From a gamma proteobacterium HdN1 (GTDB lineage: Bacteria; Pseudomonadota; Gammaproteobacteria; Pseudomonadales; Ketobacteraceae): a stretch of DNA of 64,000 nucleotides. The notes under the pieces were generated by a model, which was not told the DNA's origin, searched no databases, and saw only the letters and a list, made by a program, of their open reading frames with translations. Positions 1 to 64,000 of the stretch are shown piece by piece. The number at the start of each line of letters is the position of its first letter. The first letter of the stretch is position 1. The stretch spans positions 2,206,527 through 2,270,526 of the forward strand of contig FP929140.1 in assembly GCA_000198515.1 (NCBI GenBank). Direction: 5' to 3'. The translations under genes were made by a program, and so were the position numbers.

Positions 1-2487
1 ACTCTCTCCGATTGCACAGCCGAGATTGGCCTGTGTGATAACGCCGCTGAAGTCCTTCAGTTCCAGCCGCAGATGATTGGGTGGCGCTTCGATGCTGTTG
101 TCCGGAAGGACCAGGACACCTTGCTCTTCTTCATCAAACACCATATTGGCATTGACATCCACCACTGGTAGAACGCGCAACCCAACTAATGTATAGCGGT
201 CGTCCTCGTCGGCAGCGACAAAGTGATTCACCATATCAGGACCGCCCTCGCGCGGGGCAGGGGCCGATGCACTGCTTCGCGAGATTTGCCGGGTTTGCAG
301 CGGTGCGCCATCAGGCGAGCAAATGGCATTGACGCCGCAATCGGCATCGTTCGGCACCGATCTTAATGTGTAACGATACAGGTCACCAATCCGCCACGGG
401 GTATCTGGGAAAAACTGAACGCGTTGGGGCAGGATATCCAGCCGGCCGGGCACGGGTACCCAATTGTTATCCAGGTCGCGGCGTTCAACGAAGAAGGTGC
501 CGTCGTTGATCGTCACCGGATCTATGCTACGGTTGAAAGTCACTCTGACCGGGTAGTCCTTGTACAGACTATCCACATGGAGCAGGGGGTCGCTGTTCTG
601 GCCGCCCACGCAGCGACCGTTGCGCCAATCAGGCCGTGGCCCGGTAAGCAGTGCGTCTGTAAGCGCACAGGAAAAGCCGGGAAACACGGCGGCGACTGGC
701 GAGCGCAGATTAGCGGCGCTGCCGTCGGGAAGAGACAGGTCTTCAAAGCGAAGTGCCAGTGTCTCATCCTGGCTCAATGGATTGCCCTGCGTATCGCGCA
801 GCAAGCTGGTCAGGACAATTTCGATATCAGTGTTGTGCTGCAGGTTACTGCCGTCGATGATCACCGTTGCGCCGTCGTGGCGCATGGGCGCGAGCTCCTT
901 GGGTACCAGAGTGCCGTCGACACGCATCTCGATGGCGCCGTCAAGGAATACCGAAGCTGCATTCAGGGGTTTATTGAAGTTCAGAATAACAGGGTCCCCG
1001 GGGCGGGCATTGGGTTGAAAGTCTTCCCCGGGCGACCAGGACTGCAGCTCGAGCGGCCGCGTATCGGCTGGTGGTACCGGCGCGTTGCGCTGATCGACAT
1101 AGGATTCCAGACGGAAAGACAGCAGGCCGCTGGCGCGCTCCAAACCGAGAATCTCCGGTTCGACCACGCTGGCGGCATCCATCACCAGTACGCCATTCTC
1201 CACTATCGCGAGGCCCACTACCTGAATATTCAGCAAGTTCTGGCTCAGTGCCGCGTTGGCGATCCCGCCCTCTGCGGTCATGGCTGCGTCCATGTTGAGC
1301 AAGGCATAGCGAGGAGCATCCTTTGCTTTACTGAACGGGTTAGCGATCAGGTAGCCGTTTGCGTCGCTGAGCAGTGTGATCAGCACTTCACCGGTTTCGA
1401 TACCAGCGTTGACTTGACCCAGAATATTGACGGCCACCGGGCTGCCGCGTAGCACTGAACCTGCAGGCACCCGCAGAGGTGCCGCGTTGGCAAAATCCGG
1501 CACGAAACCCAGGTCCGCGGCCAAGTCTCCCTCCAGTCTGGTAAAGGATTCGTTACCCAGCACAAAAGTTTCTACCGGCACCTCATTGACGCGTTGCCCG
1601 GTGAGCCTTGACGCAAGCCCCGGCTGTTGTTCACCAAGCGTGCCTACCTTGAGAACGACCGTTTCTCGCGGTGGTGTGGCCACTGGTGTGAAGGAACGTT
1701 CGAGGAGGGGGAGCTCCTCATCCTCCCGGCTGCGCAGACCAGACAGGACCAAGGTATGTTCCGTCGGTTCGAGGTCATCCCTTGGGTCGAGCACAAGATA
1801 GCGGCCCTGCAGTAGCAGAGTGGCCTCGATCAGGCTGCCCTGCGAATTTTCAAGACGAACCTGATTTCCATAGTTGACGCTAGCCGGATCAAGTACGCGA
1901 TTGAACGCCATTCTCAGGGTGCTCATGTCATTCGGCTGCCTCGCATCGTCAATGTCGGTAAGCAGCGCGGGCTGATCCAGGGGTGTAGCGGCGAGCAGTT
2001 TGAAGTCGCCGTCGCCAATTGCCCCCGCGAAGCCTTTCTGCGCACCGGCAGTGCGAAAGCGAAAGTCGTTGAAGGGGCCTGTGTCAATGCCGTCTAGGCC
2101 CACTTCGCTCAGCTGCAGTTGGTATTCAGTATTCGGCACGAGTTCGTCGACAGGACGTAGCAGCAGGCCACGTCCGTTATCCACCGTTTCGTGGACGAAC
2201 ATGGCAGGGTTGCCGCCCGCTACAGTCACCAATTGCAATCTGTCGTCGATTTCCTCAATGACGGTTTCATTGAGGGGCGCCGAAAAACGAAGCACCATCT
2301 GGGTGCTGGGTGGCACTTCCTGCTGTCCCGGGTAGGGGTAGGCGAAAATAAGACTCTCCGGCGTTGTCCAGGAAGTGTTGATGGTGCCTTTGTCGCCGCC
2401 ACATGCGGACAGCAAGAGGAAACCAGGCAGCAGTACCCAGAGTGCAAGAAGCGTGGATATTGTTCGGTGATTTGTTATTGTTTTCAT
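1..2487 (-). CDS. Large lipoprotein with repeated bacterial Ig-like domains (partial, runs off the window)
   Basis: The minus-strand frame is open from an ATG at 2487 to base 1, at least 829 codons, so the C-terminus is missing. The start has a GGAGAAAA ribosome site just upstream. The N-terminus is a lipoprotein signal peptide: hydrophobic stretch, then LLLSAC with the lipidated Cys at residue 29, followed by GGDKG. The body repeats the pattern 'F(N/S)(R/A)xLDPxTVxxxxFxV', as in SbsA/Big_5-type Ig-like domains of surface-exposed proteins. Many SNP-rich loops and few Lys fit a secreted protein. It lies 48 nt downstream of the FadL-like gene on the same strand and is probably co-transcribed. 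Function unknown; a surface or outer membrane role is inferred. Confidence 0.75.
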   Translation of the reverse strand, partial: MKTITNHRTISTLLALWVLLPGFLLLSACGGDKGTINTSWTTPESLIFAYPYPGQQEVPPSTQMVLRFSAPLNETVIEEIDDRLQLVTVAGGNPAMFVHETVDNGRGLLLRPVDELVPNTEYQLQLSEVGLDGIDTGPFNDFRFRTAGAQKGFAGAIGDGDFKLLAATPLDQPALLTDIDDARQPNDMSTLRMAFNRVLDPASVNYGNQVRLENSQGSLIEATLLLQGRYLVLDPRDDLEPTEHTLVLSGLRSREDEELPLLERSFTPVATPPRETVVLKVGTLGEQQPGLASRLTGQRVNEVPVETFVLGNESFTRLEGDLAADLGFVPDFANAAPLRVPAGSVLRGSPVAVNILGQVNAGIETGEVLITLLSDANGYLIANPFSKAKDAPRYALLNMDAAMTAEGGIANAALSQNLLNIQVVGLAIVENGVLVMDAASVVEPEILGLERASGLLSFRLESYVDQRNAPVPPADTRPLELQSWSPGEDFQPNARPGDPVILNFNKPLNAASVFLDGAIEMRVDGTLVPKELAPMRHDGATVIIDGSNLQHNTDIEIVLTSLLRDTQGNPLSQDETLALRFEDLSLPDGSAANLRSPVAAVFPGFSCALTDALLTGPRPDWRNGRCVGGQNSDPLLHVDSLYKDYPVRVTFNRSIDPVTINDGTFFVERRDLDNNWVPVPGRLDILPQRVQFFPDTPWRIGDLYRYTLRSVPNDADCGVNAICSPDGAPLQTRQISRSSASAPAPREGGPDMVNHFVAADEDDRYTLVGLRVLPVVDVNANMVFDEEEQGVLVLPDNSIEAPPNHLRLELKDFSGVITQANLGCAIGES

Positions 2488-2534
2488 GATGGTTTTCTCC
2501 TTATTGTTATTAGTCGCCTCTGTCGAAGCTCCGC

Positions 2535-3920
2535 TTAGAACTTCAGGGAAGCGGATAAAGAGAAGACGTGAATCTCTCCGTCGGCGCGTACTGTTTCGTA
2601 AGGTGCCGGATCGGAAGACGAGTTGATGGACGTCAGCTCGAAATCGCGCTCGTCGAGCTTCTGGTACTGATAGGCCAGCGACAGCACCAGGGGAGCATTA
2701 ATGATGGGCGCACTATTTAGGCGATAGTCGCCACCAACGCCCAGCACCATTTTGTCGGCATCCAGGAAGTTGACGTCTTGTGAGCGGGAAGATTTCAATG
2801 GCGAATCCTCCAGCGCCACCCCGCCAAACAGCCTGAGCTGGTCAGACCACCGGAAGCTGGCGCCAGCGCGGGAAACGACGACGTCATCGAAACGCAAGTC
2901 CGCCTGGTCCCTAATGGTGTCCCCGGAAAACTGACTTTCCAGCTCGGACCACTGATGTTGCTCGACAGAGGCCACAAGCTCGAGCTTCCCAAGAGGCAGC
3001 AGGAAGCTGCCGCCGAACACTGGCGGCTGGTACGAGTCAATGGTAGAAAGCGCCAGATCAAGTCCCGGTTCGGGGACGACGCCGGGGATAACCACGTTGG
3101 CATCCACACTGACCTCGTAGTTGGTTTCGTCGCGCCAGAATAGTGCCACCTCCAGTCCATCGAGTCCGAACGGCAGACAAGATGATGGACGCCAAGGTGA
3201 ATGGCCACAGAATAGCTCGGAAGTGCGGACGTTAAGGCCCACAGCGGGGGACAGGGAAGGCTCTGCCTTCATCGAAATCTGCTCAGAATCGGTATTGCCT
3301 GCGAGATCGGAGACCGCTACAAGACGAGCCTTTGCCGCCAGTGTCAAGCGTGCTGAAAAGCCGACATCGACCCCTCGAACGAGATCACGAACAGCGCCAC
3401 CAAATGCCAGATAAAGCGGCTGGGACTCGTAGCGCAGGAATTGGCCTTGCTCTGCGGTATTGGCCTGGTACGGTAGAATGTTGGAGATGTATTCATCGAC
3501 GCCAACGTTTATTCCAAGGTACATCGGGCGGGTTGTGTCCGATGCGCCGCCAATACGGGCTTTGATGCCCAGCAATGCAAGCTCCGAACTGGTATCCGAT
3601 AGTACGTCATTCTCGCGTGTCACCGGGTCAGACCCTCCCAGCGATTTTGCTCGCAGTTCCTGGTCGCCGTATTGCAGCACAATACTCAGCTCACCTTCCG
3701 GGGTGCGGGCTAGGGCGGCGGGGTTATAGTACACCGCCCAGGCACCGGGATCGAAGGCGCTGAAAGCCTGGGCGGAACCGGCGTTGACCGGGCCAAGGCC
3801 ATAGGTGGATGCTCCGTCGCCTGCGCCGGCAAAGGCATCGTCGGGCTGTGTGCCAATTATTGCTGCTGTCAGGAACAGGCTGTAGGTGGTCGGCAACAAC
3901 CGGTGAATTGTGCATGCCAT
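2535..3920 (-). CDS. FadL/OmpP1-family outer membrane transport protein
   Basis: 461 residues. A signal peptide (residues 1 to about 31, ending DDAFA) precedes GAGDGASTYGLGPVNAGSAQAFSA, the glycine-rich N-terminus with an 'A-x-D-x-xAVYYNPAAL' segment typical of FadL/TodX hydrophobic-substrate porins. The rest is alternating beta-barrel sequence and ends with Phe (SASLKF), the usual outer membrane barrel signature. The ATG at 3920 is preferred over upstream TTG codons because it has GGGGG upstream and starts the signal peptide. Family members move fatty acids, alkanes or aromatics across the outer membrane; next to a CYP153 cluster, alkane or fatty acid uptake is the likely role (inference). 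A palindromic operator candidate lies upstream at 3990. Confidence 0.8.
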   Translation of the reverse strand: MACTIHRLLPTTYSLFLTAAIIGTQPDDAFAGAGDGASTYGLGPVNAGSAQAFSAFDPGAWAVYYNPAALARTPEGELSIVLQYGDQELRAKSLGGSDPVTRENDVLSDTSSELALLGIKARIGGASDTTRPMYLGINVGVDEYISNILPYQANTAEQGQFLRYESQPLYLAFGGAVRDLVRGVDVGFSARLTLAAKARLVAVSDLAGNTDSEQISMKAEPSLSPAVGLNVRTSELFCGHSPWRPSSCLPFGLDGLEVALFWRDETNYEVSVDANVVIPGVVPEPGLDLALSTIDSYQPPVFGGSFLLPLGKLELVASVEQHQWSELESQFSGDTIRDQADLRFDDVVVSRAGASFRWSDQLRLFGGVALEDSPLKSSRSQDVNFLDADKMVLGVGGDYRLNSAPIINAPLVLSLAYQYQKLDERDFELTSINSSSDPAPYETVRADGEIHVFSLSASLKF

Positions 3921-3989
3921 GCAATTACCCCCTTTTTTTTGTGTTATTTTTCTTGTGGTTGTTTTTGGTTGTTTGAACGAGTTTTTTAC

Positions 3990-4005
3990 TTGGTTGGCCA
4001 ACCAA
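3990..4005. promoter_or_regulatory. 16-bp perfect palindrome upstream of the FadL-like gene (operator candidate)
   Basis: TTGGTTGGCCAACCAA, 70 bp upstream of the FadL-like start. A copy with three changes lies at 14863-14878 upstream of the metal-dependent hydrolase operon. Such sites usually bind a TetR-type dimer. No TetR gene is visible in the window. The rest of the 3921-4489 gap holds nothing else I can recognise. Confidence 0.55.
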
Positions 4006-4489
4006 CGTCAAGAGAAAGATGCACAAACGAATGATGACCAGGAATACGTGAAACGTAATATTGGGCAATAGGGCATTCGGGATATTTGTCGCGTTAGGAG
4101 ATCAGGGGTGGTGCTCGGGCAGAACGGAGAGTAGCGGAGCAAGAGGCGCGGGAACGGTCCTTGAATGTGGGAGCTGGCAGAGGGCATTTCTCGTGAAGCG
4201 ACTTGCCCTCGCGCTTCCATTCGCTCGAAATTTTTCTTGTAACGAACACTGCATTGCGGGCCGTTTTGCAAACGGCATCGGCGGATAGCCCTCTTACTTC
4301 GCCAAAGGCTCAGAGATATCGCCGCAGCCGTTGTATTGATACTTAGCCATGTCGAAACTCCCCGGCACCGTAGAGGGCGACGAACCTGGAGGCGTTTTGC
4401 CGGTTGAAACCTTACCCCGGTCGCCCCCCGACTATGCTGCAGGGCCAGCACTGACTTTCATGAAGGTAGCTGCGCCGAAACACAGTGAG

Positions 4490-5712
4490 TTATCCGGTGA
4501 CACCGTCCTGATCGGTGGTATTCGCCAAAATTACGCGATTGCGGCCGCCTCGTTTGGCCTCGTAGAGGGCCTGATCGGCCGCTTTGAGCAAGTCGTTCAG
4601 GTCGGAGATGGCGTGGGTCGGGTAGCAGGCGACGCCGAAGCTTGCGGAAATGCTGATACGATTGCCATCGATTTCCACCACTGCGTCGCTGATTGCCTTG
4701 CGCAGTCGCTCGGCGATTCCGGCCGCGATTTTCAGTGTCACGCCCGGGAGCAGAATAGCGAACTCCTCCCCGCCATAGCGACCCACCTCATCGTACGGGC
4801 GTGCGTTGGCCATCATGATCTCCGACGCTGCTACCAATACCGCATCGCCGGCGTGGTGACCCCAAGTGTCGTTGATGTGCTTGAAGTGGTCTAGGTCCAG
4901 CATTATGCAGCCAGGGACTTCGGCGTGTTACTGGACAATCTCTTGGCTCGTGCCAGTTCATTTTTTGCCCGTTCGATGAAGCAGCGGCGGTTGATCAGAC
5001 GGGTGAGGCCATCGACGTTGGACATTTCACGATAGAGGTTTTCCCTTTCTGCCCAGCGTCGGATGACAAGCATGCAGAGGTATAGGACGGAGTAATGAAT
5101 AGCGGCGACTGTGACTTCTATGAACAACCACCCGATCACCGGTGAGCCGTCAGGCTGATATACGGACCGGGACAGCAAGGGTGCATGTTTAAACGCGCCG
5201 CTAAAGTCAATGGTGGCGAATGTGATTAGGGTCACCAAGACGGTCCAGTAGGCGACGAGTATCTTTGTTACCCAGGTCAACGCCGAAGCGATGTTGACGC
5301 CAACGAAAAAAAACAGAAGCCCATGGGTGAAATACGTGCCGGTAAGATAGCTGCTCAGCATGATATTGATCACGAAACCGGCGATGACAATGTTTTCAAA
5401 TGCGGGCCAGTCGTTTTCCCTGCGACGTCGTTTCCATGCCAGCCAGATGTAGCTGGCGAGTAAGATGATATGCAGGCCGTACAGACCGAGCAACGTCCAG
5501 GCGACAGGCAGTGCAAGGTATTGCGGCGCCAGCGCTATGGTGCCAGCAAGCGCAATGCTAAACACAACAGTCGCCAGCATAACCAGGCTTGCAAGCAGAA
5601 TAAGACGGTCAATGGGATGCCAGTCCAAGGGGTTCCTGAGCCAAAGCATACCAATAAGAGGCGTGTTTTCTGCAGTTTGCTGCTGTGTGCCGCCTCGAGA
5701 GCGCTTTTTCAT
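4490..5712 (-). pseudogene. Membrane-bound diguanylate cyclase (GGDEF), split by a frameshift
   Basis: The first frame (5712-4903, 269 codons) encodes about five to six transmembrane segments and the start of a GGDEF domain (NVDGLTRLINRRCF). It stops after KSLAA at a TAA overlapping an ATG (TAATG). The second frame (4903-4490) continues exactly where the domain should (IMLDLDHFKHINDTWGHHAGD) and carries the active-site RYGGEEF and the tail 'ADQALYEAKRGGRN'. The family makes cyclic di-GMP from two GTP at the inner membrane. The break falls between helix 1 and the metal-binding aspartate strand, so neither half alone can be active. It is a one-base indel, a sequencing error, or less likely a programmed shift or re-initiation at TAATG. 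Start 5712 has a G-rich site upstream. Confidence 0.75.
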
Positions 5713-6127
5713 TTTTATTCCCCCCGGGGGCTGAAGAGACAAATGCCAACAAGCCAGATTAGGAAAGTGTAGACGAATACTGCTTCCTGCCTCGCTTGTT
5801 GAACTGGTGTGATTTTGCAGCGAGTATCGATTATGTAGTTGGCATGGCTAGCAACCGCAAATTGATGGCAAAAGCAGGCATCTGTCCGGATTTACCTATG
5901 TCCTGATGCAGGGATTGCGCAGTCTGGCACTGCAACATACTGCGCTGGAAAAATGCCAGATGAATACACTGCGGTTGAAGCTATTGTGCGCTAGCGATGG
6001 ATAGACAGGACCACGACCTGATGTTTTGCTATTTCGTCGGGCTGGATATGGATGATGGAGTCTAGAACTATTCTATGTTAGCCAAGAACAGAGATCGCTT
6101 GTTGTCAGGCAAATTTTCAGACCATCC
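5713..6127. other. Intergenic stretch with no recognised gene
   Basis: 415 bases between the GGDEF gene start and the end of the AraC-type regulator, which are on the same strand. I see no convincing reading frame, RNA gene or strong hairpin. It should contain the GGDEF promoter. Confidence 0.5.
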
Positions 6128-7204
6128 TCAAGCCCTGGGCGGCATAGCCCCTCGCGAACTGACACGCTGCCTGTACTGCTCGGGCGGATGGCCAAACCAG
6201 CGTTTGAAGGCACGCCTGAAATTGGCGCTGTCGTGATAGTGCATCAACGCCGCGATGTCCTCGATCGACAGTTTGCTGTCGCACAGGTAGCTGGCCGCCT
6301 GCTGGGACAGGATGTCGTCACGAATTTGTCGAAAACTGCTGTTCTCCTGTTTGAGCTTGCGGGCCAGAGTGCGTTTGTTCATGAACAGGGAGGCTGCGGC
6401 TTCTTCTTCACTGAGCGTGCCGGGTGGTCGGGACAGCATCATCTTCTTGAGCCGGGTCTGGTAGTTCGGTTTATGGGTCGGAAGTTGCGCTAGCATGGCT
6501 TCGCACTGCTGCAGGGCAAGACGGTAGTTTTCATGATTGGCGGAGGCGTTCGGTTCCTGGCACAGCGTCATCGGTAGCTTGAGCGTCAACTGATCACAGC
6601 CAAAGCGAATTCGTCCGGACAAATACTCGGCATAGAGGGCATGGTATTCGGGTGCCGGATGGGTAAAGCCTATTTCCGCCTCATACAGGGGGCGGCCGAC
6701 AATGAACTCGCCGAATTCGAGCAGCACCTTGACAATCGTGTCCGCCACGCAGCGCTGGAGGTCTGCGTTCAGCGGCACCTGAAAATCCAGCCTGCACTCC
6801 AGATGTTCTTCAACCTGCTGCAAATGCAGCTGGATAACGCTGGCGCGGGTGGGCAGGAAGGTGTGTATCGCCCGTAATGCGCTGAGCAGGTCCGGGCTGC
6901 TGGAGGCGGCAAATCCCATCGCACCGTGGGTTGCCGGGGTCAGGCGTTTGCCCAGACGTAATCCGAATTCCGGCTGGCCGGACAGCGCCAGTGCGTTGCG
7001 CAAGACCCGTACCTGCTGGGCCGGTGTGAGCAGGCTGTCCTCGCTCAGGAACTGCTCGACGTCAAGAGCCGTGCCACGCAGTAAAATGGGCAACTGTCTG
7101 ACTGTCAGGTCCAGCTCACGGGCGATAATCCGCGAATAGTTCGACGGAATACTAGCTTCAAGATTTTGCCAACCATCTGCCTGTTGTGCCATCGGCTTGC
7201 CCAT
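6128..7204 (-). CDS. AraC-family transcriptional regulator next to the P450 genes
   Basis: 358 residues. The N-terminal two thirds match the Arabinose_bd-type sensor domain of OruR/ArgR-like AraC regulators (GMGxxFAASSSPDLLSALRAIHTF region). The C-terminus is the two-helix-turn-helix AraC DNA-binding domain: SLFMNKRTLARKLKQENSSFRQIRDD and IAALMHYHDSANFRRAFKRWFGHPPEQYR. It is divergent from the ferredoxin-CYP153 genes, the arrangement of CypR-type activators of CYP153 operons described in alkane degraders. Direct repeats 22 bp apart in the shared intergenic region (7224 and 7246) are a fitting binding site. Start may be 7204 or the in-frame ATG at 7192. The inducer, perhaps an alkane or its oxidation product, is inferred. 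Confidence 0.85.
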   Translation of the reverse strand: MGKPMAQQADGWQNLEASIPSNYSRIIARELDLTVRQLPILLRGTALDVEQFLSEDSLLTPAQQVRVLRNALALSGQPEFGLRLGKRLTPATHGAMGFAASSSPDLLSALRAIHTFLPTRASVIQLHLQQVEEHLECRLDFQVPLNADLQRCVADTIVKVLLEFGEFIVGRPLYEAEIGFTHPAPEYHALYAEYLSGRIRFGCDQLTLKLPMTLCQEPNASANHENYRLALQQCEAMLAQLPTHKPNYQTRLKKMMLSRPPGTLSEEEAAASLFMNKRTLARKLKQENSSFRQIRDDILSQQAASYLCDSKLSIEDIAALMHYHDSANFRRAFKRWFGHPPEQYRQRVSSRGAMPPRA

Positions 7205-7223
7205 TGCTCCTATGCGGTGACAT

Positions 7224-7260
7224 TGTCTCTAAATGACCCCCACAGTGTCAAGAAATGACC
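7224..7260 (+). promoter_or_regulatory. Two direct repeats, likely AraC-type activator site
   Basis: TGTCTCTAAATGACC at 7224-7238 and TGTCAAGAAATGACC at 7246-7260 are direct repeats with a 22-bp period, two helical turns, matching the geometry of AraC/XylS sites. They lie between the divergent regulator and ferredoxin genes. Confidence 0.6.
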
Positions 7261-7322
7261 TCGTCGCCGTGTTCGCTTCGAATCACTATCCAATGCAGTA
7301 AGTTACTCGCAGGAGAGAGGCA

Positions 7323-7643
7323 GTGGGCAAGATTACCTTTATTGAGCATGACAACACCGAACATGTCACAGAATTTGAGGCTGGAACCACGCTGATGCAG
7401 ATTGCCGTCGATAATGCCGTTCCCGGTATCGACGGTGATTGTGGCGGGGAGTGCGCCTGCGGCACCTGCCACATGATCGTTGCGGATGAGTGGTTCGGCA
7501 AGACCGGATCGATCGGCGACGCTGAGGAGCAGATGCTGTCCATGACCCCGGAGCGGGCGCAAACCTCGCGTCTCGGCTGTCAGGTTCGAACCACCGAGGC
7601 GATGGACGGCATGACCGTGCATTTGCCCGAATTCCAGATGTAA
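7323..7643 (+). CDS. [2Fe-2S] ferredoxin for the P450
   Basis: 106 residues, vertebrate/putidaredoxin-type. Cluster cysteines are C40, C46, C49 and C86 (CX5CX2CX36C), with an extra C44. It passes electrons from the flavin reductase at 9278 to the CYP153 P450 at 7658, in the cytoplasm. The start codon is GTG, preceded by GGAGAGAGGCA. The P450 begins 14 nt after the stop, so they form one operon; the standard class I bacterial P450 trio ferredoxin-P450-reductase is complete here. Confidence 0.92.
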   Translation: MGKITFIEHDNTEHVTEFEAGTTLMQIAVDNAVPGIDGDCGGECACGTCHMIVADEWFGKTGSIGDAEEQMLSMTPERAQTSRLGCQVRTTEAMDGMTVHLPEFQM

Positions 7644-7657
7644 GCACGGAGGACGCC

Positions 7658-9073
7658 ATGTCAACGAAATCAAGCGCGACTGATGTAATTCAGGCCAAAA
7701 TGATCAACGCCACCTCCAGAGTGGTGCCAATGCACTTGCAAATCCAGGCGCTGAAAATGTTGGTGAAGGCAAAGAAGAAGATCATCGGCGCGCGGCGGCC
7801 CCCGCTCAACTTCGTCGAAGCGTCTGTGCCCGATGTCAACACACTGGCGCTTGAGGACATCGATCTCAGCAATCCTTTTTTATACCGGCAAGATCAGTGG
7901 CGTGCCTACTTCAAGCGGCTCCGTGATGAGGCACCGGTGCACTACCAAAAGAACAGTTTATTCGGACCATTCTGGTCGGTGACACGCTATGAAGACATTC
8001 TGTTCGTGGACAAGAACCACGAGCTGTTTTCCTCCGAGCCGCAAATCGTGCTGGGCGATCCCCCGGAAGGGCTGTCGGTGGAAATGTTTATCGCCATGGA
8101 TCCGCCCAATCATGATGTGCAGCGCCGGGCGGTTCAGGGTGTGGTCGCGCCGCAGAATTTGAAGGAAATGGAAGGGCTGATCCGCACGCGTGCCGGGGAC
8201 GTGCTCGACAGTCTGCCTATGGGCGAAGCCTTCAATTGGGTGCCGACCGTGTCGAAGGAACTGACCGGGCGCATGCTGGCCACGTTGCTTGACTTCCCTT
8301 ATGAGGAACGTCACAAGCTGGTTGACTGGTCGGATAGATTGTCCGGCGCAGCATCGGCAACCGGCGGTGAGTTTACCGATGAAGATGGCATGTTTGACGA
8401 CGCCGCAGATATGGCGTGGTCGTTCTCCAGACTTTGGCGCGACAAGGAGGCACGCCGCGCGGCTGGCGAAGAACCTGGTTTCGATTTGATCAGCATGCTG
8501 CAGAGCAGCGCAGATACAAAGGATTTGATCAATCGTCCGATGGAGTTTATCGGGAACCTGGCGCTGCTTATCGTTGGTGGCAATGACACCACCCGCAACT
8601 CCATGAGCGGCGGCGTGCTGGCCTTGAATCAGTTCCCCGAGGAATTCGCCAAACTGAAGGCGAACCCGGAGCTGATTCCGAACATGGTCTCGGAAATCAT
8701 CCGCTGGCAAACCCCGCTGGCGCATATGCGCCGTGTCGCCACGCAGGACGTGGAGATGCATGGAAATACCATCAGGAAAGGTGATCGTGTGGTGATGTGG
8801 TACGCCTCGGGCAATCGGGACGAGAGAAAATTCGAAAACCCCGATCAATTCATTATCGATCGTAAGGACGCGCGAAATCATATGTCGTTTGGCTATGGCG
8901 TTCACCGTTGTATGGGAAACCGTCTGGCTGAATTGCAGCTGCGCATTCTCTGGGAAGAACTGCTCAAGCGCTTTGACGACATCGAAGTAGTCGGCGAGCC
9001 AGTTCGGGTGCAGTCGAACTTCGTGCGCGGCTACTCTGAGCTGATGGTTAAACTGACGCCAAAGCAGAAGTAG
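7658..9073 (+). CDS. CYP153-type cytochrome P450 alkane hydroxylase
   Basis: 471 residues, the usual CYP153 length. The I-helix has GGNDTTRN at 307-314, the ExxR motif is EIIR at 346-349, and the heme loop is FGYGVHRCMG at 411-420 with C418 as iron ligand. GNDTTRNSMSGG and HMSFGYGVHRCMGNRLAELQ are characteristic of the CYP153 family, which hydroxylates medium-chain alkanes at the terminal carbon to give 1-alkanols. Electrons come from the ferredoxin just upstream and the reductase downstream. RBS AGGACG precedes the ATG. Substrate range cannot be read from sequence; CYP153 assignment is from motif recognition. Confidence 0.92.
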   Translation: MSTKSSATDVIQAKMINATSRVVPMHLQIQALKMLVKAKKKIIGARRPPLNFVEASVPDVNTLALEDIDLSNPFLYRQDQWRAYFKRLRDEAPVHYQKNSLFGPFWSVTRYEDILFVDKNHELFSSEPQIVLGDPPEGLSVEMFIAMDPPNHDVQRRAVQGVVAPQNLKEMEGLIRTRAGDVLDSLPMGEAFNWVPTVSKELTGRMLATLLDFPYEERHKLVDWSDRLSGAASATGGEFTDEDGMFDDAADMAWSFSRLWRDKEARRAAGEEPGFDLISMLQSSADTKDLINRPMEFIGNLALLIVGGNDTTRNSMSGGVLALNQFPEEFAKLKANPELIPNMVSEIIRWQTPLAHMRRVATQDVEMHGNTIRKGDRVVMWYASGNRDERKFENPDQFIIDRKDARNHMSFGYGVHRCMGNRLAELQLRILWEELLKRFDDIEVVGEPVRVQSNFVRGYSELMVKLTPKQK

Positions 9074-9099
9074 TTCTGGTGGAAGAGAAGACCTGATTA

Positions 9100-9143
9100 A
9101 ACACTCTGCGGGAACAGGGAAAGCCAGGTGTCCGCAGAGTGTT
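9100..9143 (+). other. 12-bp inverted repeat after the P450 gene
   Basis: AACACTCTGCGG at 9100-9111 pairs perfectly with CCGCAGAGTGTT at 9132-9143 across a 20-nt loop. There is no following T run, so this is more likely an mRNA-stabilising or attenuating hairpin between P450 and reductase than a full terminator. Confidence 0.5.
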
Positions 9144-9277
9144 ATGGTCTTTGACTACGATCCCGGTTTGATAAATGGCTGGCGCGAACTCGCTCGACAT
9201 CAATGGCGTAGTGCTGATTTATGGAACCCGGTAGTGCCGAGGCGAGTTCAGTTACAGAAGCAGTGGAGAGGGGGAGC

Positions 9278-10510
9278 ATGACAATAAGTGAGAAGCAGAC
9301 CACTGTCATCGTTGGTGGCGGGCACGCAGCGGGTGCGCTCATGACAATCTTGCTGCAGAAAAAATATCAGCATGAGGTGGTTCTGGTAGGCGAAGAGCCC
9401 CATCCACCCTACCAGCGACCTCCCCTGTCCAAGAATTATCTGGCAGGAGAGGTTGATCAGGCGTCGCTGTACCTGAAGCCGCGCGTGGTGTATGAAAAAG
9501 CAGGACAGCAGTTGCGGCTCGGCGTGCGCGTCGAACAAATTGATCGGGACAACAAGACTATCAGGTTGTCGGATCAGAGCACGTTGAAATACGATCAACT
9601 GGTACTGGCTACGGGTTCACACGTCCGGCGTTTGCGGGCACCCGGGTCTGACTTGCAGGGCATTCATTACCTACACGACATAACTGACACAGATGCTCTA
9701 CGTGAGAAATTGGTTCCGGGGAAGCGTTTGGTCATCGTCGGTGGCGGTTATATCGGCCTTGAGGTGGCAGCCAGCGCTACCAAGAAAGGCGTGAATGTCA
9801 CGGTGCTGGAAGCCGCTGATCGTCTTATGCAGCGCGTAACAGGCCCGGAGATGTCCGCGTTCTTTTACGCCAAACACCGTGGCGCCGGTGTGGACGTACG
9901 TCTGAACACGGCGGTAACCGGTTTCGAAGCGGGCGATCAAGGTCGTGTGGCAGGTGTGACGTTGGCGGATGGCGGCACTGTGCCGGCTGATGTTGTGCTC
10001 GTTTCCATTGGCGTTATACCGGAAACCGCGCTGGCTGAGGCCGCCGGACTGCCCTGTGATGATGGTATTGTCGTGGATGAGTTTGCCCGCACCGGTGATC
10101 CTGACATCCTGGCGATTGGCGACTGTACCCGCCACCGCAATCTTTTCTTCGAGAAAATGCAACGGCTTGAGTCTGTCGCCAACGCGGTCGATCAGGCCCG
10201 TACTGCAGCGGCCACTCTGATGGGCGAGGAGAAGCCTTACGATAGCGCCCCGTGGTTCTGGTCGAATCAGTATGACGTTCGCCTGCAGATGGTGGGGCTA
10301 TCGCAAAATAGTGATCAGCGCGTGCTGCGCGGCAGCGCTGAGGATAAGGAATTTGCGGTGTTCTATCTCCGCGAGGGCAGTGTCATCGCTGTTGATGCTG
10401 TCAATCTGCCGGTTGCCTTTATGGTTGGCAAGCAGTTGGTGCAGCACCGCAAGAGCGTTTGCGCTAAAGCATTGAGTGATCCTCGTACTGATTTGAAGTC
10501 TCTGGTCTGA
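9278..10510 (+). CDS. FAD-dependent ferredoxin reductase of the CYP153 system
   Basis: 410 residues from the ATG at 9278 (strong GGAGAGGGGGAG upstream). Two Rossmann motifs are present: VIVGGGHAAGA near residue 10 for FAD and VIVGGGYIGLEVA near residue 150 for NAD(P)H, plus the late FAD motif 'DILAIGDCTRH'. The C-terminus has the reductase dimerisation-type domain (YDSAPWFWSNQYDVRLQMVG), typical of putidaredoxin/rhodocoxin reductase homologues. It oxidises NADH and reduces the 7323 ferredoxin. Its 3' end overlaps the convergent monooxygenase gene by 47 bp. Confidence 0.9.
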   Translation: MTISEKQTTVIVGGGHAAGALMTILLQKKYQHEVVLVGEEPHPPYQRPPLSKNYLAGEVDQASLYLKPRVVYEKAGQQLRLGVRVEQIDRDNKTIRLSDQSTLKYDQLVLATGSHVRRLRAPGSDLQGIHYLHDITDTDALREKLVPGKRLVIVGGGYIGLEVAASATKKGVNVTVLEAADRLMQRVTGPEMSAFFYAKHRGAGVDVRLNTAVTGFEAGDQGRVAGVTLADGGTVPADVVLVSIGVIPETALAEAAGLPCDDGIVVDEFARTGDPDILAIGDCTRHRNLFFEKMQRLESVANAVDQARTAAATLMGEEKPYDSAPWFWSNQYDVRLQMVGLSQNSDQRVLRGSAEDKEFAVFYLREGSVIAVDAVNLPVAFMVGKQLVQHRKSVCAKALSDPRTDLKSLV

Positions 10511-12068
10511 AACGGCGTTTCGCGCCGTTGCTCTTCAGAAACAGGTAATTGTCCATCGACAGATGCTTTGCTCGCCACAGCATTTCCACCGAGGTCGAGG
10601 GGCGCAGCATGGGCGCGTCGCCATGGTGGTCGAAGTAATAGCTGTTGGAGAGTGCGCAGTTGTGGTTCAGAAATACGGTGTTCTGCTGCCGTTTCTGAAT
10701 GTTCTGAAAGTAGCGGTCATGCACGGTCTGCCGGATTTCCACCCGGGTTGCCTTGCGCCGGAGGGCCTCGCGGATGCAGCGTGAAATATGAATGGCATTT
10801 CCCTCCACCATCTTGAAGTAGGAGGTGCCAATCAATGCATAGGGCCCGAGCATGATGTAAAAGTTCGGATACCCGGGAATGGTCAAGCCTTCGTAGGCCT
10901 GATAGCGGTTATCGTGCCAGAACTGGCCGAGATCAACGCCATTGCTGCCGATTAGTTCGAACGAGGGGATGTTGCCCTTTTCGAATGTTTTATAGCCAGT
11001 AGCGAGCACCAGTACATCAATGCGCCTGGACTTGCCGTCGCTGGTGGTGATGCCCTGTCGGGTGATGCGCTGGATGGGTGTGGTGACCAGTTCGACATTA
11101 TCGCGGGCGAACGTTGTGAAGTACTCGTTGGAGAAGGTCGGTCGTTTGCAACCAAAGCCATAGCCCGGGCTGAGTTTTTCCCAGAGATCCTGTCTGCCGG
11201 GGAGCTGATCTCGCATATTGTCGAGTGCGGCCTTCTCACAGGCGCGCACGATCCAGGGGGCCTGGCGATAATAGATCGCCGACAGCACCATCAGGGTTTC
11301 GCTGGCCAGATCGGTTACGCTGCGAACGCCACCTTGCAGGGCGGGTAAGGCACGAAACAGGCTTTTCAGCCATCCGGGCAATATCCGATCAGGCTTTTTC
11401 AGAACCCAGATCGGGGTGCGTTGATAGACATCAAGCTGTTTCGCTTGACGAGCGATCTCCGGCACCAGTTGCACGGCAGTGGCACCGGTGCCGATGACGG
11501 CAACGCGTTTGTCTGTCAGGTCCATGTCTTCAGGCCAGCGGGCCGTGTGGACAATTTCTCCCTCGAAGGCATCAAGACCTTCGATGTCAGGGAGCTTGGG
11601 GGAGATCAGCCCGCCGCAGGCGGAGACCAGATGCCGGCCACGCAATATTTCGCCACTCGCCAGACTGATTACCCAGAGATTGTTTTCAGTGTCGAATTGC
11701 GCCCGTTCCACTTCGACGCCGAAGCGGATATGGCGGTATATGCCGTACTTGGACGATATCTGCCGGGTGTATTGATACAGCTCGCTACCCGGGGCGAATA
11801 CCCGGGACCAGTTCGCGTTCTGCTCGAACGAAAAAGAGTAGGTGAACGAGGTGATGTCCACGGCAATGCCGGGGTAGCGATTGTCGCGCCAGGTGCCACC
11901 GACATCGTTGCTACGCTCGAGGATCAGGATGTCGTCGACGCCGTCCGCCTTGAGCTGGATGGCGGCACCGATGCCGGAGATGCCGGCGCCGACAATAATC
12001 ACTTCGTGATCAGGAAGGACAGCGGAAGGACGCCGGGTTTGATCGGCGGTGAAAGCGGCCATGTTCAT
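10464..12068 (-). CDS. Class B flavin monooxygenase, Baeyer-Villiger type
   Basis: 534 residues. First GxGxxG (GAGISG, 27-32) binds FAD, second (GTGATA, 193-198) binds NADPH. Between them is the Baeyer-Villiger fingerprint FEGEIVHTARWP at 168-179, exactly FxGxxxHxxxWP. Such enzymes insert oxygen into ketones or oxidise long-chain alkanes (AlmA-related proteins look similar). It is the last gene of the minus-strand operon; its start overlaps the hydrolase stop as ATGA at 12065-12068. With the neighbouring hydrolase and SDR it could turn a secondary alcohol to a ketone, then an ester, then cleave it; that pathway is inference. Confidence 0.87.
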   Translation of the reverse strand: MNMAAFTADQTRRPSAVLPDHEVIIVGAGISGIGAAIQLKADGVDDILILERSNDVGGTWRDNRYPGIAVDITSFTYSFSFEQNANWSRVFAPGSELYQYTRQISSKYGIYRHIRFGVEVERAQFDTENNLWVISLASGEILRGRHLVSACGGLISPKLPDIEGLDAFEGEIVHTARWPEDMDLTDKRVAVIGTGATAVQLVPEIARQAKQLDVYQRTPIWVLKKPDRILPGWLKSLFRALPALQGGVRSVTDLASETLMVLSAIYYRQAPWIVRACEKAALDNMRDQLPGRQDLWEKLSPGYGFGCKRPTFSNEYFTTFARDNVELVTTPIQRITRQGITTSDGKSRRIDVLVLATGYKTFEKGNIPSFELIGSNGVDLGQFWHDNRYQAYEGLTIPGYPNFYIMLGPYALIGTSYFKMVEGNAIHISRCIREALRRKATRVEIRQTVHDRYFQNIQKRQQNTVFLNHNCALSNSYYFDHHGDAPMLRPSTSVEMLWRAKHLSMDNYLFLKSNGAKRRFRPETSNQYEDHSML

Positions 12069-13036
12069 GCAACAGCCTCCTGGGTGGTCGGTGATGCGTG
12101 CAAGTTATCGGATCGGGAGCTGTGGTTGGGTAGTTCGTTATGCCGTCGACTGCTCAGATGGGACTGCATGAAACGGACTATTTTGCGTGTATCCTGACGG
12201 GCCTCAGGTAGGAGTAGCAGGAAAATTGGCCAGACGTGGGGCATGTCCTGTCGTGATAGCAGAGTGACTGGTACACTCGCACGACGAGCTTGTTCTGCAA
12301 CGACATAGGAATCATCGCGCAGGCATTCCTCTTCACTTACCGTCAGCATCAACGGTGGCAGACCCTGATAGTCACCCTGCGTCGGGGACGCGTAGGGATG
12401 GAACGGATCGGCGCCCTGCAGGTATATCCTGGTGGCGCCGTCGATCATCACCCGCGACAGCATCGGGTCGCTGCCATTATTCGCATCCCTGGACATCAGC
12501 TTTCCGGTTGCATCGGCGCCGGGTGAAATGGCCACTGCGCACACCGGCATGAGCTGTTGCTCGTCGCGGGCACGCAGCAACGTCGCCAGAGTCAGATTGC
12601 CTCCAGCGGAATCGCCAGCCACCATCAGTGGCAAGGATTCTTTAATCAAGGCGCTATATACAGCAAAGGCATCATCGGTTGCCGCCGGGAAAGGGTGTTC
12701 CGGTGCCAGTCGATAATCTGCGAGAAAAACACGGGCATTGAGTGCTTTTGCCAGCGTGCCGCAGAAATGGTGATAGGTATCGAGACGACCCCCGACGAAC
12801 GCTCCTCCATGGAGGAACAGCACGGTCGCCACAGGATTGACGGTGCTCATCCACTGACCAGGAACATCGGCCACGCGTCCATTGCGCAGGCTGACGCCAC
12901 GGGGTATTTGGGAGGGTATCAGCGGGGCATTCATGACCCTGCGTAAATGACGGACCAGATGATCAGGGTCCTGAATGTCGCGCTTCATGATAGCGCGGAA
13001 CAGGGGCTTGATGATTTTTGCAGCAAGTGACGCCAT
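12065..13036 (-). CDS. Alpha/beta hydrolase, hormone-sensitive-lipase family
   Basis: 323 residues. Oxyanion-hole motif HGGAF (H76-G77-G78) and nucleophile elbow GDSAGG with Ser143; YRLAPEHPFPAA at 108-119 is the family signature, and the catalytic His is probably in MPHVWP near the C-terminus. These esterases act on short to medium acyl esters in the cytoplasm. Overlap with the Baeyer-Villiger monooxygenase start suggests translational coupling, and a job cleaving the ester made by that enzyme is a reasonable inference. Confidence 0.88.
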   Translation of the reverse strand: MASLAAKIIKPLFRAIMKRDIQDPDHLVRHLRRVMNAPLIPSQIPRGVSLRNGRVADVPGQWMSTVNPVATVLFLHGGAFVGGRLDTYHHFCGTLAKALNARVFLADYRLAPEHPFPAATDDAFAVYSALIKESLPLMVAGDSAGGNLTLATLLRARDEQQLMPVCAVAISPGADATGKLMSRDANNGSDPMLSRVMIDGATRIYLQGADPFHPYASPTQGDYQGLPPLMLTVSEEECLRDDSYVVAEQARRASVPVTLLSRQDMPHVWPIFLLLLPEARQDTRKIVRFMQSHLSSRRHNELPNHSSRSDNLHASPTTQEAVA

Positions 13037-13051
13037 GGGGGTCTCCCGGAT

Positions 13052-13879
13052 TCAGTTGGCCAGCAGGCGATAGGTCTCGCCGACGGTGCGGGCGTAAAGG
13101 CGCGGCATCAGGCGCTTGAAACGCCAGGCGAGGCGCCCATCGATTTGTGGCAGTACGTAAAGCTCACCACGATCCAGCGCATCAAGTGTTTGTCGGGCAA
13201 CTTTGTCGGCAGTGGTCAGGGCGAAGCGAGTCATGGCGGACCGCGCAAATTCGCGGCGCCTTTCCGGTAGCTTGCCGTCGTTGACGATGTTGGTGGGGAC
13301 CACGGTCGGGCACAGTGCAGTGACTTTAACCCCGGTTCCGGCAAGCTCAGCAGCCAGAGTTTCCGAGAGCGCCAGCACCCCGGCCTTGGTGACGTTGTAG
13401 GTGCTCATTTCCGGCGCTGCACCAAAAGCGGCGGCGGAAGCGACATTGATGATGCCACCATAGCCAAGATCCCGAAGTTTCGGCGCGAAGTAATGGCAGC
13501 CGTGGATTACGCCCCAAAGATTCACGTTCATGCACCAGTGCCAGTCATCCAGTGGCACCTCGCCGATGGGCCCGCCGAGACCCACACCTGCATTGTTGAT
13601 AACCAGTGTCACCGGACGGCCGAGCAGTTTCTCGGCCTCATCACTGAGTGCTTCCATCTGCTTTGCATCACCGACGTCACAGCGACGGGCAATTGCCTTG
13701 CTGCCCAGGGTCTTCAGGCATGCGGCGACCTGTTCGGCCCGCTCCTCATTGATGTCAGCACAGATTACCGCGCCGCCACGGCGTGCCAGCTCATAGGCAA
13801 AGCTGCGGCCGATGCCGCTGCCGGCTCCGGTGACGACAGCGGCGGCGTTGCGGGAGGGTGGTAGAGGTTGCTTTTTCAT
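13052..13879 (-). CDS. Short-chain dehydrogenase/reductase
   Basis: 275 residues. Cofactor motif TGAGSGIG (17-24), NNAG, catalytic Ser in NVASAAAF, and YNVTK (YxxxK) are all present, so it should be active. Classical SDRs interconvert alcohols and ketones/aldehydes with NAD(P). The operon partners are a hydrolase, a Baeyer-Villiger monooxygenase and a metal-dependent hydrolase. Exact substrate unknown. Confidence 0.9.
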   Translation of the reverse strand: MKKQPLPPSRNAAAVVTGAGSGIGRSFAYELARRGGAVICADINEERAEQVAACLKTLGSKAIARRCDVGDAKQMEALSDEAEKLLGRPVTLVINNAGVGLGGPIGEVPLDDWHWCMNVNLWGVIHGCHYFAPKLRDLGYGGIINVASAAAFGAAPEMSTYNVTKAGVLALSETLAAELAGTGVKVTALCPTVVPTNIVNDGKLPERRREFARSAMTRFALTTADKVARQTLDALDRGELYVLPQIDGRLAWRFKRLMPRLYARTVGETYRLLAN

Positions 13880-13888
13880 AGGAGCCCC

Positions 13889-14821
13889 TCAGGCGGGTTG
13901 CGCAACTGGACGGAGACGGCGACTGGTGCGGGTGCCGCGCTGGTGCTTGAGCAGAGCCTCGAATGCCTTGTGGGTGTCGCCGGTCTTCTCGTAGGCGCGC
14001 TTCCAGACCCTGATGATCTCCCGATTGTCATCGTCCCAGGGATGGAAAGTGGGCGAGAAATAGGGGAAGACACCTGCCAGTACTTTGGAAAGAATGCCGG
14101 GCTTGACGAACAGCACCTTGAGCATATATGTCGCCGAACGTAGATTCAGGAGCTGTTTGTCTTTGGCCAGCAAGAACGCCTGATTGCCGATCATGATCGG
14201 AAAGCCAAGTGCGATGGCCAACATCATGCCGCTGATACGCAACCGGTAACTGCGCAGACCGCCGCCGCTGGCGTCGACGAACACATCGTAGCTGACGCTC
14301 TTGTGCTCGGTTTCCTCGACGAAGTGCCAGTACAGCATGGCCCGTAATTCAGGGTGCGTTTCGTCGAAAAGTTCCGGGTGCTCAAGCAGCACCGAGGAAA
14401 TGATGGCGGTGAAATGCTCGAACGCCGCAGCGATGGAGCTTTGCATGTCATCGCTCAGGCGATGCTGGAGTTCCTTGCGAATAAGCTTGAAGATGGCTTC
14501 GACCTTGTCCATGGGGACGCCTTGCTGCACGCATATGGCATTCATCTCGTCATGCTCGCGGGCATGAATGCGCTCCTGGCGGATGAACTCACCCGCAGCT
14601 TTGCGCACTTCCGGGTCGCGCAGTTTGTCAAGTTGTCTGCGGGCCGAGTTCATCACCCAGCGTTCGCCATCTGGCACGGCAGCCAGAATGGCGTTCATCC
14701 AGTGCGTGCTCCAGGGGTCGTTGTTGAACCAGTGGCGGGCGACCGTCTCAAGGTTCATCGGGAAGTGGAGATCGCGCGTTACAACTTCGTCGTAACCGAT
14801 CTTGCGATTTGCCAAGGCCAT
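13889..14821 (-). CDS. Metal-dependent hydrolase family protein (PF10118 type)
   Basis: 310 residues from the ATG at 14821. It carries the family's conserved acidic/His pattern: FIRQERIHAREHDEMN, FVEETEHKSVSYDVF and a C-terminal FSPTFHPWDDD. It is mostly helical, with a hydrophobic segment around ISGMMLAIALGFPIMIG. The family is annotated as predicted metal-dependent hydrolase, and its His/Glu-rich core resembles di-iron helical proteins. It is the first gene of the four-gene operon and is often found beside CYP153 or Baeyer-Villiger genes; role unknown. Operator candidate at 14863. Confidence 0.8.
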   Translation of the reverse strand: MALANRKIGYDEVVTRDLHFPMNLETVARHWFNNDPWSTHWMNAILAAVPDGERWVMNSARRQLDKLRDPEVRKAAGEFIRQERIHAREHDEMNAICVQQGVPMDKVEAIFKLIRKELQHRLSDDMQSSIAAAFEHFTAIISSVLLEHPELFDETHPELRAMLYWHFVEETEHKSVSYDVFVDASGGGLRSYRLRISGMMLAIALGFPIMIGNQAFLLAKDKQLLNLRSATYMLKVLFVKPGILSKVLAGVFPYFSPTFHPWDDDNREIIRVWKRAYEKTGDTHKAFEALLKHQRGTRTSRRLRPVAQPA

Positions 14822-14862
14822 TTGGGTTCTCCGGTCATGAGTGAGCGTGAGCATTAGGCTAG

Positions 14863-14878
14863 TTGGTCGACCAGCCAA
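14863..14878. promoter_or_regulatory. Second copy of the palindromic operator candidate
   Basis: TTGGTCGACCAGCCAA, 42 bp upstream of the metal-dependent hydrolase start. It differs from the 3990-4005 palindrome at three of 16 positions and keeps the TTGGT...CCAA arms, so both operons may answer to one dimeric regulator. Confidence 0.5.
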
Positions 14879-15017
14879 ATGTCAATCCTGTGATATAGAG
14901 AAAGGTCAGAAATATGTATCAGACCTGACGGTGCCTGAGCAGGCAGCGGCGTTAAGGTTGTCAAAGAGGCTGATCGAGGCGGGACGGGATCGAATCCAAG
15001 TGTGCGGAGCGGTACTC

Positions 15018-15056
15018 GGGGTATAGCGATCAAACTTACAGAAAAGTTGGTTAAGG
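15018..15056. repeat. Possible Tn3-type terminal inverted repeat at the region boundary
   Basis: Sequence starting GGGGTATAGCG and ending GTTAAGG has the GGGG start and TTAAG end seen in Tn3-family inverted repeats. It sits 73 bp beyond the transposase remnant's C-terminus, where a terminal repeat is expected. No partner repeat is visible, so this is tentative. Confidence 0.3.
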
Positions 15057-15128
15057 ACAATTTAAGCAATTAATATCAATAAGTTGCGTCACATTAGAAC
15101 GGCATTTGATCGCGCTTGAAACAACCCT

Positions 15129-15482
15129 TCAAAACAACTCATCCATTTCATCCCGTTCCCGGATCGGGCGCATCTGCCCGGCTTCCACCTTCGGATCGAC
15201 TGTAAACCGGTACCGCCCCATCACATGCAAGTGATCATGGATGACGGGTGACAAACGTGCGATATCCTCGTCGCGCACCGCAATCCCCTGGTCGCGCAGG
15301 TAGTTGATGGTAGCTTCGAGATACAAGGTGTTCCACAGTACCACAATGTTGGTGACCAGACCCAAGGCGCCCAGCTGGTCCTCCTGACCCTCCCTGTAAG
15401 GTTGTCGCAGTTCTCCACTATTGCCGTAGCAAATGGTTCTGGCCAAGGCATGGCGGCTTTCGCCTCGGTTGAGCTGGGTCAT
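15129..15482 (-). pseudogene. tnpA: Tn3-family transposase, C-terminal fragment
   Basis: About 117 codons matching only the very C-terminus of Tn3-type TnpA: QLNRGESRHALARTICYGNSGELRQPYREGQEDQLGALGLVTNIVVLWNT and DEDIARLSPVIHDHL. Full proteins are near 1,000 residues, so about 90 percent is gone. The upstream end runs straight into the ParA leader. It is the scar of a transposition or deletion at the junction between the hydrocarbon genes and the conjugative element. Confidence 0.88.
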
Positions 15483-15535
15483 GCAAAACTACGGCGCTAG
15501 CGACATGAAACATCCCTCTTATCACGGAGAGTTGC

Positions 15536-16309
15536 ATGTCGGCAAAGATCATCGCCATCGCCAACCAAAAAGGCGGCGTTGGAAAAACCACCAGCGCAAT
15601 CAACATTGCTCATATTTTGAGCGAAACCAACAAAGTCCTCCTTATTGACGATGACCCTCAAGGCAACTGCACCAAATGCTTTACGATTGATCGGATTGCA
15701 CCAGAATCCGACACGATTACGCTGTACAGTGACTCCCCCTCCGAAACCGTTGCGCCACTTGTTGTTACCGATACGCTTGCACTGCTGGGTACCCATATCC
15801 ACCTTGCTGCCGTGGCGGAACGCACGTACGAGGTAGTTTTTGACTTTAAATCTCGACTCCTCTCTCTACGCGACCATTACGACTACATCGTAATCGACTG
15901 TCCGCCGAATTTCGGCTACCTCCTAAATGCCGCCCTTATTTCCGCCGACTTCATTCTCGTCCCGATCGAGCTGGATATTTTCGCGCTCGACGGCCTGCGC
16001 GACCTGATTCAGTCCATCGAGCGCACCCGAAAGCGCCACAATCCCACGCTCAAAGTGGCTGGAATCGTAGCCAACAAGGTGCACGGGCAAAAAACGCGCA
16101 TCGAAAAAGAGATTGAGGCAGAGCTACATCATATTTACAGCAAGCTGCTGCTCGACACCCAAATTACGCTGAGCGTGAAAATCCCAGAGTCTCACGCCAG
16201 CAGTAAGGCCGTTACAGACCATGCCCCCAATTCACAGCAAGCGCTGCAATATCGCCGTTTGGTGGATGAGTTGATCACTCGGATGATCGCAATGGGGAGC
16301 CACGCATGA
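15536..16309 (+). CDS. parA: ParA-type partition ATPase
   Basis: 257 residues. Deviant Walker A KGGVGKT (12-18), DDDPQGN switch motif, and Walker B YIVIDCPPNFG. No N-terminal HTH, so Soj-like. GI-type elements (PAPI-1, PFGI-1) keep a soj/parA gene close to one element end, and here it is the first element gene. Works with the ParB-like protein that follows; the two overlap as ATGA at 16306-16309. RBS GGAGAG. Confidence 0.93.
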   Translation: MSAKIIAIANQKGGVGKTTSAINIAHILSETNKVLLIDDDPQGNCTKCFTIDRIAPESDTITLYSDSPSETVAPLVVTDTLALLGTHIHLAAVAERTYEVVFDFKSRLLSLRDHYDYIVIDCPPNFGYLLNAALISADFILVPIELDIFALDGLRDLIQSIERTRKRHNPTLKVAGIVANKVHGQKTRIEKEIEAELHHIYSKLLLDTQITLSVKIPESHASSKAVTDHAPNSQQALQYRRLVDELITRMIAMGSHA

Positions 16310-18075
16310 GCAAGAAGGTTACCAACTTTCGCGATGGAATACGCAAACGCATGGGGGAGCCACCCAGCGCGACCTTTCTGTCTGACATGATTAATCAGCA
16401 GTCGATGCGATCGTCCATGCTGCTGTTGCACCTTGACCAGATCCACCGCTACGACCGCAACCCCCGAAAATTCGGCAACGCCGATTACGAGGAGATCCGC
16501 GAGAGCATTCGCCATCGAGGCATTGACCAGCCTCTATGCGTTACGCAGAGGCCCGGAGAGCAGCACTACACACTGAAAAAAGGGGCAGGCACCCGACTAC
16601 AAGCGCTACAAGAGCTGTGGCAAGAAACGGGCGATCGGAGGTTTTACGAGATCGAGTGCATATTCGAGCCATACCGTGATGAGCTGGATATTTTTGTTGG
16701 TCACGGCATCGAAAACCTCAAGCGCAGCCAAATGTCCTTCATTGAGACAGCTCAATTCTATATGGAGCTGTACCAGTTGCATGAGGATATTGAAGGCCGC
16801 GAACTCAGCATGCGCGAAGCGTGCGAAAAGATTAACGCCGACGGGTTTTCGGTTGATCCATCCCGGCTTGTGCGCTACCGCTACGGCGTAGAGCTGTACC
16901 AGTTCATCCCACAATTACTGGAGGGTGGGTTATCAAAGCGAAATGTTGAGCAGATCCGCCAACAAGAGCGCTCCTACCGCAGCCTGTGGGGCCAATACAG
17001 TGACGACGACGCATCCTTCACCGCTCTCTGGCAAGGGGTGCTGGCCGAGTGTGACCACCCCGAAGCATTCGATATGCTGGCGCTGCAAAGCAATTTAGAA
17101 AGTGAAATGGCCGCACTCCTCAAAATTAACCCACTGCACCTAACCGCAGAGGCCGATGTCCTGTTGGGCCAGCCACACCCAGAAGATCTAGCAGCACTTA
17201 CACCTACGGCAATTTCCGCACAGGCTCGTCGCCCACCGCCATTGCCTATTCACCCTACAGAACCTGCCCATCCTACAGAGCCTGCACAACCCAGCCCGAG
17301 GGCGGCTGCCACAATCTCATCCGAGATGCGGGAGGGCTTGCGCCAATCCGAACCACTGCAAGCACCTGCCACAGCAAAAAATACCGTCCAGAAAGTGCAG
17401 CAAAAAAACGATGCGGAACCGGCACCGCAGCAAGAGCAAGCCCCAGACCGAGGGCAAAATCTGGAGCAGCATTCGTTTCGCGTTCCTGCCAGTCGCGCGT
17501 TATGCAACCTGACGTTGGCCAAATTTTTTGACGATAACCGCCCAGAGCAACAGCACGTCATCCTTGACCACTTTGATTTTTTCCAAGCGCAACCCAGCGA
17601 ATACGACTCGCAACCCGATTTCCAAGCGCTAAAAGCCATCGCCTCGTGGACATGCAGCATCCTCTTCGCCGCGTTTCCATCAGCCCGTTACAACAACCCA
17701 GAAAAAGACAGCGCAAACAACCCTCTGAGCCTGATCACAAATACCGAAACGGACAGGACTAGATTCCGAATCTCCCTGTTCACACCCACGTATCCGATCA
17801 CTGGGGAGCAGCTGTTTGACTATGTGTGGTGGCGCATCTGGAAGGCGATCGAGGCACCTTACGCCGATGATCCAGCAGATCCTGACCAACTGCAACCGGC
17901 CAACACAATGACCGAGGTGATTAGCACAAGCTTTGAATCCGTCTCCGTTGTGTTCGAGATGGAACTCAGGAGCGCACTGATCTTTAGCGACCCCGCCTGT
18001 CAGTGGATAGATGCGCCACTTCGTGAACTGGAGCATGCCGTCCGCTGTTACCACGAATGGCTGTGCAACTCGTAA
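16306..18075 (+). CDS. parB: ParB-like protein of the ICE/PFGI-1 family (TIGR03764 type)
   Basis: 589 residues. The N-terminal half holds the ParB nuclease/CTPase-like core (DQIHRYDRNPRKFGNADYEEIRESIRHRGIDQPLCV and KKGAGTRLQALQEL, then HGIENLKRSQMSFIETAQFYMEL). A HTH-like region and a Pro/Gln-rich linker (about residues 305-385) follow, then a C-terminal domain. The length is far above chromosomal ParB (about 300) and fits the conjugative-element family. Presumed to bind a centromere-like site and work with ParA; no parS was identified. Confidence 0.85.
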   Translation: MSKKVTNFRDGIRKRMGEPPSATFLSDMINQQSMRSSMLLLHLDQIHRYDRNPRKFGNADYEEIRESIRHRGIDQPLCVTQRPGEQHYTLKKGAGTRLQALQELWQETGDRRFYEIECIFEPYRDELDIFVGHGIENLKRSQMSFIETAQFYMELYQLHEDIEGRELSMREACEKINADGFSVDPSRLVRYRYGVELYQFIPQLLEGGLSKRNVEQIRQQERSYRSLWGQYSDDDASFTALWQGVLAECDHPEAFDMLALQSNLESEMAALLKINPLHLTAEADVLLGQPHPEDLAALTPTAISAQARRPPPLPIHPTEPAHPTEPAQPSPRAAATISSEMREGLRQSEPLQAPATAKNTVQKVQQKNDAEPAPQQEQAPDRGQNLEQHSFRVPASRALCNLTLAKFFDDNRPEQQHVILDHFDFFQAQPSEYDSQPDFQALKAIASWTCSILFAAFPSARYNNPEKDSANNPLSLITNTETDRTRFRISLFTPTYPITGEQLFDYVWWRIWKAIEAPYADDPADPDQLQPANTMTEVISTSFESVSVVFEMELRSALIFSDPACQWIDAPLRELEHAVRCYHEWLCNS

Positions 18076-18191
18076 TCACTTTCGCATTCATCATACAAGT
18101 ACAAACAAGCCCAAGCACGGAGCAAAAAATGAACAACAACAAAAAGTGCAGTACGCAACAAAACACTCAAACCACGCAAGGAGCAAACCAA

Positions 18192-18818
18192 ATGAGTGAA
18201 ATAGACGATACAGAAAGGGAAGAACCCAAAAAAAGCCCAGAGCAAAAACCGAGTGGCGTTAAAGCCTGTGCGGTGATTTCACAGCTGAACCGTACCTACC
18301 TGCACGCCATCATCAAAGCCTACGAAGATCACGATCTCGCACTGCTCAATGCGCTGGGAATCTCTCCCCCGCTAGCAGACAAGCTCGCCTCCGCACCCTT
18401 CCATATCATTGAGCGCGTAGGGAGCTTTCGTGCGCCGATTGCCGGTTTTGTTGCCGACAGTCTCGTGATTGAGCGATTGCTGAATCACAACCTAAACCAC
18501 GCCGAAAACGTGAAAAAAGCCGACGAACTTCTTCGATATGGCGCGAACTTCGATTTTACAGCAAAGCTCACCGGACTTGCCTATGCCGAGGTCACCCTAC
18601 GCGCCACTGTAACCGGCATGGCTCAACCCGGCAGCCGCCCCCGCACGCTCACCGATGAAGAATGGGCAGCCGCAGACGCGGCATGGCAGGCGACACGGAA
18701 AACACCCTTGATCGAGCGCTGGATTGACGTTGCAAAACTTACAGGAATCACGATCCGCCGCTTGCACGCAGCTTATCGAAAATATGACTACCTCATCGAC
18801 ATCGACGTAACCGAGTAG
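18192..18818 (+). CDS. DUF2857 family protein of the element replication/partition module
   Basis: 208 residues from ATG 18192 (AAGGAG upstream); an in-frame ATG at 18129 with GGAG is an alternative. The core LNALGISPPLADKLASAPFHIIERVG and ELLRYGANFDFTAKLTGLAYAEVTLR resembles DUF2857, found between ParB and the replication protein in PFGI-1-like elements. A HTH-like ending (LTGITIRRLHAAYRKY) suggests DNA binding. Role unknown. Confidence 0.7.
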   Translation: MSEIDDTEREEPKKSPEQKPSGVKACAVISQLNRTYLHAIIKAYEDHDLALLNALGISPPLADKLASAPFHIIERVGSFRAPIAGFVADSLVIERLLNHNLNHAENVKKADELLRYGANFDFTAKLTGLAYAEVTLRATVTGMAQPGSRPRTLTDEEWAAADAAWQATRKTPLIERWIDVAKLTGITIRRLHAAYRKYDYLIDIDVTE

Positions 18819-18845
18819 CGTGGATAACGAAACGAGCGGCGGCGA

Positions 18846-20198
18846 ATGAAAAATAAAAACCTAAAAGCCTCAAATCCAGCAAGTCGCGGACACGCACTTA
18901 AGCAGTTCATTGACTCAATGATCCAGTCATTACCGACTGGATCATCAAAAAACAGCCACAGTGACGATCAGTTTGGCTTGGTTTACCTCGGGAACGTACA
19001 CGACTCGATTCCTCGGTTGCTGGTTTTAGACCAGTCGCTGAGGCTAGAGGAGCGCTGCGTGTGGCAGGTCATGCGGGTAGGCATCCACGATCCAGCACGC
19101 CCTGCCTCTTTGCTCAAACAGAGTGAGCTCGCCGAACAGTGCAGCGTAGACACAAAAACCATTCGTCGTTATCTGCATGCATTGCGTGCCACCCGCTGGA
19201 TCACCCGCTGTGCCATGGTGCATGGTCGGGGCACCGTGTGGGCACTGCATGACGAACCGCTGTCACTGGCTGACACTCAGCTACTCGACCCCGGCTACCT
19301 TCAGTTCATCAACGAATGCGCGCGCAGCAAGCACAAGCGATTGCAGGATCTGGGACAGTCGGTGCTCGACATGCTGGAAGCCGACATCGCCTATGGCCAC
19401 GACTCCAGCCAGCCCGCAACTCAAATTGAACAGGCAGCCAAACGGCTCGACGCACTCGCAAAGACTCCCCGAAAAACCAGCTCAGGGAGTTTTTTTGCTG
19501 CGTTTCCTGGGAGTCAATCAGACCAAAAACGCTCAAATTTTGAACGTAGGGAAATTTTCCCTGTGGATAACTCACGGACAAATTTCCCTATCACCCACTT
19601 ATCCACAGGGAAAATTTCCCTATCATCACAGGACAAATTTCCCTACGGGGACAATTTGTCCTGTAGTAGTAGTAAAAATAATAAATATATATATAAAAAT
19701 ACTACTACTACGAATACAGATCTGGATAAAACCAATACGCGCGAGGACAATTTTTCCAGCACGGACAAATTGTCCTCGCCCTCACCAAAATTTCAACCAC
19801 CCCAACCACTCCAGCCGCCCCATTGGGCCGACCAACTGAACTGGCCGAAAGCGCTCAGAGAACGGGAAAAGCAGCACGCCTTAGCGATATTAACCTCCCC
19901 TCAAATGAACCTTGAGAGCGCTCAGTTCCTGCTAAATTACCTATCGGATCGCCTAACCGCCGCCCAACGAGGCGAGGCAAAACCGTTATCAAACTGCGTT
20001 GCATACCTATCCAAACTGGCCGAAAAACACCGTTCTGGCGACCTACAGCCCAGCTCGTGGGGCCTGCGAGAAATCAGGCAGCCCGCCGCTATTCCTGTTG
20101 AGTTTAAGCCCACCACACCAGAAAAACGCGACCCACACACCCGCGAAGTTGCCCTGAAAAACCTTGCTGAATTGCGACAAAAAGTTCGTTTGTACTGA
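18846..20198 (+). CDS. Replication protein, STY4528-like, with origin repeats inside its gene
   Basis: 450 residues. N-terminal winged-helix part (LLKQSELAEQCSVDTKTIRRYLHALRATRWITRC) recognises DNA; then a low-complexity, Thr/Ser/Asn-rich linker at about 235-325 encoded by the iteron and AT-rich DNA; then a conserved C-terminal segment (LNWPKALREREKQHALAILTSP). Position after DUF2857 and before TIGR03761 matches the pathogenicity-island replication protein STY4528 of SPI-7-type elements. Placement of palindromes and DnaA boxes inside the linker suggests the protein binds within its own gene. The low-complexity linker appears to exist to accommodate the DNA signals. Confidence 0.75.
   Translation: MKNKNLKASNPASRGHALKQFIDSMIQSLPTGSSKNSHSDDQFGLVYLGNVHDSIPRLLVLDQSLRLEERCVWQVMRVGIHDPARPASLLKQSELAEQCSVDTKTIRRYLHALRATRWITRCAMVHGRGTVWALHDEPLSLADTQLLDPGYLQFINECARSKHKRLQDLGQSVLDMLEADIAYGHDSSQPATQIEQAAKRLDALAKTPRKTSSGSFFAAFPGSQSDQKRSNFERREIFPVDNSRTNFPITHLSTGKISLSSQDKFPYGDNLSCSSSKNNKYIYKNTTTTNTDLDKTNTREDNFSSTDKLSSPSPKFQPPQPLQPPHWADQLNWPKALREREKQHALAILTSPQMNLESAQFLLNYLSDRLTAAQRGEAKPLSNCVAYLSKLAEKHRSGDLQPSSWGLREIRQPAAIPVEFKPTTPEKRDPHTREVALKNLAELRQKVRLY
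19549..19775 (+). other. Replication-origin-like cluster (oriV candidate) inside the replication gene
   Basis: Seven 13-bp palindromes of the form GGRMAAWTTKYCC: 19549 GGGAAATTTTCCC, 19576 and 19631 GGACAAATTTCCC, 19608 GGGAAAATTTCCC, 19649 GGACAATTTGTCC, 19745 GGACAATTTTTCC, 19763 GGACAAATTGTCC. Two exact DnaA boxes TTATCCACA lie at 19562-19570 (minus) and 19599-19607 (plus). A nearly pure AT stretch with (AT) runs at 19672-19700 could melt. Iterons, DnaA boxes and an AT-rich region together are the classical layout of an initiator-dependent origin. Confidence 0.75.
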
Positions 20199-20205
20199 CA
20201 GCAGT

Positions 20206-20361
20206 GGAAGTGTTGCTACGGGCAACAGCTCGGAAGTGTTGCTACGGGCAACAGCTCGGAAGTGTTGCTACGGGCAACAGCTCGGAAGTGTTGCTACGGG
20301 CAACAGCTCGGAAGTGTTGCTACGGGCAACAGCTCGGAAGTGTTGCTACGGGCAACAGCAT
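20206..20361 (+). repeat. Six tandem 26-bp repeats, each with a small hairpin
   Basis: Units start at 20206, 20232, 20258, 20284, 20310 and 20336. Each begins GGAAGTG and contains GTTGC-TACGG-GCAAC (5-bp stem, 5-base loop) and ends CAGCTC. Copies are identical except the last, which ends CAGCAT. They fill the gap between the replication protein and the TIGR03761 gene. Iteron, incompatibility, parS-like site or transcription-slowing array are all possible. Not CRISPR, as there are no spacers. Confidence 0.9.
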
Positions 20362-20465
20362 AAAAGCATCCACTCAATTTTTTGGCAATTAGATTGCCTT
20401 GCATCACGGCCTACGGACACAATCACTTCGCCCGTTATACAAACCTACCTAATAGGAAGCCACGC

Positions 20466-21299
20466 ATGTCATACGAAGCACAGCATGATTCGAAACTCAC
20501 AGAGGCGATCCGTAAGCGCGCTGGCACCGCCAACGATGAAAAAGCTCGGCCCGGCCCAATCGTGCCCAAGGCCACCATTCGGCTGCACACCAACATTGCG
20601 CATCAGCTATTTTTCGGCAGAGCGCCAGACCCTAATCGTCCGTTCCGTGACCAGTGCTTTGCAAGCTTTGCTAATAACTTATCGGCGCTTTGGACGTTCG
20701 CCCAAGCCGACGATCCCTACGCAGATGCAAAACTGATTTTAATCGAGGAGCAAATTAAAGCAGCGCGCGAACAAATCGGCGATTTAACGGAGCTGCTAAA
20801 CGAGCTGGTTGAAAGCTTGCAAACCAGCGGCATCCGAATTGATGCGCACCAATCCACGCGCCCCATAGATGTGCCTATCGCGTTTCGTGCGGTACATGCC
20901 GCCGTTGCTATTCAGTTGCTGGGTGCCGTTGATTCGGCAATTCAAAAGGCGCTGTTGGCTCGGCATTTCGGTCTGATCTCTGGGCAGGACTGGCAGCGCG
21001 TACTCGCAAACTCAGCCACTCCAATGCGCCATCTATTTAAGTTGGCGCTATTTAGAGCCAGTGGCGCAACGCGCGCCGACTTCGCACTCAATAATGACCG
21101 CGCGAAAGTGGCCGTTGAGAAATTGGGTGAATTGCCCGCTGATATTTTAGCTGGTGTTCGCAGGCCCCTGCTTGGCCCACGCACAAGCAACGGTAACGGC
21201 ACGTCCCTTTTGTTTGGGGAATCCCGCGCAGCAACAGACAACTCAGACGATTCGATCGTGGCGCAATCACTGCGCGCCATTGAGGCGGCGCACGCATAA
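20466..21299 (+). CDS. Integrating conjugative element protein, TIGR03761 (PFL_4669) family
   Basis: 277 residues from ATG 20466 (AGGAAG upstream). Contains TIRLHTNIAHQLFFGRAPDPNRP, and the AcaB/DUF1845-like core AIQLLGAVDSAIQKALLARHFGLISGQDWQRVL. Function unknown in the family, always in the replication/partition part of PFGI-1-like elements. Its stop overlaps the next start as TAATG. A diverged relative sits at 24190. Confidence 0.82.
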   Translation: MSYEAQHDSKLTEAIRKRAGTANDEKARPGPIVPKATIRLHTNIAHQLFFGRAPDPNRPFRDQCFASFANNLSALWTFAQADDPYADAKLILIEEQIKAAREQIGDLTELLNELVESLQTSGIRIDAHQSTRPIDVPIAFRAVHAAVAIQLLGAVDSAIQKALLARHFGLISGQDWQRVLANSATPMRHLFKLALFRASGATRADFALNNDRAKVAVEKLGELPADILAGVRRPLLGPRTSNGNGTSLLFGESRAATDNSDDSIVAQSLRAIEAAHA

Positions 21300-21835
21300 T
21301 GGCGGAATGTCATTTTCAAAGTCAGACCTCAAATTGGAGTCAGACCTTTTTGCAAAGTCAGACCCACCTTTTAAAGGGCCTTTTAAGGGATAAGGGAAGC
21401 AGTGTGCCGGGATGCAAAGATGCCTTTGTTCAGCAATGGCTTCGTGATCAGGAAAATACGGCCGCTGAGATTGAGCGTGAGTTTAAGGCGCTGATACGAG
21501 CATGGGAAACCATGCTCGCCGAACCTCGGCCATTCAACTTGCGGCGGGTGAAAACGCGCAACAAGGCGCCGCAGCTACAATGGCGCCTGCCATCGGAGTC
21601 TGGCAATCAGGTGGTGGTGGCCTTGTTTGACGAATCCAATGCAACGGCGCAAGAGGCCCTTGCTCCGTTGCCTGCACCTTTCGTCGCCATGTTATTTGAA
21701 ATCGAAGCCGCGCGGGCGACGCTCAATTGGATTTCTAATTTGAGCAATTCCATGATATGCTCGACAGAGGAGTTTATTTCTCGAAAAAATGATATAAAAA
21801 CCCGCCGCATGCAATTGCTACACGAAACGATCTAG
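21299..21835 (+). CDS. DUF3158-family element protein
   Basis: 178 residues, translationally coupled to TIGR03761 (TAATG). Core HLLKGLLRDKGSSVPGCKDAFVQQW fits DUF3158, which follows TIGR03761 in related elements. The first 25 codons contain three repeats of GTCAGACC (21322, 21340, 21358), giving SQT-x-SQT-x-SQT, unlike relatives and possibly a small repeat expansion. Function unknown. Confidence 0.7.
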   Translation: MAECHFQSQTSNWSQTFLQSQTHLLKGLLRDKGSSVPGCKDAFVQQWLRDQENTAAEIEREFKALIRAWETMLAEPRPFNLRRVKTRNKAPQLQWRLPSESGNQVVVALFDESNATAQEALAPLPAPFVAMLFEIEAARATLNWISNLSNSMICSTEEFISRKNDIKTRRMQLLHETI

Positions 21836-21902
21836 GCAATCGTGGCGACTACGATGTAGCGATATGTTTTGATGTGTCCGCACTATTCATTTAGGGATCA
21901 TT

Positions 21903-22277
21903 ATGACGATTGCCGCCAAAAAAACATTATCCATGCCGCAGCGCGGGCGATTGCATCTTTCGCGCGCCCCCGGCGAATCCGTATTCATCTACCCAAAAGC
22001 TCAAAGCATGAGCGAGCCCGCTCAAAATTTGTTTTCTACGCCGCTCTCCATTCGGATCGAACACATCGAACCCAACACCGCACAATTGCAAATCTCCGCC
22101 AACCGAGGCTTGGTCGTGGTGCGTGATGAAATCTTCCAGCGCAATCAGTTTTTTGAGCCGCGCGACAACTCGGCGGACGACTCGGTACGTAGGGTGTTTT
22201 TTGAGTTGGCAAAAAAAACGCTAGATGAAGCAACCTTCCACCTGCTGCTACAAACAGCGATTCACCAATGCCGGTAA
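21903..22277 (+). CDS. CsrA/RsmA-like RNA-binding regulator carried by the element
   Basis: 124 residues. Residues 17-80 follow the CsrA fold: LHLSRAPGESVFI (CsrA LTRxxGExLMI), an insertion of about 18 residues, then PLSIRIEHIEPNTAQLQIS and VVVRDEIFQR (CsrA VHREEIYQRI; R74 aligns with the RNA-binding Arg44). A C-terminal extension of about 44 residues (RRVFFELAKKTLDEATFHLL) is extra compared with 60-residue CsrA. CsrA dimers bind GGA in hairpins at ribosome sites. ICE and plasmid CsrA/Rsm homologues (for example CsrT in Legionella elements) are known. Nearby leaders full of GGAG-containing hairpins make those mRNAs plausible targets. Confidence 0.72.
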   Translation: MTIAAKKTLSMPQRGRLHLSRAPGESVFIYPKAQSMSEPAQNLFSTPLSIRIEHIEPNTAQLQISANRGLVVVRDEIFQRNQFFEPRDNSADDSVRRVFFELAKKTLDEATFHLLLQTAIHQCR

Positions 22278-22301
22278 TCACGACAATGCCGATAATCACG
22301 A

Positions 22302-22742
22302 ATGCCTAAACGAGCACCGCAACACTGGCGTTGGGAGTACCGGCTACGGATGCGTCCCCATGTACTGTTGGCGGGGGATGAGGAGGTGTTGCAACCGTTG
22401 CGCCTTTATCTGCAAGCCAACTGGCTGCTGTCCATCGCAAGTGATCTATCACAAGCAATTTTTCTGGCCACTGCACTACAGCCATCGCGTTGCTTGGTAG
22501 ATCAGTCGTTCGCGGATGCTACCCTGCTACTAGAACGCCTAAAACGCACTCATGAAACTCGGCACCAACCCATCCTGTTTCTCGCTCGCACCGAACAGCA
22601 AGCCGTAGAGGCGCTAGATTGCGGTGTCGCGGGCGTGCAGGTGGTAGGTGTACCGATAACGGACCGTGAGCTTGGCGCAATCCACAGCGCCTTGGAGAGC
22701 TGCTCGCCAGCGTGCAACTGGTGCAATGTGCCCTGTTGTTAA
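22302..22742 (+). CDS. Degenerate response-regulator receiver-like protein
   Basis: 146 residues. PHVLLAGDEEVLQPLRLYLQANW, then SRCLVDQSF, then QPILFLARTEQQAVEALDCGVAGVQVVGVPI follows the beta-alpha pattern of a receiver domain: acidic pair GDEE, a possible phospho-Asp in LVDQ, a Thr/Ser-like position, but no conserved Lys (GVPI instead of KP). There is no output domain. It could be a pseudo-receiver or unrelated Rossmann-like fold. Lies 24 nt after the CsrA-like gene. Confidence 0.45.
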   Translation: MPKRAPQHWRWEYRLRMRPHVLLAGDEEVLQPLRLYLQANWLLSIASDLSQAIFLATALQPSRCLVDQSFADATLLLERLKRTHETRHQPILFLARTEQQAVEALDCGVAGVQVVGVPITDRELGAIHSALESCSPACNWCNVPCC

Positions 22743-22769
22743 TTCGATATTGGCTATGTTGATTCGATA

Positions 22770-22962
22770 TTGACAAAAATTTAGGGGCGGTTATCCTGAT
22801 TTTGCACAAACACGGCGTTATGCCGACCCTTTATGAAGACTTGCGCCTGCGATCTTCAGTTGTTTTGTAAAAAACAACGGCCCAATTTCAACCTACCTAC
22901 CGCCTGCGGAAAACACTTCCGCAGGGGATGTGTTTTTCCAGGCATCGTTCTGGAGAAACATC
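22770..22962 (+). promoter_or_regulatory. Leader RNA element 1 (promoter, hairpin, pseudoknot, RBS hairpins) before the DUF3577 gene
   Basis: Promoter TTGACA (22770) - 16 - TATCCT (22792). Hairpin A CGGC/GCCG at 22813-22825, then CCCTTTA. Pseudoknot stem TGAAGA (22834) / TCTTCA (22853) with loop CTTGCGCCTGCGA, hairpin GTTGTTTT/AAAACAAC, and GGC (22879) pairing with GCC of the loop. Then H1 CCTGCGGAA-AACAC-TTCCGCAGG (22903-22925) and H2, where ATGTGTTTTTCCAG (22928) pairs with CTGGAGAAACAT (22950), hiding the GGAG ribosome site. Confidence 0.72.
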
Positions 22963-23655
22963 ATGTCCAAATTTGAAGCAAAAGCGTACAACCTCCACAC
23001 CACCGGCGTGGGTTTCATTAACCGTTTGCGGTTTGTGAAACCGTCAGGCAAAGGCAAAGGTTACTTTGCCGTGGCCATCGGCGCCTTATATGGCGTCGAA
23101 AATGACGAAGGGCGTGCTGAAAGCTCGCTCTACGATCTACGGGTCGTAGGTGCGAAGGCGATCGAAGCGGTAAAAACGCTTCAGGCTGCCTTCGACGATA
23201 ATCAAAAGATTTTCGTTGAGTTTAAGGCGGGCGACACGCGCGCCGAAGCGTTTCAGTACAAGCGTGGCAAGCGTGAAGGCGAGTGGGGGGCCTGCATCAA
23301 GGGCAGCCTGCTGCAAGTTCGAAAAGCTTGGATCAATGGCAAACTTGTCATTGATCACAGCTCATCGGATGTTTCAGTGGAAACGCTGGGACAACCTCCA
23401 GCGCCACAAGAACTGGCGCAGCAAGAGGAGTACCCTGCAGCAAGTGTGGGTACGGTTTCCGAACCTGCGCACGCAATGCCTGTACCGTCGTGGAGAGTTC
23501 GTTTAGCGGAGCGTCCTGAACGCATCGTGCTGCTGAAAAATGACCCAGAGTTGGATCTGAAGCTCTGGGAAATTGACTGTACGGGCACATACGTTCGCAC
23601 TTGGTGTAGCCAAGAGGGACGACTCTTGTTTGTTCGTGATGCGAAACGCGCTTGA
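22963..23655 (+). CDS. DUF3577 / STY4534-family element replication protein (SSB-like)
   Basis: 230 residues from ATG 22963. N-terminus FEAKAYNLHTTGVGFINRLRFVKPSGKGKGYFAVAIGALYG and ELRVV-like strands resemble the OB-fold STY4534/DUF3577 proteins that take the single-stranded-DNA-binding slot in SPI-7-like elements. A Pro/Gln/Ala linker (about 145-175) and a C-terminal domain (WRVRLAERPERIVLLKND) follow. Likely acts in element DNA replication or transfer. It has the most complete RNA leader of the window. Confidence 0.78.
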   Translation: MSKFEAKAYNLHTTGVGFINRLRFVKPSGKGKGYFAVAIGALYGVENDEGRAESSLYDLRVVGAKAIEAVKTLQAAFDDNQKIFVEFKAGDTRAEAFQYKRGKREGEWGACIKGSLLQVRKAWINGKLVIDHSSSDVSVETLGQPPAPQELAQQEEYPAASVGTVSEPAHAMPVPSWRVRLAERPERIVLLKNDPELDLKLWEIDCTGTYVRTWCSQEGRLLFVRDAKRA

Positions 23656-23660
23656 TATGG

Positions 23661-23741
23661 TATAGTCGTGCAATCTGACGTGGTATGACCACCCAGTTCG
23701 CGCGACTTGAGCCTGCAATCGCGCCTCTTGTTCTCAAGAGG
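23661..23741 (+). promoter_or_regulatory. Leader RNA element 2: promoter, hairpin and pseudoknot
   Basis: Extended -10 TGGTATAGT (TATAGT at 23661). Hairpin A GTGGT-ATG-ACCAC (23680-23692). Pseudoknot: GCGCGA (23700) pairs with TCGCGC (23719), loop CTTGAGCCTGCAA; hairpin CTCTTG-TTCT-CAAGAG; then GGCTC (23740) pairs with GAGCC of the loop. Same layout as the leaders at 22770, 26780 and 28132, with different but matching stem bases. Confidence 0.7.
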
Positions 23742-24189
23742 GCTCATTGCCTTCGGTATTAGGCCATCGCCGCGACTGGCTTGATCTATGCCGCTAGGTG
23801 TACATTTCTCTATGTTTGCCGTAAACAGCGATCTTCGGATGGCTGTTTACGGATTCCAACATAGACGAACCGCTGGCAAATCCGCCCACCACAGGCGGCT
23901 GCGCCAACTTGAAATCCGGTCACTGGCCCAGACGATCACTGATCCAATCGTTTTCGGGATTGACGGATTTGCCAGCGGTTTGCGCTGAAATGAACCCACT
24001 TATCGCTTCCGTGGGCGATTGTTAAATACGCGGGCCTTTTGTGCGGGAAACCGTGCACGGCTATCGGTGATCCGGCGCTGTTTAAGATCACGATCGGAAA
24101 AAAGAATCTGCACCACTCTCTATCCGTTATGCGCCATTTGCAACATCCCCGCCCCTTTCAGGGGCGGGCATCCTTCCGGATTTTTTGTG
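23742..24189 (+). ncRNA. Highly structured untranslated region
   Basis: Downstream of leader 2 and without a credible gene. CTATGTT..CCGTAAACAG (23811) pairs with CTGTTTACGG..AACATAG (to 23863) around a TTCG tip. AACCGCTGGCAAATCCG (23868) has a perfect 17-bp partner CGGATTTGCCAGCGGTT (23963-23980), closing a domain of about 110 nt with inner hairpins. Further on, CCCGCCCCT-TTC-AGGGGCGGG (24148-24168) stands just before the 24190 start. Could be a long 5' untranslated region or a separate small RNA; no known family recognised. Confidence 0.55.
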
Positions 24190-24954
24190 ATGACCACCAC
24201 TCGAAAACCTCTCACGCGCCGTTCACTCCCAAGCCCGCCAAAAGCCGCACACGTGACCAAAAAAAATGTAAAACGGCGCCTGCTGACGCCCGAAGAATTG
24301 GCCGCTGAGGAACGCTTCTATCGCGACAAAAAGCGGCTGGAGCAGGCACCTCAATTCCACTCTCATTTGGCGAATCATCTGTGTCGTATACCGTCGTCAG
24401 GCAAGGGGGCCGAGCCTACCTGCCTCGTTGCATTCGATGAGGCCTTGTGTCGCCGCCAGAGTGACCCAACCTCGAAGCGTGAGCGCGAGATGCTACAGCG
24501 TGTCGAGCAAATTGCCGCACAGCTTCAAAGCAGCCAAGAGAAGCTGGCACAGGTTCGTAAAGCCACCGGCGAGATTACGCTGTTGAGTGGCGCATCCATC
24601 CAGCCTGTAAGACTCCCCTCGGAGCCTATCGGAAACTATCCGCCAATGGTGTTAAGCGCTCCGTTTGTGCTGGAACAGGATTTGATTGGGAAGCTGCAAC
24701 AGTTTGATCGACTGATTTGTGAGGCGCTGCTACTGAGAAAATTCGGCTTCATTGACGCACAGGATTGGGCGGTGTTCATCGCGCCTATTACAAAATCATG
24801 GCTGCTGCTATTTGCACTGGCCGCCACACCGCGCCTGATTTCCAGTGGGTCGTTTTTTACTACGTGGCCAACGAGCGCTGATATACCCACAAGCAGCCGC
24901 GCAGCACCGCGAAAAGCCAAGTCTCGAAAAACAGCACAAAAAAAAGGAGCCTAG
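24190..24954 (+). CDS. Diverged relative of the TIGR03761/AcaB-like protein
   Basis: 254 residues. Basic N-terminus (TTTRKPLTRRSLPSPPKAA), a helical middle (EREMLQRVEQIAAQLQSSQEKLAQVRKATGEI, coiled-coil-like), then VLEQDLIGKLQQFDRLICEALLLRKFGFIDAQDWAVFIAPITKSWLLLFALA, which parallels the TIGR03761 protein at 20466 (SAIQKALLARHFGLISGQDWQRVL). The tail is basic (RKAKSRKTAQKKGA). No strong ribosome site; the start lies 21 nt after a GC-rich hairpin, so initiation may be regulated. Its stop is inside the bidirectional terminator. Confidence 0.6.
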   Translation: MTTTRKPLTRRSLPSPPKAAHVTKKNVKRRLLTPEELAAEERFYRDKKRLEQAPQFHSHLANHLCRIPSSGKGAEPTCLVAFDEALCRRQSDPTSKREREMLQRVEQIAAQLQSSQEKLAQVRKATGEITLLSGASIQPVRLPSEPIGNYPPMVLSAPFVLEQDLIGKLQQFDRLICEALLLRKFGFIDAQDWAVFIAPITKSWLLLFALAATPRLISSGSFFTTWPTSADIPTSSRAAPRKAKSRKTAQKKGA

Positions 24955-24966
24955 GCTCCTTTTTTG
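24938..24966. terminator. Bidirectional terminator between convergent genes
   Basis: A run, AGGAGCCTAGGCTCCT palindrome, T run. It serves the plus gene ending at 24954 and the minus gene ending at 24971. Confidence 0.85.
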
Positions 24967-24970
24967 TTGA

Positions 24971-25126
24971 TCAAGATTGCGGGTGCGCGTGCTTTTCAGC
25001 CTCGCGTTTTTCAATCAAATACTGCTCGTACTCTTTTTCGAGCAGGCAATGTTGACGCCAAGCAAAGAGAGTAGCGCAAACGATCGTCGTCGTTCCTGCA
25101 ATCAAATAGGCAGTAAATAAATCCAT
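24971..25126 (-). CDS. 51-residue single-pass membrane protein (paralogue 1)
   Basis: MDLFTAYLIAGTTTIVCATLF, then AWRQHCLLEKEYEQYLIEK and REAEKHAHPQS. One N-terminal transmembrane helix and a charged helical cytoplasmic-type tail. GGAGGACTTGCG stands before the ATG. Two near-identical paralogues are at 25196 and 26049, and the tail AWRQxCxLEKxYEQYLIEK is conserved in all. Too short for ordinary gene calling. Function unknown; part of a two-gene membrane cassette that is repeated in this element. Confidence 0.75.
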   Translation of the reverse strand: MDLFTAYLIAGTTTIVCATLFAWRQHCLLEKEYEQYLIEKREAEKHAHPQS

Positions 25127-25150
25127 CGCAAGTCCTCCGTAGAGATAATA

Positions 25151-25170
25151 AAAGGAGCCGAAGCTCCTTT
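25151..25170 (-). terminator. Terminator between small membrane genes
   Basis: On the minus strand AAAGGAGC-TTCG-GCTCCTTT, a stem closed by a TTCG tetraloop and ending in T residues, after the 25196 gene. Same core as the terminator at 26003. Confidence 0.75.
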
Positions 25171-25195
25171 TATGTCGATCAACGCTAATTGATTA

Positions 25196-25351
25196 TCAAG
25201 ATTGCTGCTGCGCGTGCTTCTCAGCCTCGCGTTTTTCAATCAAGTACTGCTCGTATTTCTTCTCAAGAATGCAGTTTTGACGCCACGCGATGACAATAGC
25301 GCAACCAATCGTGATGACTCCAGTAAGCAAATAGGCAGTAAAGAAATCCAT
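25196..25351 (-). CDS. 51-residue single-pass membrane protein (paralogue 2)
   Basis: MDFFTAYLLTGVITIGCAIVI, then AWRQNCILEKKYEQYLIEK, REAEKHAQQQS. One transmembrane helix plus charged tail; GGAGGG upstream of the ATG. It follows the 95-residue membrane protein at 25401-25688 by 49 nt, so both should come from the leader at 25689-25897. Function unknown. Confidence 0.78.
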   Translation of the reverse strand: MDFFTAYLLTGVITIGCAIVIAWRQNCILEKKYEQYLIEKREAEKHAQQQS

Positions 25352-25400
25352 AAAGAACCCTCCGCAGAGTTTAAATAAAGTGTACACAAAAAATGGGCAT

Positions 25401-25688
25401 CTAGCCATCCGCTTTCGGGGGCAATGCAGTCTTGTTTCGCTCGAAGCTTTCAAGGTGTGCTGTCGCCGTGGCCTTGATCCATGCGAGGGGCAGCCAAAGT
25501 GCAAACCCTACGAGCATGACGCCCAGTTGGGCGTACAGGCTTGTACAGGACGTCACCAGCGCCTTAGAAAAGTACAGGTACGCACCTCCGCTGGTGGTGC
25601 AAAAACCGAGCAATACTCGCTCGATGTTTTTGATAACCAGTTGATTCCTGCGATACTCGACCCACAGTGTTTGCTCTAAATCAGGCAT
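25401..25688 (-). CDS. 95-residue two-helix membrane protein (paralogue A)
   Basis: N-terminal WVEYRRNQLVIKNIERVLL amphipathic segment, a first hydrophobic stretch (about 27-50), a second (LYAQLGVMLVGFALWLPLAW), then IKATATAHLESFERNK. Its paralogue at 26256-26537 is nearly identical at both ends but different in the membrane core, as if the core diversifies. AAGGAGGCG precedes the ATG and is paired in the leader. Function unknown. Confidence 0.75.
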   Translation of the reverse strand: MPDLEQTLWVEYRRNQLVIKNIERVLLGFCTTSGGAYLYFSKALVTSCTSLYAQLGVMLVGFALWLPLAWIKATATAHLESFERNKTALPPKADG

Positions 25689-25897
25689 TACGCCTCCTTG
25701 TTTTTCGTTGACAAAAAACTGGAAGCGAGCAGATCCCCGGAAGGTGCTCCCTTCCAGGGTGGTTGACTAAAAAATGAACCGCCGCACGCTTGCGCGGGGC
25801 CTCGCATTGAAGGTTCAGGTGCGAGCTAACGGGTCTGCAAGACAGTGCAGTGCTGTTTTACGGCCATCAGGGTACGGAACTCTGGCGCAGCTCGCAA
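25689..25897 (-). promoter_or_regulatory. Leader RNA element 3 (minus strand)
   Basis: Read on the minus strand: promoter TTGCGA (25897-25892), 17-base spacer, TACCCT (25874-25869); hairpin A CTGCA-CTGTCT-TGCAG (25850-25835); pseudoknot CTCGCA/TGCGAG (25825-25801) whose loop TGAACC pairs with GGTTCA (25780-25775) across a GC-rich hairpin; H1 GGAAGG-GAGCA-CCTTCC (25755-25739); H2 CGCTTCC paired with the ribosome site GGAGGCG (25697-25691). Confidence 0.72.
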
Positions 25898-26002
25898 GCG
25901 TTATGCTACGGATTTGGCTAGGTTCTCACGTCGAGTCCAGTGTGGCTCGGGTGCCATGTCACCATGCGGATTTGCTAACTTTGTCGGGCAAAGAAAACAA
26001 AT

Positions 26003-26029
26003 AAAAAAAGGAGCCGAAGCTCCTTTTTT
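26003..26029 (-). terminator. Terminator after the 52-residue membrane gene
   Basis: On the minus strand AAAAAAGGAGC-TTCG-GCTCC followed by seven T. A TTCG tetraloop makes it strong. Confidence 0.85.
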
Positions 26030-26048
26030 GTCGATCAATGCTGATTGG

Positions 26049-26207
26049 CTATCGAGGTTGTTGCTGCGCGTGCTTCTCAGCCTCTCGCTTTTCAATCAAA
26101 TACTGCTCGTACTTCTTCTCAAGAATGCAGTTTTGACGCCAAGCGATAATAAGGCCACCGCCAACAACGATCATGCCGGAAAGCATAATTGCAGTAATAG
26201 GATCCAT
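26049..26207 (-). CDS. 52-residue single-pass membrane protein (paralogue 3)
   Basis: MDPITAIMLSGMIVVGGGLII, then AWRQNCILEKKYEQYLIEK, REAEKHAQQQPR. CGGAGGACTTGCT before the ATG. The membrane helix differs from the paralogues at 24971 and 25196 while the tail is identical, so selection acts differently on the two halves. Downstream partner of the 26256-26537 gene. Confidence 0.78.
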   Translation of the reverse strand: MDPITAIMLSGMIVVGGGLIIAWRQNCILEKKYEQYLIEKREAEKHAQQQPR

Positions 26208-26255
26208 AGCAAGTCCTCCGTAGAGATAAAGAAAGTGTACACAAAAAATGGGCTT

Positions 26256-26537
26256 CTAGCCATCCGCATTTGGGGGCGATGCCGCCTTGTTTCGCTCGAA
26301 GCTTTCAAGGTGTGCTGTCGCCGTGGCCTTGATCCATGCGAGGGGCAGCCAAAACAAAAACACTCCAAACATGATGCTCACTTGGACGTGCCAATCGGTA
26401 CAGGACGTAACCCACTCTTTTGAGAAAGAAAAATATACGCTGCTTCCTGACAGACTGAGCAATACTCGCTCGATGTTTTTGATGACCAGTTGATTCCTGC
26501 GATACTCGACCCACAGTTTGTGCTCTAAATCAGGCAT
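26256..26537 (-). CDS. 93-residue two-helix membrane protein (paralogue B)
   Basis: Shares WVEYRRNQLVIKNIERVLL and LPLAWIKATATAHLESFERNK with the protein at 25401-25688. The part between (SLSGSSVYFSFSKEWVTSC... VSIMFGVFLFW) is different. Followed 48 nt later by the 52-residue protein. The whole leader-gene-gene-terminator unit is a tandem duplicate of the neighbouring one. Confidence 0.75.
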   Translation of the reverse strand: MPDLEHKLWVEYRRNQLVIKNIERVLLSLSGSSVYFSFSKEWVTSCTDWHVQVSIMFGVFLFWLPLAWIKATATAHLESFERNKAASPPNADG

Positions 26538-26745
26538 TACGCCTCCTTGTTTTTCGTTGACAAAAAACTGGAAGCGAGCAGATCCCCGGAAGGTGCTCCC
26601 TTCCAGGGTGGTTGACTAAAAATGAACCGCCGCACGCTTACGCTGGGCCTCGCATTGAAGGTTCAGGTGCGAGCTAACGGGTCTGCAAGACAGTGCAGTG
26701 CTGTTTTACGGCCATCAGAGTACGGAACTCTGGCGCAGCTCGCAA
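26538..26745 (-). promoter_or_regulatory. Leader RNA element 4 (minus strand)
   Basis: Almost identical to element 3: TTGCGA (26745-26740), 17 bases, TACTCT (26722-26717); hairpin A with CTGTCT loop; pseudoknot CTCGCA/TGCGAG with TGAACC/GGTTCA (26623-26628); H1 and RBS hairpin up to 26539. It stands back to back with the plus-strand promoter at 26780. Confidence 0.72.
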
Positions 26746-26779
26746 GCGTTGGAGTCGGAAAGCACCTACAAAACTCCCC

Positions 26780-26978
26780 TTGAAACCAAATGGATAGCGG
26801 TATATCTTCGATTACGAAAACAGCGCTGCACTGTCTTGCAGTCCCTTTTCACCGCACTTAAACCTGCAATGCGGTCGATCCTTTGGATCGGGTTTGCTTT
26901 ATCACTTCACCCACCGGGAGAACACTTCTCCCCGATGGGTAGCAGGGTTTCTCCCATTTTTTTATTTAGGAGAACCCT
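26780..26978 (+). promoter_or_regulatory. Leader RNA element 5 (plus strand)
   Basis: Promoter TTGAAA (26780), 17 bases, TATCTT (26803). Hairpin A CTGCA-CTGTCT-TGCAG (26826-26841), CCCTTT, pseudoknot ACCGCA (26851)/TGCGGT (26870) with loop AAACC pairing GGTTT (26891) across CGATCC-TTT-GGATCG. H1 CGGGAGAA-CAC-TTCTCCCCG (26915-26934). H2 AGGGTTTCTCC (26944) pairs with GGAGAACCCT (26969), enclosing the ribosome site. Confidence 0.75.
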
Positions 26979-27227
26979 ATGTCTAACGCAATCAGCGTGT
27001 TTGTAAGCCTGTATCGGAAAATCGGTGCCGGAAATTCGTGGCGGATCATGCTCGTCGATTACGAGCATGTAGATACCACTTTCCTTAAGGTCGAAGCCGT
27101 CGTTGAGCGCCTTAGCTCAATTGGCGACCTTCTTGAGGAGCTCCTGCCCAACGATGGAGACTTCTTTACGGTGGTCGAACATGAGCTTGGCAGCCATGGC
27201 CGATGCACTGACAGGATACCGGCGTAA
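26979..27227 (+). CDS. Hypothetical 82-residue protein
   Basis: MSNAISVFVSLYRKIGAGNSW, a soluble acidic protein with a helical VVERLSSIGDLLEELLP segment. It starts right after an RBS-sequestering hairpin and is the first gene of the plus-strand unit with the two-helix and 40-residue membrane proteins. I do not recognise the family. Confidence 0.6.
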   Translation: MSNAISVFVSLYRKIGAGNSWRIMLVDYEHVDTTFLKVEAVVERLSSIGDLLEELLPNDGDFFTVVEHELGSHGRCTDRIPA

Positions 27228-27248
27228 CCTTTCAATCTTTCAATCCTG

Positions 27249-27310
27249 CCCCAAGGGAATCACCCCTTGGGGTGTTTTCCATGGGGCATTTTCAGCTCAT
27301 GGAGAACATA
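27249..27310 (+). promoter_or_regulatory. Tandem hairpins covering the ribosome site of the 27311 gene
   Basis: H1 CCCCAAGGG/CCCTTGGGG (27249-27272). H2 TGTTTTCCATG (27273) pairs over 11 bp, one wobble, with CATGGAGAACA (27298-27308). No pseudoknot element here because it is internal to the unit. Confidence 0.65.
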
Positions 27311-27583
27311 ATGACTAATCTAAATTTCGCGCAAAAGAAGCTAGGGATGCTTCAGGCGTCACTCGCCAAAACCCAAATCTGGGTGTGGTACACTCGTATC
27401 GTGATGGGGGCACTGGCGGCAAGGCTTGCGACTGACTGGCAAACGTGGGAATTATCCACGGTCTTGGCAAGTATTCCTGCCATCTTGGTTCTGGCCGCTT
27501 TTCATTTGCATTTTGCAGGCAGGGTAGCGCTTCTCAAAAATGAGATCCATTTCTTGGCGGGCCAGATCGAATCTGGCCCCTGA
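27311..27583 (+). CDS. 90-residue two-helix membrane protein
   Basis: N-terminal helix KKLGMLQASLAKTQIWVWY, TM1 RIVMGALAARLA, linker TDWQTWEL, TM2 VLASIPAILVLAAFHLHF, then AGRVALLKNEIHFLAG. The end resembles that of the 27844 protein (HLDLAVRVAILRN), so they are probably homologous. Same architecture and size as the minus-strand membrane proteins, with different sequence. GGAG is buried in the upstream hairpin. Confidence 0.68.
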   Translation: MTNLNFAQKKLGMLQASLAKTQIWVWYTRIVMGALAARLATDWQTWELSTVLASIPAILVLAAFHLHFAGRVALLKNEIHFLAGQIESGP

Positions 27584-27641
27584 TGGAATGGGTGCCGCTC
27601 ACCGTTAAAAACCCTAAATGCCATCTGGAGCTCGACAACCG

Positions 27642-27764
27642 ATGATAGATACTGTGTACATCCTTTCCTTTTTAGGATGGGTACTTGTTATTTACTGCTA
27701 TTTCGCTGAAAAGGCGGAAAAAAAAGCGTTTGCACTGCTTTTGGAGCAGGAAAAATCTGAATAG
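27642..27764 (+). CDS. 40-residue single-pass membrane protein
   Basis: MIDTVYILSFLGWVLVIYCYF, then AEKAEKKAFALLLEQEKSE: one membrane helix and a charged tail, as in the small partners at 24971, 25196, 26049, 42003, 42837 and 43612. CTGGAG precedes the start at 13 nt. Not homologous in an obvious way, but same size, topology and position after a two-helix protein. Confidence 0.6.
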   Translation: MIDTVYILSFLGWVLVIYCYFAEKAEKKAFALLLEQEKSE

Positions 27765-27843
27765 CCGTATCGTTATCCGCTTAAACAGTCCTGCACGCGT
27801 ATCGTGTGCAGGCTCTGTTGTGGCAAACGGAGCATAACCGCAC

Positions 27844-28083
27844 ATGATTGCCGAGCCCTCTTCCCATTCGCAACAAACGGCCCTACGAAAAAACCTTCGT
27901 TGGCTCTGGGTATGCCGAGTGCTGCTAGCGGTAGCGGTCGCAAGCCTTCTCCTGACCCATTCTTGGCAACCGCTGCCTGCCGTCATCGTCGTATCCTTGA
28001 TATTGCTGCTGGCAAAAATCCACTTGGATCTGGCCGTCCGAGTAGCGATACTCCGGAATCACTGCTCGCTTCCGACCCACTGA
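27844..28083 (+). CDS. 79-residue two-helix membrane protein
   Basis: Basic RKNLRWLWVCR, TM1 VLLAVAVASLLL, linker THSWQPLP, TM2 AVIVVSLILLLAKIHLDL, then AVRVAILRNH. Homologous ending with the 27311 protein. The start follows GCTCTG...CGGAGC (27808-27836), which hides GGAG. Function unknown. Confidence 0.62.
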   Translation: MIAEPSSHSQQTALRKNLRWLWVCRVLLAVAVASLLLTHSWQPLPAVIVVSLILLLAKIHLDLAVRVAILRNHCSLPTH

Positions 28084-28131
28084 AACTGGGCATCATGGAT
28101 CCCCCGCGATCTCGCGTGTCCCGCCCCCACG

Positions 28132-28328
28132 TTGACCGTTTCACGAGAACCTCGCTATAGTGGCGAGGTTAACAGCACTGCACTGTCTTGCAGGCCCTTT
28201 AACCCGTACCTAAACCTGCAATGCGGGCGATCCTTGTGATCGGGTTTATTTTTTAATCAACCACCACCTGCTGGGAGAACCTCTCCCAATTGGGGGCGTG
28301 TTTCTCTGGCACTCACTGGAGAAACACA
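28132..28328 (+). promoter_or_regulatory. Leader RNA element 6 before the RadC-like gene
   Basis: Promoter TTGACC (28132), 18 bases, TATAGT (28156). Hairpin A CTGCA-CTGTCT-TGCAG (28178-28193), CCCTTTA, pseudoknot CCCGTA (28203)/TGCGGG (28222), loop TAAACC (28211) with GGTTTA (28243) across CGATC..GATCG. H1 TGGGAGA/TCTCCCA (28272-28288). H2 GTGTTTCTC (28298) pairs perfectly with GAGAAACAC (28319-28327). Confidence 0.77.
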
Positions 28329-28373
28329 ATGACTCGTTTTTTTAACCTCGAAACAATGTGGGGGGCGCCATGA
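28329..28373 (+). CDS. 14-codon leader peptide coupled to the RadC-like gene
   Basis: ATG at 28329 right after the RBS hairpin reads MTRFFNLETMWGAP and stops at TGA 28371-28373, overlapping the next ATG (28370) as ATGA. The only good ribosome site belongs to this mini-ORF, so the RadC-like protein is probably made by translational coupling. Confidence 0.5.
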   Translation: MTRFFNLETMWGAP

Positions 28374-28885
28374 ACGCACTCACCATGAACCAAGAGCTGA
28401 TCTGGGCGGCGGCAAATGATGTGCTTGACCTAGATTCGCTGAGTGAGCATCAAGAATCGGTGCTCGTGGATGTAGCCTGCCTGCTGCTTACGCGGCGTTT
28501 TAAGCAACAGCCGACCTTAATTGAATCACCTTCAGCCGCAACACGCTTAGCAAAAACGTGGCTGGGGCTTGAGCCCAATGAGGTGTTTGGCGTGATCTAT
28601 CTCGATGCGGGCCATTGCGTGATTGAGATGGTCAAGCATTTTCATGGGACGGTAGACTCCTCCCATGTTCACGCGCGTCCCATCATGCAAAAGGCGTTAG
28701 AGATTAACGCAGTTGCAGTGATTTTTTGCCACAACCATCCCTCGGGGAGAGCTGAACCCAGCGCATCTGACAAGGCGATCACAAATCACCTAATTACGGT
28801 GCTCAAGTACGTCGATGTGCGCGTGCTGGATCATCTCGTTGTCGGTGAAACGGTCGCCTCAATGGCCGGTCTTGGCATGATGTAG
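28370..28885 (+). CDS. radC: RadC-like JAB/MPN-domain protein
   Basis: 171 residues. JAMM metal motif: Glu in FGVIYLDAGHCVIE region, SSHVHARPIMQKALEINAVAVIFCHNHPSGRAEPSASD with HxH-type HNHPSG...SxxD. Full-length RadC is about 220 residues; this one has a short N-terminal helix instead of the HhH part, as usual for mobile-element copies. Exact role unresolved in the family; commonly next to anti-restriction or replication genes on mobile DNA. Confidence 0.88.
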   Translation: MNALTMNQELIWAAANDVLDLDSLSEHQESVLVDVACLLLTRRFKQQPTLIESPSAATRLAKTWLGLEPNEVFGVIYLDAGHCVIEMVKHFHGTVDSSHVHARPIMQKALEINAVAVIFCHNHPSGRAEPSASDKAITNHLITVLKYVDVRVLDHLVVGETVASMAGLGMM

Positions 28886-28930
28886 TGCTTTTTTAATTTT
28901 AATCTTTACCCACACTCAATCTTTACCCAC

Positions 28931-28997
28931 ATGGGAGATAACACATTTCCCATCGGGGCATTGTGTCGTCTCCACTTTTTTTCATGGAGAAACCACA
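28931..28997 (+). promoter_or_regulatory. Tandem hairpins before the DUF3275 gene
   Basis: H1 ATGGGA/TCCCAT (28931-28952) with AACACA in the loop. H2 TTGTG..TCTCCA (28961) pairs with TGGAGA..CACAA (28985), covering GGAG. Loop AACACA is complementary to TGTGT of the H2 arm. Confidence 0.6.
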
Positions 28998-29684
28998 ATG
29001 CTGATTAACGGTACTTTGCTTGTTCAACGCATCAACGGCACCCACGGGAGCTTTTCTGTTGGGAAAATTGAGTGCGAGTTCGGCATTCTTAACATCAAGG
29101 ATCCGCACCTCGATCAGTTCGATTCCGGAAAATATCCGGGGCGATTTAACGTCGAGCGGATTTTTCCGATCGGCTACATGACGCGCACCGGCGCGTTCAT
29201 CGTGGAAATTCGAGCCAAGGTGACGGATTATCTCTTCAGTGCGGATGAGCCCGGAATGCTGGATAGCAGCATCGCCCTGACGGAAATCGACCCTTTGGAG
29301 TCGCACTCGGCACAGGCGGTTGCTATTTTGCCACCCGCGCCGGAAAAGCCTGCGGCCCCTATCCTACAGAAAGCCGTCCCAGAGAAAGCAGCCACGCCCA
29401 AAGCGCCGGTTGTAGACACTGAGATGAAAGCGCCCTGTACGGTACCCGTGATCGCGCCACCCAAACCACCCGCAACCGACCCGGTTGCAGAGCTGTTTGG
29501 TGAGCTCTGGCCATTGGAAAATCGGGTGCGCTTGGATCCAACCACGGTGCGATCCGATGGTGAAAACCATCGCAAGCGCTGTATGTATCTGAAACAGCAA
29601 GGCTACAAGTTCCGCGCATCCTCCCAGACTTGGGAGCGCGAAGGGATGCCGCAATTGGCTGTTGCAGAAGTCTGTATTTTATAA
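28998..29684 (+). CDS. DUF3275-family element protein
   Basis: 228 residues. N-terminal domain LINGTLLVQRINGTHGSFSVGKIECEFGILNIKDPHLDQF and GRFNVERIFPIGYMTRTGAFIVEIRAKV is the DUF3275 core known from PFGI-1-like elements. An Ala/Pro/Lys-rich linker (about 100-155) and a C-terminal module (ELFGELWPLENRVRLDPT... RKRCMYLKQQGYKF) follow. Function unknown, often near the SSB-like protein. Confidence 0.75.
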   Translation: MLINGTLLVQRINGTHGSFSVGKIECEFGILNIKDPHLDQFDSGKYPGRFNVERIFPIGYMTRTGAFIVEIRAKVTDYLFSADEPGMLDSSIALTEIDPLESHSAQAVAILPPAPEKPAAPILQKAVPEKAATPKAPVVDTEMKAPCTVPVIAPPKPPATDPVAELFGELWPLENRVRLDPTTVRSDGENHRKRCMYLKQQGYKFRASSQTWEREGMPQLAVAEVCIL

Positions 29685-29702
29685 CGCAATTTTTTCACCC
29701 AT

Positions 29703-29779
29703 CGCCCAAACAGAGCACACCCGTTTGGGCGGTGCTCCGTTTGGGCTTTTTATTTGCCTTTTATTTCACGGAGCACGTT
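29703..29779 (+). promoter_or_regulatory. Tandem hairpins before the methyltransferase gene
   Basis: H1 CGCCCAAAC (29703)/GTTTGGGCG (29723) with GAGCAC in the loop. H2 GTGCTCCG (29732) pairs perfectly with CGGAGCAC (29769-29776), covering the ribosome site. GAGCAC of the H1 loop can pair with GTGCTC of the H2 arm instead. Confidence 0.68.
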
Positions 29780-30949
29780 ATGGCCCTTATGTTTCCAAGA
29801 CTCGCAAGAAATTTTATTAAGAACGGTTATTTTCCAACGGATGAAGACACGTTAAGCCGAATTCTGAGCGCACTTGCACCACAATCGGATCGCCCCGTGC
29901 GGGTGCTTGATCCGTGTTGTGGCGAGGGTGTAGCGCTGGCCGAGGTGCACCAGCACCTGCTTGCGCAAGGCGCTCAAGTAAGCTCCTTTGGGGTGGAGTA
30001 CAACGAGGAGCGTGCATGGCACGCAAAGCGTTTGCTCACACGCTGCATTCACGCAGACTTAAACGACTGCATGGTGGAGTTACGCGCTTTTGGTTTGCTC
30101 TGGCTAAACCCGCCGTATGGCGATTTGCTGAGCGATTTCGAGCATGCCTACACGGGCGGCAAGGAAAAAGGCGGACGCAAGCGGTTGGAGAAGGAGTTTT
30201 GTCGGCGAGCGTTTCCGATGTTACAGGCGGGCGGCGTGCTGGTCTTGATCGTGCCGTATAACGTGCTCGATGCGGAGCTGGCTAGCCTAGTTTCCCGTCA
30301 TTTTGGCGAGGTTTCTGTGTATGCGGCGCCTGAACAACAGTTTCGGCAAGCCGTGATTTTTGGGGTGAAGCGGGCGCGAGCCTCTGAACCTGAAAAAGCC
30401 GTTGTCCAAAAACTCACGCAGGCGCAAAACAACCTGTATTTCGACACCGATTCTGGCGTCTGGACGGAAGGCTTTTCAATGCACTGCCAGCTTCCGGAAG
30501 TCTGGAACAGAGCGCCGTATGTCGTGCCTGCCTGTCACAGTCACAAGGGGCAAGAGGATGTGCGGTTTTATTCGGTGCGCGTCGATGTACGTCAACTGGA
30601 ACAGGAGATTGAACAATCCCCTGTGTTGTGGTCACGGTTTCCCTTGCTGTTTCGAACCCAAACGGAAACGCGCCGTCAGCCGTTACGCAAGCTGTCCGAT
30701 TGGCATCTGGCGTTGATGTTGGCTGCGGGGCAAGTCTCTGGGATCGTTCGCAGCGAATCAGGCCAAGTGCTGCTGGTGAAGGGGGATACCTTTAAAACCA
30801 AAAGCATGCGGCAAGAAACCGAGATTAACGAATCCACAGGCGATCTTTCGATCACGCGCATTGCAACGGATCGCTTTGTTCCGATGATTCGAGCGCTGGA
30901 TTTCACGCCAGAGAGCCCAAACTTTGGCCGTGTAATCCATATCCAGTAG
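29780..30949 (+). CDS. DUF6094-type SAM-dependent DNA methyltransferase-like protein
   Basis: 389 residues. Motif I VLDPCCGEG (42-50) and catalytic NPPY at 110-113 (LLWLNPPYGD) are those of adenine-N6 methyltransferases of the TaqI/Eco57I kind. RRAFPMLQAGGVLVLIVPYNVLD follows as the next core strand. No recognition domain or nuclease is seen. Family is common beside SNF2-type helicases in conjugative elements and could modify element DNA or act as anti-restriction; target unknown. Start 29780 follows the RBS hairpin. Confidence 0.8.
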   Translation: MALMFPRLARNFIKNGYFPTDEDTLSRILSALAPQSDRPVRVLDPCCGEGVALAEVHQHLLAQGAQVSSFGVEYNEERAWHAKRLLTRCIHADLNDCMVELRAFGLLWLNPPYGDLLSDFEHAYTGGKEKGGRKRLEKEFCRRAFPMLQAGGVLVLIVPYNVLDAELASLVSRHFGEVSVYAAPEQQFRQAVIFGVKRARASEPEKAVVQKLTQAQNNLYFDTDSGVWTEGFSMHCQLPEVWNRAPYVVPACHSHKGQEDVRFYSVRVDVRQLEQEIEQSPVLWSRFPLLFRTQTETRRQPLRKLSDWHLALMLAAGQVSGIVRSESGQVLLVKGDTFKTKSMRQETEINESTGDLSITRIATDRFVPMIRALDFTPESPNFGRVIHIQ

Positions 30950-30959
30950 GAGGTGTACC

Positions 30960-31529
30960 GTGCTTATTTTAGATTGTCACAACGATGTCTACTGCGATGG
31001 GCTGCTCACCGATACCGACGGTAATTTGCTGTTTATGTCGGTGTGGGGACGGGATACACAAATCTCAGAACTATTGGCGCGCCTCACGCTGCCCGACCAT
31101 CCTGATGGGATACGGGCGTTTGTTGCTAAAGATCAGGACGTCGCGTACCGCGTGATCGTTCCTGATGTGAAGCAGCTGGACAAAGTGCAAGGACGGGCAA
31201 GCCGGAGCGTGTTCGGGGATCTGATTCAGCTTTTTGTGTTTTCGACACTGCTACATAAGCCGGATCGGGTGAGCCGTGAGGCTTGGGCCATTTACCGGAT
31301 CGGCCAACAGGCGAAACCGGATATTTGGCCGCTCATCATGGAGACGTGTCATGTACCGCTGCTCGATCACTGGCGCGAGCCCGTGATTGAGGCATTTTCG
31401 GGGCTTGGATGGATCGTGCATGTTGAGGGGTATAACATGGGAGCGCTGGGCGTAAAGCTTGGGGATGACCATGTGGAAGCCTGCATCAGTGCGCTGATTA
31501 CAACACGCACCCTTACCTTGACGCCTTGA
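30960..31529 (+). CDS. Hypothetical protein downstream of the methyltransferase
   Basis: 189 residues, GTG start with AGGAGGTG at the right distance, 10 nt after the methyltransferase stop: same operon. MLILDCHNDVYCDGLLTDTDGNLLF starts a soluble alpha/beta protein with a FGDLIQLFVFSTLLHKPDRVSREAWAIY helix region. No family recognised. May assist the methyltransferase. Confidence 0.7.
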   Translation: MLILDCHNDVYCDGLLTDTDGNLLFMSVWGRDTQISELLARLTLPDHPDGIRAFVAKDQDVAYRVIVPDVKQLDKVQGRASRSVFGDLIQLFVFSTLLHKPDRVSREAWAIYRIGQQAKPDIWPLIMETCHVPLLDHWREPVIEAFSGLGWIVHVEGYNMGALGVKLGDDHVEACISALITTRTLTLTP

Positions 31530-31562
31530 CCTGAGCTTTCAGGTTTCAGGTGATTGCTACAG

Positions 31563-31594
31563 AAAACGCTGCCGGAAGGTGGCGTTTTTTTTTG
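31563..31594 (+). terminator. Rho-independent terminator
   Basis: AAAACGC-tg-CC-GGAA-GG-tg-GCGTTTT followed by a long T run, 34 bases after the 30960-31529 gene. Confidence 0.85.
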
Positions 31595-31614
31595 TAAAAT
31601 AGCGCCCACACAAT

Positions 31615-31661
31615 TTGCAAAAACTCACCAATAAAGTTAGTGTTCGCGTAAAAAGACGAAC
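31615..31661 (+). promoter_or_regulatory. Promoter and operator candidate of the MqsA-like gene
   Basis: TTGCAA (31615), 17 bases, TAGTGT (31638). GTTCG (31642) ... CGAAC (31657) is an inverted repeat overlapping the -10 and start site, suiting autorepression. Confidence 0.4.
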
Positions 31662-31691
31662 CGCAAGCCGTTGATACTAAGGAGCTAGCCC

Positions 31692-32087
31692 ATGAAATGC
31701 CCTGCCTGTGGTGGCGCCAAGTTCATCCAAGATACTCGCGACCTGCCATACAGCTACAAAGGCCACGACACCGTAATTTTGGCGGTTACAGGCGATTTTT
31801 GCGCCAGGTGTGGAGAATCCATCACCGATGCGGCTGAAAATGAGCGAGTCATGCGCGAGGTAAAAGCATTTAACCGGCAGATCAATACGTCCAATAGTGA
31901 TCCTGCCTTTATTTTGTCGATGCGTAAAAAGCTTAACCTTGCCCAGAGCGAGGCGGCCAAAATTTTTGGTGGGGGAATTAACGCATTTTCTCGCTATGAG
32001 AATGGAGTAAGCGAGCCGCCACTTTCGTTAATTAAGCTACTCAAGTTGCTGGATCGCCACCCTGAGCTGCTCAAAGAACTAAGGTAA
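31692..32087 (+). CDS. MqsA-like antitoxin/regulator without its toxin
   Basis: 131 residues. N-terminal zinc site CPACG ... CARCG (two CxxC), C-terminal Xre-type HTH LNLAQSEAAKIFGGGINAFSRYENG, and the ending LLKLLDRHPELLKEL are those of MqsA/YgiT (E. coli 131 residues). The mqsR toxin normally lies directly upstream; the 160 bases there contain only a terminator and promoter, so this is an orphan. AAGGAG precedes the ATG. Confidence 0.87.
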   Translation: MKCPACGGAKFIQDTRDLPYSYKGHDTVILAVTGDFCARCGESITDAAENERVMREVKAFNRQINTSNSDPAFILSMRKKLNLAQSEAAKIFGGGINAFSRYENGVSEPPLSLIKLLKLLDRHPELLKELR

Positions 32088-32122
32088 ACCTAAGCCGTTG
32101 GCGCGAGCCTCTCGCGCCTTGC

Positions 32123-32353
32123 CTAAGCGTTTCGTCCATCCCAGTCGTATTCTTCCTCACCGTGGTCGCTTTCGTGGCAATAATCCGGCGGTGGGGTTTG
32201 GTCGCAGGGTTCCAGCCAGCTCGGCGCGCCACAGTATTTGCAGGTGTATGGTGGCTGCGGTTTTGAGCTAACCGTATCCGCTCGGTGCGTCTGATGGGTT
32301 GCGGTCTGCATTGCATCCGCCTTTTGAACATTCAAACTCTGCTTTACGGTCAT
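32123..32353 (-). CDS. Small zinc-ribbon-like protein
   Basis: 76 residues. YTCKYCGAPSWLEPCDQTPPPDYCHESDHGEEEYDWDG has CxxC followed by C and C/H candidates for a zinc knuckle, then an acidic tail. GGGTGA before the ATG. Similar tiny zinc-ribbon proteins are common in conjugative elements, but I cannot name the family. A DnaA-box-like TTATCCACAG at 32413 lies between it and the next minus-strand gene. Confidence 0.5.
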   Translation of the reverse strand: MTVKQSLNVQKADAMQTATHQTHRADTVSSKPQPPYTCKYCGAPSWLEPCDQTPPPDYCHESDHGEEEYDWDGRNA

Positions 32354-32481
32354 TTTTCACCCAATTATGGCGGAGAGGGATAAATAAAGGTGAGGACTGA
32401 CTTTCTACCGCGCTTCACACAGAGTTATCCACAGATTCTGGGGACAACTTTGTGCAAGCACGTGGATCCAACCATCATTCG

Positions 32482-33699
32482 TTACGTAGCAGGGCGCAAT
32501 AACGTCGGGGATGGGTTTTTCATCCAGCTTTCTAAATCAATGATTTTTTTGTTGGATAGTTCGCCGTTTGCAGGTGCGAAATTCACCCACACTTTGCCGT
32601 AGGCGCCCATGCCGCCCGCGCGCCGCGTCTCAAAGCCTGTACTGAAGCCGTGCCCCTGTTTCACCGAGGTTTCCACGAGTGTGACTTTTTGGAGGGTGGC
32701 AAGGTTGCGAACGATCGTCTTTTTTAACGTGTCCTCGACCGTAATCGCAAACGGCCCACTGGGTGAGTTAACCATTTGTGCTTTACCTTCGACATAATTA
32801 CGAAACGAAGTTTCGCTGGTGACGTTGACGACGATGTCTTTTGCGGTAGCGGTTTTTTCGCCTCGCTCTACGTTCCAGAACGAAACGTCATACAGCTCTT
32901 CCTGTGAGGACGGCAGCACACCGAACAACTTGTGAGGGCCGCGATGTTGCAGGATGCGCAGGTGTTTGCCATAGGCAATGTCGGTGTCCACCCCAAAATC
33001 AGCCACCTTGTAGCCGACCGGTAGCGCAGAGGTAAAAGGCGCTTTGCCCGCTTCAAAATAGGTCACGACGGTACTGTCTTCCCGCAGCGTTACCACGCCC
33101 CGCGAGGTCAGAAAAAACTGCTGCACCTGAATCGGTTCATCCTTCCCAAAACTCCAGAGATGACGGGCGCCATTCGTGGCATAACGCGCAATCTTAACCG
33201 GCGTTTTGCCTGCGGTGCGCACATCGAGCAGCTTTAGGTCGTAATGGGTCAGGCCATCCTGCACCTTGCCTACACGGGTTTCCTGCACAAGATAGGTGAT
33301 GTATCCAGTGTCCGAGAGCGGCGACCATGTGTAAATCGGCCCCTGCGGGTCGATCACGCGCCGACCGTTGGCCAGCAGTTGTGAGGTGTTCTGGGTTTGT
33401 GCCCAAGGGCCTTTCTTTTCGGTAAAGGTCAGGCCAAAGGTTTGGTCTTCGGTGGGGGTGCTGATCTCTACGGGTGAGAAGGAGCTTGGCGTGAACGGTT
33501 TGACGCTACCTTGGTCGATCGGGTCAGAGCTGGGCGCCAACAACTCATCGGGCGTCGCCTTCATGTTGGTGACTTTGAATTCCGGCACATTGGGAAGTAG
33601 GGTACCGCAGCCAGAAGTCATAGTGGCAACGGCAACGAGCGAGCCACATGCAAGTGCTCGTAAGCTTAGTCTGGGCGTTATTGATTTTTTTGGCAGCAT
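32482..33699 (-). CDS. Large lipoprotein of unknown function
   Basis: 405 residues from ATG 33699. Signal peptide with lipobox TSGC (Cys31) followed by GTLLPNVPEF. The mature part is beta-rich with repeating 'WSPLSDTGYITYL', 'ARHLWSFGKDEPIQVQQFFL' and 'YDVSFWNVERGE' segments, suggesting a beta-propeller-like or layered fold. Asp at +2 is absent, so sorting to the outer membrane is expected. Not part of the known GI-type secretion set; could be surface cargo. Function unknown. Confidence 0.7.
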   Translation of the reverse strand: MLPKKSITPRLSLRALACGSLVAVATMTSGCGTLLPNVPEFKVTNMKATPDELLAPSSDPIDQGSVKPFTPSSFSPVEISTPTEDQTFGLTFTEKKGPWAQTQNTSQLLANGRRVIDPQGPIYTWSPLSDTGYITYLVQETRVGKVQDGLTHYDLKLLDVRTAGKTPVKIARYATNGARHLWSFGKDEPIQVQQFFLTSRGVVTLREDSTVVTYFEAGKAPFTSALPVGYKVADFGVDTDIAYGKHLRILQHRGPHKLFGVLPSSQEELYDVSFWNVERGEKTATAKDIVVNVTSETSFRNYVEGKAQMVNSPSGPFAITVEDTLKKTIVRNLATLQKVTLVETSVKQGHGFSTGFETRRAGGMGAYGKVWVNFAPANGELSNKKIIDLESWMKNPSPTLLRPAT

Positions 33700-34057
33700 A
33701 GAGGCTTTCTTTCCATTCCATATTAAGTAGGGTGTGCTTTTGACGACCAAACTTTAATGACACACGATTCGCTTGGAACGATCGTCTAAGTCATTGTTTC
33801 CATTTGGATTCACACTATAACACCGTGAATGCGGTTTGCTTCCATAAGTCGCCAGCGGCAAGGATGCAAGAAATGCAAGGCCGGTGTCGTGTGAATTGCT
33901 GCAAGAGGCGCAGCGAGCGATAAAGAGACGCATCGCGATAAAGAAAAGCCCCTCTTACCTACCCGAAACGTCAGATTCCTCTTCCCGCCTTGGAGCGGGC
34001 AGCCGCCGACCTTGGTGCAGCGCGGGCGCAGATCGAGCAGCGGTACGTTACGAAAAT

Positions 34058-34157
34058 CGTTTGCGTATCGAATTGTATCGTATTATCGTATGGTATTGTA
34101 TTGTATTGTATTGTATTGATACGAAATACGAAATACGATACGAAAGGAGAAGGGATC
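34058..34157 (+). promoter_or_regulatory. Repeat-rich promoter/operator of the KfrA-like gene
   Basis: Five tandem TATTG units (34094-34118), then ACGAAAT twice and ACGATACGAAA (34121-34144), preceded by GTATCG and TATCGTATTATCG. CGTATCG-type and CGATACG-type words face each other across the TATTG array. Autorepression by KfrA at repeat sites is established for plasmid KfrA. The remainder of 33700-34057 holds nothing recognisable. Confidence 0.55.
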
Positions 34158-34931
34158 ATGGCACGTCAAGGCATCACTCGGAATCAAGTTTTCACCGCCG
34201 CTGACGCCCTCGTGGGCGACGGGCAACAGCCCACCATCAATGCGATCCGGGAGCGTTTGGGCGGCACCGGGTCGCCAAACACGATCCACAAGCATCTTGT
34301 CCAGTGGCGTGAAGCTCGTCCGGTGGCTGCCGTTGCAGCCCCGGAATTGCCGCAGGCGCTGACAACCGCGATTGCTGCCGAGATCGAGAAGGCCGCAGCG
34401 AAGGCGCGGGCAGAGAAAGAGCAAGAACTCCAGCAAGCGCAGGCGGAAGCCGCTGAACTTGGGGCCGCTGGCGAGGTGCTGGAAGGGGAGCGCGACGAGC
34501 TGGCTGAGCAGGTGGCCGTCCTCACCACTGAGCGCGACACGCTGGCAGGCAGGGCAGCCCAGCAGGCTGCCGATCTTGCCGACGCGCAGCAGCGCATCGA
34601 GCGCGAACAGCAGGCGGCAGAGGCCGCCCGCGTGGAGGTGGCAACCGCCCGCCTCAAAATCGAGGCACAGGCCGAGCGCGTGAGCGAGCAGGCCGCCGAG
34701 CTTGAGCGCCTACGCGCCGCACTGGCCGAGGCGCAGCAGGGCCGCACCACCGCCGAACAGCAGGCCGCCGTGCTGGCTGCCAAGCTGGAAGCCGCCGCCG
34801 ACCTAGCCGCCTTGCTGGAGCAGGAGCGGGCAGCGACCAAAGAAGCGCAGGCGAAGGCGGAAAAGGCGCTGACCGAGGCGGCCAAGCTGACGGGCAAGCT
34901 GGAGGCGTTACAGCCTGCAAAGAAAATTTGA
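34158..34931 (+). CDS. kfrA: KfrA-like DNA-binding coiled-coil protein
   Basis: 257 residues from ATG 34158 (AAAGGAG upstream). Residues 1-50 are the KfrA HTH (GITRNQVFTAADALVGDGQQPTINAIRERLGGTGSPNTIHKHL). From about 60 to 250 is an almost unbroken Ala/Glu/Gln coiled coil. KfrA proteins bind their own promoter and form filaments that help plasmid stability. GC-rich, Ala-heavy codon use differs from the neighbours and suggests separate acquisition. Confidence 0.88.
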   Translation: MARQGITRNQVFTAADALVGDGQQPTINAIRERLGGTGSPNTIHKHLVQWREARPVAAVAAPELPQALTTAIAAEIEKAAAKARAEKEQELQQAQAEAAELGAAGEVLEGERDELAEQVAVLTTERDTLAGRAAQQAADLADAQQRIEREQQAAEAARVEVATARLKIEAQAERVSEQAAELERLRAALAEAQQGRTTAEQQAAVLAAKLEAAADLAALLEQERAATKEAQAKAEKALTEAAKLTGKLEALQPAKKI

Positions 34932-35037
34932 GCGGCTACGAAGCGAAGTTACAACGAGTATTAAAGTAGATGTATATTTTATAACGGTTGTGGTATCGTT
35001 TCTTTCTTGGCATAGAACACTTGCAGGAGGTATCTCA

Positions 35038-35676
35038 ATGCAGGCCGTAAATGATGAGTCCATCCACGCGGAGAATCTGAAGATCCGGGCGACTCTGGCT
35101 CGTGCCGTGCGCGATACTCTGGTTCAAAACCATTTGACCCAAACCGAGGCCGCCGAACGGCTTGGCATTTCCCAACCGCGCGTAAGCGCATTGCTCAAAG
35201 GCAAGGCCAAAGAGTTTCGTGTGGACGCCTTAGTCAATATGGCACTTAAGTTGGGATTAAATGTCTCCTTGGAGGTCGGTACTCTTCCGAAACGGGATGT
35301 CCTGACACCCGAAGGCGTTCTGGATCGCATGTGCGATTCAGCGATTAAACAGGATACCGTGGCGTTTATGGATGACGTACAACTCTTTTGGCGCAAGGGG
35401 TGGGACTTGGCACAAGTTCCGGATCCGCACGAAAAAGATGCCCTGAAATACGCCCTGAAAGCCTGTTTTCTGGAGCGCATGGCCACGGTCTGGTCGGAGC
35501 CACCGAAATTGCATCCAGTGAGCGCGCCGGATTGGTGCCCGCGTGTACCACCGGTTCAAAAGGAGTTTTCGGTTATTCCCGAGGAGTACCGGGAGTTTTA
35601 CGAAGGCGACCTTGTATCGCCCATATTCAGCAAGCGTAATATTTTCGCACCCCGGGATTTCATGTTTTTTGTATAG
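35038..35676 (+). CDS. XRE-type HTH protein, likely antitoxin of a two-gene module
   Basis: 212 residues from ATG 35038 (AGGAGG). HTH at about 30-75: LVQNHLTQTEAAERLGISQPRVSALLKGKAKEFRVDALVNMALKLG, similar to XRE/HigA-type antitoxins. The rest (MCDSAIKQDTVAFMDDVQLFWRKGWDL and a Pro-rich end) is a second domain I cannot name. It ends 9 nt before the nucleotidyltransferase-like gene; the pair looks like a toxin-antitoxin or defence module. Confidence 0.72.
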   Translation: MQAVNDESIHAENLKIRATLARAVRDTLVQNHLTQTEAAERLGISQPRVSALLKGKAKEFRVDALVNMALKLGLNVSLEVGTLPKRDVLTPEGVLDRMCDSAIKQDTVAFMDDVQLFWRKGWDLAQVPDPHEKDALKYALKACFLERMATVWSEPPKLHPVSAPDWCPRVPPVQKEFSVIPEEYREFYEGDLVSPIFSKRNIFAPRDFMFFV

Positions 35677-35685
35677 GGACATTTT

Positions 35686-36261
35686 ATGTATCAGTACTCC
35701 AGTGCCGACAAACAGATCAGTATTCACACGTTGACCAAGGCGCTGAATCGCTTGGGTGAGCTGCTTCAAAAAGAGAATAAGCGGCTGGAACTGACCTGTT
35801 GTGGGGGCATCATCAGTTTGATGCATTTCCGTTCCCGTGCCATGACTCAGGATGTCGATGCCATCTTTCCGGCGAACCCCGTTAACAAGCAGTTGCTGAT
35901 CAGGCTGATCAAACAAGTCGGTGAAGAAATGGGATTGGCCGCCGATGAAAAATCGCTGTGGTTCAATGACAGTGTGAGTTTCTTCGGCCTAGAAACCACG
36001 TCCAATGTGGTCATCTTCCAGCACCCGTATCTAACTCTGAAGGCCGCTACTTGGGAAGAGTTGCTGGCGCACAAGGTTCATGCCTCACGCCATGATAAAG
36101 ACATCCAAGATGCCGTGCTGTTGCTGAAGGAGATCAAGAACAAGGATAAAGAACAGATTTACGAATCTGTGAAGAAATATTCACCCTTTGTACCTCACGT
36201 CCCAGAACCCTTGCTCAGAAAACGTTTTGACGGAGTTTGGAATATCGCTTTCAAAAAATAG
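35686..36261 (+). CDS. DUF6036-type nucleotidyltransferase-like protein, likely toxin partner
   Basis: 191 residues. LELTCCGGIISLMHFRSRAMTQDVDAIFPAN has the GG(G/I)xxL...R.T.DxD arrangement of AbiEii/DUF6036 nucleotidyltransferase-fold proteins (R-x-T-x-D-V-D), followed by WLN-like FND and ATWEELLAHKVHASRHDKDIQDAVLLL. In type IV systems such proteins inhibit growth by nucleotidylating tRNA or other targets; here that is inference. Follows the XRE gene in one operon; hairpin at 36294 ends it. Confidence 0.72.
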   Translation: MYQYSSADKQISIHTLTKALNRLGELLQKENKRLELTCCGGIISLMHFRSRAMTQDVDAIFPANPVNKQLLIRLIKQVGEEMGLAADEKSLWFNDSVSFFGLETTSNVVIFQHPYLTLKAATWEELLAHKVHASRHDKDIQDAVLLLKEIKNKDKEQIYESVKKYSPFVPHVPEPLLRKRFDGVWNIAFKK

Positions 36262-36293
36262 TGCGGAATCTCATCAAGAGCGCCAAAGAGAAA

Positions 36294-36311
36294 AGCCCCC
36301 TTTCGGGGGCT
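36294..36311 (+). terminator. Hairpin after the nucleotidyltransferase-like gene
   Basis: AGCCCCC-TTTC-GGGGGCT, very stable but not followed by a T run, so probably a partial terminator. Confidence 0.5.
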
Positions 36312-36360
36312 GTGCGGGTTAAAAAGTTAAAGTTGGTAACAGCGTGCACGCGAAATCACG

Positions 36361-36594
36361 TCAATCGCCAATCAATTGCTTGGCAAGCGCCATCTCAATG
36401 GAGTCGTCCTCTTGGTTCAGAATATCCAAACCCGATTCCGGCATATCCCCTGAGGTGCTTTGGCTGACGGCAATTTTTGCGGCCATCAGCTTTAGGCACT
36501 GGATTTGAGCGGTTTCGCGGTACCCTAAAAAGATCACCCTGACCGCTTCCGTTTGACCGATCCGCCATGAACGACGGGCCGCTTGCTGAAGCGT
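36361..36594 (-). CDS. SNF2-type helicase, 3' exon
   Basis: 77 codons (TLQQAARRSWRIGQTEAVRVIFLGYRETAQIQCLKLMAAK ... LAKQLIGD). QAARRSWRIGQ is SNF2 motif VI with the arginine finger. It continues the frame of the 5' exon (39007-41061) exactly: exon 1 ends TGYNVY and this begins TLQQAARRSWRIGQ. Between them lies a group II intron, so the whole protein of 762 residues needs splicing. Confidence 0.8.
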   Translation of the reverse strand, partial: TLQQAARRSWRIGQTEAVRVIFLGYRETAQIQCLKLMAAKIAVSQSTSGDMPESGLDILNQEDDSIEMALAKQLIGD

Positions 36595-39006
36595 GTCGGG
36601 TAAAGACATGACGTTGCCGCCACATCCTCCCCTAAGAACCGTACGTGAGAGTTTCCCCTCATACGGCTCAAGCCTTTCAAAGCCCATTTGCATGAGCCGG
36701 TTTCACAACTTCAAGACCAAGGCTGTGGATCTGGTTGTGACAGTTCGGATGAACCATCACCAGATTGCCGCGTTGGTTGGAGCCCCCATCGACACGGCGG
36801 ACGATGTGGTGGACGTGCCACCCACTATCCTTTGTGAGCGGCTCTCCGCAGACGGGGCACTTCCCGTCCTGTTCCAACCACAAATGCAGAAGCCGCTTAC
36901 GACCCGCGAGGTTGGCCTTCATCTTGGCACCGATACGGCCTTCGAAGTAGGTTTCCCACTTTGGATCGAACGGGTTAGCATCCGAGCGGATGACGGTGTG
37001 CCGTTTGATCTTGGTATCGCTCGCACTACGAAGCTCGACCCAGCGCCTTTCGTTGCCAGTGCGTTCTTCGCGTTCGCATGCAAACACCCAGGTGCGACCT
37101 CCGATGACGTGGAAGTACCGCTCGCGAATCCACGTGTGGTTCTTGTTCGGATGCCGACGCTTGGCCCACCGCCAGAGTGCGCGCCAGATATCGCGGTCCA
37201 GATGCTGGAATTGACGTTTGGCGACCACGTGCCGATGGAAGTTTGCCCAGCCATGGATGACCGGGTTCAGCTTCTTGATCAGTGTGGCCTGCTTGGCCGT
37301 CTTGTGCGATTTGATGATCGTCCGAATCTTGTCGACACAAGCCGAGTAGTTTGCCGCCGATGGCTTGATCAGCAGCTTCCCATCGTACTTGCGCACGTTC
37401 TGACCCAGAAAATCGAAGCCTTCATCAATGTGCGTCACCTTGGTTTTCTCCGCAGACAGCATGAGTCCGCGTTCGGCCAGGAACCGCTCCACCAAAGGCT
37501 TGACCTCATTGACCAGCAACTCTTCCGAGCTGCCGGTAATCACGAAGTCGTCTGCATACCGGATCAGGTGTACCTTCGGATGCACCATCTTGCCGTGCCG
37601 CATCGTCCGATAGAAGGTCTTCGACAACAACTGTTCGAGACCGTCCAGAGCGAAGTTCGCAAGCGTGGGTGAAATGATGCCGCCTTGCGGTGTTCCCGCT
37701 TCGGTGGCAAACCAAACCGCCTTTTCCATGAAACCGCACTTCAACCACGTTGCCAACACACGCTTGTCCATAGGCACATTGCCCAGAAGCCAGTCGTGGC
37801 TGATGTGGTCGAAGCATCCCTTGATGTCAGCCTCAAGTACCCATGCGGCTGCATCACGCCGTCCCAGTGCGTTGAAGCACCGTTCGATGGCATCGGCGAC
37901 GGAGCGTTCCGGCCTGAAGCCGTAGGAACATCCGTCCGCCGTGGTTTCCGAGACGGGGAGCAAGCCCAGCAGGTAAAGCGCCTGCATGGCCCGATCCTTC
38001 ATCGTCGGGATACCGAGCGGCCGGAGTTTTCCGTTCGCCTTGGGGATGTGGACGCGCTTCAGCGGTTTGGGGCGGTAGCCCCTGCGCTTCAGGTCGCCCA
38101 TGGCACACAGCTTCTTCTCCGGGGTGTCCCATACCACCTTGTCCACGCCCGGAGTCTTCTTGCCTTGGTTTTCAGTCACTCGCCTCACGGCCATTGCCTT
38201 GCCGGAAAACGAGTGGGTCAGCAGCCATTGCAAGGCTTTCACCTTGCCCCAGCGGCCTTCCTGTGTCGCCTTTACGATGCGCGCTTGCAGCCTCCTGACT
38301 TCCCGATGGCAGCCGGCCCAATCAATACTGTGCCAACCACCCGAGTCGCCGGAGAGCGCACCCGCGCAAACAGCTTGCGTAGTCATTTGCTTTCTCTCCT
38401 ATAAAGGTTCTTCAAACAATCTCGTAAAGAAAGACCAATGTGGAAGTCTGCCCGCTTTCGCGTGGGGTGATGTCGCCTTGCGGCTCAACCCCTGTCCGTC
38501 CCATTACAGACCGGCATTCGCTTTCTCCACATTTCCTCTACCCGCACCTCCAACAGCGTTCCTTACGGTTCGCCTGCCCCGAGGGGCGAAGATACGGGCT
38601 TACCCTGTTCCACTTGAATGACACTGATGGGTTAGACCCTGCCTTATCCACCGGTGGTCGTTTTGTCCGCGTGATCCCAGTCGTACAGAGGATCAACCGA
38701 CCACGTGCCGTTTTGGCCCGAGCCTGTCAGCATCTTTGGCTCGCACATACATGACGATGTTTATCAGCAGTTCACTTCCGTTGGTCATACCATCAAGCCT
38801 AGCCCCCATCCGCGTTGATGCTCGCAGATAGCACCTGCTCCTCACGGAACTGATGCCGCTTTTCGGCGGGTTACATTGTCCCGATCGCTTCACACACCGC
38901 CGTTACCAGCAATGCATGGATCGGTAGGCTATTGGTGGCGGAACACCAAGTTTCCTCACTCCTTTCCAAGAGTTGAAACAATCATTCAAGCAACTTCAGG
39001 TCGCAC
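36595..39006 (-). mobile_element. Group II intron inserted in the helicase gene
   Basis: 2,412 bases. The 5' end at 39006 is GTGCGACC, the usual GUGYG start. Near the 3' end is domain V: GAGCCGTATGAGGGG-AAAC-TCTCACGTACGGTTC (36670-36636), then domain VI with GATGTGGCG-GCAA-CGTCATGTC, a GGG/CCC base and an A seven bases from the end as branch point, finishing CCCGAC at 36595. Placing the ends here restores the helicase frame (NVY|TLQQ). Bases 38387-39006 are the RNA scaffold (domains I-III) without a gene. Confidence 0.85.
36677..38386 (-). CDS. ltrA: Group II intron reverse transcriptase/maturase with HNH domain
   Basis: 569 residues. RT motifs: PKPLKRVHIPKANGKLRPLGIPTMKDRAMQ, GCSYGFRPERSVADAI, ADIKGCFDHISH, GTPQGGIISPTLANFALDG and active site YADDFV. 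Maturase domain X around KIRTIIKSHKTAKQATLIKKLNPVIHGWANF, and C-terminal HNH zinc endonuclease CPVCGEP ... WHVHHIVRRVDGGSNQRGNLVMVHPNCHNQIHS. All catalytic residues are present, so splicing and mobility are plausible. It lies wholly inside the intron, same strand as the helicase. Confidence 0.95.
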   Translation of the reverse strand: MTTQAVCAGALSGDSGGWHSIDWAGCHREVRRLQARIVKATQEGRWGKVKALQWLLTHSFSGKAMAVRRVTENQGKKTPGVDKVVWDTPEKKLCAMGDLKRRGYRPKPLKRVHIPKANGKLRPLGIPTMKDRAMQALYLLGLLPVSETTADGCSYGFRPERSVADAIERCFNALGRRDAAAWVLEADIKGCFDHISHDWLLGNVPMDKRVLATWLKCGFMEKAVWFATEAGTPQGGIISPTLANFALDGLEQLLSKTFYRTMRHGKMVHPKVHLIRYADDFVITGSSEELLVNEVKPLVERFLAERGLMLSAEKTKVTHIDEGFDFLGQNVRKYDGKLLIKPSAANYSACVDKIRTIIKSHKTAKQATLIKKLNPVIHGWANFHRHVVAKRQFQHLDRDIWRALWRWAKRRHPNKNHTWIRERYFHVIGGRTWVFACEREERTGNERRWVELRSASDTKIKRHTVIRSDANPFDPKWETYFEGRIGAKMKANLAGRKRLLHLWLEQDGKCPVCGEPLTKDSGWHVHHIVRRVDGGSNQRGNLVMVHPNCHNQIHSLGLEVVKPAHANGL

Positions 39007-41061
39007 ATACACATTGTATCCAGTTTGTAGAAACACAATGGTCGGAAAATCCAGCAGATCCAGCCCGGTCTTCACCAGCTCTGGGTTGGTGATTAGGGCA
39101 TCGCAGCCCCTCTCTACCTGATCGACAATCCAATCCTCGCGTTTGTCGGTAGCCACCGTCGCCTTTAGCACCGCTGCGTTAAATCCCTCGCGGGCCAGCA
39201 GTGTTTTGAGGCGGGTAGTGGTGTCCCGTGTGCCGGTGTAAACCGTATAAATCAGCACCCGACGCCCCTGAGCATGCTCGTCACGACAGAGGTCGATCAG
39301 CGCCTGCTCTTTTGGGGTGGGTTCGTACTCGCCAAACAGCGCCGCATTGAAATGCAGCGTTTTCTGGCGATCACGTGGGTGCGTGATGTTTTCCGGACGA
39401 AAACAACATTCTGGCCAAGCCAATAGTGCGTTCAGCACTACGCCCAGCAGCGTGTTATCTCCCGCCCGCAGCGCTTTTTTCAAATGATCGGAAAGTGTCT
39501 CCTGCATTTTGCTGTAAACGTGGGTCATCGCCGGGGTCATGTCTACTTCGTGAAAAATCTCGTCGTAGGTAGGCAATACCTTTTGGCCAATGTCCTTGAG
39601 CTTCAAAAAAACAGTGTACGGTAAAACGTAGCGAGCAATCCCTTTGGGGCCAAACCCCGGCGCTTTGGACGTTCGCACTGTGGTGCGTTTGCCTTTGGCG
39701 GTGCGAAGATCGCTACTTTCCTTCTCCTTGTAAATCTCTTTGAGAACACCATGCTCACGCATCCACGCCATTGACGCAGAACCCAATGAGCCACGACTGT
39801 TGTACTGATAACCATCTTCCCGCATCCTGCGCGTCATAATGCGCCATAGCAAAAAAAATAAGTCGTCAGCATAGCCCGCCATTAATGTGCCCGTTAAAAG
39901 TAGGGTTTTTCGCACTTGGGTGGCTAAAACTGCCATTGCCATCCCTTGTGCAGAACTTCCCGATTTGTATTCATGACCTTCGTCTACGATCAGCACGTCG
40001 AACGTGTTACGCGGAAAATAGCGTTTCACAAACTCCGTGGCTTGGTAGTGTCCGTCACCAAAACTCAACTCCATGTTGGCCAATGCACGCTCCATTCGTT
40101 TCGCTTGGCGATCCGAAAATACAAGATTTCCCTCGTCATCCATCAGGTTGATGAAGGCATAGAGGTTGTCGGAGAGCATATCCGCCAAGGTATCCTCGCC
40201 AAACAGGTTCATCAGTCGATGCGCCGTTTTTGGGCCAATGGTGGGGAGCTGCTGCACCGTATCCATCACCAGTTCTTGGCGAGGACGTTGTGCACATGGG
40301 CGCATCAGCGTCCACAAACGGCCGCCACAATGCGAACACGCTGTACGGCGATCCGCATGAGCCAGCTCGTCAGGATGCAGGGGACGGTCGTTTTCACCCG
40401 TAATCGCCTGCCCACAATCGGGGCAACACGCAAAGGTGGTACGACGGCGCACCTTGGGAGAGTCGCTGTCACATCCATCCGCCGCTTCGAGCGAGTAGTG
40501 GTTGCGTACACCAAACGCGGGGCGCCAGTGAAAGCCCATCCGCATCCGTACACGCCCCATAATGAAAAATTGCGGGCCTTTGGGGTTAACCCCCAGCAGT
40601 TCGCGAAATTTCAATAGCTTGGCTAAAGTATCCGGGCCATTGAGCACCCAGACTTCAGCATTGGGTACGGTGTCGAGAATCTCGCGCCTCCATTTGTATA
40701 CAAGGTGTGGCGGTGCAAGTATCAGCATTCGACGATAGCCCTCCGCGTGCAGAATTGCCGCCGCACAAATGGCCATCATCGTTTTTCCCGTACCCATGTC
40801 GCAGTTCAAAACACACGCCTGCTCGCCTTTATCGACCAGTAACGCTGTGGCGGCGTGCACCGCTTCACGCTGGGCGTCAAACGGTTTGCGCTTCAATGCG
40901 TCGAGCACCTGATCACGATGTTCGGGGCGCGCTCCGGCGTACACCGGCGGCAGTTCCCGCTCTACGGCGTGTAGCAAATCGCTGCCAAAATCATTGATAA
41001 ATTGGTGAAGCGACATGGTCGGTGTCGCATCTGTCGCGGGGATTAAAAGCTCTGCTGTCAT
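39007..41061 (-). CDS. SNF2/DEAD-type helicase, 5' exon
   Basis: 685 codons from ATG 41061 (AGAGGAAA upstream). Walker A CDMGTGKTMMAIC, DEGH box VDEGHEYKSGSSA, GTLMAGYADDL motif III, a zinc-like CxxC pair (CCPDCG...CSHCG), and motif V region GLDLLDFPTIVFLQTGYNVY just before the intron. Motif VI is in the 3' exon at 36361. Such SNF2-like proteins accompany DUF6094 methyltransferases in conjugative elements. Without intron splicing the protein stops eight residues into the intron (RPEVA) and lacks motif VI. Preceded by leader element 7. Confidence 0.85.
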
Positions 41062-41275
41062 GCTGCGTTTCCTCTTGCTTAAAAAAGTGAGATGAAACTT
41101 GCGAGACAGCACCGCCCATGCGGGGATGTGATCCCGCAAGGGTGTAGTTGAGTGAAAAACGAACCTGGCCACGCGGCCAGCCACATCACAGGTTCAGGTG
41201 TGGCTTAAAGGGTGTTGCCAGACAGGGCAACGCTGTTTGCAGAGTAAGCGTATCGGTATTGGCTTTGGAGTTCAA
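41062..41275 (-). promoter_or_regulatory. Leader RNA element 7 before the helicase
   Basis: Minus strand: TTGAAC (41275-41270), 17 bases, TACGCT (41252-41247); hairpin A GTTGCC-CTGTCT-GGCAAC; CCCTTTA; pseudoknot GCCACA/TGTGGC with GAACC pairing GGTTC (41165-41161) across TGGCC-GCGT-GGCCA; H1 CCCTTGCGGG/CCCGCATGGG (41152-41119); a weaker hairpin TGCTG...CAGCA reaches the start codon. Confidence 0.7.
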
Positions 41276-41315
41276 TGCCTTGGAGAGTGTTGGCCTCTCG
41301 GCCTGCGTCGGACAC

Positions 41316-41351
41316 AAAAAAAGCGCCAAACCTTTACGGTGGCGCTTTTTT
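41316..41351 (-). terminator. Terminator of the 41384-41908 unit
   Basis: AGCGCC ... GGCGCT flanked by A and T runs. Near-identical copies at 42736 and 43562 end the sister cassettes. Confidence 0.8.
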
Positions 41352-41383
41352 CTTAAATCAGCGATCTAAAAAGCGAGAACGTA

Positions 41384-41908
41384 CTACTCATTTGCCACTG
41401 ACACAGCTTGTTTGAGCTGCCTAAACGACATACGGTGCATAGTCTCTGTCCTTGCGTTCATCACGACCCATCCACGCGCCCCCAAGGGGTGGCGGTGAAT
41501 CAGCCTGTAAGTTTCTCCAGCAAAATGCCAAAACTGACCCGCCTGATACGCTGGGCGAGCTTTGTTGTCGGCATGAAATTTCCGCACCTCAGCCCGCCAT
41601 TTCTCGGCATACGCATTTAAAGGTGCGCTTGCTTCATCAAGCAGGGAAAGCGGGCAATCCAATTGGTACGGATAAACCGTCTCATCTAGGTACTTATATC
41701 CCCATTGGGTGGGTTTTCCTCGCTGTCGATAGGCTTCAATCATTGTGAGACTGATATATGAGCATCCAGCGGGGTTTCTGATAAGTTGCCACACGTTGTT
41801 GCCAACATACCGAGTGGCGCGTACCTCATGATCGACCAAATCTGCACCGATTCGATCTAAATAGCCAATGATCTCGCTGCGAGAGTTCCAGCCGAAAAGC
41901 CATCCCAT
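41384..41908 (-). CDS. DUF6927-like element protein
   Basis: 174 residues. MGWLFGWNSRSEIIGYLDRI, SYISLTMIEAYRQRGKP and WHFAGETYRLIHRHPLGARGWVVMNARTETMHRMSF are the features of a small soluble family seen in plasmids and conjugative elements (DUF6927, from memory). The RBS is inside a perfect 12-bp hairpin (41907-41949). Third gene of its unit after two membrane proteins. Function unknown. Confidence 0.55.
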   Translation of the reverse strand: MGWLFGWNSRSEIIGYLDRIGADLVDHEVRATRYVGNNVWQLIRNPAGCSYISLTMIEAYRQRGKPTQWGYKYLDETVYPYQLDCPLSLLDEASAPLNAYAEKWRAEVRKFHADNKARPAYQAGQFWHFAGETYRLIHRHPLGARGWVVMNARTETMHRMSFRQLKQAVSVANE

Positions 41909-41980
41909 GTGTTTCTCCTCGAATCAAAGTAAATGCGGGAGAAACACATCCCCACTGGGAGAGTATTTCTCCCAGTGGGG
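41907..41980 (-). promoter_or_regulatory. Tandem hairpins before the DUF6927-like gene
   Basis: H1 CCCCACTGGGAGA-AATAC-TCTCCCAGTGGGG (41980-41950), 13 bp. H2 ATGTGTTTCTCC (41949) pairs perfectly with GGAGAAACACAT (41918-41907), trapping both the ribosome site and the first two bases of the start codon. Confidence 0.72.
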
Positions 41981-42002
41981 TTAAAAAGCTAAAAATCAGG
42001 AA

Positions 42003-42122
42003 TTAAAAATCTTGGTCGTCTTCCGACAGATTTTCAAAGAATCTCTTGGTCTGCCAGTCATCCCAAAAACCGTAAGCAAGAACTGCCACGCAAATGATGG
42101 TTGCGAGATAAACGTTTTCCAT
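42003..42122 (-). CDS. 39-residue single-pass membrane protein (cassette 6)
   Basis: MENVYLATIICVAVLAYGF, then WDDWQTKRFFENLSEDDQDF. Membrane helix diverged, tail nearly identical to the paralogues at 42837 and 43612. Second gene of its cassette. Function unknown. Confidence 0.75.
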   Translation of the reverse strand: MENVYLATIICVAVLAYGFWDDWQTKRFFENLSEDDQDF

Positions 42123-42173
42123 ATCTGTGATCTCAATGTGAGTGCATTGTTGAGTATATCAAGAAGCCGGAGT

Positions 42174-42485
42174 TCAATGCGCGTCTTGGCACCTCGCCTC
42201 GTCTTTATGGTTGGCTACCCGTGAAGCAATTATCTTGGCTAAGTGTTTGTAATAACAAACCCTGCTCACCAAATAAAGCTTCCCAATAACTAAAACCACA
42301 AACACCCAAAGCGTCTGCCAACTTCGATTGCCGCTGATAAAATCCCAAGTTGTGCAGCCAGCAGGTAGAGCACCAAATAGCGTTACGGCGCGATCAAGAA
42401 AGACATACTGCTCTACCTTGGTCGCCACATAGCATTCAGCGCGCTCCAGCCAGCTAAGGCGGAGGCGCTTGTGAAGGTCTTTCAA
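42174..42485 (-). CDS. 103-residue two-helix membrane protein (cassette 6)
   Basis: TTG start at 42485 placed directly after the leader's GGAGAAACACG. KDLHKRLRLSWLERAECYVATKVEQYVFLDRAV, then TM-like TLFGALPAGCTTW and WQTLWVFVVLVIGKLYLV, ending with a basic helix YYKHLAKIIASRVA. The first 40 residues are almost identical to the 43019-43318 paralogue; the membrane part diverges. Confidence 0.7.
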   Translation of the reverse strand: MKDLHKRLRLSWLERAECYVATKVEQYVFLDRAVTLFGALPAGCTTWDFISGNRSWQTLWVFVVLVIGKLYLVSRVCYYKHLAKIIASRVANHKDEARCQDAH

Positions 42486-42486
42486 C

Positions 42487-42695
42487 GTGTTTCTCCTTTT
42501 GTTTGACACAAAAAAAGGGAGAAACACAACCCCACTGGGAGAGTATTTCTCCCAGTGGGGTTAAAAACAAAAAAACGAACCTGGCCGCGCGGCCAGCCAC
42601 ATCACAGGTTCAGGTGTGGCTTAATTAAAGGGTGTTGCCAGACAGGGCAACGCTGTTTGCAGGGTAAGCGTATCGGTATTGGCTTTGGAGTTCAA
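42487..42695 (-). promoter_or_regulatory. Leader RNA element 8 (cassette 6)
   Basis: Minus strand: TTGAAC (42695-42690), 17 bases, TACGCT (42672-42667), hairpin A GTTGCC/GGCAAC (42651-42634), a 4-base insertion, pseudoknot GCCACA/TGTGGC with GAACC/GGTTC (to 42577), H1 CCCACTGGGAGA... (42560-42530), H2 GTGTTTCTCC/GGAGAAACAC (42527-42487). Confidence 0.74.
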
Positions 42696-42735
42696 TGCCT
42701 TGGAGAGTATCGGCCTCTCGGCCTGCGTCGGACAC

Positions 42736-42769
42736 AAAAAAAGCGCCAGACCTTTACGGTGGCGCTTTC
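42736..42769 (-). terminator. Terminator of cassette 5
   Basis: AGCGCC...GGCGCT with A and T tracts, sister of 41316 and 43562. A leftover half of an H1-like hairpin lies at 42785-42815. Confidence 0.75.
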
Positions 42770-42836
42770 TGATCAACGGAAGCCCCACAGGGAGAGTATT
42801 TCTCTCAGTGGGGTTAAAAAACAAAAAAATCAGAAC

Positions 42837-42959
42837 TTAAAAATCTTCGTCGTCTTCCGACAACTTTTCAAAGAATCTCTTGGTCTGCCAGTCATCCCAA
42901 AAGATCTTAAGAAAGCCTGCAATACAAACTATGATGGTAACTTTGTATATGTCATCCAT
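42837..42959 (-). CDS. 40-residue single-pass membrane protein (cassette 5)
   Basis: MDDIYKVTIIVCIAGFLKIF, then WDDWQTKRFFEKLSEDDEDF. One helix and an acidic tail conserved with the copies at 42003 and 43612. Confidence 0.75.
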   Translation of the reverse strand: MDDIYKVTIIVCIAGFLKIFWDDWQTKRFFEKLSEDDEDF

Positions 42960-43018
42960 ATCGTGCACCTCAACGTAAGCACATTACTGATTATAACAAA
43001 CTGCGAGAACAACTGCTT

Positions 43019-43318
43019 TTATTGCTTGGCATTCCTCTCATCGGCCAGTCGTAACGTAATCGCTTTCAAACGATGCTTGTAGAAGCTTACCTTCCATAGA
43101 AACGCAAGCTTTAAGGCAACCCAACCCGCAAAAATCCAAAGAACTTGCAAGCTCACGCTGCCATTAAGAAAATAATCCCACACCGATCGTCCTGCTGGGA
43201 GCGTGCCAAATGCCGTTATGGCGCGGTCAAGAAAGACATACTGGTCTACCTTGGTCGCCACATAGCATTCAGCGCGCTCCAGCCAGCTAAGACGAAGGCG
43301 CTCATGAAGGTCTTTCAA
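43019..43318 (-). CDS. 99-residue two-helix membrane protein (cassette 5)
   Basis: TTG start at 43318 just after the leader's GGAGAAACACG. KDLHERLRLSWLERAECYVATKVDQYVFLDRAITAFGTLPAG, TM around SLQVLWIFAGWVALKLAFL, ending YKHRLKAITLRLADERNAKQ. Paralogue of 42174-42485. Confidence 0.7.
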   Translation of the reverse strand: MKDLHERLRLSWLERAECYVATKVDQYVFLDRAITAFGTLPAGRSVWDYFLNGSVSLQVLWIFAGWVALKLAFLWKVSFYKHRLKAITLRLADERNAKQ

Positions 43319-43319
43319 C

Positions 43320-43521
43320 GTGTTTCTCCTTTTGTTTGACACAAAAAAGGGAGAAACACACCCCACTGGGAGAGTATTTCTCCCAGTGGGGTTAAAAACA
43401 AAAAACGAACCTAGCCACGCGGCCAGCCACATCACAGGTTCAGGTGTGGCTTAAAGGGTGTTGCCAGACAGGGCAACGCTGTTTGCAGGGTAAGCGTATC
43501 GGTATTGGCTTTGGAGTTCAA
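43320..43521 (-). promoter_or_regulatory. Leader RNA element 9 (cassette 5)
   Basis: Minus strand: TTGAAC (43521-43516), 17 bases, TACGCT (43498-43493), hairpin A GTTGCC-CTGTCT-GGCAAC (43477-43460), pseudoknot GCCACA/TGTGGC (43450-43426) with GAACC/GGTTC (to 43407), inner hairpin here TGGCC/GGCTA keeps pairing by a G-U; H1 (43391-43361) and H2 GTGTTTCTCC/GGAGAAACAC (43359-43320). Confidence 0.75.
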
Positions 43522-43561
43522 TGCCTTGAAGAGCATTGGCCTCTCGGCCTGCGTCGGACAC

Positions 43562-43597
43562 AAAAAAAGCGCCAGACCTTTACGGTGGCGCTTTTTT
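43562..43597 (-). terminator. Terminator of cassette 4
   Basis: AAAAAGCGCC...GGCGCTTTTT, downstream of the 40-residue gene ending at 43612. Confidence 0.82.
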
Positions 43598-43611
43598 CTT
43601 AAATCAGCGTT

Positions 43612-43734
43612 CTAAAAATCCTGATCGTCATCCGACAGCTTCTCAAAGAATCTCTTGGTCTGCCAGTCATCCCAAAGAATCTTAAGAAAGACTGAAATGC
43701 AAACTAAAATGGTAATTTTGTAGATGTCGTCCAT
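43612..43734 (-). CDS. 40-residue single-pass membrane protein (cassette 4, leaderless remnant)
   Basis: MDDIYKITILVCISVFLKIL, then WDDWQTKRFFEKLSDDDQDF. Its expected two-helix partner and leader upstream have been replaced by the resolvase gene; only the last bases of that partner remain (about 43795-43830). Confidence 0.75.
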   Translation of the reverse strand: MDDIYKITILVCISVFLKILWDDWQTKRFFEKLSDDDQDF

Positions 43735-43765
43735 ATCGTGTACCTCAACGTAAGTACGTTGCTGA

Positions 43766-44386
43766 TTATAACAAACCGCTAGAATAACCGCTTTTATTGC
43801 TTGGCATCCCTCTCGTTGGCCTCTCAGCCTGACCCACCCTCAAATACTGATAAAGCGTCTCCCGACTGATGCCAAACTCGCGGGCCAGTGCTGTTTTTTG
43901 CTCACCGTTCGCCAAGCGCTGCAAAAGCGTCGAGGCCTGCGCAGCATCCAGCGATTTTTTCCTTCCTTTATAGGCGCCACGTTGCTTGGCCAGCGCAATT
44001 CCCTCGCGCTGACGTTCCCGAATCAGCGCTCGTTCAAACTCGGCAAAAGCACCCATGACCGAAAGCATCAGATTCGCCATGGGCGAGTCTTCACCGGTGA
44101 AGGCCAAGTGCTCTTTGACGAATTCAACCCGTATTCCACGTTGGGTAAAACCGTGAACAAGATGGCGCAGGTCATCAAGGTTGCGCGCAAGGCGATCCAT
44201 GCTGTGCACGACTACCGTATCCCCTTCGCGCACAAATTCTTGAAGCGCATTGAGCTGGGGGCGATGGGTGTCTTTGCCGGATGCCTTGTCGGTAAACACA
44301 CGATCGACCAAAGCGCCCTCCAATTGCCGCTCTGGATTCTGGTCGAAGCTGCTGACGCGGATATAGCCGATGCGATGACCTTTCAA
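43766..44386 (-). CDS. Serine resolvase/invertase
   Basis: 206 residues. GYIRVSSFDQNPERQLEG with catalytic Ser about residue 12, then DKASGKDTHRPQLNALQEFVREGDTVVVHSMDRLARNLDDLRHLV, ERALIRERQREGIALAKQRGAYKGRKKSL and HTH ALAREFGISRETLYQYL. This is the TnpR/ParA-resolvase type. The last 15 or so residues (PTRGMPSNKSGYSSGLL) come from fused foreign DNA: the bases match the 3' end of the 43019-43318 membrane gene in another frame. Confidence 0.92.
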   Translation of the reverse strand: MKGHRIGYIRVSSFDQNPERQLEGALVDRVFTDKASGKDTHRPQLNALQEFVREGDTVVVHSMDRLARNLDDLRHLVHGFTQRGIRVEFVKEHLAFTGEDSPMANLMLSVMGAFAEFERALIRERQREGIALAKQRGAYKGRKKSLDAAQASTLLQRLANGEQKTALAREFGISRETLYQYLRVGQAERPTRGMPSNKSGYSSGLL

Positions 44387-44462
44387 AATGAACTCCTAAG
44401 CGCAAAATGTCAGGATAGAATCTAAGACGTTTGGTAGGGCGTGTCAATCAATTGGATTTTTA

Positions 44463-44552
44463 ACCCTATCTTGACATCAAATGCGGCCTAATCTGACGTC
44501 AAGTTAGGGTATAGCCTAAATTAACAACCATATTGCCGGACAGTGTCCGGCA
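44463..44552. other. Resolution-site candidate
   Basis: ACCCTATCTTGAC (44463) and GTCAAGTTAGGGT (44498) are inverted with one mismatch; TGCCGGACAGTGTCCGGCA (44534-44552) is a perfect 19-bp palindrome. Both lie between the resolvase and the toxin-antitoxin genes, where a res site is expected. Confidence 0.5.
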
Positions 44553-44598
44553 TGGCCGACTAATGATCGTTTGACGGACAGAACGGAAAGGGTTAAAT

Positions 44599-44623
44599 TA
44601 TCACTCGGTAATACCAAGTGATA
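44599..44623. promoter_or_regulatory. 25-bp palindromic operator of the antitoxin gene
   Basis: TATCACT-C-GGTA-A-TACC-A-AGTGATA, mirror-symmetric except for the centre and one pair, 12 bases before the RHH antitoxin start. Suits an RHH dimer-of-dimers repressor. Confidence 0.6.
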
Positions 44624-44634
44624 GGAAAACAGCA

Positions 44635-44907
44635 ATGGCAACATCACTCAAGATTGACGATGTGCTGAAAGGCCGCGTCCAACACCTCGCCGGCCAGCGC
44701 CGCCGCTCGCCACATTGGATCATGCTCGAAGCTATCCAGCAATACGTCGAGCGCGAGGAAGCCCGCGAGAGCTTCAAACAGGAAGCCTTAGCCTCTTGGA
44801 CGGCCTATCAGGAAACCGGACGGCACCTGACCGGCCAAGAAGTGCGCACCTGGTTGAACACTTGGGGCACCGAAGACGAAAAGGCGGTGCCTGAGTGCCA
44901 CAGGTAA
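44635..44907 (+). CDS. RHH (CopG/ParD-like) antitoxin
   Basis: 90 residues. MATSLKIDDVLKGRVQHLAGQRRRSPHWIMLEAIQQYVEREEARE is a ribbon-helix-helix domain; the C-terminal half (SFKQEALASWTAYQETGRHLTGQEVRTWLNTWG) would wrap the toxin. It overlaps the toxin gene by 13 bases. Confidence 0.87.
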   Translation: MATSLKIDDVLKGRVQHLAGQRRRSPHWIMLEAIQQYVEREEARESFKQEALASWTAYQETGRHLTGQEVRTWLNTWGTEDEKAVPECHR

Positions 44908-45188
44908 TCGTCACCGAAGGCGCGGCGGAAGGCTTGGAGCGATGCCGACGCTTCCTCGCTGTCAAGGCCCCGGATGCCGCCAGACGAGCAGGTCAGGCCA
45001 TCGAGCGGCAATTCCTACTGCTGGAAACAACCCCCGACATTGGCCGTCCGTTCCCTGAAATACCGGAGCTTCGCGAATTGGTGATTGCCTTCGGAGATTC
45101 CGGCTATGTAGCTCTGTACCGCCACGAACCGGCCGTCGATGCGGTCTATGTCTTGGCATTTCGGCACCAGAAAGAGGCGGGATACTGA
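44895..45188 (+). CDS. RelE/ParE-type toxin
   Basis: 97 residues, GTG start. PQVIVTEGAAEGLERCRRFLAVKAPDAARRAGQAIERQF, then GRPFPEIPELRELVIAFGDSGYVALYRHEPAVDAVYVLAFRHQKEAGY, the alpha-alpha-beta fold with Arg and Tyr-Arg residues of ParE/RelE toxins. Predicted to inhibit gyrase or cleave mRNA. Its stop overlaps the next ATG (TGATG). Confidence 0.85.
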   Translation: MPQVIVTEGAAEGLERCRRFLAVKAPDAARRAGQAIERQFLLLETTPDIGRPFPEIPELRELVIAFGDSGYVALYRHEPAVDAVYVLAFRHQKEAGY

Positions 45189-45313
45189 TGAGCATGAACG
45201 ATTTTCGCCGACTGGCCGCGAAAATCGACCAGCACATGCAACAGCTTGCCGCCCAAGACGTCAGCGAGGCCCATGCCATCATCAATCCGTGGATAGAGGC
45301 AGGGCGTTTATAG
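45188..45313 (+). CDS. 41-residue protein coupled to the toxin gene
   Basis: MSMNDFRRLAAKIDQHMQQL, then AAQDVSEAHAIINPWIEAGRAL. Helical. Its ATG overlaps the toxin stop (TGATG). May be a ParD-like remnant of the following truncated ParE pair, or a third gene of the module. Confidence 0.4.
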   Translation: MSMNDFRRLAAKIDQHMQQLAAQDVSEAHAIINPWIEAGRL

Positions 45314-45360
45314 CCATGTTCAAATTTTGATGATTTGGAATCGGGGTAATTCGACTAATC

Positions 45361-45483
45361 ATGCCTAATTTTCGTCTAACTCCAGAAGCCAAGGCTGATC
45401 TTATCGACATTCGCCGTTTTACCATCAAGCAATGGGGCAGCGCTCAATCACAAAACGTGCTTGAGAGGTGGGTATGCTACTCA
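45361..45483 (+). pseudogene. ParE toxin remnant
   Basis: FRLTPEAKADLIDIRRFTIKQWGSAQSQ is the start of a ParE-type toxin (normally about 95 residues). After about 32 residues the similarity stops; the frame runs on to 45549 antisense to the 45484-45708 gene. Marks the right edge of the inserted resolvase/toxin segment. Confidence 0.7.
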
Positions 45484-45708
45484 TTACATGTAATAACCGG
45501 GGCCGCCACTATCGTCATCGTCGCCCACTTTGAACATTGCGTAGTGTGACCTCGCTTCAAACTCGTTTAAGTAGAAATTAGCCCCGAGTTTCGAGCCCTC
45601 ATCGTTGTCCTCATCCGTGGTCGCGTCATAGTTTAGTACTTTGGCGCTTAATGCAGAAATGATCGCTTTTACAAGGAAGCCCAGATAAAAAACAAAAAGT
45701 ATTTCCAT
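45484..45708 (-). CDS. Small membrane protein at the end of the conjugation operon
   Basis: 74 residues from ATG 45708. MEILFVFYLGFLVKAIISAL is one membrane helix, followed by SAKVLNYDATTDEDNDEGSKLGANFYLNEFEARSHYAMFKVGDDDDSGGPGYYM, strongly acidic. Directly downstream of TraG-N; probably the last gene of the transfer operon. No family recognised. Confidence 0.6.
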   Translation of the reverse strand: MEILFVFYLGFLVKAIISALSAKVLNYDATTDEDNDEGSKLGANFYLNEFEARSHYAMFKVGDDDDSGGPGYYM

Positions 45709-45822
45709 GGTCGAGTATTCCTGTTGCCCGCTAATCAGGATAGGGCGACACCTCACGATGTCGCACGTCCTACTTTACAACGCTTTATTCCAGTATCGGT
45801 TCTGCATTCCGGGTATTTAAAG

Positions 45823-47703
45823 CTATTTTTTAGCTTTTGGTTTTTTTGATGCTGGAGCCTTGGTTGAACTACTGGCCCCTTTAATAATCGTAGCAGCGCC
45901 ATTTGTGCTCAGTGCTCCAATTATGCCGCTTGTGCTGCCAGCACCCGCAAGCGTGATTAGCCAGAGAAGAACTATTGGAAATACGATATACATTCCAGAC
46001 GTTGTAACATCCAGCAATATCCTGTCAACCAGCGTAGCAGCTGTACCCCACAACGTGTTGTCTGGATACATCAAGCTAAACAAGCGCTCATCTAGGTACT
46101 CAACGATATAACGCCACGGCGACAAAAATTGTATCGCTAAAAAGATTAACGCAAACTGTAACAGCCTGCCTAAATCGTACATGCTTGCGACCATCATGAA
46201 CGGTAGCATTGCAATAAAAAACATTTCGATGTACGCAATCGCAATCGGATAAACGCTCTTTACCATGTAGGTGAATGCGTAAAATTCTGCTGCACTCCCA
46301 GCAATGGACACCGCTGCTGATGCAGCGGCTGCAGTCGCTGCTTCAGCAGCCACCGCCGAAAACGCCATGGCAGCAACAGCCGCAAAACCTACACCTATCC
46401 TAACAATAAGAGGACTTTCAGCGTTGATTGGGGGGCCTTCGTATGCCGTCAAATCCTTCGTGGCAGTTTCTATGGCTTTCAGTGAGTTTGAGTCATTCAC
46501 CATCGCCGTTGCAATAATTTTATCCTCTAGCCACGCTTTCGATTTGCTCGCCCCAGTGGTTTGCGTAATGGCGCTATTGAGTGCCTCACTTGCACTGATC
46601 TGCGTGGTGGGGGTTTGAAGGGTGTTAGGATCCACGGGACCGTTGTTATATAAAGATACAGAAGTATCTGCCGCCTCAAACAATTTTCTCTTCAGGCCGA
46701 TTTCAGAATCATTCCACCACTCATCACAGGTGGGCGACGCTCGATTCTTTCTCAAGTCCTCGTTTCGAGCATGATTTGTACAGAAATCACCAGCAGCGTC
46801 GTTACTATGGCTGCAATCGCGCACGGGATCGTAAGACCATCCTGCCACGGGTTTGCTGGCCCGCAGCGTGTCTCCCTGTATGTCGTACTGGCCCGGTTGT
46901 GCAGGTGCATACAGACCCGGCACGCTCAAATAAAAATGGCTGCCAATGTAATTCGGGTCATTGCTGCGATCAAATACCTCATCGTTCGTTTTTGGCTTTT
47001 GCGTCCATTCCCGATATTTCGCCGCATAGTACTGATCTCGATCGACCGCTGCCGCCGGCGTCGGTACGGTGGTAAGTGTGCCGCTTTCCAATGAACTCAT
47101 CAGGCGGCTGCGGGCAGGTAAAAAGCAGTCTTTGGTGAATTGAGCAAGCTCCCCTTGCAAGCTCGGATCGCCTGCAAACTTTAGCTTACGCATGGCGCCA
47201 TCCATATATGTCGAATTATTCGGGCATGCGCCGCCGGAGTTCAGCGCACGGCTCATGCCTGCACCGATGCGTTGGATCACATCCCACAGAATCGGCACTT
47301 TGGCATCGACCGGTTTAAGTGAGCCGCTGATTAACTGACCTGCGGCGGTGACCAGCGTTTCATCGCCTCGGAGCGTGCGGCCTTCCACCTGCTCTACACC
47401 GTTGGCGGTGCAGATTTGGCTGTATTCCCATTTATCCACGCTGAGTGACACCATGGGGATGCAGGCAACAACATACACCAGCATCATCACCATGAAGGAC
47501 GCAAAGACCGAGTAAAAGGCCGTGATCGGTGCATCTGGCCCGGAAAAACCGTGCTTTTTGACGGCATCAAATACCGCCATGAACAGAGTCCATGTGAACG
47601 GTACCATGACCAGCCCCACAAAGGCTAATAACGCCCACAGGTTGTCGTATAGCATCCACCCAAAGGCAATCAGGTTCAGCTCGGCAGCGCTACCTACATA
47701 CAT
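45823..47703 (-). CDS. TraG-N-type conjugal transfer membrane protein
   Basis: 626 residues from ATG 47703 (GGGGAG upstream). N-terminal and C-terminal clusters of membrane helices (LNLIAFGWMLYDNLWALLAFVGLVMVPFTWTLFMAVF; AYIEMFFIAMLPFMMVASMYDL; YIVFPIVLLWLITLAGAG) surround a large periplasmic middle with Cys-containing segments. Matches the TraG N-terminal family placed after TIGR03755 in GI-type systems; likely part of the channel or mating-pair stabilisation. Confidence 0.85.
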   Translation of the reverse strand: MYVGSAAELNLIAFGWMLYDNLWALLAFVGLVMVPFTWTLFMAVFDAVKKHGFSGPDAPITAFYSVFASFMVMMLVYVVACIPMVSLSVDKWEYSQICTANGVEQVEGRTLRGDETLVTAAGQLISGSLKPVDAKVPILWDVIQRIGAGMSRALNSGGACPNNSTYMDGAMRKLKFAGDPSLQGELAQFTKDCFLPARSRLMSSLESGTLTTVPTPAAAVDRDQYYAAKYREWTQKPKTNDEVFDRSNDPNYIGSHFYLSVPGLYAPAQPGQYDIQGDTLRASKPVAGWSYDPVRDCSHSNDAAGDFCTNHARNEDLRKNRASPTCDEWWNDSEIGLKRKLFEAADTSVSLYNNGPVDPNTLQTPTTQISASEALNSAITQTTGASKSKAWLEDKIIATAMVNDSNSLKAIETATKDLTAYEGPPINAESPLIVRIGVGFAAVAAMAFSAVAAEAATAAAASAAVSIAGSAAEFYAFTYMVKSVYPIAIAYIEMFFIAMLPFMMVASMYDLGRLLQFALIFLAIQFLSPWRYIVEYLDERLFSLMYPDNTLWGTAATLVDRILLDVTTSGMYIVFPIVLLWLITLAGAGSTSGIIGALSTNGAATIIKGASSSTKAPASKKPKAKK

Positions 47704-47773
47704 GGCGTGACTCCCCAAATGTTGTAAATATGGTTAGGTTTTTTATGTACATAACAACCGTTGTCTATAACGC

Positions 47774-49180
47774 CTAAGGTGCAGGTGCTACTGGGTAGCC
47801 GCCTTGGATGGCGGGGTTGTTGTTTTTGGGGGAGCTGCCCGTCTGCGTGGATTTTTTCAGCGTCTCTACCATGCTTTGGCCCATGATCAAGAGCGGTGTA
47901 GTGCCCAAGCCAATGCGGGCCATTTGCATCGAGGTGGCGACTTCCTCCATCTCCTCGCTCAGCCATTTGCGGGTGTCGTCAGACACCTTTGCGGCAATGC
48001 TGGAGATTTGCGAGGTCGCTACATCCGGATCTTGTACGGCAGATCGGAACAGGGTAGTCGCAAGGTCTGCCTTGTTTTTCACGATGGCGACGGCGGTGTC
48101 TGATGCGAGGCGGCTGGTGGCTACGGCGCGTTTGTCGTCGGGCAGGTTGCGCAGGGCGCTGATCACACGGTCGGAAATGCGCAGATTTGGAGGGACGGTA
48201 AGCCCCAACTCGTCGAGCTCTTGAAAATCATCCAGATTGACGGCGTTCACAATGGCCTGCTCGTAACGATCGGTCAGCAGGTCGATTTCAGGGCGGATGC
48301 CCACACCGGGGGCGCTTTTCGGTTTTTCGTCATCTACCACAATCCAGAATTCGCCGGTGGCGGCTACCACCCAATCGGCGGCGGCTTTGGGAGTGGGCCA
48401 TATCTGCACCAAGGCGAGGTTTTTTTGATCGTCCGGCGGGGCAGATTCGTTCAGGGGTTCGTTGGTGCGGCCAATACGGTTGTTGTACGCCAACACCATT
48501 AAATCGTGTTTGATCGGCACCGGATTCTCCTTGGTTCCGCGCCCTTTCCCCAGAAAATCAAAGCCTTTGCGTCCGGGGTTCTCTTTGATTTCTTGCGAGG
48601 TCTGGTTAATGCTCTGGTTGTTTTCGGCGCCGTATTTCCACTGGTTCATGACCGATGCGCGAAGGGCCGTATTGTAGGGGTTGTGCTCTCCCTCGGCTTT
48701 CGCCATTTCCGATTCCAGCATTTCGCAAGTTTTGTACTCAAAGCGGAACAGCTCGATGGCTTGATCGAGGTTCCACGTTAAAATGCCGTAAATGTCGGGT
48801 GCGTAGGTTTTTACAAGGTACATGGGCAGGGCGGCTACCATCTCCGTGGCTGCCGTGGAAATCTGGCCCGGCAAACCCGATAGCTGCGTCTTCATGTTTT
48901 CAAATGCCTGCTTCAGATTGTTTTCCATTTTGAACTTGCCGCAGGTGTAGCCAGGATTTGCGGTGAATCGAGCGCCCACCCGATAGGTGATATATCCAGC
49001 AGCGCCGCGCGGAATGGCCCGACCACCGTTTAATTTGTAGAAAAAATCATCCACGTACTTGGTCAGCGGTTCGGCGTGGCCGAGCGTCACCGGCAGGCAG
49101 GGGGTGAGCATCAGGCTGAACAGCAACAGGGCTTTCTTGGTGCGTTTGGAAAAGCGGGGTTGGCGGGGTTGAATGTCCAT
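47774..49180 (-). CDS. Integrating conjugative element protein, TIGR03755 (PFL_4711)
   Basis: 468 residues. Signal peptide ending LGHAEP, then YVDDFFYKLNGGRAIPRGAAGYITYRVGARFTANPGYTCGKFKMENNL. Homologue of the periplasmic PFL_4711 protein (TraH-like position in GI-type systems). Start ATG 49180. Works with TIGR03756 and TIGR03757 neighbours in pilus or mating-pair assembly. Confidence 0.87.
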   Translation of the reverse strand: MDIQPRQPRFSKRTKKALLLFSLMLTPCLPVTLGHAEPLTKYVDDFFYKLNGGRAIPRGAAGYITYRVGARFTANPGYTCGKFKMENNLKQAFENMKTQLSGLPGQISTAATEMVAALPMYLVKTYAPDIYGILTWNLDQAIELFRFEYKTCEMLESEMAKAEGEHNPYNTALRASVMNQWKYGAENNQSINQTSQEIKENPGRKGFDFLGKGRGTKENPVPIKHDLMVLAYNNRIGRTNEPLNESAPPDDQKNLALVQIWPTPKAAADWVVAATGEFWIVVDDEKPKSAPGVGIRPEIDLLTDRYEQAIVNAVNLDDFQELDELGLTVPPNLRISDRVISALRNLPDDKRAVATSRLASDTAVAIVKNKADLATTLFRSAVQDPDVATSQISSIAAKVSDDTRKWLSEEMEEVATSMQMARIGLGTTPLLIMGQSMVETLKKSTQTGSSPKNNNPAIQGGYPVAPAP

Positions 49181-49199
49181 TTCTTAATCCTTAGGTTAC

Positions 49200-50573
49200 C
49201 TAGAACAGGCAAATATCGGGCGTTGGGATTGCACCAATAAATACGCCTTTGCGATTCATGCAGCACTCATACCGCCGCCAAAACGCCCAGATGTAGTTTT
49301 GGTCGCCACCCAGCACGACCGGTGCGCTGTGATCTTCTGCGGTATCACTGAGCTCTCGGTCACGGTACAGAGAGGGGCGGCACTCCGCTTTGGGGATGGG
49401 ATGCACCTGCTGCCACACTCCGCCTTTCACGCCGCTGGCATGAAATTCGTAGGGGATGATGTGCCAGTCGCGCTGGTTGGCAAAGCCGGGATTAAAAAGT
49501 GTGACGTGGCCAAAATGATCGTTTCCGTCCTCGGCCAAGACAAGATCAAGGGCACGCTGGGACGCCACCGCGCCCACTTTGCCATCGTGTTCTTGGTTAA
49601 CAAATCCAATGCGCGGATAAAGCCCTGCCCACACGCCGTTGGTGAGTGTCGGCATAGCATCAGGGGTGCCGATCACTTTACGGTTCGGCAAGAAAGGCGT
49701 CATACCATACGCCAAGTCCACCGAATGAGTCAGTACATCCGGCCACGGTAGGCGCCACGTCAGCGTGTCGATGGCGCTTAAATAGAACGGAATGAACGGC
49801 GTTACTGTACTCTCGCAGAGCAAGTCGTAACTGCCACTCCCCCCCATGCCCGAAGCCAGATCCTGCATGGACGACAGATAGTCCATCACCTCGCTCATTT
49901 CACTCGCCATGGTGCCGATTTGGTTCATCGTATTCATGTACGAAAATACGTCGAGGATTTCGGAGTTCATGAACATTGCGGCAAAATCTGAGGCATCTAC
50001 CATGCTGCCTGCCGCAGTTTGTGCTTCGGTAAAGTCAGCCTCTGTAGGCGGTTGGGTGGCTCCACCTGCGGTCATCCCACCTGAACCCAATAGCATGGGC
50101 AGCAGCGCCAGCGGATGGCCGTTAATATCGACTTCTTTGAATGGCAATTGGCGGTCGTTTTCTTTGTGCTCTTCGGTGTAGGTGCCATATCCACCAATCT
50201 GCCCTGTGCCGAGCAGCGTACCGAAAATACCGTTGGCTAAACTGGCCTGTATATTGCCAAACACACGCTTCCATTCGATCCACGGCTGCTGGCCCTGCGC
50301 CCGAAAGGAGGACACGGTAAATTCTGAGGTGTTATGCGCAATTCGCGGGCTGATGATGACCTTGAGGCCGTTGTAGTGGACGCAAATACCGGTGATGCAA
50401 TAGTTCAGGCACCCACCGGAGATTCCGGTGAGCCCGACTTTAATCAGATCGACGATATTTGCGCCACTGACGGGCACCGTTTGTGAAACGGGGGCGGCGA
50501 CCATGGCCTGACTGCCTGACAGCACGACACCGCAAAGTACGGCTTGCGCCAATCGTTTAACGGTGTGCCGCAT
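49200..50573 (-). CDS. Integrating conjugative element protein, TIGR03756 (PFL_4710, TraU-like)
   Basis: 457 residues from ATG 50573, 17 bases overlapping the upstream TIGR03757 gene. Signal peptide (AVLCGVVLSGSQAMVAAP). Cys-rich: CLNYCITGICVHYNG and CMNRKGVFIGAIPTPDICLF, as in TraU-type periplasmic proteins needing disulfides. ISPRIAHNTSEFTVSSF is a family signature. Confidence 0.87.
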   Translation of the reverse strand: MRHTVKRLAQAVLCGVVLSGSQAMVAAPVSQTVPVSGANIVDLIKVGLTGISGGCLNYCITGICVHYNGLKVIISPRIAHNTSEFTVSSFRAQGQQPWIEWKRVFGNIQASLANGIFGTLLGTGQIGGYGTYTEEHKENDRQLPFKEVDINGHPLALLPMLLGSGGMTAGGATQPPTEADFTEAQTAAGSMVDASDFAAMFMNSEILDVFSYMNTMNQIGTMASEMSEVMDYLSSMQDLASGMGGSGSYDLLCESTVTPFIPFYLSAIDTLTWRLPWPDVLTHSVDLAYGMTPFLPNRKVIGTPDAMPTLTNGVWAGLYPRIGFVNQEHDGKVGAVASQRALDLVLAEDGNDHFGHVTLFNPGFANQRDWHIIPYEFHASGVKGGVWQQVHPIPKAECRPSLYRDRELSDTAEDHSAPVVLGGDQNYIWAFWRRYECCMNRKGVFIGAIPTPDICLF

Positions 50574-51042
50574 CGAGATGCACTCCTCTCCATTCTCCAA
50601 CTGCCTTTTGCAAATCGGTAACGCCGTACACGACCTGCTTGCCCTGCCCAAAAACCACTGCCGGAATTCGTTGCACTTGCCATTCTTTGGCTTTAATCGG
50701 GCCAGAAAAGAGCGTATCCCAACGCGCTTGCTCTACGGCCAGCACACGCTCACGGGCAATCGCCATGGCCTTCTCGGGATCGTTATTCGGTAAATCTTTA
50801 GAGAGCTCGTTTTCGAGATTGCGGTGGTCGTCAAGGTTTACGATGACGACCTGCAGATCAGGTTGCGCTTTTGCCCACTCCACTTGCTGGGGTGGGTATT
50901 GATCGTTGCCAAAATAGGTCACTTCAATGCGGTCGGCGGCGAGCGTCACCGTGCTTAACCCAAACAGCAGCAGTGGGATTCCCGCATATTTTTTGTATTT
51001 TGATTTTGACTGGTGATTTGACTGGTGAATAGATCGAGCCAC
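50557..51042 (-). CDS. Integrating conjugative element protein, TIGR03757 (PFL_4709)
   Basis: 161 residues. Signal anchor GIPLLLFGLSTVTLAADRI, then thioredoxin-like EVTYFGNDQYPPQQ, PEKAMAIARERV and VQRIPAVVFGQGKQVVYGVTDLQKAV with cis-Pro-like IPAV but no CxxC, as in the DUF1525 family. Starts 2 bases after the ATPase stop. Confidence 0.85.
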   Translation of the reverse strand: MARSIHQSNHQSKSKYKKYAGIPLLLFGLSTVTLAADRIEVTYFGNDQYPPQQVEWAKAQPDLQVVIVNLDDHRNLENELSKDLPNNDPEKAMAIARERVLAVEQARWDTLFSGPIKAKEWQVQRIPAVVFGQGKQVVYGVTDLQKAVGEWRGVHLDAAHR

Positions 51043-51043
51043 G

Positions 51044-53902
51044 TTATGCTTGCTCCCGTGCTTGGATGATTTTCTTGGCCATCATGTGGGCGGCGGCGAT
51101 TTCAGAGATGCCGTGCTTACGTGCCAGCTCAGCAATCGCTTTCTTCTGATCGACGTCGGTCATGGACAGCACGAGTGGCAAGGCGGGCATCACGACACGG
51201 AACAGCGCTTTGATTTTTGAGCCCAGAATTACGCCTTCGGTAAATGCGCCATCCTGTTTTCGGGCGCTGACTAGCAAGGCTCGCTCGTCTTCTGTCAGTG
51301 GTTTGAATCGCGCAATTTGTTTGATTTCCTGCTCGGATTCCATCGTGAGGCAGATCCACCACTCGGCCAACGCGAGCATCACCTCGGCCTCATCGGGGTA
51401 GTCGGCGAGGTTTTGCGTCGCTTGCCACAACCAAATCGCCAGCTTCCGCCATGTTTTCAGGCCAAACACTAAGGGTTTGGCGAGTACAGGGTTTTTGGTG
51501 ATCACGTGGCCTTCGTCGATTAACACGATGGTTTCGCGTGCCCCTTGCACATGCTGGTATTTCTCCCCCAGCCCTGTGATCGTGTTGATCAGGGAAATCA
51601 GCGCGACGGCTAGCATGTCGTCGTTGTTGTTACCGGTAAGAATCCCCATATCCACGATGGTGCAATCCGCCTCTGGCCAACTTTCTCCATAACGGTTGAA
51701 GTAATGGCCATGAATACCCGACGTCCACTTGCCGAGCGCCGTACTCATGTCGCGTAAACGCAGCCGTTGATGCTCATCGGTACTGGGGATTTTCAGGCGC
51801 TCATTCATCACATCAACCACGTCTTGCGGCAATGCGTGAGGCGCCCCGCGTCGGGCGCTGGCCAGCAGTCCTTCAATGAGGCATTCTTTTAACAGCGCAC
51901 GATCTGCCTGCGACAGATGCTCTTCTTCGCGCTTGCTGGCACCGGTGACCATTAAAATGGTGAGGTTGACCATCTCACCAAGAAAATCGCGCTGATCGTC
52001 CTCATCATCTTCTCCATCGTCGATGGCTTCAGCGTCTACCTGAAAGCTAATCGCATCATCCACCTCACCATTGGCGGCCATTTTTTCACGCGATTTTCGC
52101 ATCTCCTCCTGAAATTCCAGTTGCTCCAGCGCACGCGAAGTTTCTGCATAAGGCGGCAGCGATATGTTGAGCGAGGGAGTAAAGCGAATGTGGTTCACGG
52201 TTTTGCCCATGCCGGCAAAATGCTTGCCTAGACGCCCAAAACTGTTGCCTTTCTCAATGATGAACAGTCGTGGGTCATGAATGGCCGCAATATGCTGTAG
52301 CAGGTAGTTTGCCGTCGCAGATTTACCAGAACCTGTTGGCCCGAACAGCAGTAAGTGAGCGGTTTTCGTGCGGTCGCGCTTATTAAAAGGATCGACCAAC
52401 AGCGGCTCACCCACACGGTTAAAGAAGAAAAAGCCGGGGTTTCCAGTGCCGGTAGAGCGACCATATAACGGCAAGAGTGCAGTGAGGTCATCGGCATCGC
52501 ACAGCCATGCGCGCTTGAGGCGGGCACGGTCGTAGGTGTAGTGATAGGCCATCGGTAACGCCCGCAAAAAAGCGTCGATCGGTGCTAAATCCCATTTGGG
52601 CGGAATGACCGACAGGCCCGCCTGCGACAGGATGGTCATGGTGTTTAACATGGCATCTTCGAGTGCAGCGTCGGTATCACCCCGTAAATAAACGCCAGGG
52701 TACACTCGGTAAATTCGGTTGCCTTCGGCCAAATAGTTGAGCGCATGCTGGGCTTGGTCGGTGGCCATTTCCGCCTCTCGCGTCGCACGACCACCGGACT
52801 GAATGATGTCTTCGAGGTGATGTTTAATGTGCAGTTGCGATTCGATCACGATGGTCATCGTGAATAGCGAGCCACGCGGCAGCTCATCCCACAACGAGAC
52901 TTCTTTGCCGCTGGCATTTTTAATTTCGGCGGTAATCACGCCAACATCGGGTGTCGTTTCCAGTGGGGTGATCGACAGAAAGCGTGTGGGCTGGTCGCAA
53001 AACCAAAACCGTCCGTCCTCATCCGTGCGCGGCTCTTCTGCAAAAACCGCTTGCCCAAAATCGTAGGTGGCGGTGCGCTTTCCCGGTGCTGGATAGCGTT
53101 TTACACTGCGTACCCACTCATAACCATCTTTGGCGTGTACGGGGTTAGGTGAGCAAAACGGCCCCATCCACTCAAAAAATGCGGCGCCCTCCAGACGCTT
53201 TACAGCCACGCCTGCACCCTGTAGCGCTCGTGTAAACACGCGGGCCGCTTGATTGAGTTCACGGCTGGGGCTGCGATTGGAGCGTTTCAGCGTATTATCT
53301 TCCGTCAGCCACTCGCCGCGCTCGGTGTAGCGATATAGCACCAAGCGCACCCGTCGGGTGAGGCCGCGCCAGCGGATCCCCGCCAGTTCGTCCTCAAAAA
53401 TCCCCTGCTCGCGTGACATCTGGCGAACATGCTCCTCCAACAAGTTGAACCATTCTTTGGAGTGCTGGCTTTCCCGTGCCGCAGGCTTTGCGTAACGCTG
53501 CATCTCCTGCACCAGCGATTCGATCGGTTCGTCTTGCAGGTAGATTTGCACAATCCACGGGTTGCCTTCGTAGACTTCCGGCACGCCTGCCAGCGCCCGC
53601 TTGAGCGCCTGCTGCACTTTGCCAATAAATTCCGAGGATTTCCCTTCAACATTCACTTGGCGCAACTCAAAAACGGCGCCAACACTTACGCCGTCGTTAA
53701 GCAAAAATACTTTCTTTTCATCGTCAAAATCGACCCACGGCAAATAATCGGGAATGGCGTGTTTGGGGCCATCCCAAAGTTTGGCGTAGTCTTTCTCGGT
53801 CAACGGCGCACGACCGCGCCACGGACGTTGCCCTGACAGGCGTTGCAGCCAATTGGCGGCGGGTTTGGCGGATTTTTTGACCGTGTTCGCACTCGGCATC
53901 AT
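51044..53902 (-). CDS. VirB4/TraC-type conjugative transfer ATPase (TIGR03744)
   Basis: 952 residues. Walker A GPTGSGKS at about 519-526 and Walker B TIVLIDEGHV near 794, with RETIV and ATQNLADY (motif following) typical of VirB4 proteins. Energises assembly of the T4SS at the inner membrane. Starts MMPS, overlapping the lipoprotein TIGR03751 stop as ATGA. Usual length for the PFL_4706 family. Confidence 0.93.
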   Translation of the reverse strand: MMPSANTVKKSAKPAANWLQRLSGQRPWRGRAPLTEKDYAKLWDGPKHAIPDYLPWVDFDDEKKVFLLNDGVSVGAVFELRQVNVEGKSSEFIGKVQQALKRALAGVPEVYEGNPWIVQIYLQDEPIESLVQEMQRYAKPAARESQHSKEWFNLLEEHVRQMSREQGIFEDELAGIRWRGLTRRVRLVLYRYTERGEWLTEDNTLKRSNRSPSRELNQAARVFTRALQGAGVAVKRLEGAAFFEWMGPFCSPNPVHAKDGYEWVRSVKRYPAPGKRTATYDFGQAVFAEEPRTDEDGRFWFCDQPTRFLSITPLETTPDVGVITAEIKNASGKEVSLWDELPRGSLFTMTIVIESQLHIKHHLEDIIQSGGRATREAEMATDQAQHALNYLAEGNRIYRVYPGVYLRGDTDAALEDAMLNTMTILSQAGLSVIPPKWDLAPIDAFLRALPMAYHYTYDRARLKRAWLCDADDLTALLPLYGRSTGTGNPGFFFFNRVGEPLLVDPFNKRDRTKTAHLLLFGPTGSGKSATANYLLQHIAAIHDPRLFIIEKGNSFGRLGKHFAGMGKTVNHIRFTPSLNISLPPYAETSRALEQLEFQEEMRKSREKMAANGEVDDAISFQVDAEAIDDGEDDEDDQRDFLGEMVNLTILMVTGASKREEEHLSQADRALLKECLIEGLLASARRGAPHALPQDVVDVMNERLKIPSTDEHQRLRLRDMSTALGKWTSGIHGHYFNRYGESWPEADCTIVDMGILTGNNNDDMLAVALISLINTITGLGEKYQHVQGARETIVLIDEGHVITKNPVLAKPLVFGLKTWRKLAIWLWQATQNLADYPDEAEVMLALAEWWICLTMESEQEIKQIARFKPLTEDERALLVSARKQDGAFTEGVILGSKIKALFRVVMPALPLVLSMTDVDQKKAIAELARKHGISEIAAAHMMAKKIIQAREQA

Positions 53903-54444
53903 TTCCGCTTACCTCGCATCTGAAGGTTTCCACTGGCGGGCGTTGCGGCCGCCGCTGGAGGCGGTGGCAAGGCGCTTGGATGGTCGGCAATCCACTCGCC
54001 GGGCATCGCATATTCTTCACGCTCATACAGCTTGAAAGCGGTGGAATAGCCGGGCACAGGCCGCCCCCGCGCCGTAAAATGTGGATAGACGTACATGACG
54101 ATCTGCGGGTTGGGCAATACGGGAAAGAGTTGCTCAATTTCGTTATGCGCATCGCGGGTATAGTTCACCAGATCCGCGCTGCCATCGAGCGTTGGCCGAT
54201 ATTGATTACGGTTTGCGCCTAAGGCACCGTCGGCGGTTTTTGCGTTCTCCTTTTCCATCCGCCGCGCTTCTTTTTCTTCATCGCTTAAGGGGCGGGCGGG
54301 TTCGCCCTTCATTCCGCCCACGTGGCGCTGGTAGACCTCTTGAATATCGGGGCCTGTATCGGGCAGTACTTGGTTGGCGCAGCCGCTTAAGGCGCCGAGG
54401 CTCGCGGCAAGCATGAAAGCGATTGAAATTGAGGAAGGCCGCAT
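53899..54444 (-). CDS. Conjugative transfer lipoprotein, TIGR03751
   Basis: 181 residues. Lipobox LSGC (Cys22), then 'LPDTGPDIQEVYQRHVGG' and 'LPNPQIVMYVYPHFTARGRPVPGYSTAFKLYEREEYAMPGEW', the core of the TraV-position lipoprotein of GI-type systems; the C-terminus is Pro/Ala-rich. Outer membrane part of the core complex, inferred. Confidence 0.87.
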   Translation of the reverse strand: MRPSSISIAFMLAASLGALSGCANQVLPDTGPDIQEVYQRHVGGMKGEPARPLSDEEKEARRMEKENAKTADGALGANRNQYRPTLDGSADLVNYTRDAHNEIEQLFPVLPNPQIVMYVYPHFTARGRPVPGYSTAFKLYEREEYAMPGEWIADHPSALPPPPAAAATPASGNLQMRGKRK

Positions 54445-54739
54445 GATGGTTGGAAGCTCCTGCCAGTAGAAGAGAAGAACTGTGGCAGGTATTGTTCGCG
54501 GTTCCGCAAAAGAAGTCGCGCGAATTGGTTAGATTCGGGCGCGGAGCATTTTCTTTTGGCGACTAGAGGCGACTACGTGCGTTGACATCCTCGCCCTGCT
54601 AAAGCAGGGCGAGGATGTCAAAACGGCTTCGGACACATCAGCAACGTATGCACCGAGAGTCGCGTCAAGCTTATTGAAAGTATCAGTAAAAATTGTTATT
54701 TCGGCTGCGGCTGTTGGGGCGCCCACTGTATCGCTTCTA
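54445..54739. other. Gap with an 18-bp perfect hairpin
   Basis: TTGACATCCTCGCCCTGC (54582-54599) is followed by TAAA and its exact complement to 54621. It could be a terminator, REP-like unit or end of an IS200/IS605-type remnant. The rest of the gap contains no gene I can support (a 65-codon minus-strand frame at 54529-54726 is doubtful). Confidence 0.6.
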
Positions 54740-55006
54740 TCACCATTCCACTTTCACTATTTTGCTCATATCCCTGCTTGCCTTGTCGGCAGCGAGAACA
54801 CAGTTCTTGTCCTCGTCTGCCTTGGGTATCACGCAAAACGCTTTCATATATTCGTGGGCGGTGAAACGTTTTCCTTGAATCATAATGTTGTTTATATCGC
54901 TGATTTCCGGCGTACCTTGAACGGCATTTTTGTCGTCTTGGCAACCTGACAAAATAGGCGCGCTGCAAAGTAGGAATGACACGCACAAAACAAACGAAGT
55001 TTTCAT
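54740..55006 (-). CDS. Small lipoprotein, possible entry-exclusion type
   Basis: 88 residues. Lipobox ILSGC (Cys22). The mature part SDINNIMIQGKRFTAHEYMKAFCVIPKADEDKNCVLAADKASRDM has two spaced cysteines and a 'T-x-x-E-Y' segment, reminiscent of EexN/TrbK exclusion lipoproteins. Placed between core T4SS genes but absent from the standard order, so it is cargo. Confidence 0.55.
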   Translation of the reverse strand: MKTSFVLCVSFLLCSAPILSGCQDDKNAVQGTPEISDINNIMIQGKRFTAHEYMKAFCVIPKADEDKNCVLAADKASRDMSKIVKVEW

Positions 55007-55084
55007 ATCACCATTCCACCTTTATAAATAATTTTTGATATTTGGACCATGCATTCACGGCTTTGCTGTTCTGCTTGAATGCGG

Positions 55085-55444
55085 TCAGGGAACCCGCGCA
55101 TAGGTTACGCCCAGAACGCCGATTTTAATGCTTTCGGTCGGCTTGTCGTACGTAATGAACGCCATAGGCTGATCCACCGCCACAAGCCTTTCGTTCTCCA
55201 ACCGCAAGATACCTTTAGAGACCGTTGGATCCAAGCTCACGGCTTCCATGCTGCTTAACGGAATTCTGTACGTACTTTTGGTAATATTGAAGACCAGATC
55301 GTCGGTGCGCTGAATCTCAATTATACTCCTGTACCGAAGGTCCTCATATTGCCAGCTCCCCACAAACTCTTGTCCCGGCGCACCACAAGCACTTAACAGC
55401 AAAGCCGCCGCGAGTGCTGCGCTTGTTTTTAAAACATTCGCCAT
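55085..55444 (-). CDS. Small lipoprotein of unknown function
   Basis: 119 residues. Lipobox LLLSACGAPG (Cys20), then a small beta-rich domain (FVGSWQYEDLRYRSIIEIQRTDDLVFNI). Inserted with the 54740 lipoprotein between TIGR03752 and TIGR03751. CTTGAGGAGAAG (ribosome site) precedes the ATG. Confidence 0.65.
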   Translation of the reverse strand: MANVLKTSAALAAALLLSACGAPGQEFVGSWQYEDLRYRSIIEIQRTDDLVFNITKSTYRIPLSSMEAVSLDPTVSKGILRLENERLVAVDQPMAFITYDKPTESIKIGVLGVTYARVP

Positions 55445-55476
55445 TTTCTTCTCCTTGAGGTAATTTTCTGCGCCCG

Positions 55477-57006
55477 TTAATCCAGACGCATCCTTGCCGT
55501 CGGGCCTTGCGATGACCTCATGGCGATATGCGATAACTTACGGCCTGCTGGGTCGTAGTCGATGGTGATTTCCTTCTCAACGTGAATCGTGACGTCTTTG
55601 CCAGCATCGAGGTAAATGATGTCTACCGCTTGATCCATACGATCGCGCAGATAGGCAGCCAGCTCATTGAGTGTTGCCGTACCTGTCTGACCAGCGATGT
55701 AATTTCCCATATCCCCCGTGACAGCCGTTGAGGTACCTCCACCCACACCATCCCGCTGGGTTGTGGTTTCCGCTGCTGCTGCCGCTGCCGCCGTGGCGGC
55801 TGCACCTGCCGCGATCATCCGGTCGCGCAGGTATTGTGTCGCATTGGAAATTAATGTGCCTTTAATGCAGGGTTTTCCCCAGCGATCGGAGAGATACCCT
55901 AAACCTTCCGAGAGCTGCCCGCCCGCACCACCCGCTTGTTTTTCACTGACCGTGCGTATGGTGCCGTCTTGGAACGTGAACGTGACGGTATCGACGGTTG
56001 CCTGCACGCATTCCATCTCACGATTACCAATCGCATAGCCTGTCCATACGATGTTTTTTACATCCGGCAAAACCAGACCGTTGGAGGCGATGTTTTCAGC
56101 GCCCGTGATCAGCTTAAACCGCATCATGTTCTTAATCGCGTTGTTACGGTTGGGCACCACCCCCATCAGCGCGGTCATCGTGGTGTTTGAAAACAGCGTT
56201 GAAGTGTTTTCAATGGTATAGACCGGTAGCGGTTCAGGTTTTTTCGCATTCTTCTGTGCAGTCGCATCTGCGGTGCGATCCAGTACGCGATCTCCGTTAT
56301 TCGTGGCATTCGGAAACGCGGCATTGCGTACCGCGCCGCCATTGGCGGTAGGCAATGGATTGCTGAGGCTGTTAGGCCGCCATGCACTGATTTTAACGTA
56401 CCCAGGCATTCCCGACGGCGCGACACCTGCTGAGGGTGGTTGCATGTTTAAGAGTACGTTGGCGTTGTTCCGTGCACGGCTGAGATCCACCCCATCAAAT
56501 CCAAAACCGGGTGGTATGTCACTGCTGCTATTTACCAACAAGCGCCCTGTGTTGTTTGTGGTGGGTGCAGGCGTCGGCCGTGTAATCGCCGGTGCGTCCA
56601 CTACTCGGTTGGTTTGTGTCGGCGGCAAAATCGGCTCTTTGGGGAGTTGTGCCTGCGCCTCTTTTCTCAATTCTTCGCGCAATCGAAGTTCAATTTTAGG
56701 CAGTTCATATTGGACGGTTTTGCGCGTGGCCTCGGCAATTTTTTGCTCGGTAGTCGCCGCGTACTCCTGAACACTGCGGCGCAAGGACTGCACTTCGGCG
56801 GCCGCCCCTTGGAGCTGCGTGTTGTACGCAATGGCATCTGAAATTTCCATCGCATCAGGGCGGGCCACATGTCCGTCGGGAAGCGGGGGAGGCGATTGTG
56901 TGGCGCTCACCTTTGGCTCATCTGAGCCACCGCGAAGGGATAACACGCCAATGACGGCAACGATCCCGCACACACACAATAGAATAATCGGGATGAACTT
57001 GTTCAT
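55477..57006 (-). CDS. Integrating conjugative element protein, TIGR03752 (PFL_4705, TraB/VirB10-like position)
   Basis: 509 residues. Membrane helix PIILLCVCGIVAVIGVLS, coiled coil AAEVQSLRRSVQEYAATTEQKIAEATRKT, Pro-rich linker, then a beta C-terminal domain (NTTMTALMGVVPNRN, GKPCIKGTLISNATQYLRD). Spans inner to outer membrane as VirB10/TraB. Overlaps TIGR03749 as ATGA (57003-57006). Confidence 0.88.
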   Translation of the reverse strand: MNKFIPIILLCVCGIVAVIGVLSLRGGSDEPKVSATQSPPPLPDGHVARPDAMEISDAIAYNTQLQGAAAEVQSLRRSVQEYAATTEQKIAEATRKTVQYELPKIELRLREELRKEAQAQLPKEPILPPTQTNRVVDAPAITRPTPAPTTNNTGRLLVNSSSDIPPGFGFDGVDLSRARNNANVLLNMQPPSAGVAPSGMPGYVKISAWRPNSLSNPLPTANGGAVRNAAFPNATNNGDRVLDRTADATAQKNAKKPEPLPVYTIENTSTLFSNTTMTALMGVVPNRNNAIKNMMRFKLITGAENIASNGLVLPDVKNIVWTGYAIGNREMECVQATVDTVTFTFQDGTIRTVSEKQAGGAGGQLSEGLGYLSDRWGKPCIKGTLISNATQYLRDRMIAAGAAATAAAAAAAETTTQRDGVGGGTSTAVTGDMGNYIAGQTGTATLNELAAYLRDRMDQAVDIIYLDAGKDVTIHVEKEITIDYDPAGRKLSHIAMRSSQGPTARMRLD

Positions 57007-57833
57007 AGTGTGGTTTCCTGCAACGGACGATCGCTAACGAGGTACCAGAGCGTGCTGTCGTATGGGGCCTCTCCTGCAGGGGCCAGCCACGAATGCTGTG
57101 CCGCCATCGCCCGAATGCGAACGCTGATTCGCCGAGGATCGGGCCGGATTTCATACGATGCGCGGTTGCTGACTTTTATTGCGGTGACATACAGATCGCT
57201 GCCATCGGACATGGCCCGCCACGCGCCCAGCACTTCCGTCGTTAGGGGCGCTCCCCGATAAATGGGCACCTCACCTGTTTTAGCGCCGACACGGCTGATC
57301 CCTGCGGGCATTTCAGCCAATCGTGTTGGGCCGTAGAATTGGCGTGCGACGGCTCGCACGACATCCACTTCATCCAGCACGACACCGGTGCTCCCCGGCA
57401 TTTGCGACGGGGCTTGTTCGGAGGACTCGACCGCAGCCAGCGTTTCAGCTTTGGCTGTGAATCGCGAATCTCGAATGGTTAGCCTGTGGGTCGGCGCATT
57501 GGGTTCTGCGCTTACGTCCACGAGCCACTGCATTTGTCCACTTTTATCTGTCACCATCATTCGCTCGGTGCCAAATTTGTCTGAGGCTGTCCAAAACGTC
57601 GAACCTTCTGGCGTTGCAGTAACGTGCAACGTATTGGCCAGTGATTCAAGCAGATATACATCCACCTCCGCTGGGAAATCAATTTGCCGCTCACTACTTA
57701 CGGGCAAGACGATTCGGAGAGGCGCACGATTCCACACTAATGTTTCCTGCGGTTCCTGTTCTTGGCTTATTGCGGGCGTTACAAACACCACTAAAAAAGT
57801 GAGCATCCAGCCCCGCAGAAAATTCAAACGCAT
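57003..57833 (-). CDS. Integrating conjugative element protein, TIGR03749 (PFL_4704, TraK-like)
   Basis: 276 residues. Signal peptide LTFLVVFVTPAISQ; RIVLPVSSERQIDFPAEVDVYLLESLANTLHVTATPEGSTFW and RLAEMPAGISRVG are the DUF3438 pattern of the periplasmic core subunit. VirB9/TraK position. Confidence 0.87.
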   Translation of the reverse strand: MRLNFLRGWMLTFLVVFVTPAISQEQEPQETLVWNRAPLRIVLPVSSERQIDFPAEVDVYLLESLANTLHVTATPEGSTFWTASDKFGTERMMVTDKSGQMQWLVDVSAEPNAPTHRLTIRDSRFTAKAETLAAVESSEQAPSQMPGSTGVVLDEVDVVRAVARQFYGPTRLAEMPAGISRVGAKTGEVPIYRGAPLTTEVLGAWRAMSDGSDLYVTAIKVSNRASYEIRPDPRRISVRIRAMAAQHSWLAPAGEAPYDSTLWYLVSDRPLQETTL

Positions 57834-57857
57834 GTGGCGTACCTCGTCGTTCCATCA

Positions 57858-58502
57858 TCAATTTTTTTCAGGCGTCAGCGGTACCGTTTTTGCCGATACC
57901 AGCGGTATGTCTTGCTCAATCCCGTCGATCGCCAACTGCCACGGATTCGCATCGCGGTTAATGTCATAACGCACCACTCGCACGGCCAAGCGGTGCACGC
58001 CATCATTCACCTTCATGTTTTTAATCGAGTCGGTGATTTTGACGTCGATCCAGACGCGCCAGTAGTTTCCCACAACCTCTACAGAGGAATCCGAGTACAC
58101 GCTGGACGGCAGAACCTGCAATCTGCGCTGCAACCCTTTGAGAGTTCCACGCAGCTTTCCGGTTTCGATTTCGTCCAGAATCGTCCGTTGGTATTTGTCG
58201 GTTAGAAACTGGCGCACTCGGTAGCGGTTGTTTTCGTAATCTTGATCGCCCCCGTTGTCCCACAAATACAGCTGCTGCATGATCAGCGGGACGAAGGCGT
58301 ACACGGTTTCTTCTGGGATATACCCCGCACTGGATACCGTGTGCAGTCGAATGTCAGGGGGCTGATACACGGTGATCTCGTGTTGTGCACGCATCCAGCC
58401 AAAAATGGCCAACACCAGCCCAATTAACAGCCCGATCGACACGCGGCTGATGTAGCGAATGATCCGGTCTTTTTCGTCGATTAAATCGTGATACGCTGCC
58501 AT
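57858..58502 (-). CDS. Integrating conjugative element protein, TIGR03746 (PFL_4703, TraE-like)
   Basis: 214 residues. Single N-terminal membrane helix (VSIGLLIGLVLAIFGWMRA) after a short cytoplasmic part, then DIRLHTVSSAGYIPEETVYAFVPLIMQQLYLW: VirB8/TraE-type periplasmic domain. Confidence 0.88.
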   Translation of the reverse strand: MAAYHDLIDEKDRIIRYISRVSIGLLIGLVLAIFGWMRAQHEITVYQPPDIRLHTVSSAGYIPEETVYAFVPLIMQQLYLWDNGGDQDYENNRYRVRQFLTDKYQRTILDEIETGKLRGTLKGLQRRLQVLPSSVYSDSSVEVVGNYWRVWIDVKITDSIKNMKVNDGVHRLAVRVVRYDINRDANPWQLAIDGIEQDIPLVSAKTVPLTPEKN

Positions 58503-58522
58503 GGCTAAAATCGTCGCCTCCG

Positions 58523-58873
58523 CTAACTCAATCCAGAAAAACGATTACGCCGGACGATTGACCATGGCCCGACGTAGGTCGATGCGCCCCCGCCAAACGT
58601 CTTTTCGATCCACTGCTTTAACAGCAGCGGATAGTAATTTTGAGGCTTGCCGCGCTTTTTCTTGCACAGCAAGGCCGCTAAAGAACGCATGGTGAACACC
58701 GTCGTGATCGGCAAAAAAATGAGGCCCGCCCACCAGTGCCAAACAAGCTCAAAAGCGAGACAAGAACCGATCGCACTGCTAATAAATGAAACCACCAACA
58801 CGAGAATGAACTCATCTTCGGATAGGCCGAGCAACACAGGTGGCTGCTCGTTGACAAGGTGTAAGGCGGGCAT
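58523..58873 (-). CDS. Conjugative transfer region protein, TIGR03750 (DUF3487)
   Basis: 116 residues. LNEQPPVLLGLSEDEFILVLVVSFISSAIGSCLAFELVWHWWAGLIFLPITTVFTM has two membrane helices; the end carries basic KKKRGKPQNYYPLLLKQWIEK. TraL/VirB3-like position. Confidence 0.88.
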   Translation of the reverse strand: MPALHLVNEQPPVLLGLSEDEFILVLVVSFISSAIGSCLAFELVWHWWAGLIFLPITTVFTMRSLAALLCKKKRGKPQNYYPLLLKQWIEKTFGGGASTYVGPWSIVRRNRFSGLS

Positions 58874-58906
58874 CTTTAAATAATCCAGATAATTCCCTTT
58901 TCGTGA

Positions 58907-59374
58907 TCAGGCCAGCTGCATGATTGCAGCCGCTAATCCTTGAGAATAGGTCCATCCGGTAAGCGCAAGACCGAGGCCAAAAACCATCACAAAAAGGCCA
59001 CCAACGACAGTCGAGTGAAAATCATCGTTATCATTGCCCTTACGGCTTCGGTACGATTTAATAATCGAGGCTGCCGGGATCAACACCGCCAAAATCCCCA
59101 ATCCCGCCGCGACGATCTGAAAAATGATCTGCATGATGCGGGCGCCCATGGTCATGGTATCAGTGCCTCCTACTCCATTGGGCACCACTTCATCAACAGT
59201 CTTGGGCAGTTCGGCCAGTACATCGGTCGATGCGAGCGTCGAAAGTATGAACACACCGAGCGCGAGCGTGCTGGTTGACCGAGCAAAAGGAAGCGCTTTT
59301 TGGCCTACCGAATAGGCTTGCTGTTGCAGCTGTTGCAACGTCGGACGGCGGGTGTTGGTTAGGATGTCTGTCAT
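58907..59374 (-). CDS. Integrating conjugative element membrane protein, TIGR03745 (PFL_4702)
   Basis: 155 residues. A long leader (to about residue 54) ends VLAELP; then a pilin-like two-helix part IIFQIVAAGLGILAVLIPAASIIKSYRS and VVGGLFVMVFGLGLALTGW. DUF2976, candidate pilin or pilin-like subunit. Confidence 0.88.
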   Translation of the reverse strand: MTDILTNTRRPTLQQLQQQAYSVGQKALPFARSTSTLALGVFILSTLASTDVLAELPKTVDEVVPNGVGGTDTMTMGARIMQIIFQIVAAGLGILAVLIPAASIIKSYRSRKGNDNDDFHSTVVGGLFVMVFGLGLALTGWTYSQGLAAAIMQLA

Positions 59375-59450
59375 GGTAAACCTCTGTGGTTTTGTTGTGG
59401 TGGAACGAATAAAAATTTGGACGCAACCAAAAACGATCGAAGGACAAAAA

Positions 59451-59702
59451 CTATCGGAGGAAAAATATGCCCGCCACGCCGATGAATGAGGCGCCGAGCA
59501 CTCCGGTCAACAGGTACTCAAATCCCCCATCTTTATCACGGCTCCAGCGTTGGTAAACCGCAATTACCACCCACGTTGCCAGCAACACGCACGGAACGAA
59601 GGTTGCTGCGGTGACGAATACAGATAATTGCGCGCTGCACAGGCCGCTGCCTTTTTGAAACGCGGCCAACATCGGTTCGCCCGCTACCGCACTACACGCC
59701 AT
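59451..59702 (-). CDS. Integrating conjugative element protein, TIGR03758 (PFL_4701, DUF3262)
   Basis: 83 residues. KGSGLCSAQLSVFVTAATFVPCVLLATWVVIAVYQRW, then FEYLLTGVLGASFIGVAGIFFLR: two membrane helices, typical size. Pilin-region neighbour of TIGR03745. Confidence 0.88.
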   Translation of the reverse strand: MACSAVAGEPMLAAFQKGSGLCSAQLSVFVTAATFVPCVLLATWVVIAVYQRWSRDKDGGFEYLLTGVLGASFIGVAGIFFLR

Positions 59703-59755
59703 TGCTTTTCTCCCATTTAATAAATAATCGAATGGATCGAATCCTTAAAAAAACG

Positions 59756-60115
59756 TCAACGCTGGTAGGTTTTTGCCAGCGGCGGCAGGTCGTGCGCCTC
59801 GTCCCACGCACCATTCACATACCGCTGAATCAGTGCACGTCGCCCCAGCAAATCTCGCCGTAACGCATCGTAATTAAAACGGACGCGCCCACTGGCGCCG
59901 GTTTTACTCGCGTCATCCACTTGAACCACCAACTGATCCAGCGCAGAGACAATTTCCGCAAGCTTGGCGCGTTCCATCTCTGCCGCTGGGCTTGCGTAAG
60001 GCTGCGCCTGCACACTCGCAACACCCAGCGCTAGCGCCAGCGTGCTTCCTAAAAGGATTGGCACAATAATTTTGTGTTTTTTGTGCTTTGGATGATCATG
60101 GCGCGCGAACAACAT
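59756..60115 (-). CDS. RAQPRD-type integrative conjugative element protein (TIGR01690)
   Basis: 119 residues from ATG 60115 (GGGAG upstream), preferred over 60157, which lacks a ribosome site. Signal peptide (IIVPILLGSTLALALGVASVQA), then EMERAKLAEIVSALDQL and RVRFNYDALRRDLLGRRALIQRYVNG, the family core. Confidence 0.87.
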   Translation of the reverse strand: MLFARHDHPKHKKHKIIVPILLGSTLALALGVASVQAQPYASPAAEMERAKLAEIVSALDQLVVQVDDASKTGASGRVRFNYDALRRDLLGRRALIQRYVNGAWDEAHDLPPLAKTYQR

Positions 60116-60217
60116 CAGCGTACTCCCGTCGCAGCTGTATGGGATGAGTGGCATCATTGAACCGCATCGCGTTTGGAATTACCCGCGAATTGCTCAAATC
60201 CAATGCCGGAGCAATTA

Positions 60218-61027
60218 TTAGAAAAACTTTTTGAACCATTTCGCGGTATTAAACGTCGCCCACCCACACAAAAGCGCACTCGGAACAAATACGGCATTGG
60301 GGTGAATGGACGTGGGCCACGCGATATAGGCATACCAACTGACAACAAAAAAGCGCACCACCCACGGCTTGTAGCGGTGATACGCAAAAGACGACTCATT
60401 CGCAGCCGTAAATCTGCGCAGATCCCGCGCAACGATGCCATCCAACAGACAGACGAGGCCAATCAGCAGATAGGCGGGCAAGCTCAGGATCGCAACCACA
60501 ATCCTCACCACTACCGTCTGTACCGCGTAAATTGCCGCATCAAAATACTGCATCAGCCCGTGATACAGTTGATTCGGCGCCGCCAAGCTGGCGCTTGTCT
60601 CCGCCGCATTCGCTGAGATTGAGGACAGCCCTGTATCGACACTTTTGAACAGGCTTGAAAACACGCCTGATGATCCTTCTTGGCCAAGTTGCTGCATCAT
60701 CTCCATCACGCCAAGAGATTCGATTTTGAGCACGATCCATTCGGTCGTCGTACGGCTTGCAATCACGGCCAACTCGACGGGGGATACACCCAGAATTGAG
60801 CGCGTAAAATCAGCGTTCAGGTATTGAATATCGCCCACCAGCGTTTCGCGAGCATGACCAGCTCCCGGTAAATCCCAGACGCCCAGCGCCATCCCTGCCC
60901 ATTCAATCATGATCGCCGAAACACACGCGCCGATGGCCAACCCAAGCAAGACGAAAGGGAGAAATGCAATTTGCCAATGAAGCGGCTGTGGAGCGCTTTG
61001 TGCGCCTGCGGATTCATTTGAGGCCAT
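60218..61027 (-). CDS. Integrating conjugative element membrane protein, TIGR03747 (DUF4400)
   Basis: 269 residues from ATG 61027, overlapping TraD by 14 bases. Membrane helices at IAFLPFVLLGLAIGACVSAIMI, AIYAVQTVVVRIVVAILSLPAYLLIGLVCLLDG and near the C-terminus; RRFTAANESSFAYHRYKPWV is the family pattern. Partner of TraD. Confidence 0.88.
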   Translation of the reverse strand: MASNESAGAQSAPQPLHWQIAFLPFVLLGLAIGACVSAIMIEWAGMALGVWDLPGAGHARETLVGDIQYLNADFTRSILGVSPVELAVIASRTTTEWIVLKIESLGVMEMMQQLGQEGSSGVFSSLFKSVDTGLSSISANAAETSASLAAPNQLYHGLMQYFDAAIYAVQTVVVRIVVAILSLPAYLLIGLVCLLDGIVARDLRRFTAANESSFAYHRYKPWVVRFFVVSWYAYIAWPTSIHPNAVFVPSALLCGWATFNTAKWFKKFF

Positions 61028-63140
61028 TGAACGCTCCCGGTACGTCAAAGCACGATTGAAAGTGATACCAATTTTTGTCAGAGCGGTAATGCTTCGCCAT
61101 ATCGTCCGACATATCTTGCAAGGTACGAGGTAAATCGGCCAAATCTGCCGGGTCAGGTAATGGGAGCCGGATTTTTGAAAGCGTGCCGCCATCTGTCATC
61201 GCAAACGCTTGGCCTTTGGGCAACCGAAGTACGTCGTTTGGATGGACACGCTCCACGCGCTGCGACGTCACACGCTGCTCTGTTCGTGAGGAGAACGACG
61301 TATTCGCATCTGGGTCGCTCACATCAGAGGCGCCCGATACATCCATCGCATGGGCCACGTCCACCTGCCGCAGCCGCTTTGTCAGCATTTCGATCGTCGC
61401 GTATTCGATCGTGCGCAACATCACCAGCGAGTTTAAGTTTCCCGCCACTTGCCCTGCTTGAGCTTCGTTACCCAAGCGGGCAACCACATCTGACCATGTC
61501 TGCGTGTACGCCGTCACGCCATAACCCGCACCCCCCGCCTTGTTCAACAACGGGATAAACTCCTTGCCCACCAGCTCGTTAAATTCATCCGCATGGATAT
61601 AGACGCGCCGCCCGCCGACGGAAAACGGCAAACCGTGATCGGCACCGTGTTTGTACAGCAGACCAGAACCCGAGGTTAAATCCGCGAACATTGAATTTCC
61701 TACCGCCGCCGCCACCTCCGGATCAGACAAGGCGTCCAGCCCCACGTAGACGATGCCGCCAGTGCGGATCACTTCCGCCCATGTAAATATAGGGCGGTGT
61801 CGGTCGCCATCTAAATAATCAGGGCTAATCAGCTCCGCGCATTTGCCCGTGCATAACTTTTCCATGAGCGGCATCAGCGATGCAATGAGCATGTTGAATT
61901 TTGCCGTATCGTAGAAAAACGTCGTGATCAACGACTCCGCACAGGTATCGTGCAAACGATGATCATTTTTGTGGTCTTTGTAAAACTTGCACAGCGCCAT
62001 TGCACGACTGCTGCGGTCGCCCATGTGTCGCGGTTTGCGAAACTCCTTTTCTTGAGCGTCGTCGAATGCCGCCGCCCAATCGTCAATGGTTTTTTTCCAA
62101 TTCGACAACGGCCCCGACCGGCACTCACGTTCAAGCAAAAATTCCAAATACTCAACGACGAGCGGTTCGAGGTTTTCGGCGTCGTATTTAATCTGCTCGA
62201 TACCCGGCCGCACGCCGAGCGCGTTACGGCACGCTGCAATGACGTTCACGTAGCGCCAGACAAACTCACGGAAGGCTTGTGAGGCACCATCCCCCGGCAT
62301 CTGGCCTGCAATGCGTGAGGCCACCTCCGTGATCCTAGTAAACTGGCCTACCGGATTGTAACGTGCAGAAACTTCCGGATAGCCCAGATGAAAGATATAA
62401 AGCTGCTCCAGTCTACCGGCACGCTTCGCTTCTCGGTACACCCGTTTCATCAGCTCGGCGTCGCCCTTCGGATCAAAGACGATGACTACGTCGCCCCGTG
62501 CAATATCCTGCGCGATCAGCATTTCAGCAAAGCGGGTTTTGCCGACACGGGTCGTTCCAAGCACAAGCAAATGACCTACGCGCTCGGACAGTTTCATGTA
62601 CACATCACGTTCGCGTTCTAGCAGGCCCACGCCGTGAATGGCGGGATAGCCTCCTACATCCGCAATCGGCGCGACGGGGTTCCAGCGCGACGAGCTCCGC
62701 GTCAGACGGCTCACCGACCTCATGACGTTACTGTACTCCGCACGTCCATCAATCCAGCGCGCCAGTTGGTAGAATTTTCCGGGTTTAATATAGCGCTCGG
62801 CACCGGGCTGCTCGCATTCGTGCATTCGCTGCGTGTGTTTGGGTTCCCACTCAAATCCCTTGCCGATAAACAACCGCTCCTTGCTGACGCGCAATTGATC
62901 GAATGCGAGCGAATAGTGCGGCAGCTTTTTTAGGCCCTTTTGGTATTTAAATACTCGCCACGCAGACCGAAATCGTAACGCCGCGAGCGCGAGCAAGCCA
63001 CTTCCTGTTGCCGCAGCCACCGTAGGTGTCATCATCAATTCATAAGGCGCAGCCATCATTAAACCCGCAACAGCGCTGTATGCAATCGCTGAAGCAAATT
63101 CAATGGGCGGCCTCAACAACCCTTCAATTCGTGAGCTCAC
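61014..63140 (-). CDS. traD: TraD coupling protein (T4CP), SXT/GI family (TIGR03743)
   Basis: 708 residues if the GTG at 63140 is used (a GTG at 63143 is only 2 bases from GGAGG). Two membrane helices at about 15-55, Walker A GTTRVGKT, Walker B RRVYIHADEFNEL, and FDPKGDAELMKRVY region. Brings the DNA-relaxase complex to the T4SS channel. Confidence 0.92.
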   Translation of the reverse strand: MSSRIEGLLRPPIEFASAIAYSAVAGLMMAAPYELMMTPTVAAATGSGLLALAALRFRSAWRVFKYQKGLKKLPHYSLAFDQLRVSKERLFIGKGFEWEPKHTQRMHECEQPGAERYIKPGKFYQLARWIDGRAEYSNVMRSVSRLTRSSSRWNPVAPIADVGGYPAIHGVGLLERERDVYMKLSERVGHLLVLGTTRVGKTRFAEMLIAQDIARGDVVIVFDPKGDAELMKRVYREAKRAGRLEQLYIFHLGYPEVSARYNPVGQFTRITEVASRIAGQMPGDGASQAFREFVWRYVNVIAACRNALGVRPGIEQIKYDAENLEPLVVEYLEFLLERECRSGPLSNWKKTIDDWAAAFDDAQEKEFRKPRHMGDRSSRAMALCKFYKDHKNDHRLHDTCAESLITTFFYDTAKFNMLIASLMPLMEKLCTGKCAELISPDYLDGDRHRPIFTWAEVIRTGGIVYVGLDALSDPEVAAAVGNSMFADLTSGSGLLYKHGADHGLPFSVGGRRVYIHADEFNELVGKEFIPLLNKAGGAGYGVTAYTQTWSDVVARLGNEAQAGQVAGNLNSLVMLRTIEYATIEMLTKRLRQVDVAHAMDVSGASDVSDPDANTSFSSRTEQRVTSQRVERVHPNDVLRLPKGQAFAMTDGGTLSKIRLPLPDPADLADLPRTLQDMSDDMAKHYRSDKNWYHFQSCFDVPGAFNGLK

Positions 63141-63161
63141 CACAGCCTCCGTTATAATCGT

Positions 63162-63734
63162 TTATTGTTCGATGGAACGACTGGTGATCAGTACGGGGTA
63201 CGATGAAACACCAAATACTCTGGGAATCGCCTCACCGCTCTGCGCTAGCATCTTCAGCCCCGCACCTGCCTCTGCGATGGCCTGCATGTCCTCGGCGCTA
63301 TCCGCCTGCACCACCCAGCCCATGGCCCCGATGCGCGTCAAGGTTTCGCGCCACGCTCGCAGCCATTGCAGCGAGTGTTGATCGGCCCCGACGACAAAAA
63401 TCGGCATGAGCAAATTGGTGTAATACGCATCTTGGGTCTTGATCGGTGCTGGGCTCATTGAGGGCGTGCGGATCGGCAGGCGAATCATCTGCCCTCCGTG
63501 CTCACGAATCCGTTCTAGCAATTGCTGCTGCAATCGTTGCTTTGCCGCCGGATCCTCAGGGACCTGAAACCGCTTTTGTGGATCTAACACATGCGTATAC
63601 CGAGTGATCGGCTCAGAAAATGCCGCCCCTGCATCAAAAACCACGGACGGTGCCGCCAGTACGGACGGTGCCGCAACCAAAGCGAGTGCTGCGCACGCGA
63701 GCACCTGCATATAACGCTGAAAATTGGCTTTCAT
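63162..63734 (-). CDS. Integrating conjugative element protein, TIGR03765 (PFL_4695)
   Basis: 190 residues. Signal peptide ACAALALVAAPSVLA, then SVVFDAGAAFSEPITRYTHVL and LMPIFVVGADQHSLQWLRAW, and YPVLITSRSIEQ at the end. Family core is complete. Starts immediately after the lytic transglycosylase stop; TraD follows. PilL/secretion-related role in the family is not settled. Confidence 0.88.
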   Translation of the reverse strand: MKANFQRYMQVLACAALALVAAPSVLAAPSVVFDAGAAFSEPITRYTHVLDPQKRFQVPEDPAAKQRLQQQLLERIREHGGQMIRLPIRTPSMSPAPIKTQDAYYTNLLMPIFVVGADQHSLQWLRAWRETLTRIGAMGWVVQADSAEDMQAIAEAGAGLKMLAQSGEAIPRVFGVSSYPVLITSRSIEQ

Positions 63735-64000
63735 CTAAATTCTCCCAGAACGGATGCGATCGAGTGAGGCATACACAAGTTTCCGGTAATGGCGTTGGCG
63801 ATCCATTGGGCCCGCTTCACCCGTGTGATACATACCGATCGCATTTTCAACACCTCGCCGTTTGATCAGGTAACGTAGATATGCGGCCCCAGCTTGCAGA
63901 TTGGTCAGCGGGTCAATGGCCTCATCCACACTGCGAAACCGATGGCCGTGATGACGCCACGAAATTTGCATCAAGCCCACATCAAATTTTCGATTACCGC
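63735..64000 (-). CDS. Lytic transglycosylase (SLT domain), partial
   Basis: The frame is open to the window edge, so the N-terminus with catalytic Glu is missing. Visible: GNRKFDVGLMQISWRHHGHRF, DPLTNLQAGAAYLRYLIKRRG and GMYHTGEAG, the SLT family motifs. Such enzymes open peptidoglycan for T4SS assembly. The next gene starts on the base before its stop codon. Confidence 0.88.
   Translation of the reverse strand, partial: GNRKFDVGLMQISWRHHGHRFRSVDEAIDPLTNLQAGAAYLRYLIKRRGVENAIGMYHTGEAGPMDRQRHYRKLVYASLDRIRSGRI

Follow-up and report, generated by a model that had tools for sequence, protein, structure and literature searches.

Repeated cassettes for small predicted membrane proteins behind a radC-RNA-like leader in an ICE of the gamma proteobacterium HdN1

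Cassettes at 41.3-43.8 kb and other leader-bearing loci

Three repeat units occupy the minus strand from 43.8 to 41.3 kb of the 64-kb window, by which we mean the whole stretch of DNA that was analyzed. A complete cassette consists of a promoter, a structured leader of about 95 nt, a helical membrane protein of 99-103 aa and a single-helix peptide of 39-40 aa (Table 1). The large ORFs B1 and B2 both have TTG starts and are preceded by AAAGGAGAAACACG, and the B2 start site lies inside an 11-pair hairpin, which is equalled in length in only 1 of 200 shuffles. The tail WDDWQTKRFFE, which a preliminary description of this DNA had reported to be identical among the small-protein copies, is indeed the same in all three small ORFs (b1, b2 and b3). 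The terminator-like hairpins were read by eye and then supported by folding against 200 shuffles each; they are missing from the list made by the pattern scan because that scan permits loops of at most 8.

The preliminary description had recognized repeated cassettes in this region, one of them broken at 43734. Units, leaders, large and small ORFs and hairpins are present as proposed, except that the broken copy has neither leader nor large gene and instead abuts a serine resolvase ORF. Its similarity to the next copy starts at 43821, within the final codons of the large gene that was lost, and the resolvase ORF crosses this remnant with its own last codons. The cassette at 42695-41316 had been taken for a two-gene unit and actually contains three genes, with a 174-aa ORF between the small gene and the terminator. 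A hairpin precedes this DUF6927-like gene, and a copy of it is all that the middle cassette has of the region.

A second group at 25 kb had been described together with this one, and we found another two-helix/one-helix group at 27311-28083 on the plus strand that repeats the gene order. Large proteins and peptides are designated A and a in the 25-kb group, B and b at 41-44 kb, and C and c in this third group. Seven leaders with scores of 88-109 bits to leader model R1 are present in the window, and they precede a SNF2/ResIII-type helicase gene and radC as well as cassettes, so that the leader cannot serve as the mark of a cassette. The cassettes sit in an ICE beside a TraG_N gene. Two near-identical copies of the ICE coexist in the cell of this genome.

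Table 1. Coordinates of cassette components, related groups and leader-bearing loci in the window
Feature	Position	Strand	Remarks
Serine resolvase ORF abutting broken cassette	43766..44386	-	Pfam Resolvase 5.6e-37; repeat D5
b3, 40-aa single-helix peptide, broken cassette	43612..43734	-	
Terminator-like hairpin, broken cassette	43563..43600	-	0/200 shuffles fold as well
Structured leader, middle cassette	43395..43490	-	R1 match 107.2 bits (R1 training sequence); TTGAAC-17-TACGCT promoter upstream
B2, 99-aa predicted two-helix membrane protein, TTG start	43019..43318	-	dN/dS 0.23 vs B1
b2, 40-aa single-helix peptide, WDDWQTKRFFE tail	42837..42959	-	
Degenerate hairpin copy, middle cassette	42782..42815	-	by eye; repeat D7
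Terminator-like hairpin, middle cassette	42735..42770	-	0/200 shuffles fold as well
Structured leader, third cassette	42565..42664	-	R1 match 102 bits (training sequence); promoter present
B1, 103-aa predicted two-helix membrane protein, TTG start	42174..42485	-	AlphaFold2 model, pLDDT 68.4
b1, 39-aa single-helix peptide	42003..42122	-	
DUF6927-like 174-aa protein, third gene of third cassette	41384..41908	-	Pfam DUF6927 E 0.0099 (below Pfam cut-off); PHROG 21047 E 9e-10
Terminator-like hairpin, third cassette	41317..41354	-	0/200 shuffles fold as well
Leader before helicase gene (41061-38986)	41149..41244	-	R1 109 bits (training sequence); SNF2-rel_dom 1.3e-11
Leader before radC (about 28370-28885)	28164..28259	+	R1 101.4 bits (training sequence); Pfam RadC 5.4e-35
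Third group, whole	26812..28083	+	leader 26812-26907, ORF 26979-27227
Third group, C1	27311-27583	+	
Third group, peptide c1	27642-27764	+	
Third group, C2	27844-28083	+	similar to C1, z 5.9
25-kb group, whole	24971..26712	-	leaders 26712-26613, 25864-25764
25-kb group, large genes	26537-26256, 25688-25401	-	
25-kb group, peptides	26207-26049, 25351-25196, 25126-24971	-	
25-kb group, terminator-like hairpin	26040-26001	-	
Probable diverged leader	23666..23757	+	R1 E 0.0028, outside training set; also found by sequence-free descriptor; no promoter by the criterion used (TTGnnn-16..18-TAnnnT)
Probable diverged leader before DUF3577 (about 22963-23655)	22802..22895	+	R1 E 0.003, outside training set; DUF3577 5.6e-43

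The leader RNA and its resemblance to radC RNA

The structure of the leader is supported by covariation. Among 13 leaders, aligned in an alignment (A4) that was fitted to the hairpins of R1, both sides change in 17 of 26 pairs, and none of 500 shuffles reaches any of the five measures used. A pairing of loop 2, which lies outside the fitted model, holds in 96.2% of cells. A promoter of the form TTGnnn-16..18-TAnnnT with its -10 box 8-16 nt upstream is present at 10 of the 13 leaders compared to 97 of 20,000 random positions, by a criterion that was fixed after the promoter data had been inspected. A sequence-free descriptor found 24 sites versus one in an equal amount of shuffled sequence, the shuffles preserving base content in 300-base blocks only; it missed three of nine window leaders and two of four in another locus (L025).

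R1 revealed no other leader genome among 369 genomes of the class, where few candidates were scored, and one genome besides its own among 145 relatives. The leader pattern matched three stretches in genome contigs, two of them unsupported by R1, and none in viral contigs, and no leader DNA was found in plasmids. Of 20 genomes, 7 contain a total of 31 matches to a model built from sites of the descriptor layout (R3), and 29 of these lie in the five from which its training sites came. From the 13 leaders of the window and of a second genome, G004, R3 reaches only two, weakly, and at genome scale it finds none in G004.

The leader is not cassette-specific. Similar leaders in other ICEs precede genes for DUF3577, RadC, DUF932, DUF3275 and others. 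Because the same leader also precedes the helicase gene, radC and other genes here, and similar leaders precede others elsewhere, leader and terminator do not indicate a dedicated two-gene system. A simple terminator model of the leader is possible in the window, but the U-run that follows the leader is not kept outside it, and simple termination is therefore not general. Of 19 gene starts, 8 have a ribosome-site hairpin that exceeds shuffles, B1 and B2 being among them, and 11 do not, among which are both 25-kb large genes, the helicase gene and radC; for at least two of the 19 (DUF3577 and a G004 gene) the start position used is wrong by a few bases.

The radC RNA (Rfam RF01754) has been described upstream of radC and other DNA-related genes. 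The window leaders stand upstream of RadC (5.4e-35), helicase and DUF3577 genes, and share with radC RNA a position upstream of ICE genes, DUF3577 among them, as well as the order hairpin 1 - CCC - hairpin 2 - hairpin 3. Both have a stretch in loop 2 that is able to pair behind hairpin 3, which for radC RNA is our reading of the printed consensus and not of the Rfam structure line. In contrast, radC RNA has 149 nt versus 95 nt in the leader, loop and pairing sequences differ, and the 3' domain of the radC model is not seen in the leaders. The Rfam radC model gave no match, either in the whole window at the gathering score or in three leader-bearing stretches at E <= 1 or 5. When a model of the window and G004 leaders (R2) was run on 22 DUF3577 loci, its five best matches (E 0.0098-0.1) all had the descriptor layout, and in the opposite direction two of the three hits of R3 are window leaders (E 0.027 and 0.075). 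R3 overlaps one of the two radC matches in locus L089 (E 0.024) and misses the one in L065. As far as these sequence comparisons go, the leader looks like a distant version of radC RNA. The latter is listed by Weinberg et al. 2010 (PMC2864571), and we found no functional study of it in the literature searched. A wider class of RNAs with this layout, placed where the mRNAs of many ICE genes probably start, would offer a testable handle on how scattered genes are coordinated.

The paired proteins

The large proteins of the 25-kb and 41-44 kb groups had been regarded as unrelated in sequence, and our comparisons agree. The one A-B pair tried has no BLASTP alignment at E <= 100, and in four A-B comparisons 57-144 of 500 shuffles that keep the layout score as high. 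A shared ancestry of the large proteins across the groups A, B and C was considered and is unsupported except for C1-C2; the similarity of B1 to C1, reached by 5 of 500 shuffles, is not repeated by B2 and C1 (135 of 500). Single-sequence AlphaFold2 models of one large protein each from B and A predict two long helices with similar breakpoints (2-38 and 46-51/53-102 with mean pLDDT 68.4; 3-39 and 48-85 with mean pLDDT 66.9). Hydropathy indicates one strong membrane segment in both, and the two helices rest on pLDDT 67-68. The large proteins of the groups appear alike only in this predicted layout, at low confidence.

The small proteins had likewise been called unrelated between groups, which may not be wholly correct. 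A profile built from six peptides of other genomes, including one near-identical pair, ranks peptides of the 25-kb group first and second among 1409 window frames (E 0.0019 and 0.0027). One peptide from 41-44 kb is third at E 0.72, which is not significant, and the other two rank 109th and 133rd (E 70 and 81). Unrelated folds together with a lack of shared expression are not indicated, as the predicted layouts look alike and promoter and leader are common to the groups. The earlier view that the architecture matters is supported by the similar predicted layout and the recurring gene order and is not supported by leader and terminator. Although the cassettes are real, they do not form a new system that stands on its own.

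Whole-gene dN/dS is 0.11-0.43 and below 1 in all eight paralogue pairs of the 41-44 kb and 25-kb groups. Judged from these sequences, the pair proteins are under purifying selection and are more than chance ORFs. Differences between the copies are greatest in the membrane parts and their surroundings, and smallest in the N-terminal or tail portions. Positive selection in the hypervariable middle of the large genes was rejected, with whole-pair dN/dS below 1 and B1-B2 synonymous sites saturated there. Of the segments that were computed, the only one with dN/dS above 1 was in b1-b3 (1.86, resting on one synonymous change).

No confident family was found for the pair proteins in Pfam, NCBIfam, PADLOC or PHROGs, where only A1 represented the 25-kb large protein, and the best match in a fold search with B1 had E 4.5. 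Homologues of B1 were absent from plasmids and viral contigs, and those of A1 from viral contigs. We took several matches as chance: two with internal stops for B1 in 369 class genomes, besides its own genome; 15 genomes other than its own for A1 in 145 relatives (E 0.005-0.09, many with stops); and four plasmid records for peptide b2 (E 3-6). The large proteins have no homologue outside their own genome in the searches made.

Proposed role and comparison with known systems

We consider it reasonably probable that each cassette belongs, as a transcription unit, to an ICE-wide set of genes for establishment or maintenance of the element. Each complete unit has its own sigma70-type promoter, and its mRNA would start with three hairpins that make up a 95-nt RNA; hairpin 2 pairs through its loop with a strand behind hairpin 3, as a pseudoknot or an alternative helix. 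At some genes, including B1 and B2, a further hairpin covers the ribosome site. Sequence, covariation and position of the leader are shown by these data, and the RNA would control transcription or translation. Most likely the leader would hold a scattered set (DUF3577, radC, helicase, DNA methylase and small membrane proteins) low when the element is integrated, and the same set would rise jointly upon excision, transfer or new arrival. A membrane function of the pair is predicted; the two-long-helix protein with its membrane segment and the single-TM peptide with its charged tail would most likely form a small inner-membrane complex for establishment or maintenance. The copies themselves suggest that they arose by duplication in tandem, that leader and 5' ends were later homogenised and that genes were lost.

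It is doubtful that the pairs act in exclusion or immunity, as inner-membrane proteins that keep out further copies of the same element or of related ones, with several diverged pairs widening the range. They do reside in an ICE and adjoin the TraG_N gene, and PAPI-1, a related island type, blocks a second copy by a mechanism left open in the cited part of that report (PMC5297154). The concentration of differences in and around membrane parts, with N-terminal or tail parts varying least, would also fit. However, this divergence is under purifying rather than diversifying selection, the four family collections (again with A1 only for the 25-kb large protein) contain no homology to a known exclusion protein, and two near-identical ICE copies are found in one cell, although an element copied inside its own cell would escape exclusion.

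Another reading is a membrane toxin that is restrained by the larger protein or by the leader RNA and stabilizes the ICE, given that the small hydrophobic peptides occur in several copies and that hairpins conceal the ribosome sites of two large genes. This seems unlikely, as the leader also drives the helicase gene and radC, there is no match to a toxin family in PADLOC or elsewhere, and the solitary peptides a3 and b3 persist without a large gene, which is unexpected if each needs its own antidote. Quite improbable, in our estimate, is a bolder form in which an ancient pseudoknot RNA class, with radC RNA as one branch, is the common on-switch of establishment genes throughout this class of ICEs and the two-helix/one-helix pair, represented behind that switch by several sequence families, is the exclusion factor of the element, switched on in a newly entered cell.

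Frpo promoters drive leading-region-like genes in plasmids (PMC11541004), and the mix of methylase, helicase and radC-like genes resembles such genes. Nevertheless, we think it very unlikely that the leader is a folded single-stranded-DNA promoter of this type, read upon entry into a new cell, and not an RNA, since the covarying structure starts after an ordinary promoter. In DNA folds of seven leaders the -35/-10 boxes show no consistent excess of pairing over the surrounding 60 nt (non-template pairing 0.31-0.77 versus 0.37-0.59 around), c26700 being a clear exception at 0.77 versus 0.56. Least plausible of all is that a repeated regulatory sequence carries the small ORFs along as passengers that decay or have no function: an annotated family and, in the searches made, large-protein homologues outside the genome are lacking and two of the three units of the 41-44 kb group have lost genes, but dN/dS of 0.11-0.43 with conserved tails, and a pair order that recurs in other genomes, argue against it.

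Besides radC RNA, three systems can be compared with the cassettes. Frpo/ssi elements are likewise repeated and structured and precede early-type genes (PMC11541004), whereas the leader structure lies downstream of an ordinary promoter whose boxes do not consistently form part of the fold. The pair would resemble the entry-exclusion proteins that conjugative elements place in the inner membrane (PMC5297154), as small inner-membrane proteins carried by such an element, and differs from them in that no homology was found. The third comparison is with a two-helix/one-helix pair family of other ICEs (G365-type elements). No similarity is seen between its large partner and A, B or C. Its two genes are so close that they almost touch or overlap (-5 to +6 nt), compared with a distance of about 50-60 nt in the window pairs, and its peptides do not significantly match those at 41-44 kb; pair proteins of 63 aa and 62 aa from G365 and G228 were not found in plasmids. 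It nevertheless agrees with the window in gene order (7 of 7 loci elsewhere), in combining a one-helix with a two-helix protein, and in a leader directly upstream (4 of 7 loci). The profile of its (R/W/H)RQ peptides, a type marked by a single TM segment, RQ and a charged tail behind a helical protein, finds two of the 25-kb peptides. Exclusion has been reported for at least one such island with no gene assigned in the cited part of that report (PMC5297154), and the recurring membrane pair is a candidate for functions of this kind.

Cassettes of the 41–44 kb group and their setting

The preliminary description had listed three cassettes here, each with a leader, a large two-helix protein, a small single-helix protein and a terminator. 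This is largely right for the middle and third cassettes, where leader, large ORF (B2, B1) and small ORF (b2, b1) follow in that order. However, the first, broken unit has neither leader nor large gene, and the third cassette holds an extra DUF6927-like ORF. The middle cassette has no such ORF, just a degenerate version of the hairpin that stands upstream of it in the third, followed by a terminator-like hairpin. Similarity between the broken and middle units begins at 43821 (repeat D5), within the final codons of the large gene that was lost; the position upstream is now occupied by a serine resolvase ORF. The tail WDDWQTKRFFE is identical across the three small proteins of the group, as had been claimed.

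Features of the 41–44 kb cassettes and marker genes of the integrative and conjugative element (ICE), in window positions
Feature	Position	Strand	Remark
Middle cassette leader	43490-43395	minus	
Middle cassette large ORF (B2)	43318-43019	minus	
Middle cassette small ORF (b2)	42959-42837	minus	
Third cassette leader	42664-42565	minus	
Third cassette large ORF (B1)	42485-42174	minus	
Third cassette small ORF (b1)	42122-42003	minus	
Third cassette extra ORF, DUF6927-like	41908-41384	minus	174 aa; precedes terminator-like hairpin
DUF3577 marker gene	ICE in window		Pfam 5.6e-43
RadC marker gene	ICE in window		Pfam 5.4e-35
DUF3275 marker gene	ICE in window		Pfam 7.9e-78
TraG_N protein gene	ICE in window		Pfam 7.6e-28

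On the minus strand, at 41908-42570 and 43318-43400, two strong consecutive hairpins lie upstream of B1, B2 and the DUF6927-like gene; the second covers the ribosome site. Each of the two has GGGAGAAA/TTTCTCC arms, which could exchange partners. A ribosome-site hairpin longer than in 95% of shuffles occurs at 8 of 19 gene starts, including these three; at the other 11, among them both 25-kb large genes, the helicase and radC, it does not go beyond shuffles.

The cassette genes are under selection on their coding sequence, with whole-gene dN/dS of 0.11–0.43 in eight paralogue pairs from the 25-kb and 41–44 kb groups; the one short segment with a ratio above 1 rests on a single synonymous change. 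Leaders and 5' ends of the copies share 95–98% identity in stretches, and synonymous sites between B1 and B2 are saturated in the later part. We therefore read the copies as products of an old duplication whose 5' parts were later homogenised.

The genome is complete (4.59 Mb, a single contig), and the window belongs to the ICE from approximately 15.5 kb onward. The part compared, 15476-64000, has a second, inverted copy at approximately 4242384-4290882 of the same contig with 99.8–100% identity, so that at least 48.5 kb is duplicated and each cassette is present twice per cell. A 26-bp direct repeat, GGAAGTGTTGCTACGGGCAACAGCTC, forms a nearly perfect array at 20180-20385, and the element also carries a group II intron at 36595-38950 (minus strand) with two Rfam matches, between which sits a reverse-transcriptase-like ORF (38386-36677). 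In G004, a genome of the same family, a sequence similar to this one adjoins the helicase gene. Two small overlapping ORFs at 44635-45188 (plus strand), flanked by the TraG_N gene and the resolvase, presumably resemble a toxin-antitoxin pair.

Structure and distribution of the leader RNA

A model (R1) built from seven window leaders scores these same leaders at 88–109 bits and lists two weak sites (E 0.003) beyond them, at 22802, before DUF3577, and at 23666. Among 145 relatives it matches in one other genome, G004, four times on one contig. The G004 leaders precede genes unlike the cassettes, and a cytosine methylase lies downstream of a leader fragment.

Across 13 leaders, two-sided changes occur in 17 of 26 pairs and none of 500 shuffles reaches any of five measures; the alignment was fitted to hairpins 1–3, which biases the pair counts towards the model. 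The helix that loop 2 forms with the strand following hairpin 3 lies outside the fitted model and is kept in 96.2% of cells. Conservation is lower for the short ACAG-CUGU pairing at the 5' end (87.2%) and for hairpin 3 (78.5%). A TTGnnn-16..18-TAnnnT promoter, with the -10 box ending 8–16 nucleotides upstream, is present at 10 of the 13 leaders and at 97 of 20,000 random positions, by a criterion fixed after a first look at the leader promoters. From this placement, the RNA probably forms the 5' end of the mRNA.

A sequence-free descriptor of the four helices alone, run on both strands of 24 sources, found 24 sites in 454,068 bases compared with one in as many shuffled bases. Sorted by eye, 19 sites look like the same element and five appear chance-like (one each at loci L065 and L089, three at L090). 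A further model, R3, was built from nine descriptor sites at five loci and searched against 20 genomes, 19 picked for carrying DUF3577 plus G004. At E ≤ 0.01 it reports 31 places in seven genomes, of which 29, training sites counted, lie in the five training-source genomes and two in other genomes (one each, E 0.006–0.007). R3 recovers none of the G004 leaders, which argues that branches of the leader are far apart.

First and second ORFs behind the leader at 30 loci include DUF3577, RadC, a ResIII/SNF2-type helicase, DUF932 and DUF3275, as well as a CCDC90-like coiled-coil protein with a transmembrane segment and a 27-aa transmembrane peptide; Pfam identities are from one example per type, and the CCDC90 match is below the Pfam cut-off. 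A supposed methylase ORF behind the L119 leader has no Pfam match. At L080 (2400-2665, genome G268) two peptides follow the leader in a row, the first hydrophobic (27 aa) and the second highly acidic (26 aa); this is a further case of small proteins carried behind a leader of this type.

A large/small membrane pair in several elements

No sequence similarity was detected between the large proteins of the two groups. BLASTP does not align A1, of the 25-kb group, with B1 at E ≤ 100, and in four A–B comparisons 57–144 of 500 layout-keeping shuffles score equally high. Structure prediction, proposed for both groups in the preliminary description, returned two long helices in each (A1 residues 3–39 and 48–85; B1 residues 2–38, 46–51 and 53–102) at a mean single-sequence AlphaFold2 pLDDT of 66.9 and 68.4. 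The models are thus alike in layout but do not prove a common fold. A Foldseek search with the B1 model, the sole structure searched, found nothing (best E 4.5). In a third group (C, plus strand 27311-28083) two helical proteins that resemble each other (z 5.9) lie on either side of a 40-aa single-helix peptide.

A comparable arrangement occurs in other elements. At L067, the stretch from the leader to DUF3577 encodes two small proteins, of 63 aa (two helices) and 37 aa (one helix). Searched in 144 genomes, the 63-aa protein is matched at seven places in five of them, counting its own; two pairs of these loci are near-identical. All seven have a single-transmembrane peptide of 31–37 aa with RQ and a charged tail, starting within 6 nucleotides of the end of the 63-aa-type gene. 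A leader stands directly upstream at four, one of which (L121) is the L067 site and part of the R3 training set.

A profile of six of these peptides, containing no window sequence, ranked a2 first (E 0.0019), a1 second (E 0.0027), b1 third (E 0.72) and a3 fifth (E 1.3) among 1409 window frames; c1, b2 and b3 ranked 70th, 109th and 133rd. One of 60 column-permuted profiles ranked at least four of the cassette peptides fifth or better; none reached E 0.0019. These ranks and their control indicate that the 25-kb peptides are probably of the same kind as the pair peptides of other elements. On iteration b1 ranked sixth (E 1.1), and a profile of the large partner matches none of the A, B and C proteins. 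The earlier argument that an architecture shared by different sequence families is meaningful holds for the large/small membrane pair, which recurs elsewhere, but not for leader and terminator, which accompany genes of this ICE in general.

Possible functions and comparison with radC RNA

Promoter position, covariation of the leader, coding selection and the order of the pair are shown by the analysis. We propose that the leader would coordinate a scattered set of ICE genes, and that the two proteins may form a small complex in the membrane. Among specific roles that the pair might have, exclusion is the most attractive candidate, since PAPI-1 keeps out a second copy of itself by a mechanism that its authors leave open (PMC5297154). 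A toxin/antidote role is roughly as plausible. We also considered that the leader might instead be a Frpo-type single-strand promoter (PMC11541004), which the gene mix fits, but the promoter boxes are, with one exception, not consistently within the fold.

The leader can be compared with radC RNA (Rfam RF01754), which appears in a table of a 2010 paper (PMC2864571) and, in a 2020 paper, among families with improvable structure; the matches listed in our literature search include no functional study of it. At gathering score the Rfam model finds radC RNA at 1 of 20 DUF3577 loci (L065) and twice in a Pseudomonas veronii record (L089), with no match at the window leaders. Bridges between the two by our own models are thin. 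Across 22 DUF3577 loci, model R2 has sites of leader layout as its five best matches (E 0.0098–0.1). R3 gives three matches in the window and L025, two of them true leaders (E 0.027 and 0.075), and a single match in L089 (E 0.024) that overlaps a radC match; it misses the one in L065. The leader is thus radC RNA-like in build and location while falling outside the family as the Rfam model draws it. The printed radC RNA consensus has the same helix order as the leader, and, by our reading, a UGAUC downstream of hairpin 3 is a possible pairing partner of its loop-2 GAUC.
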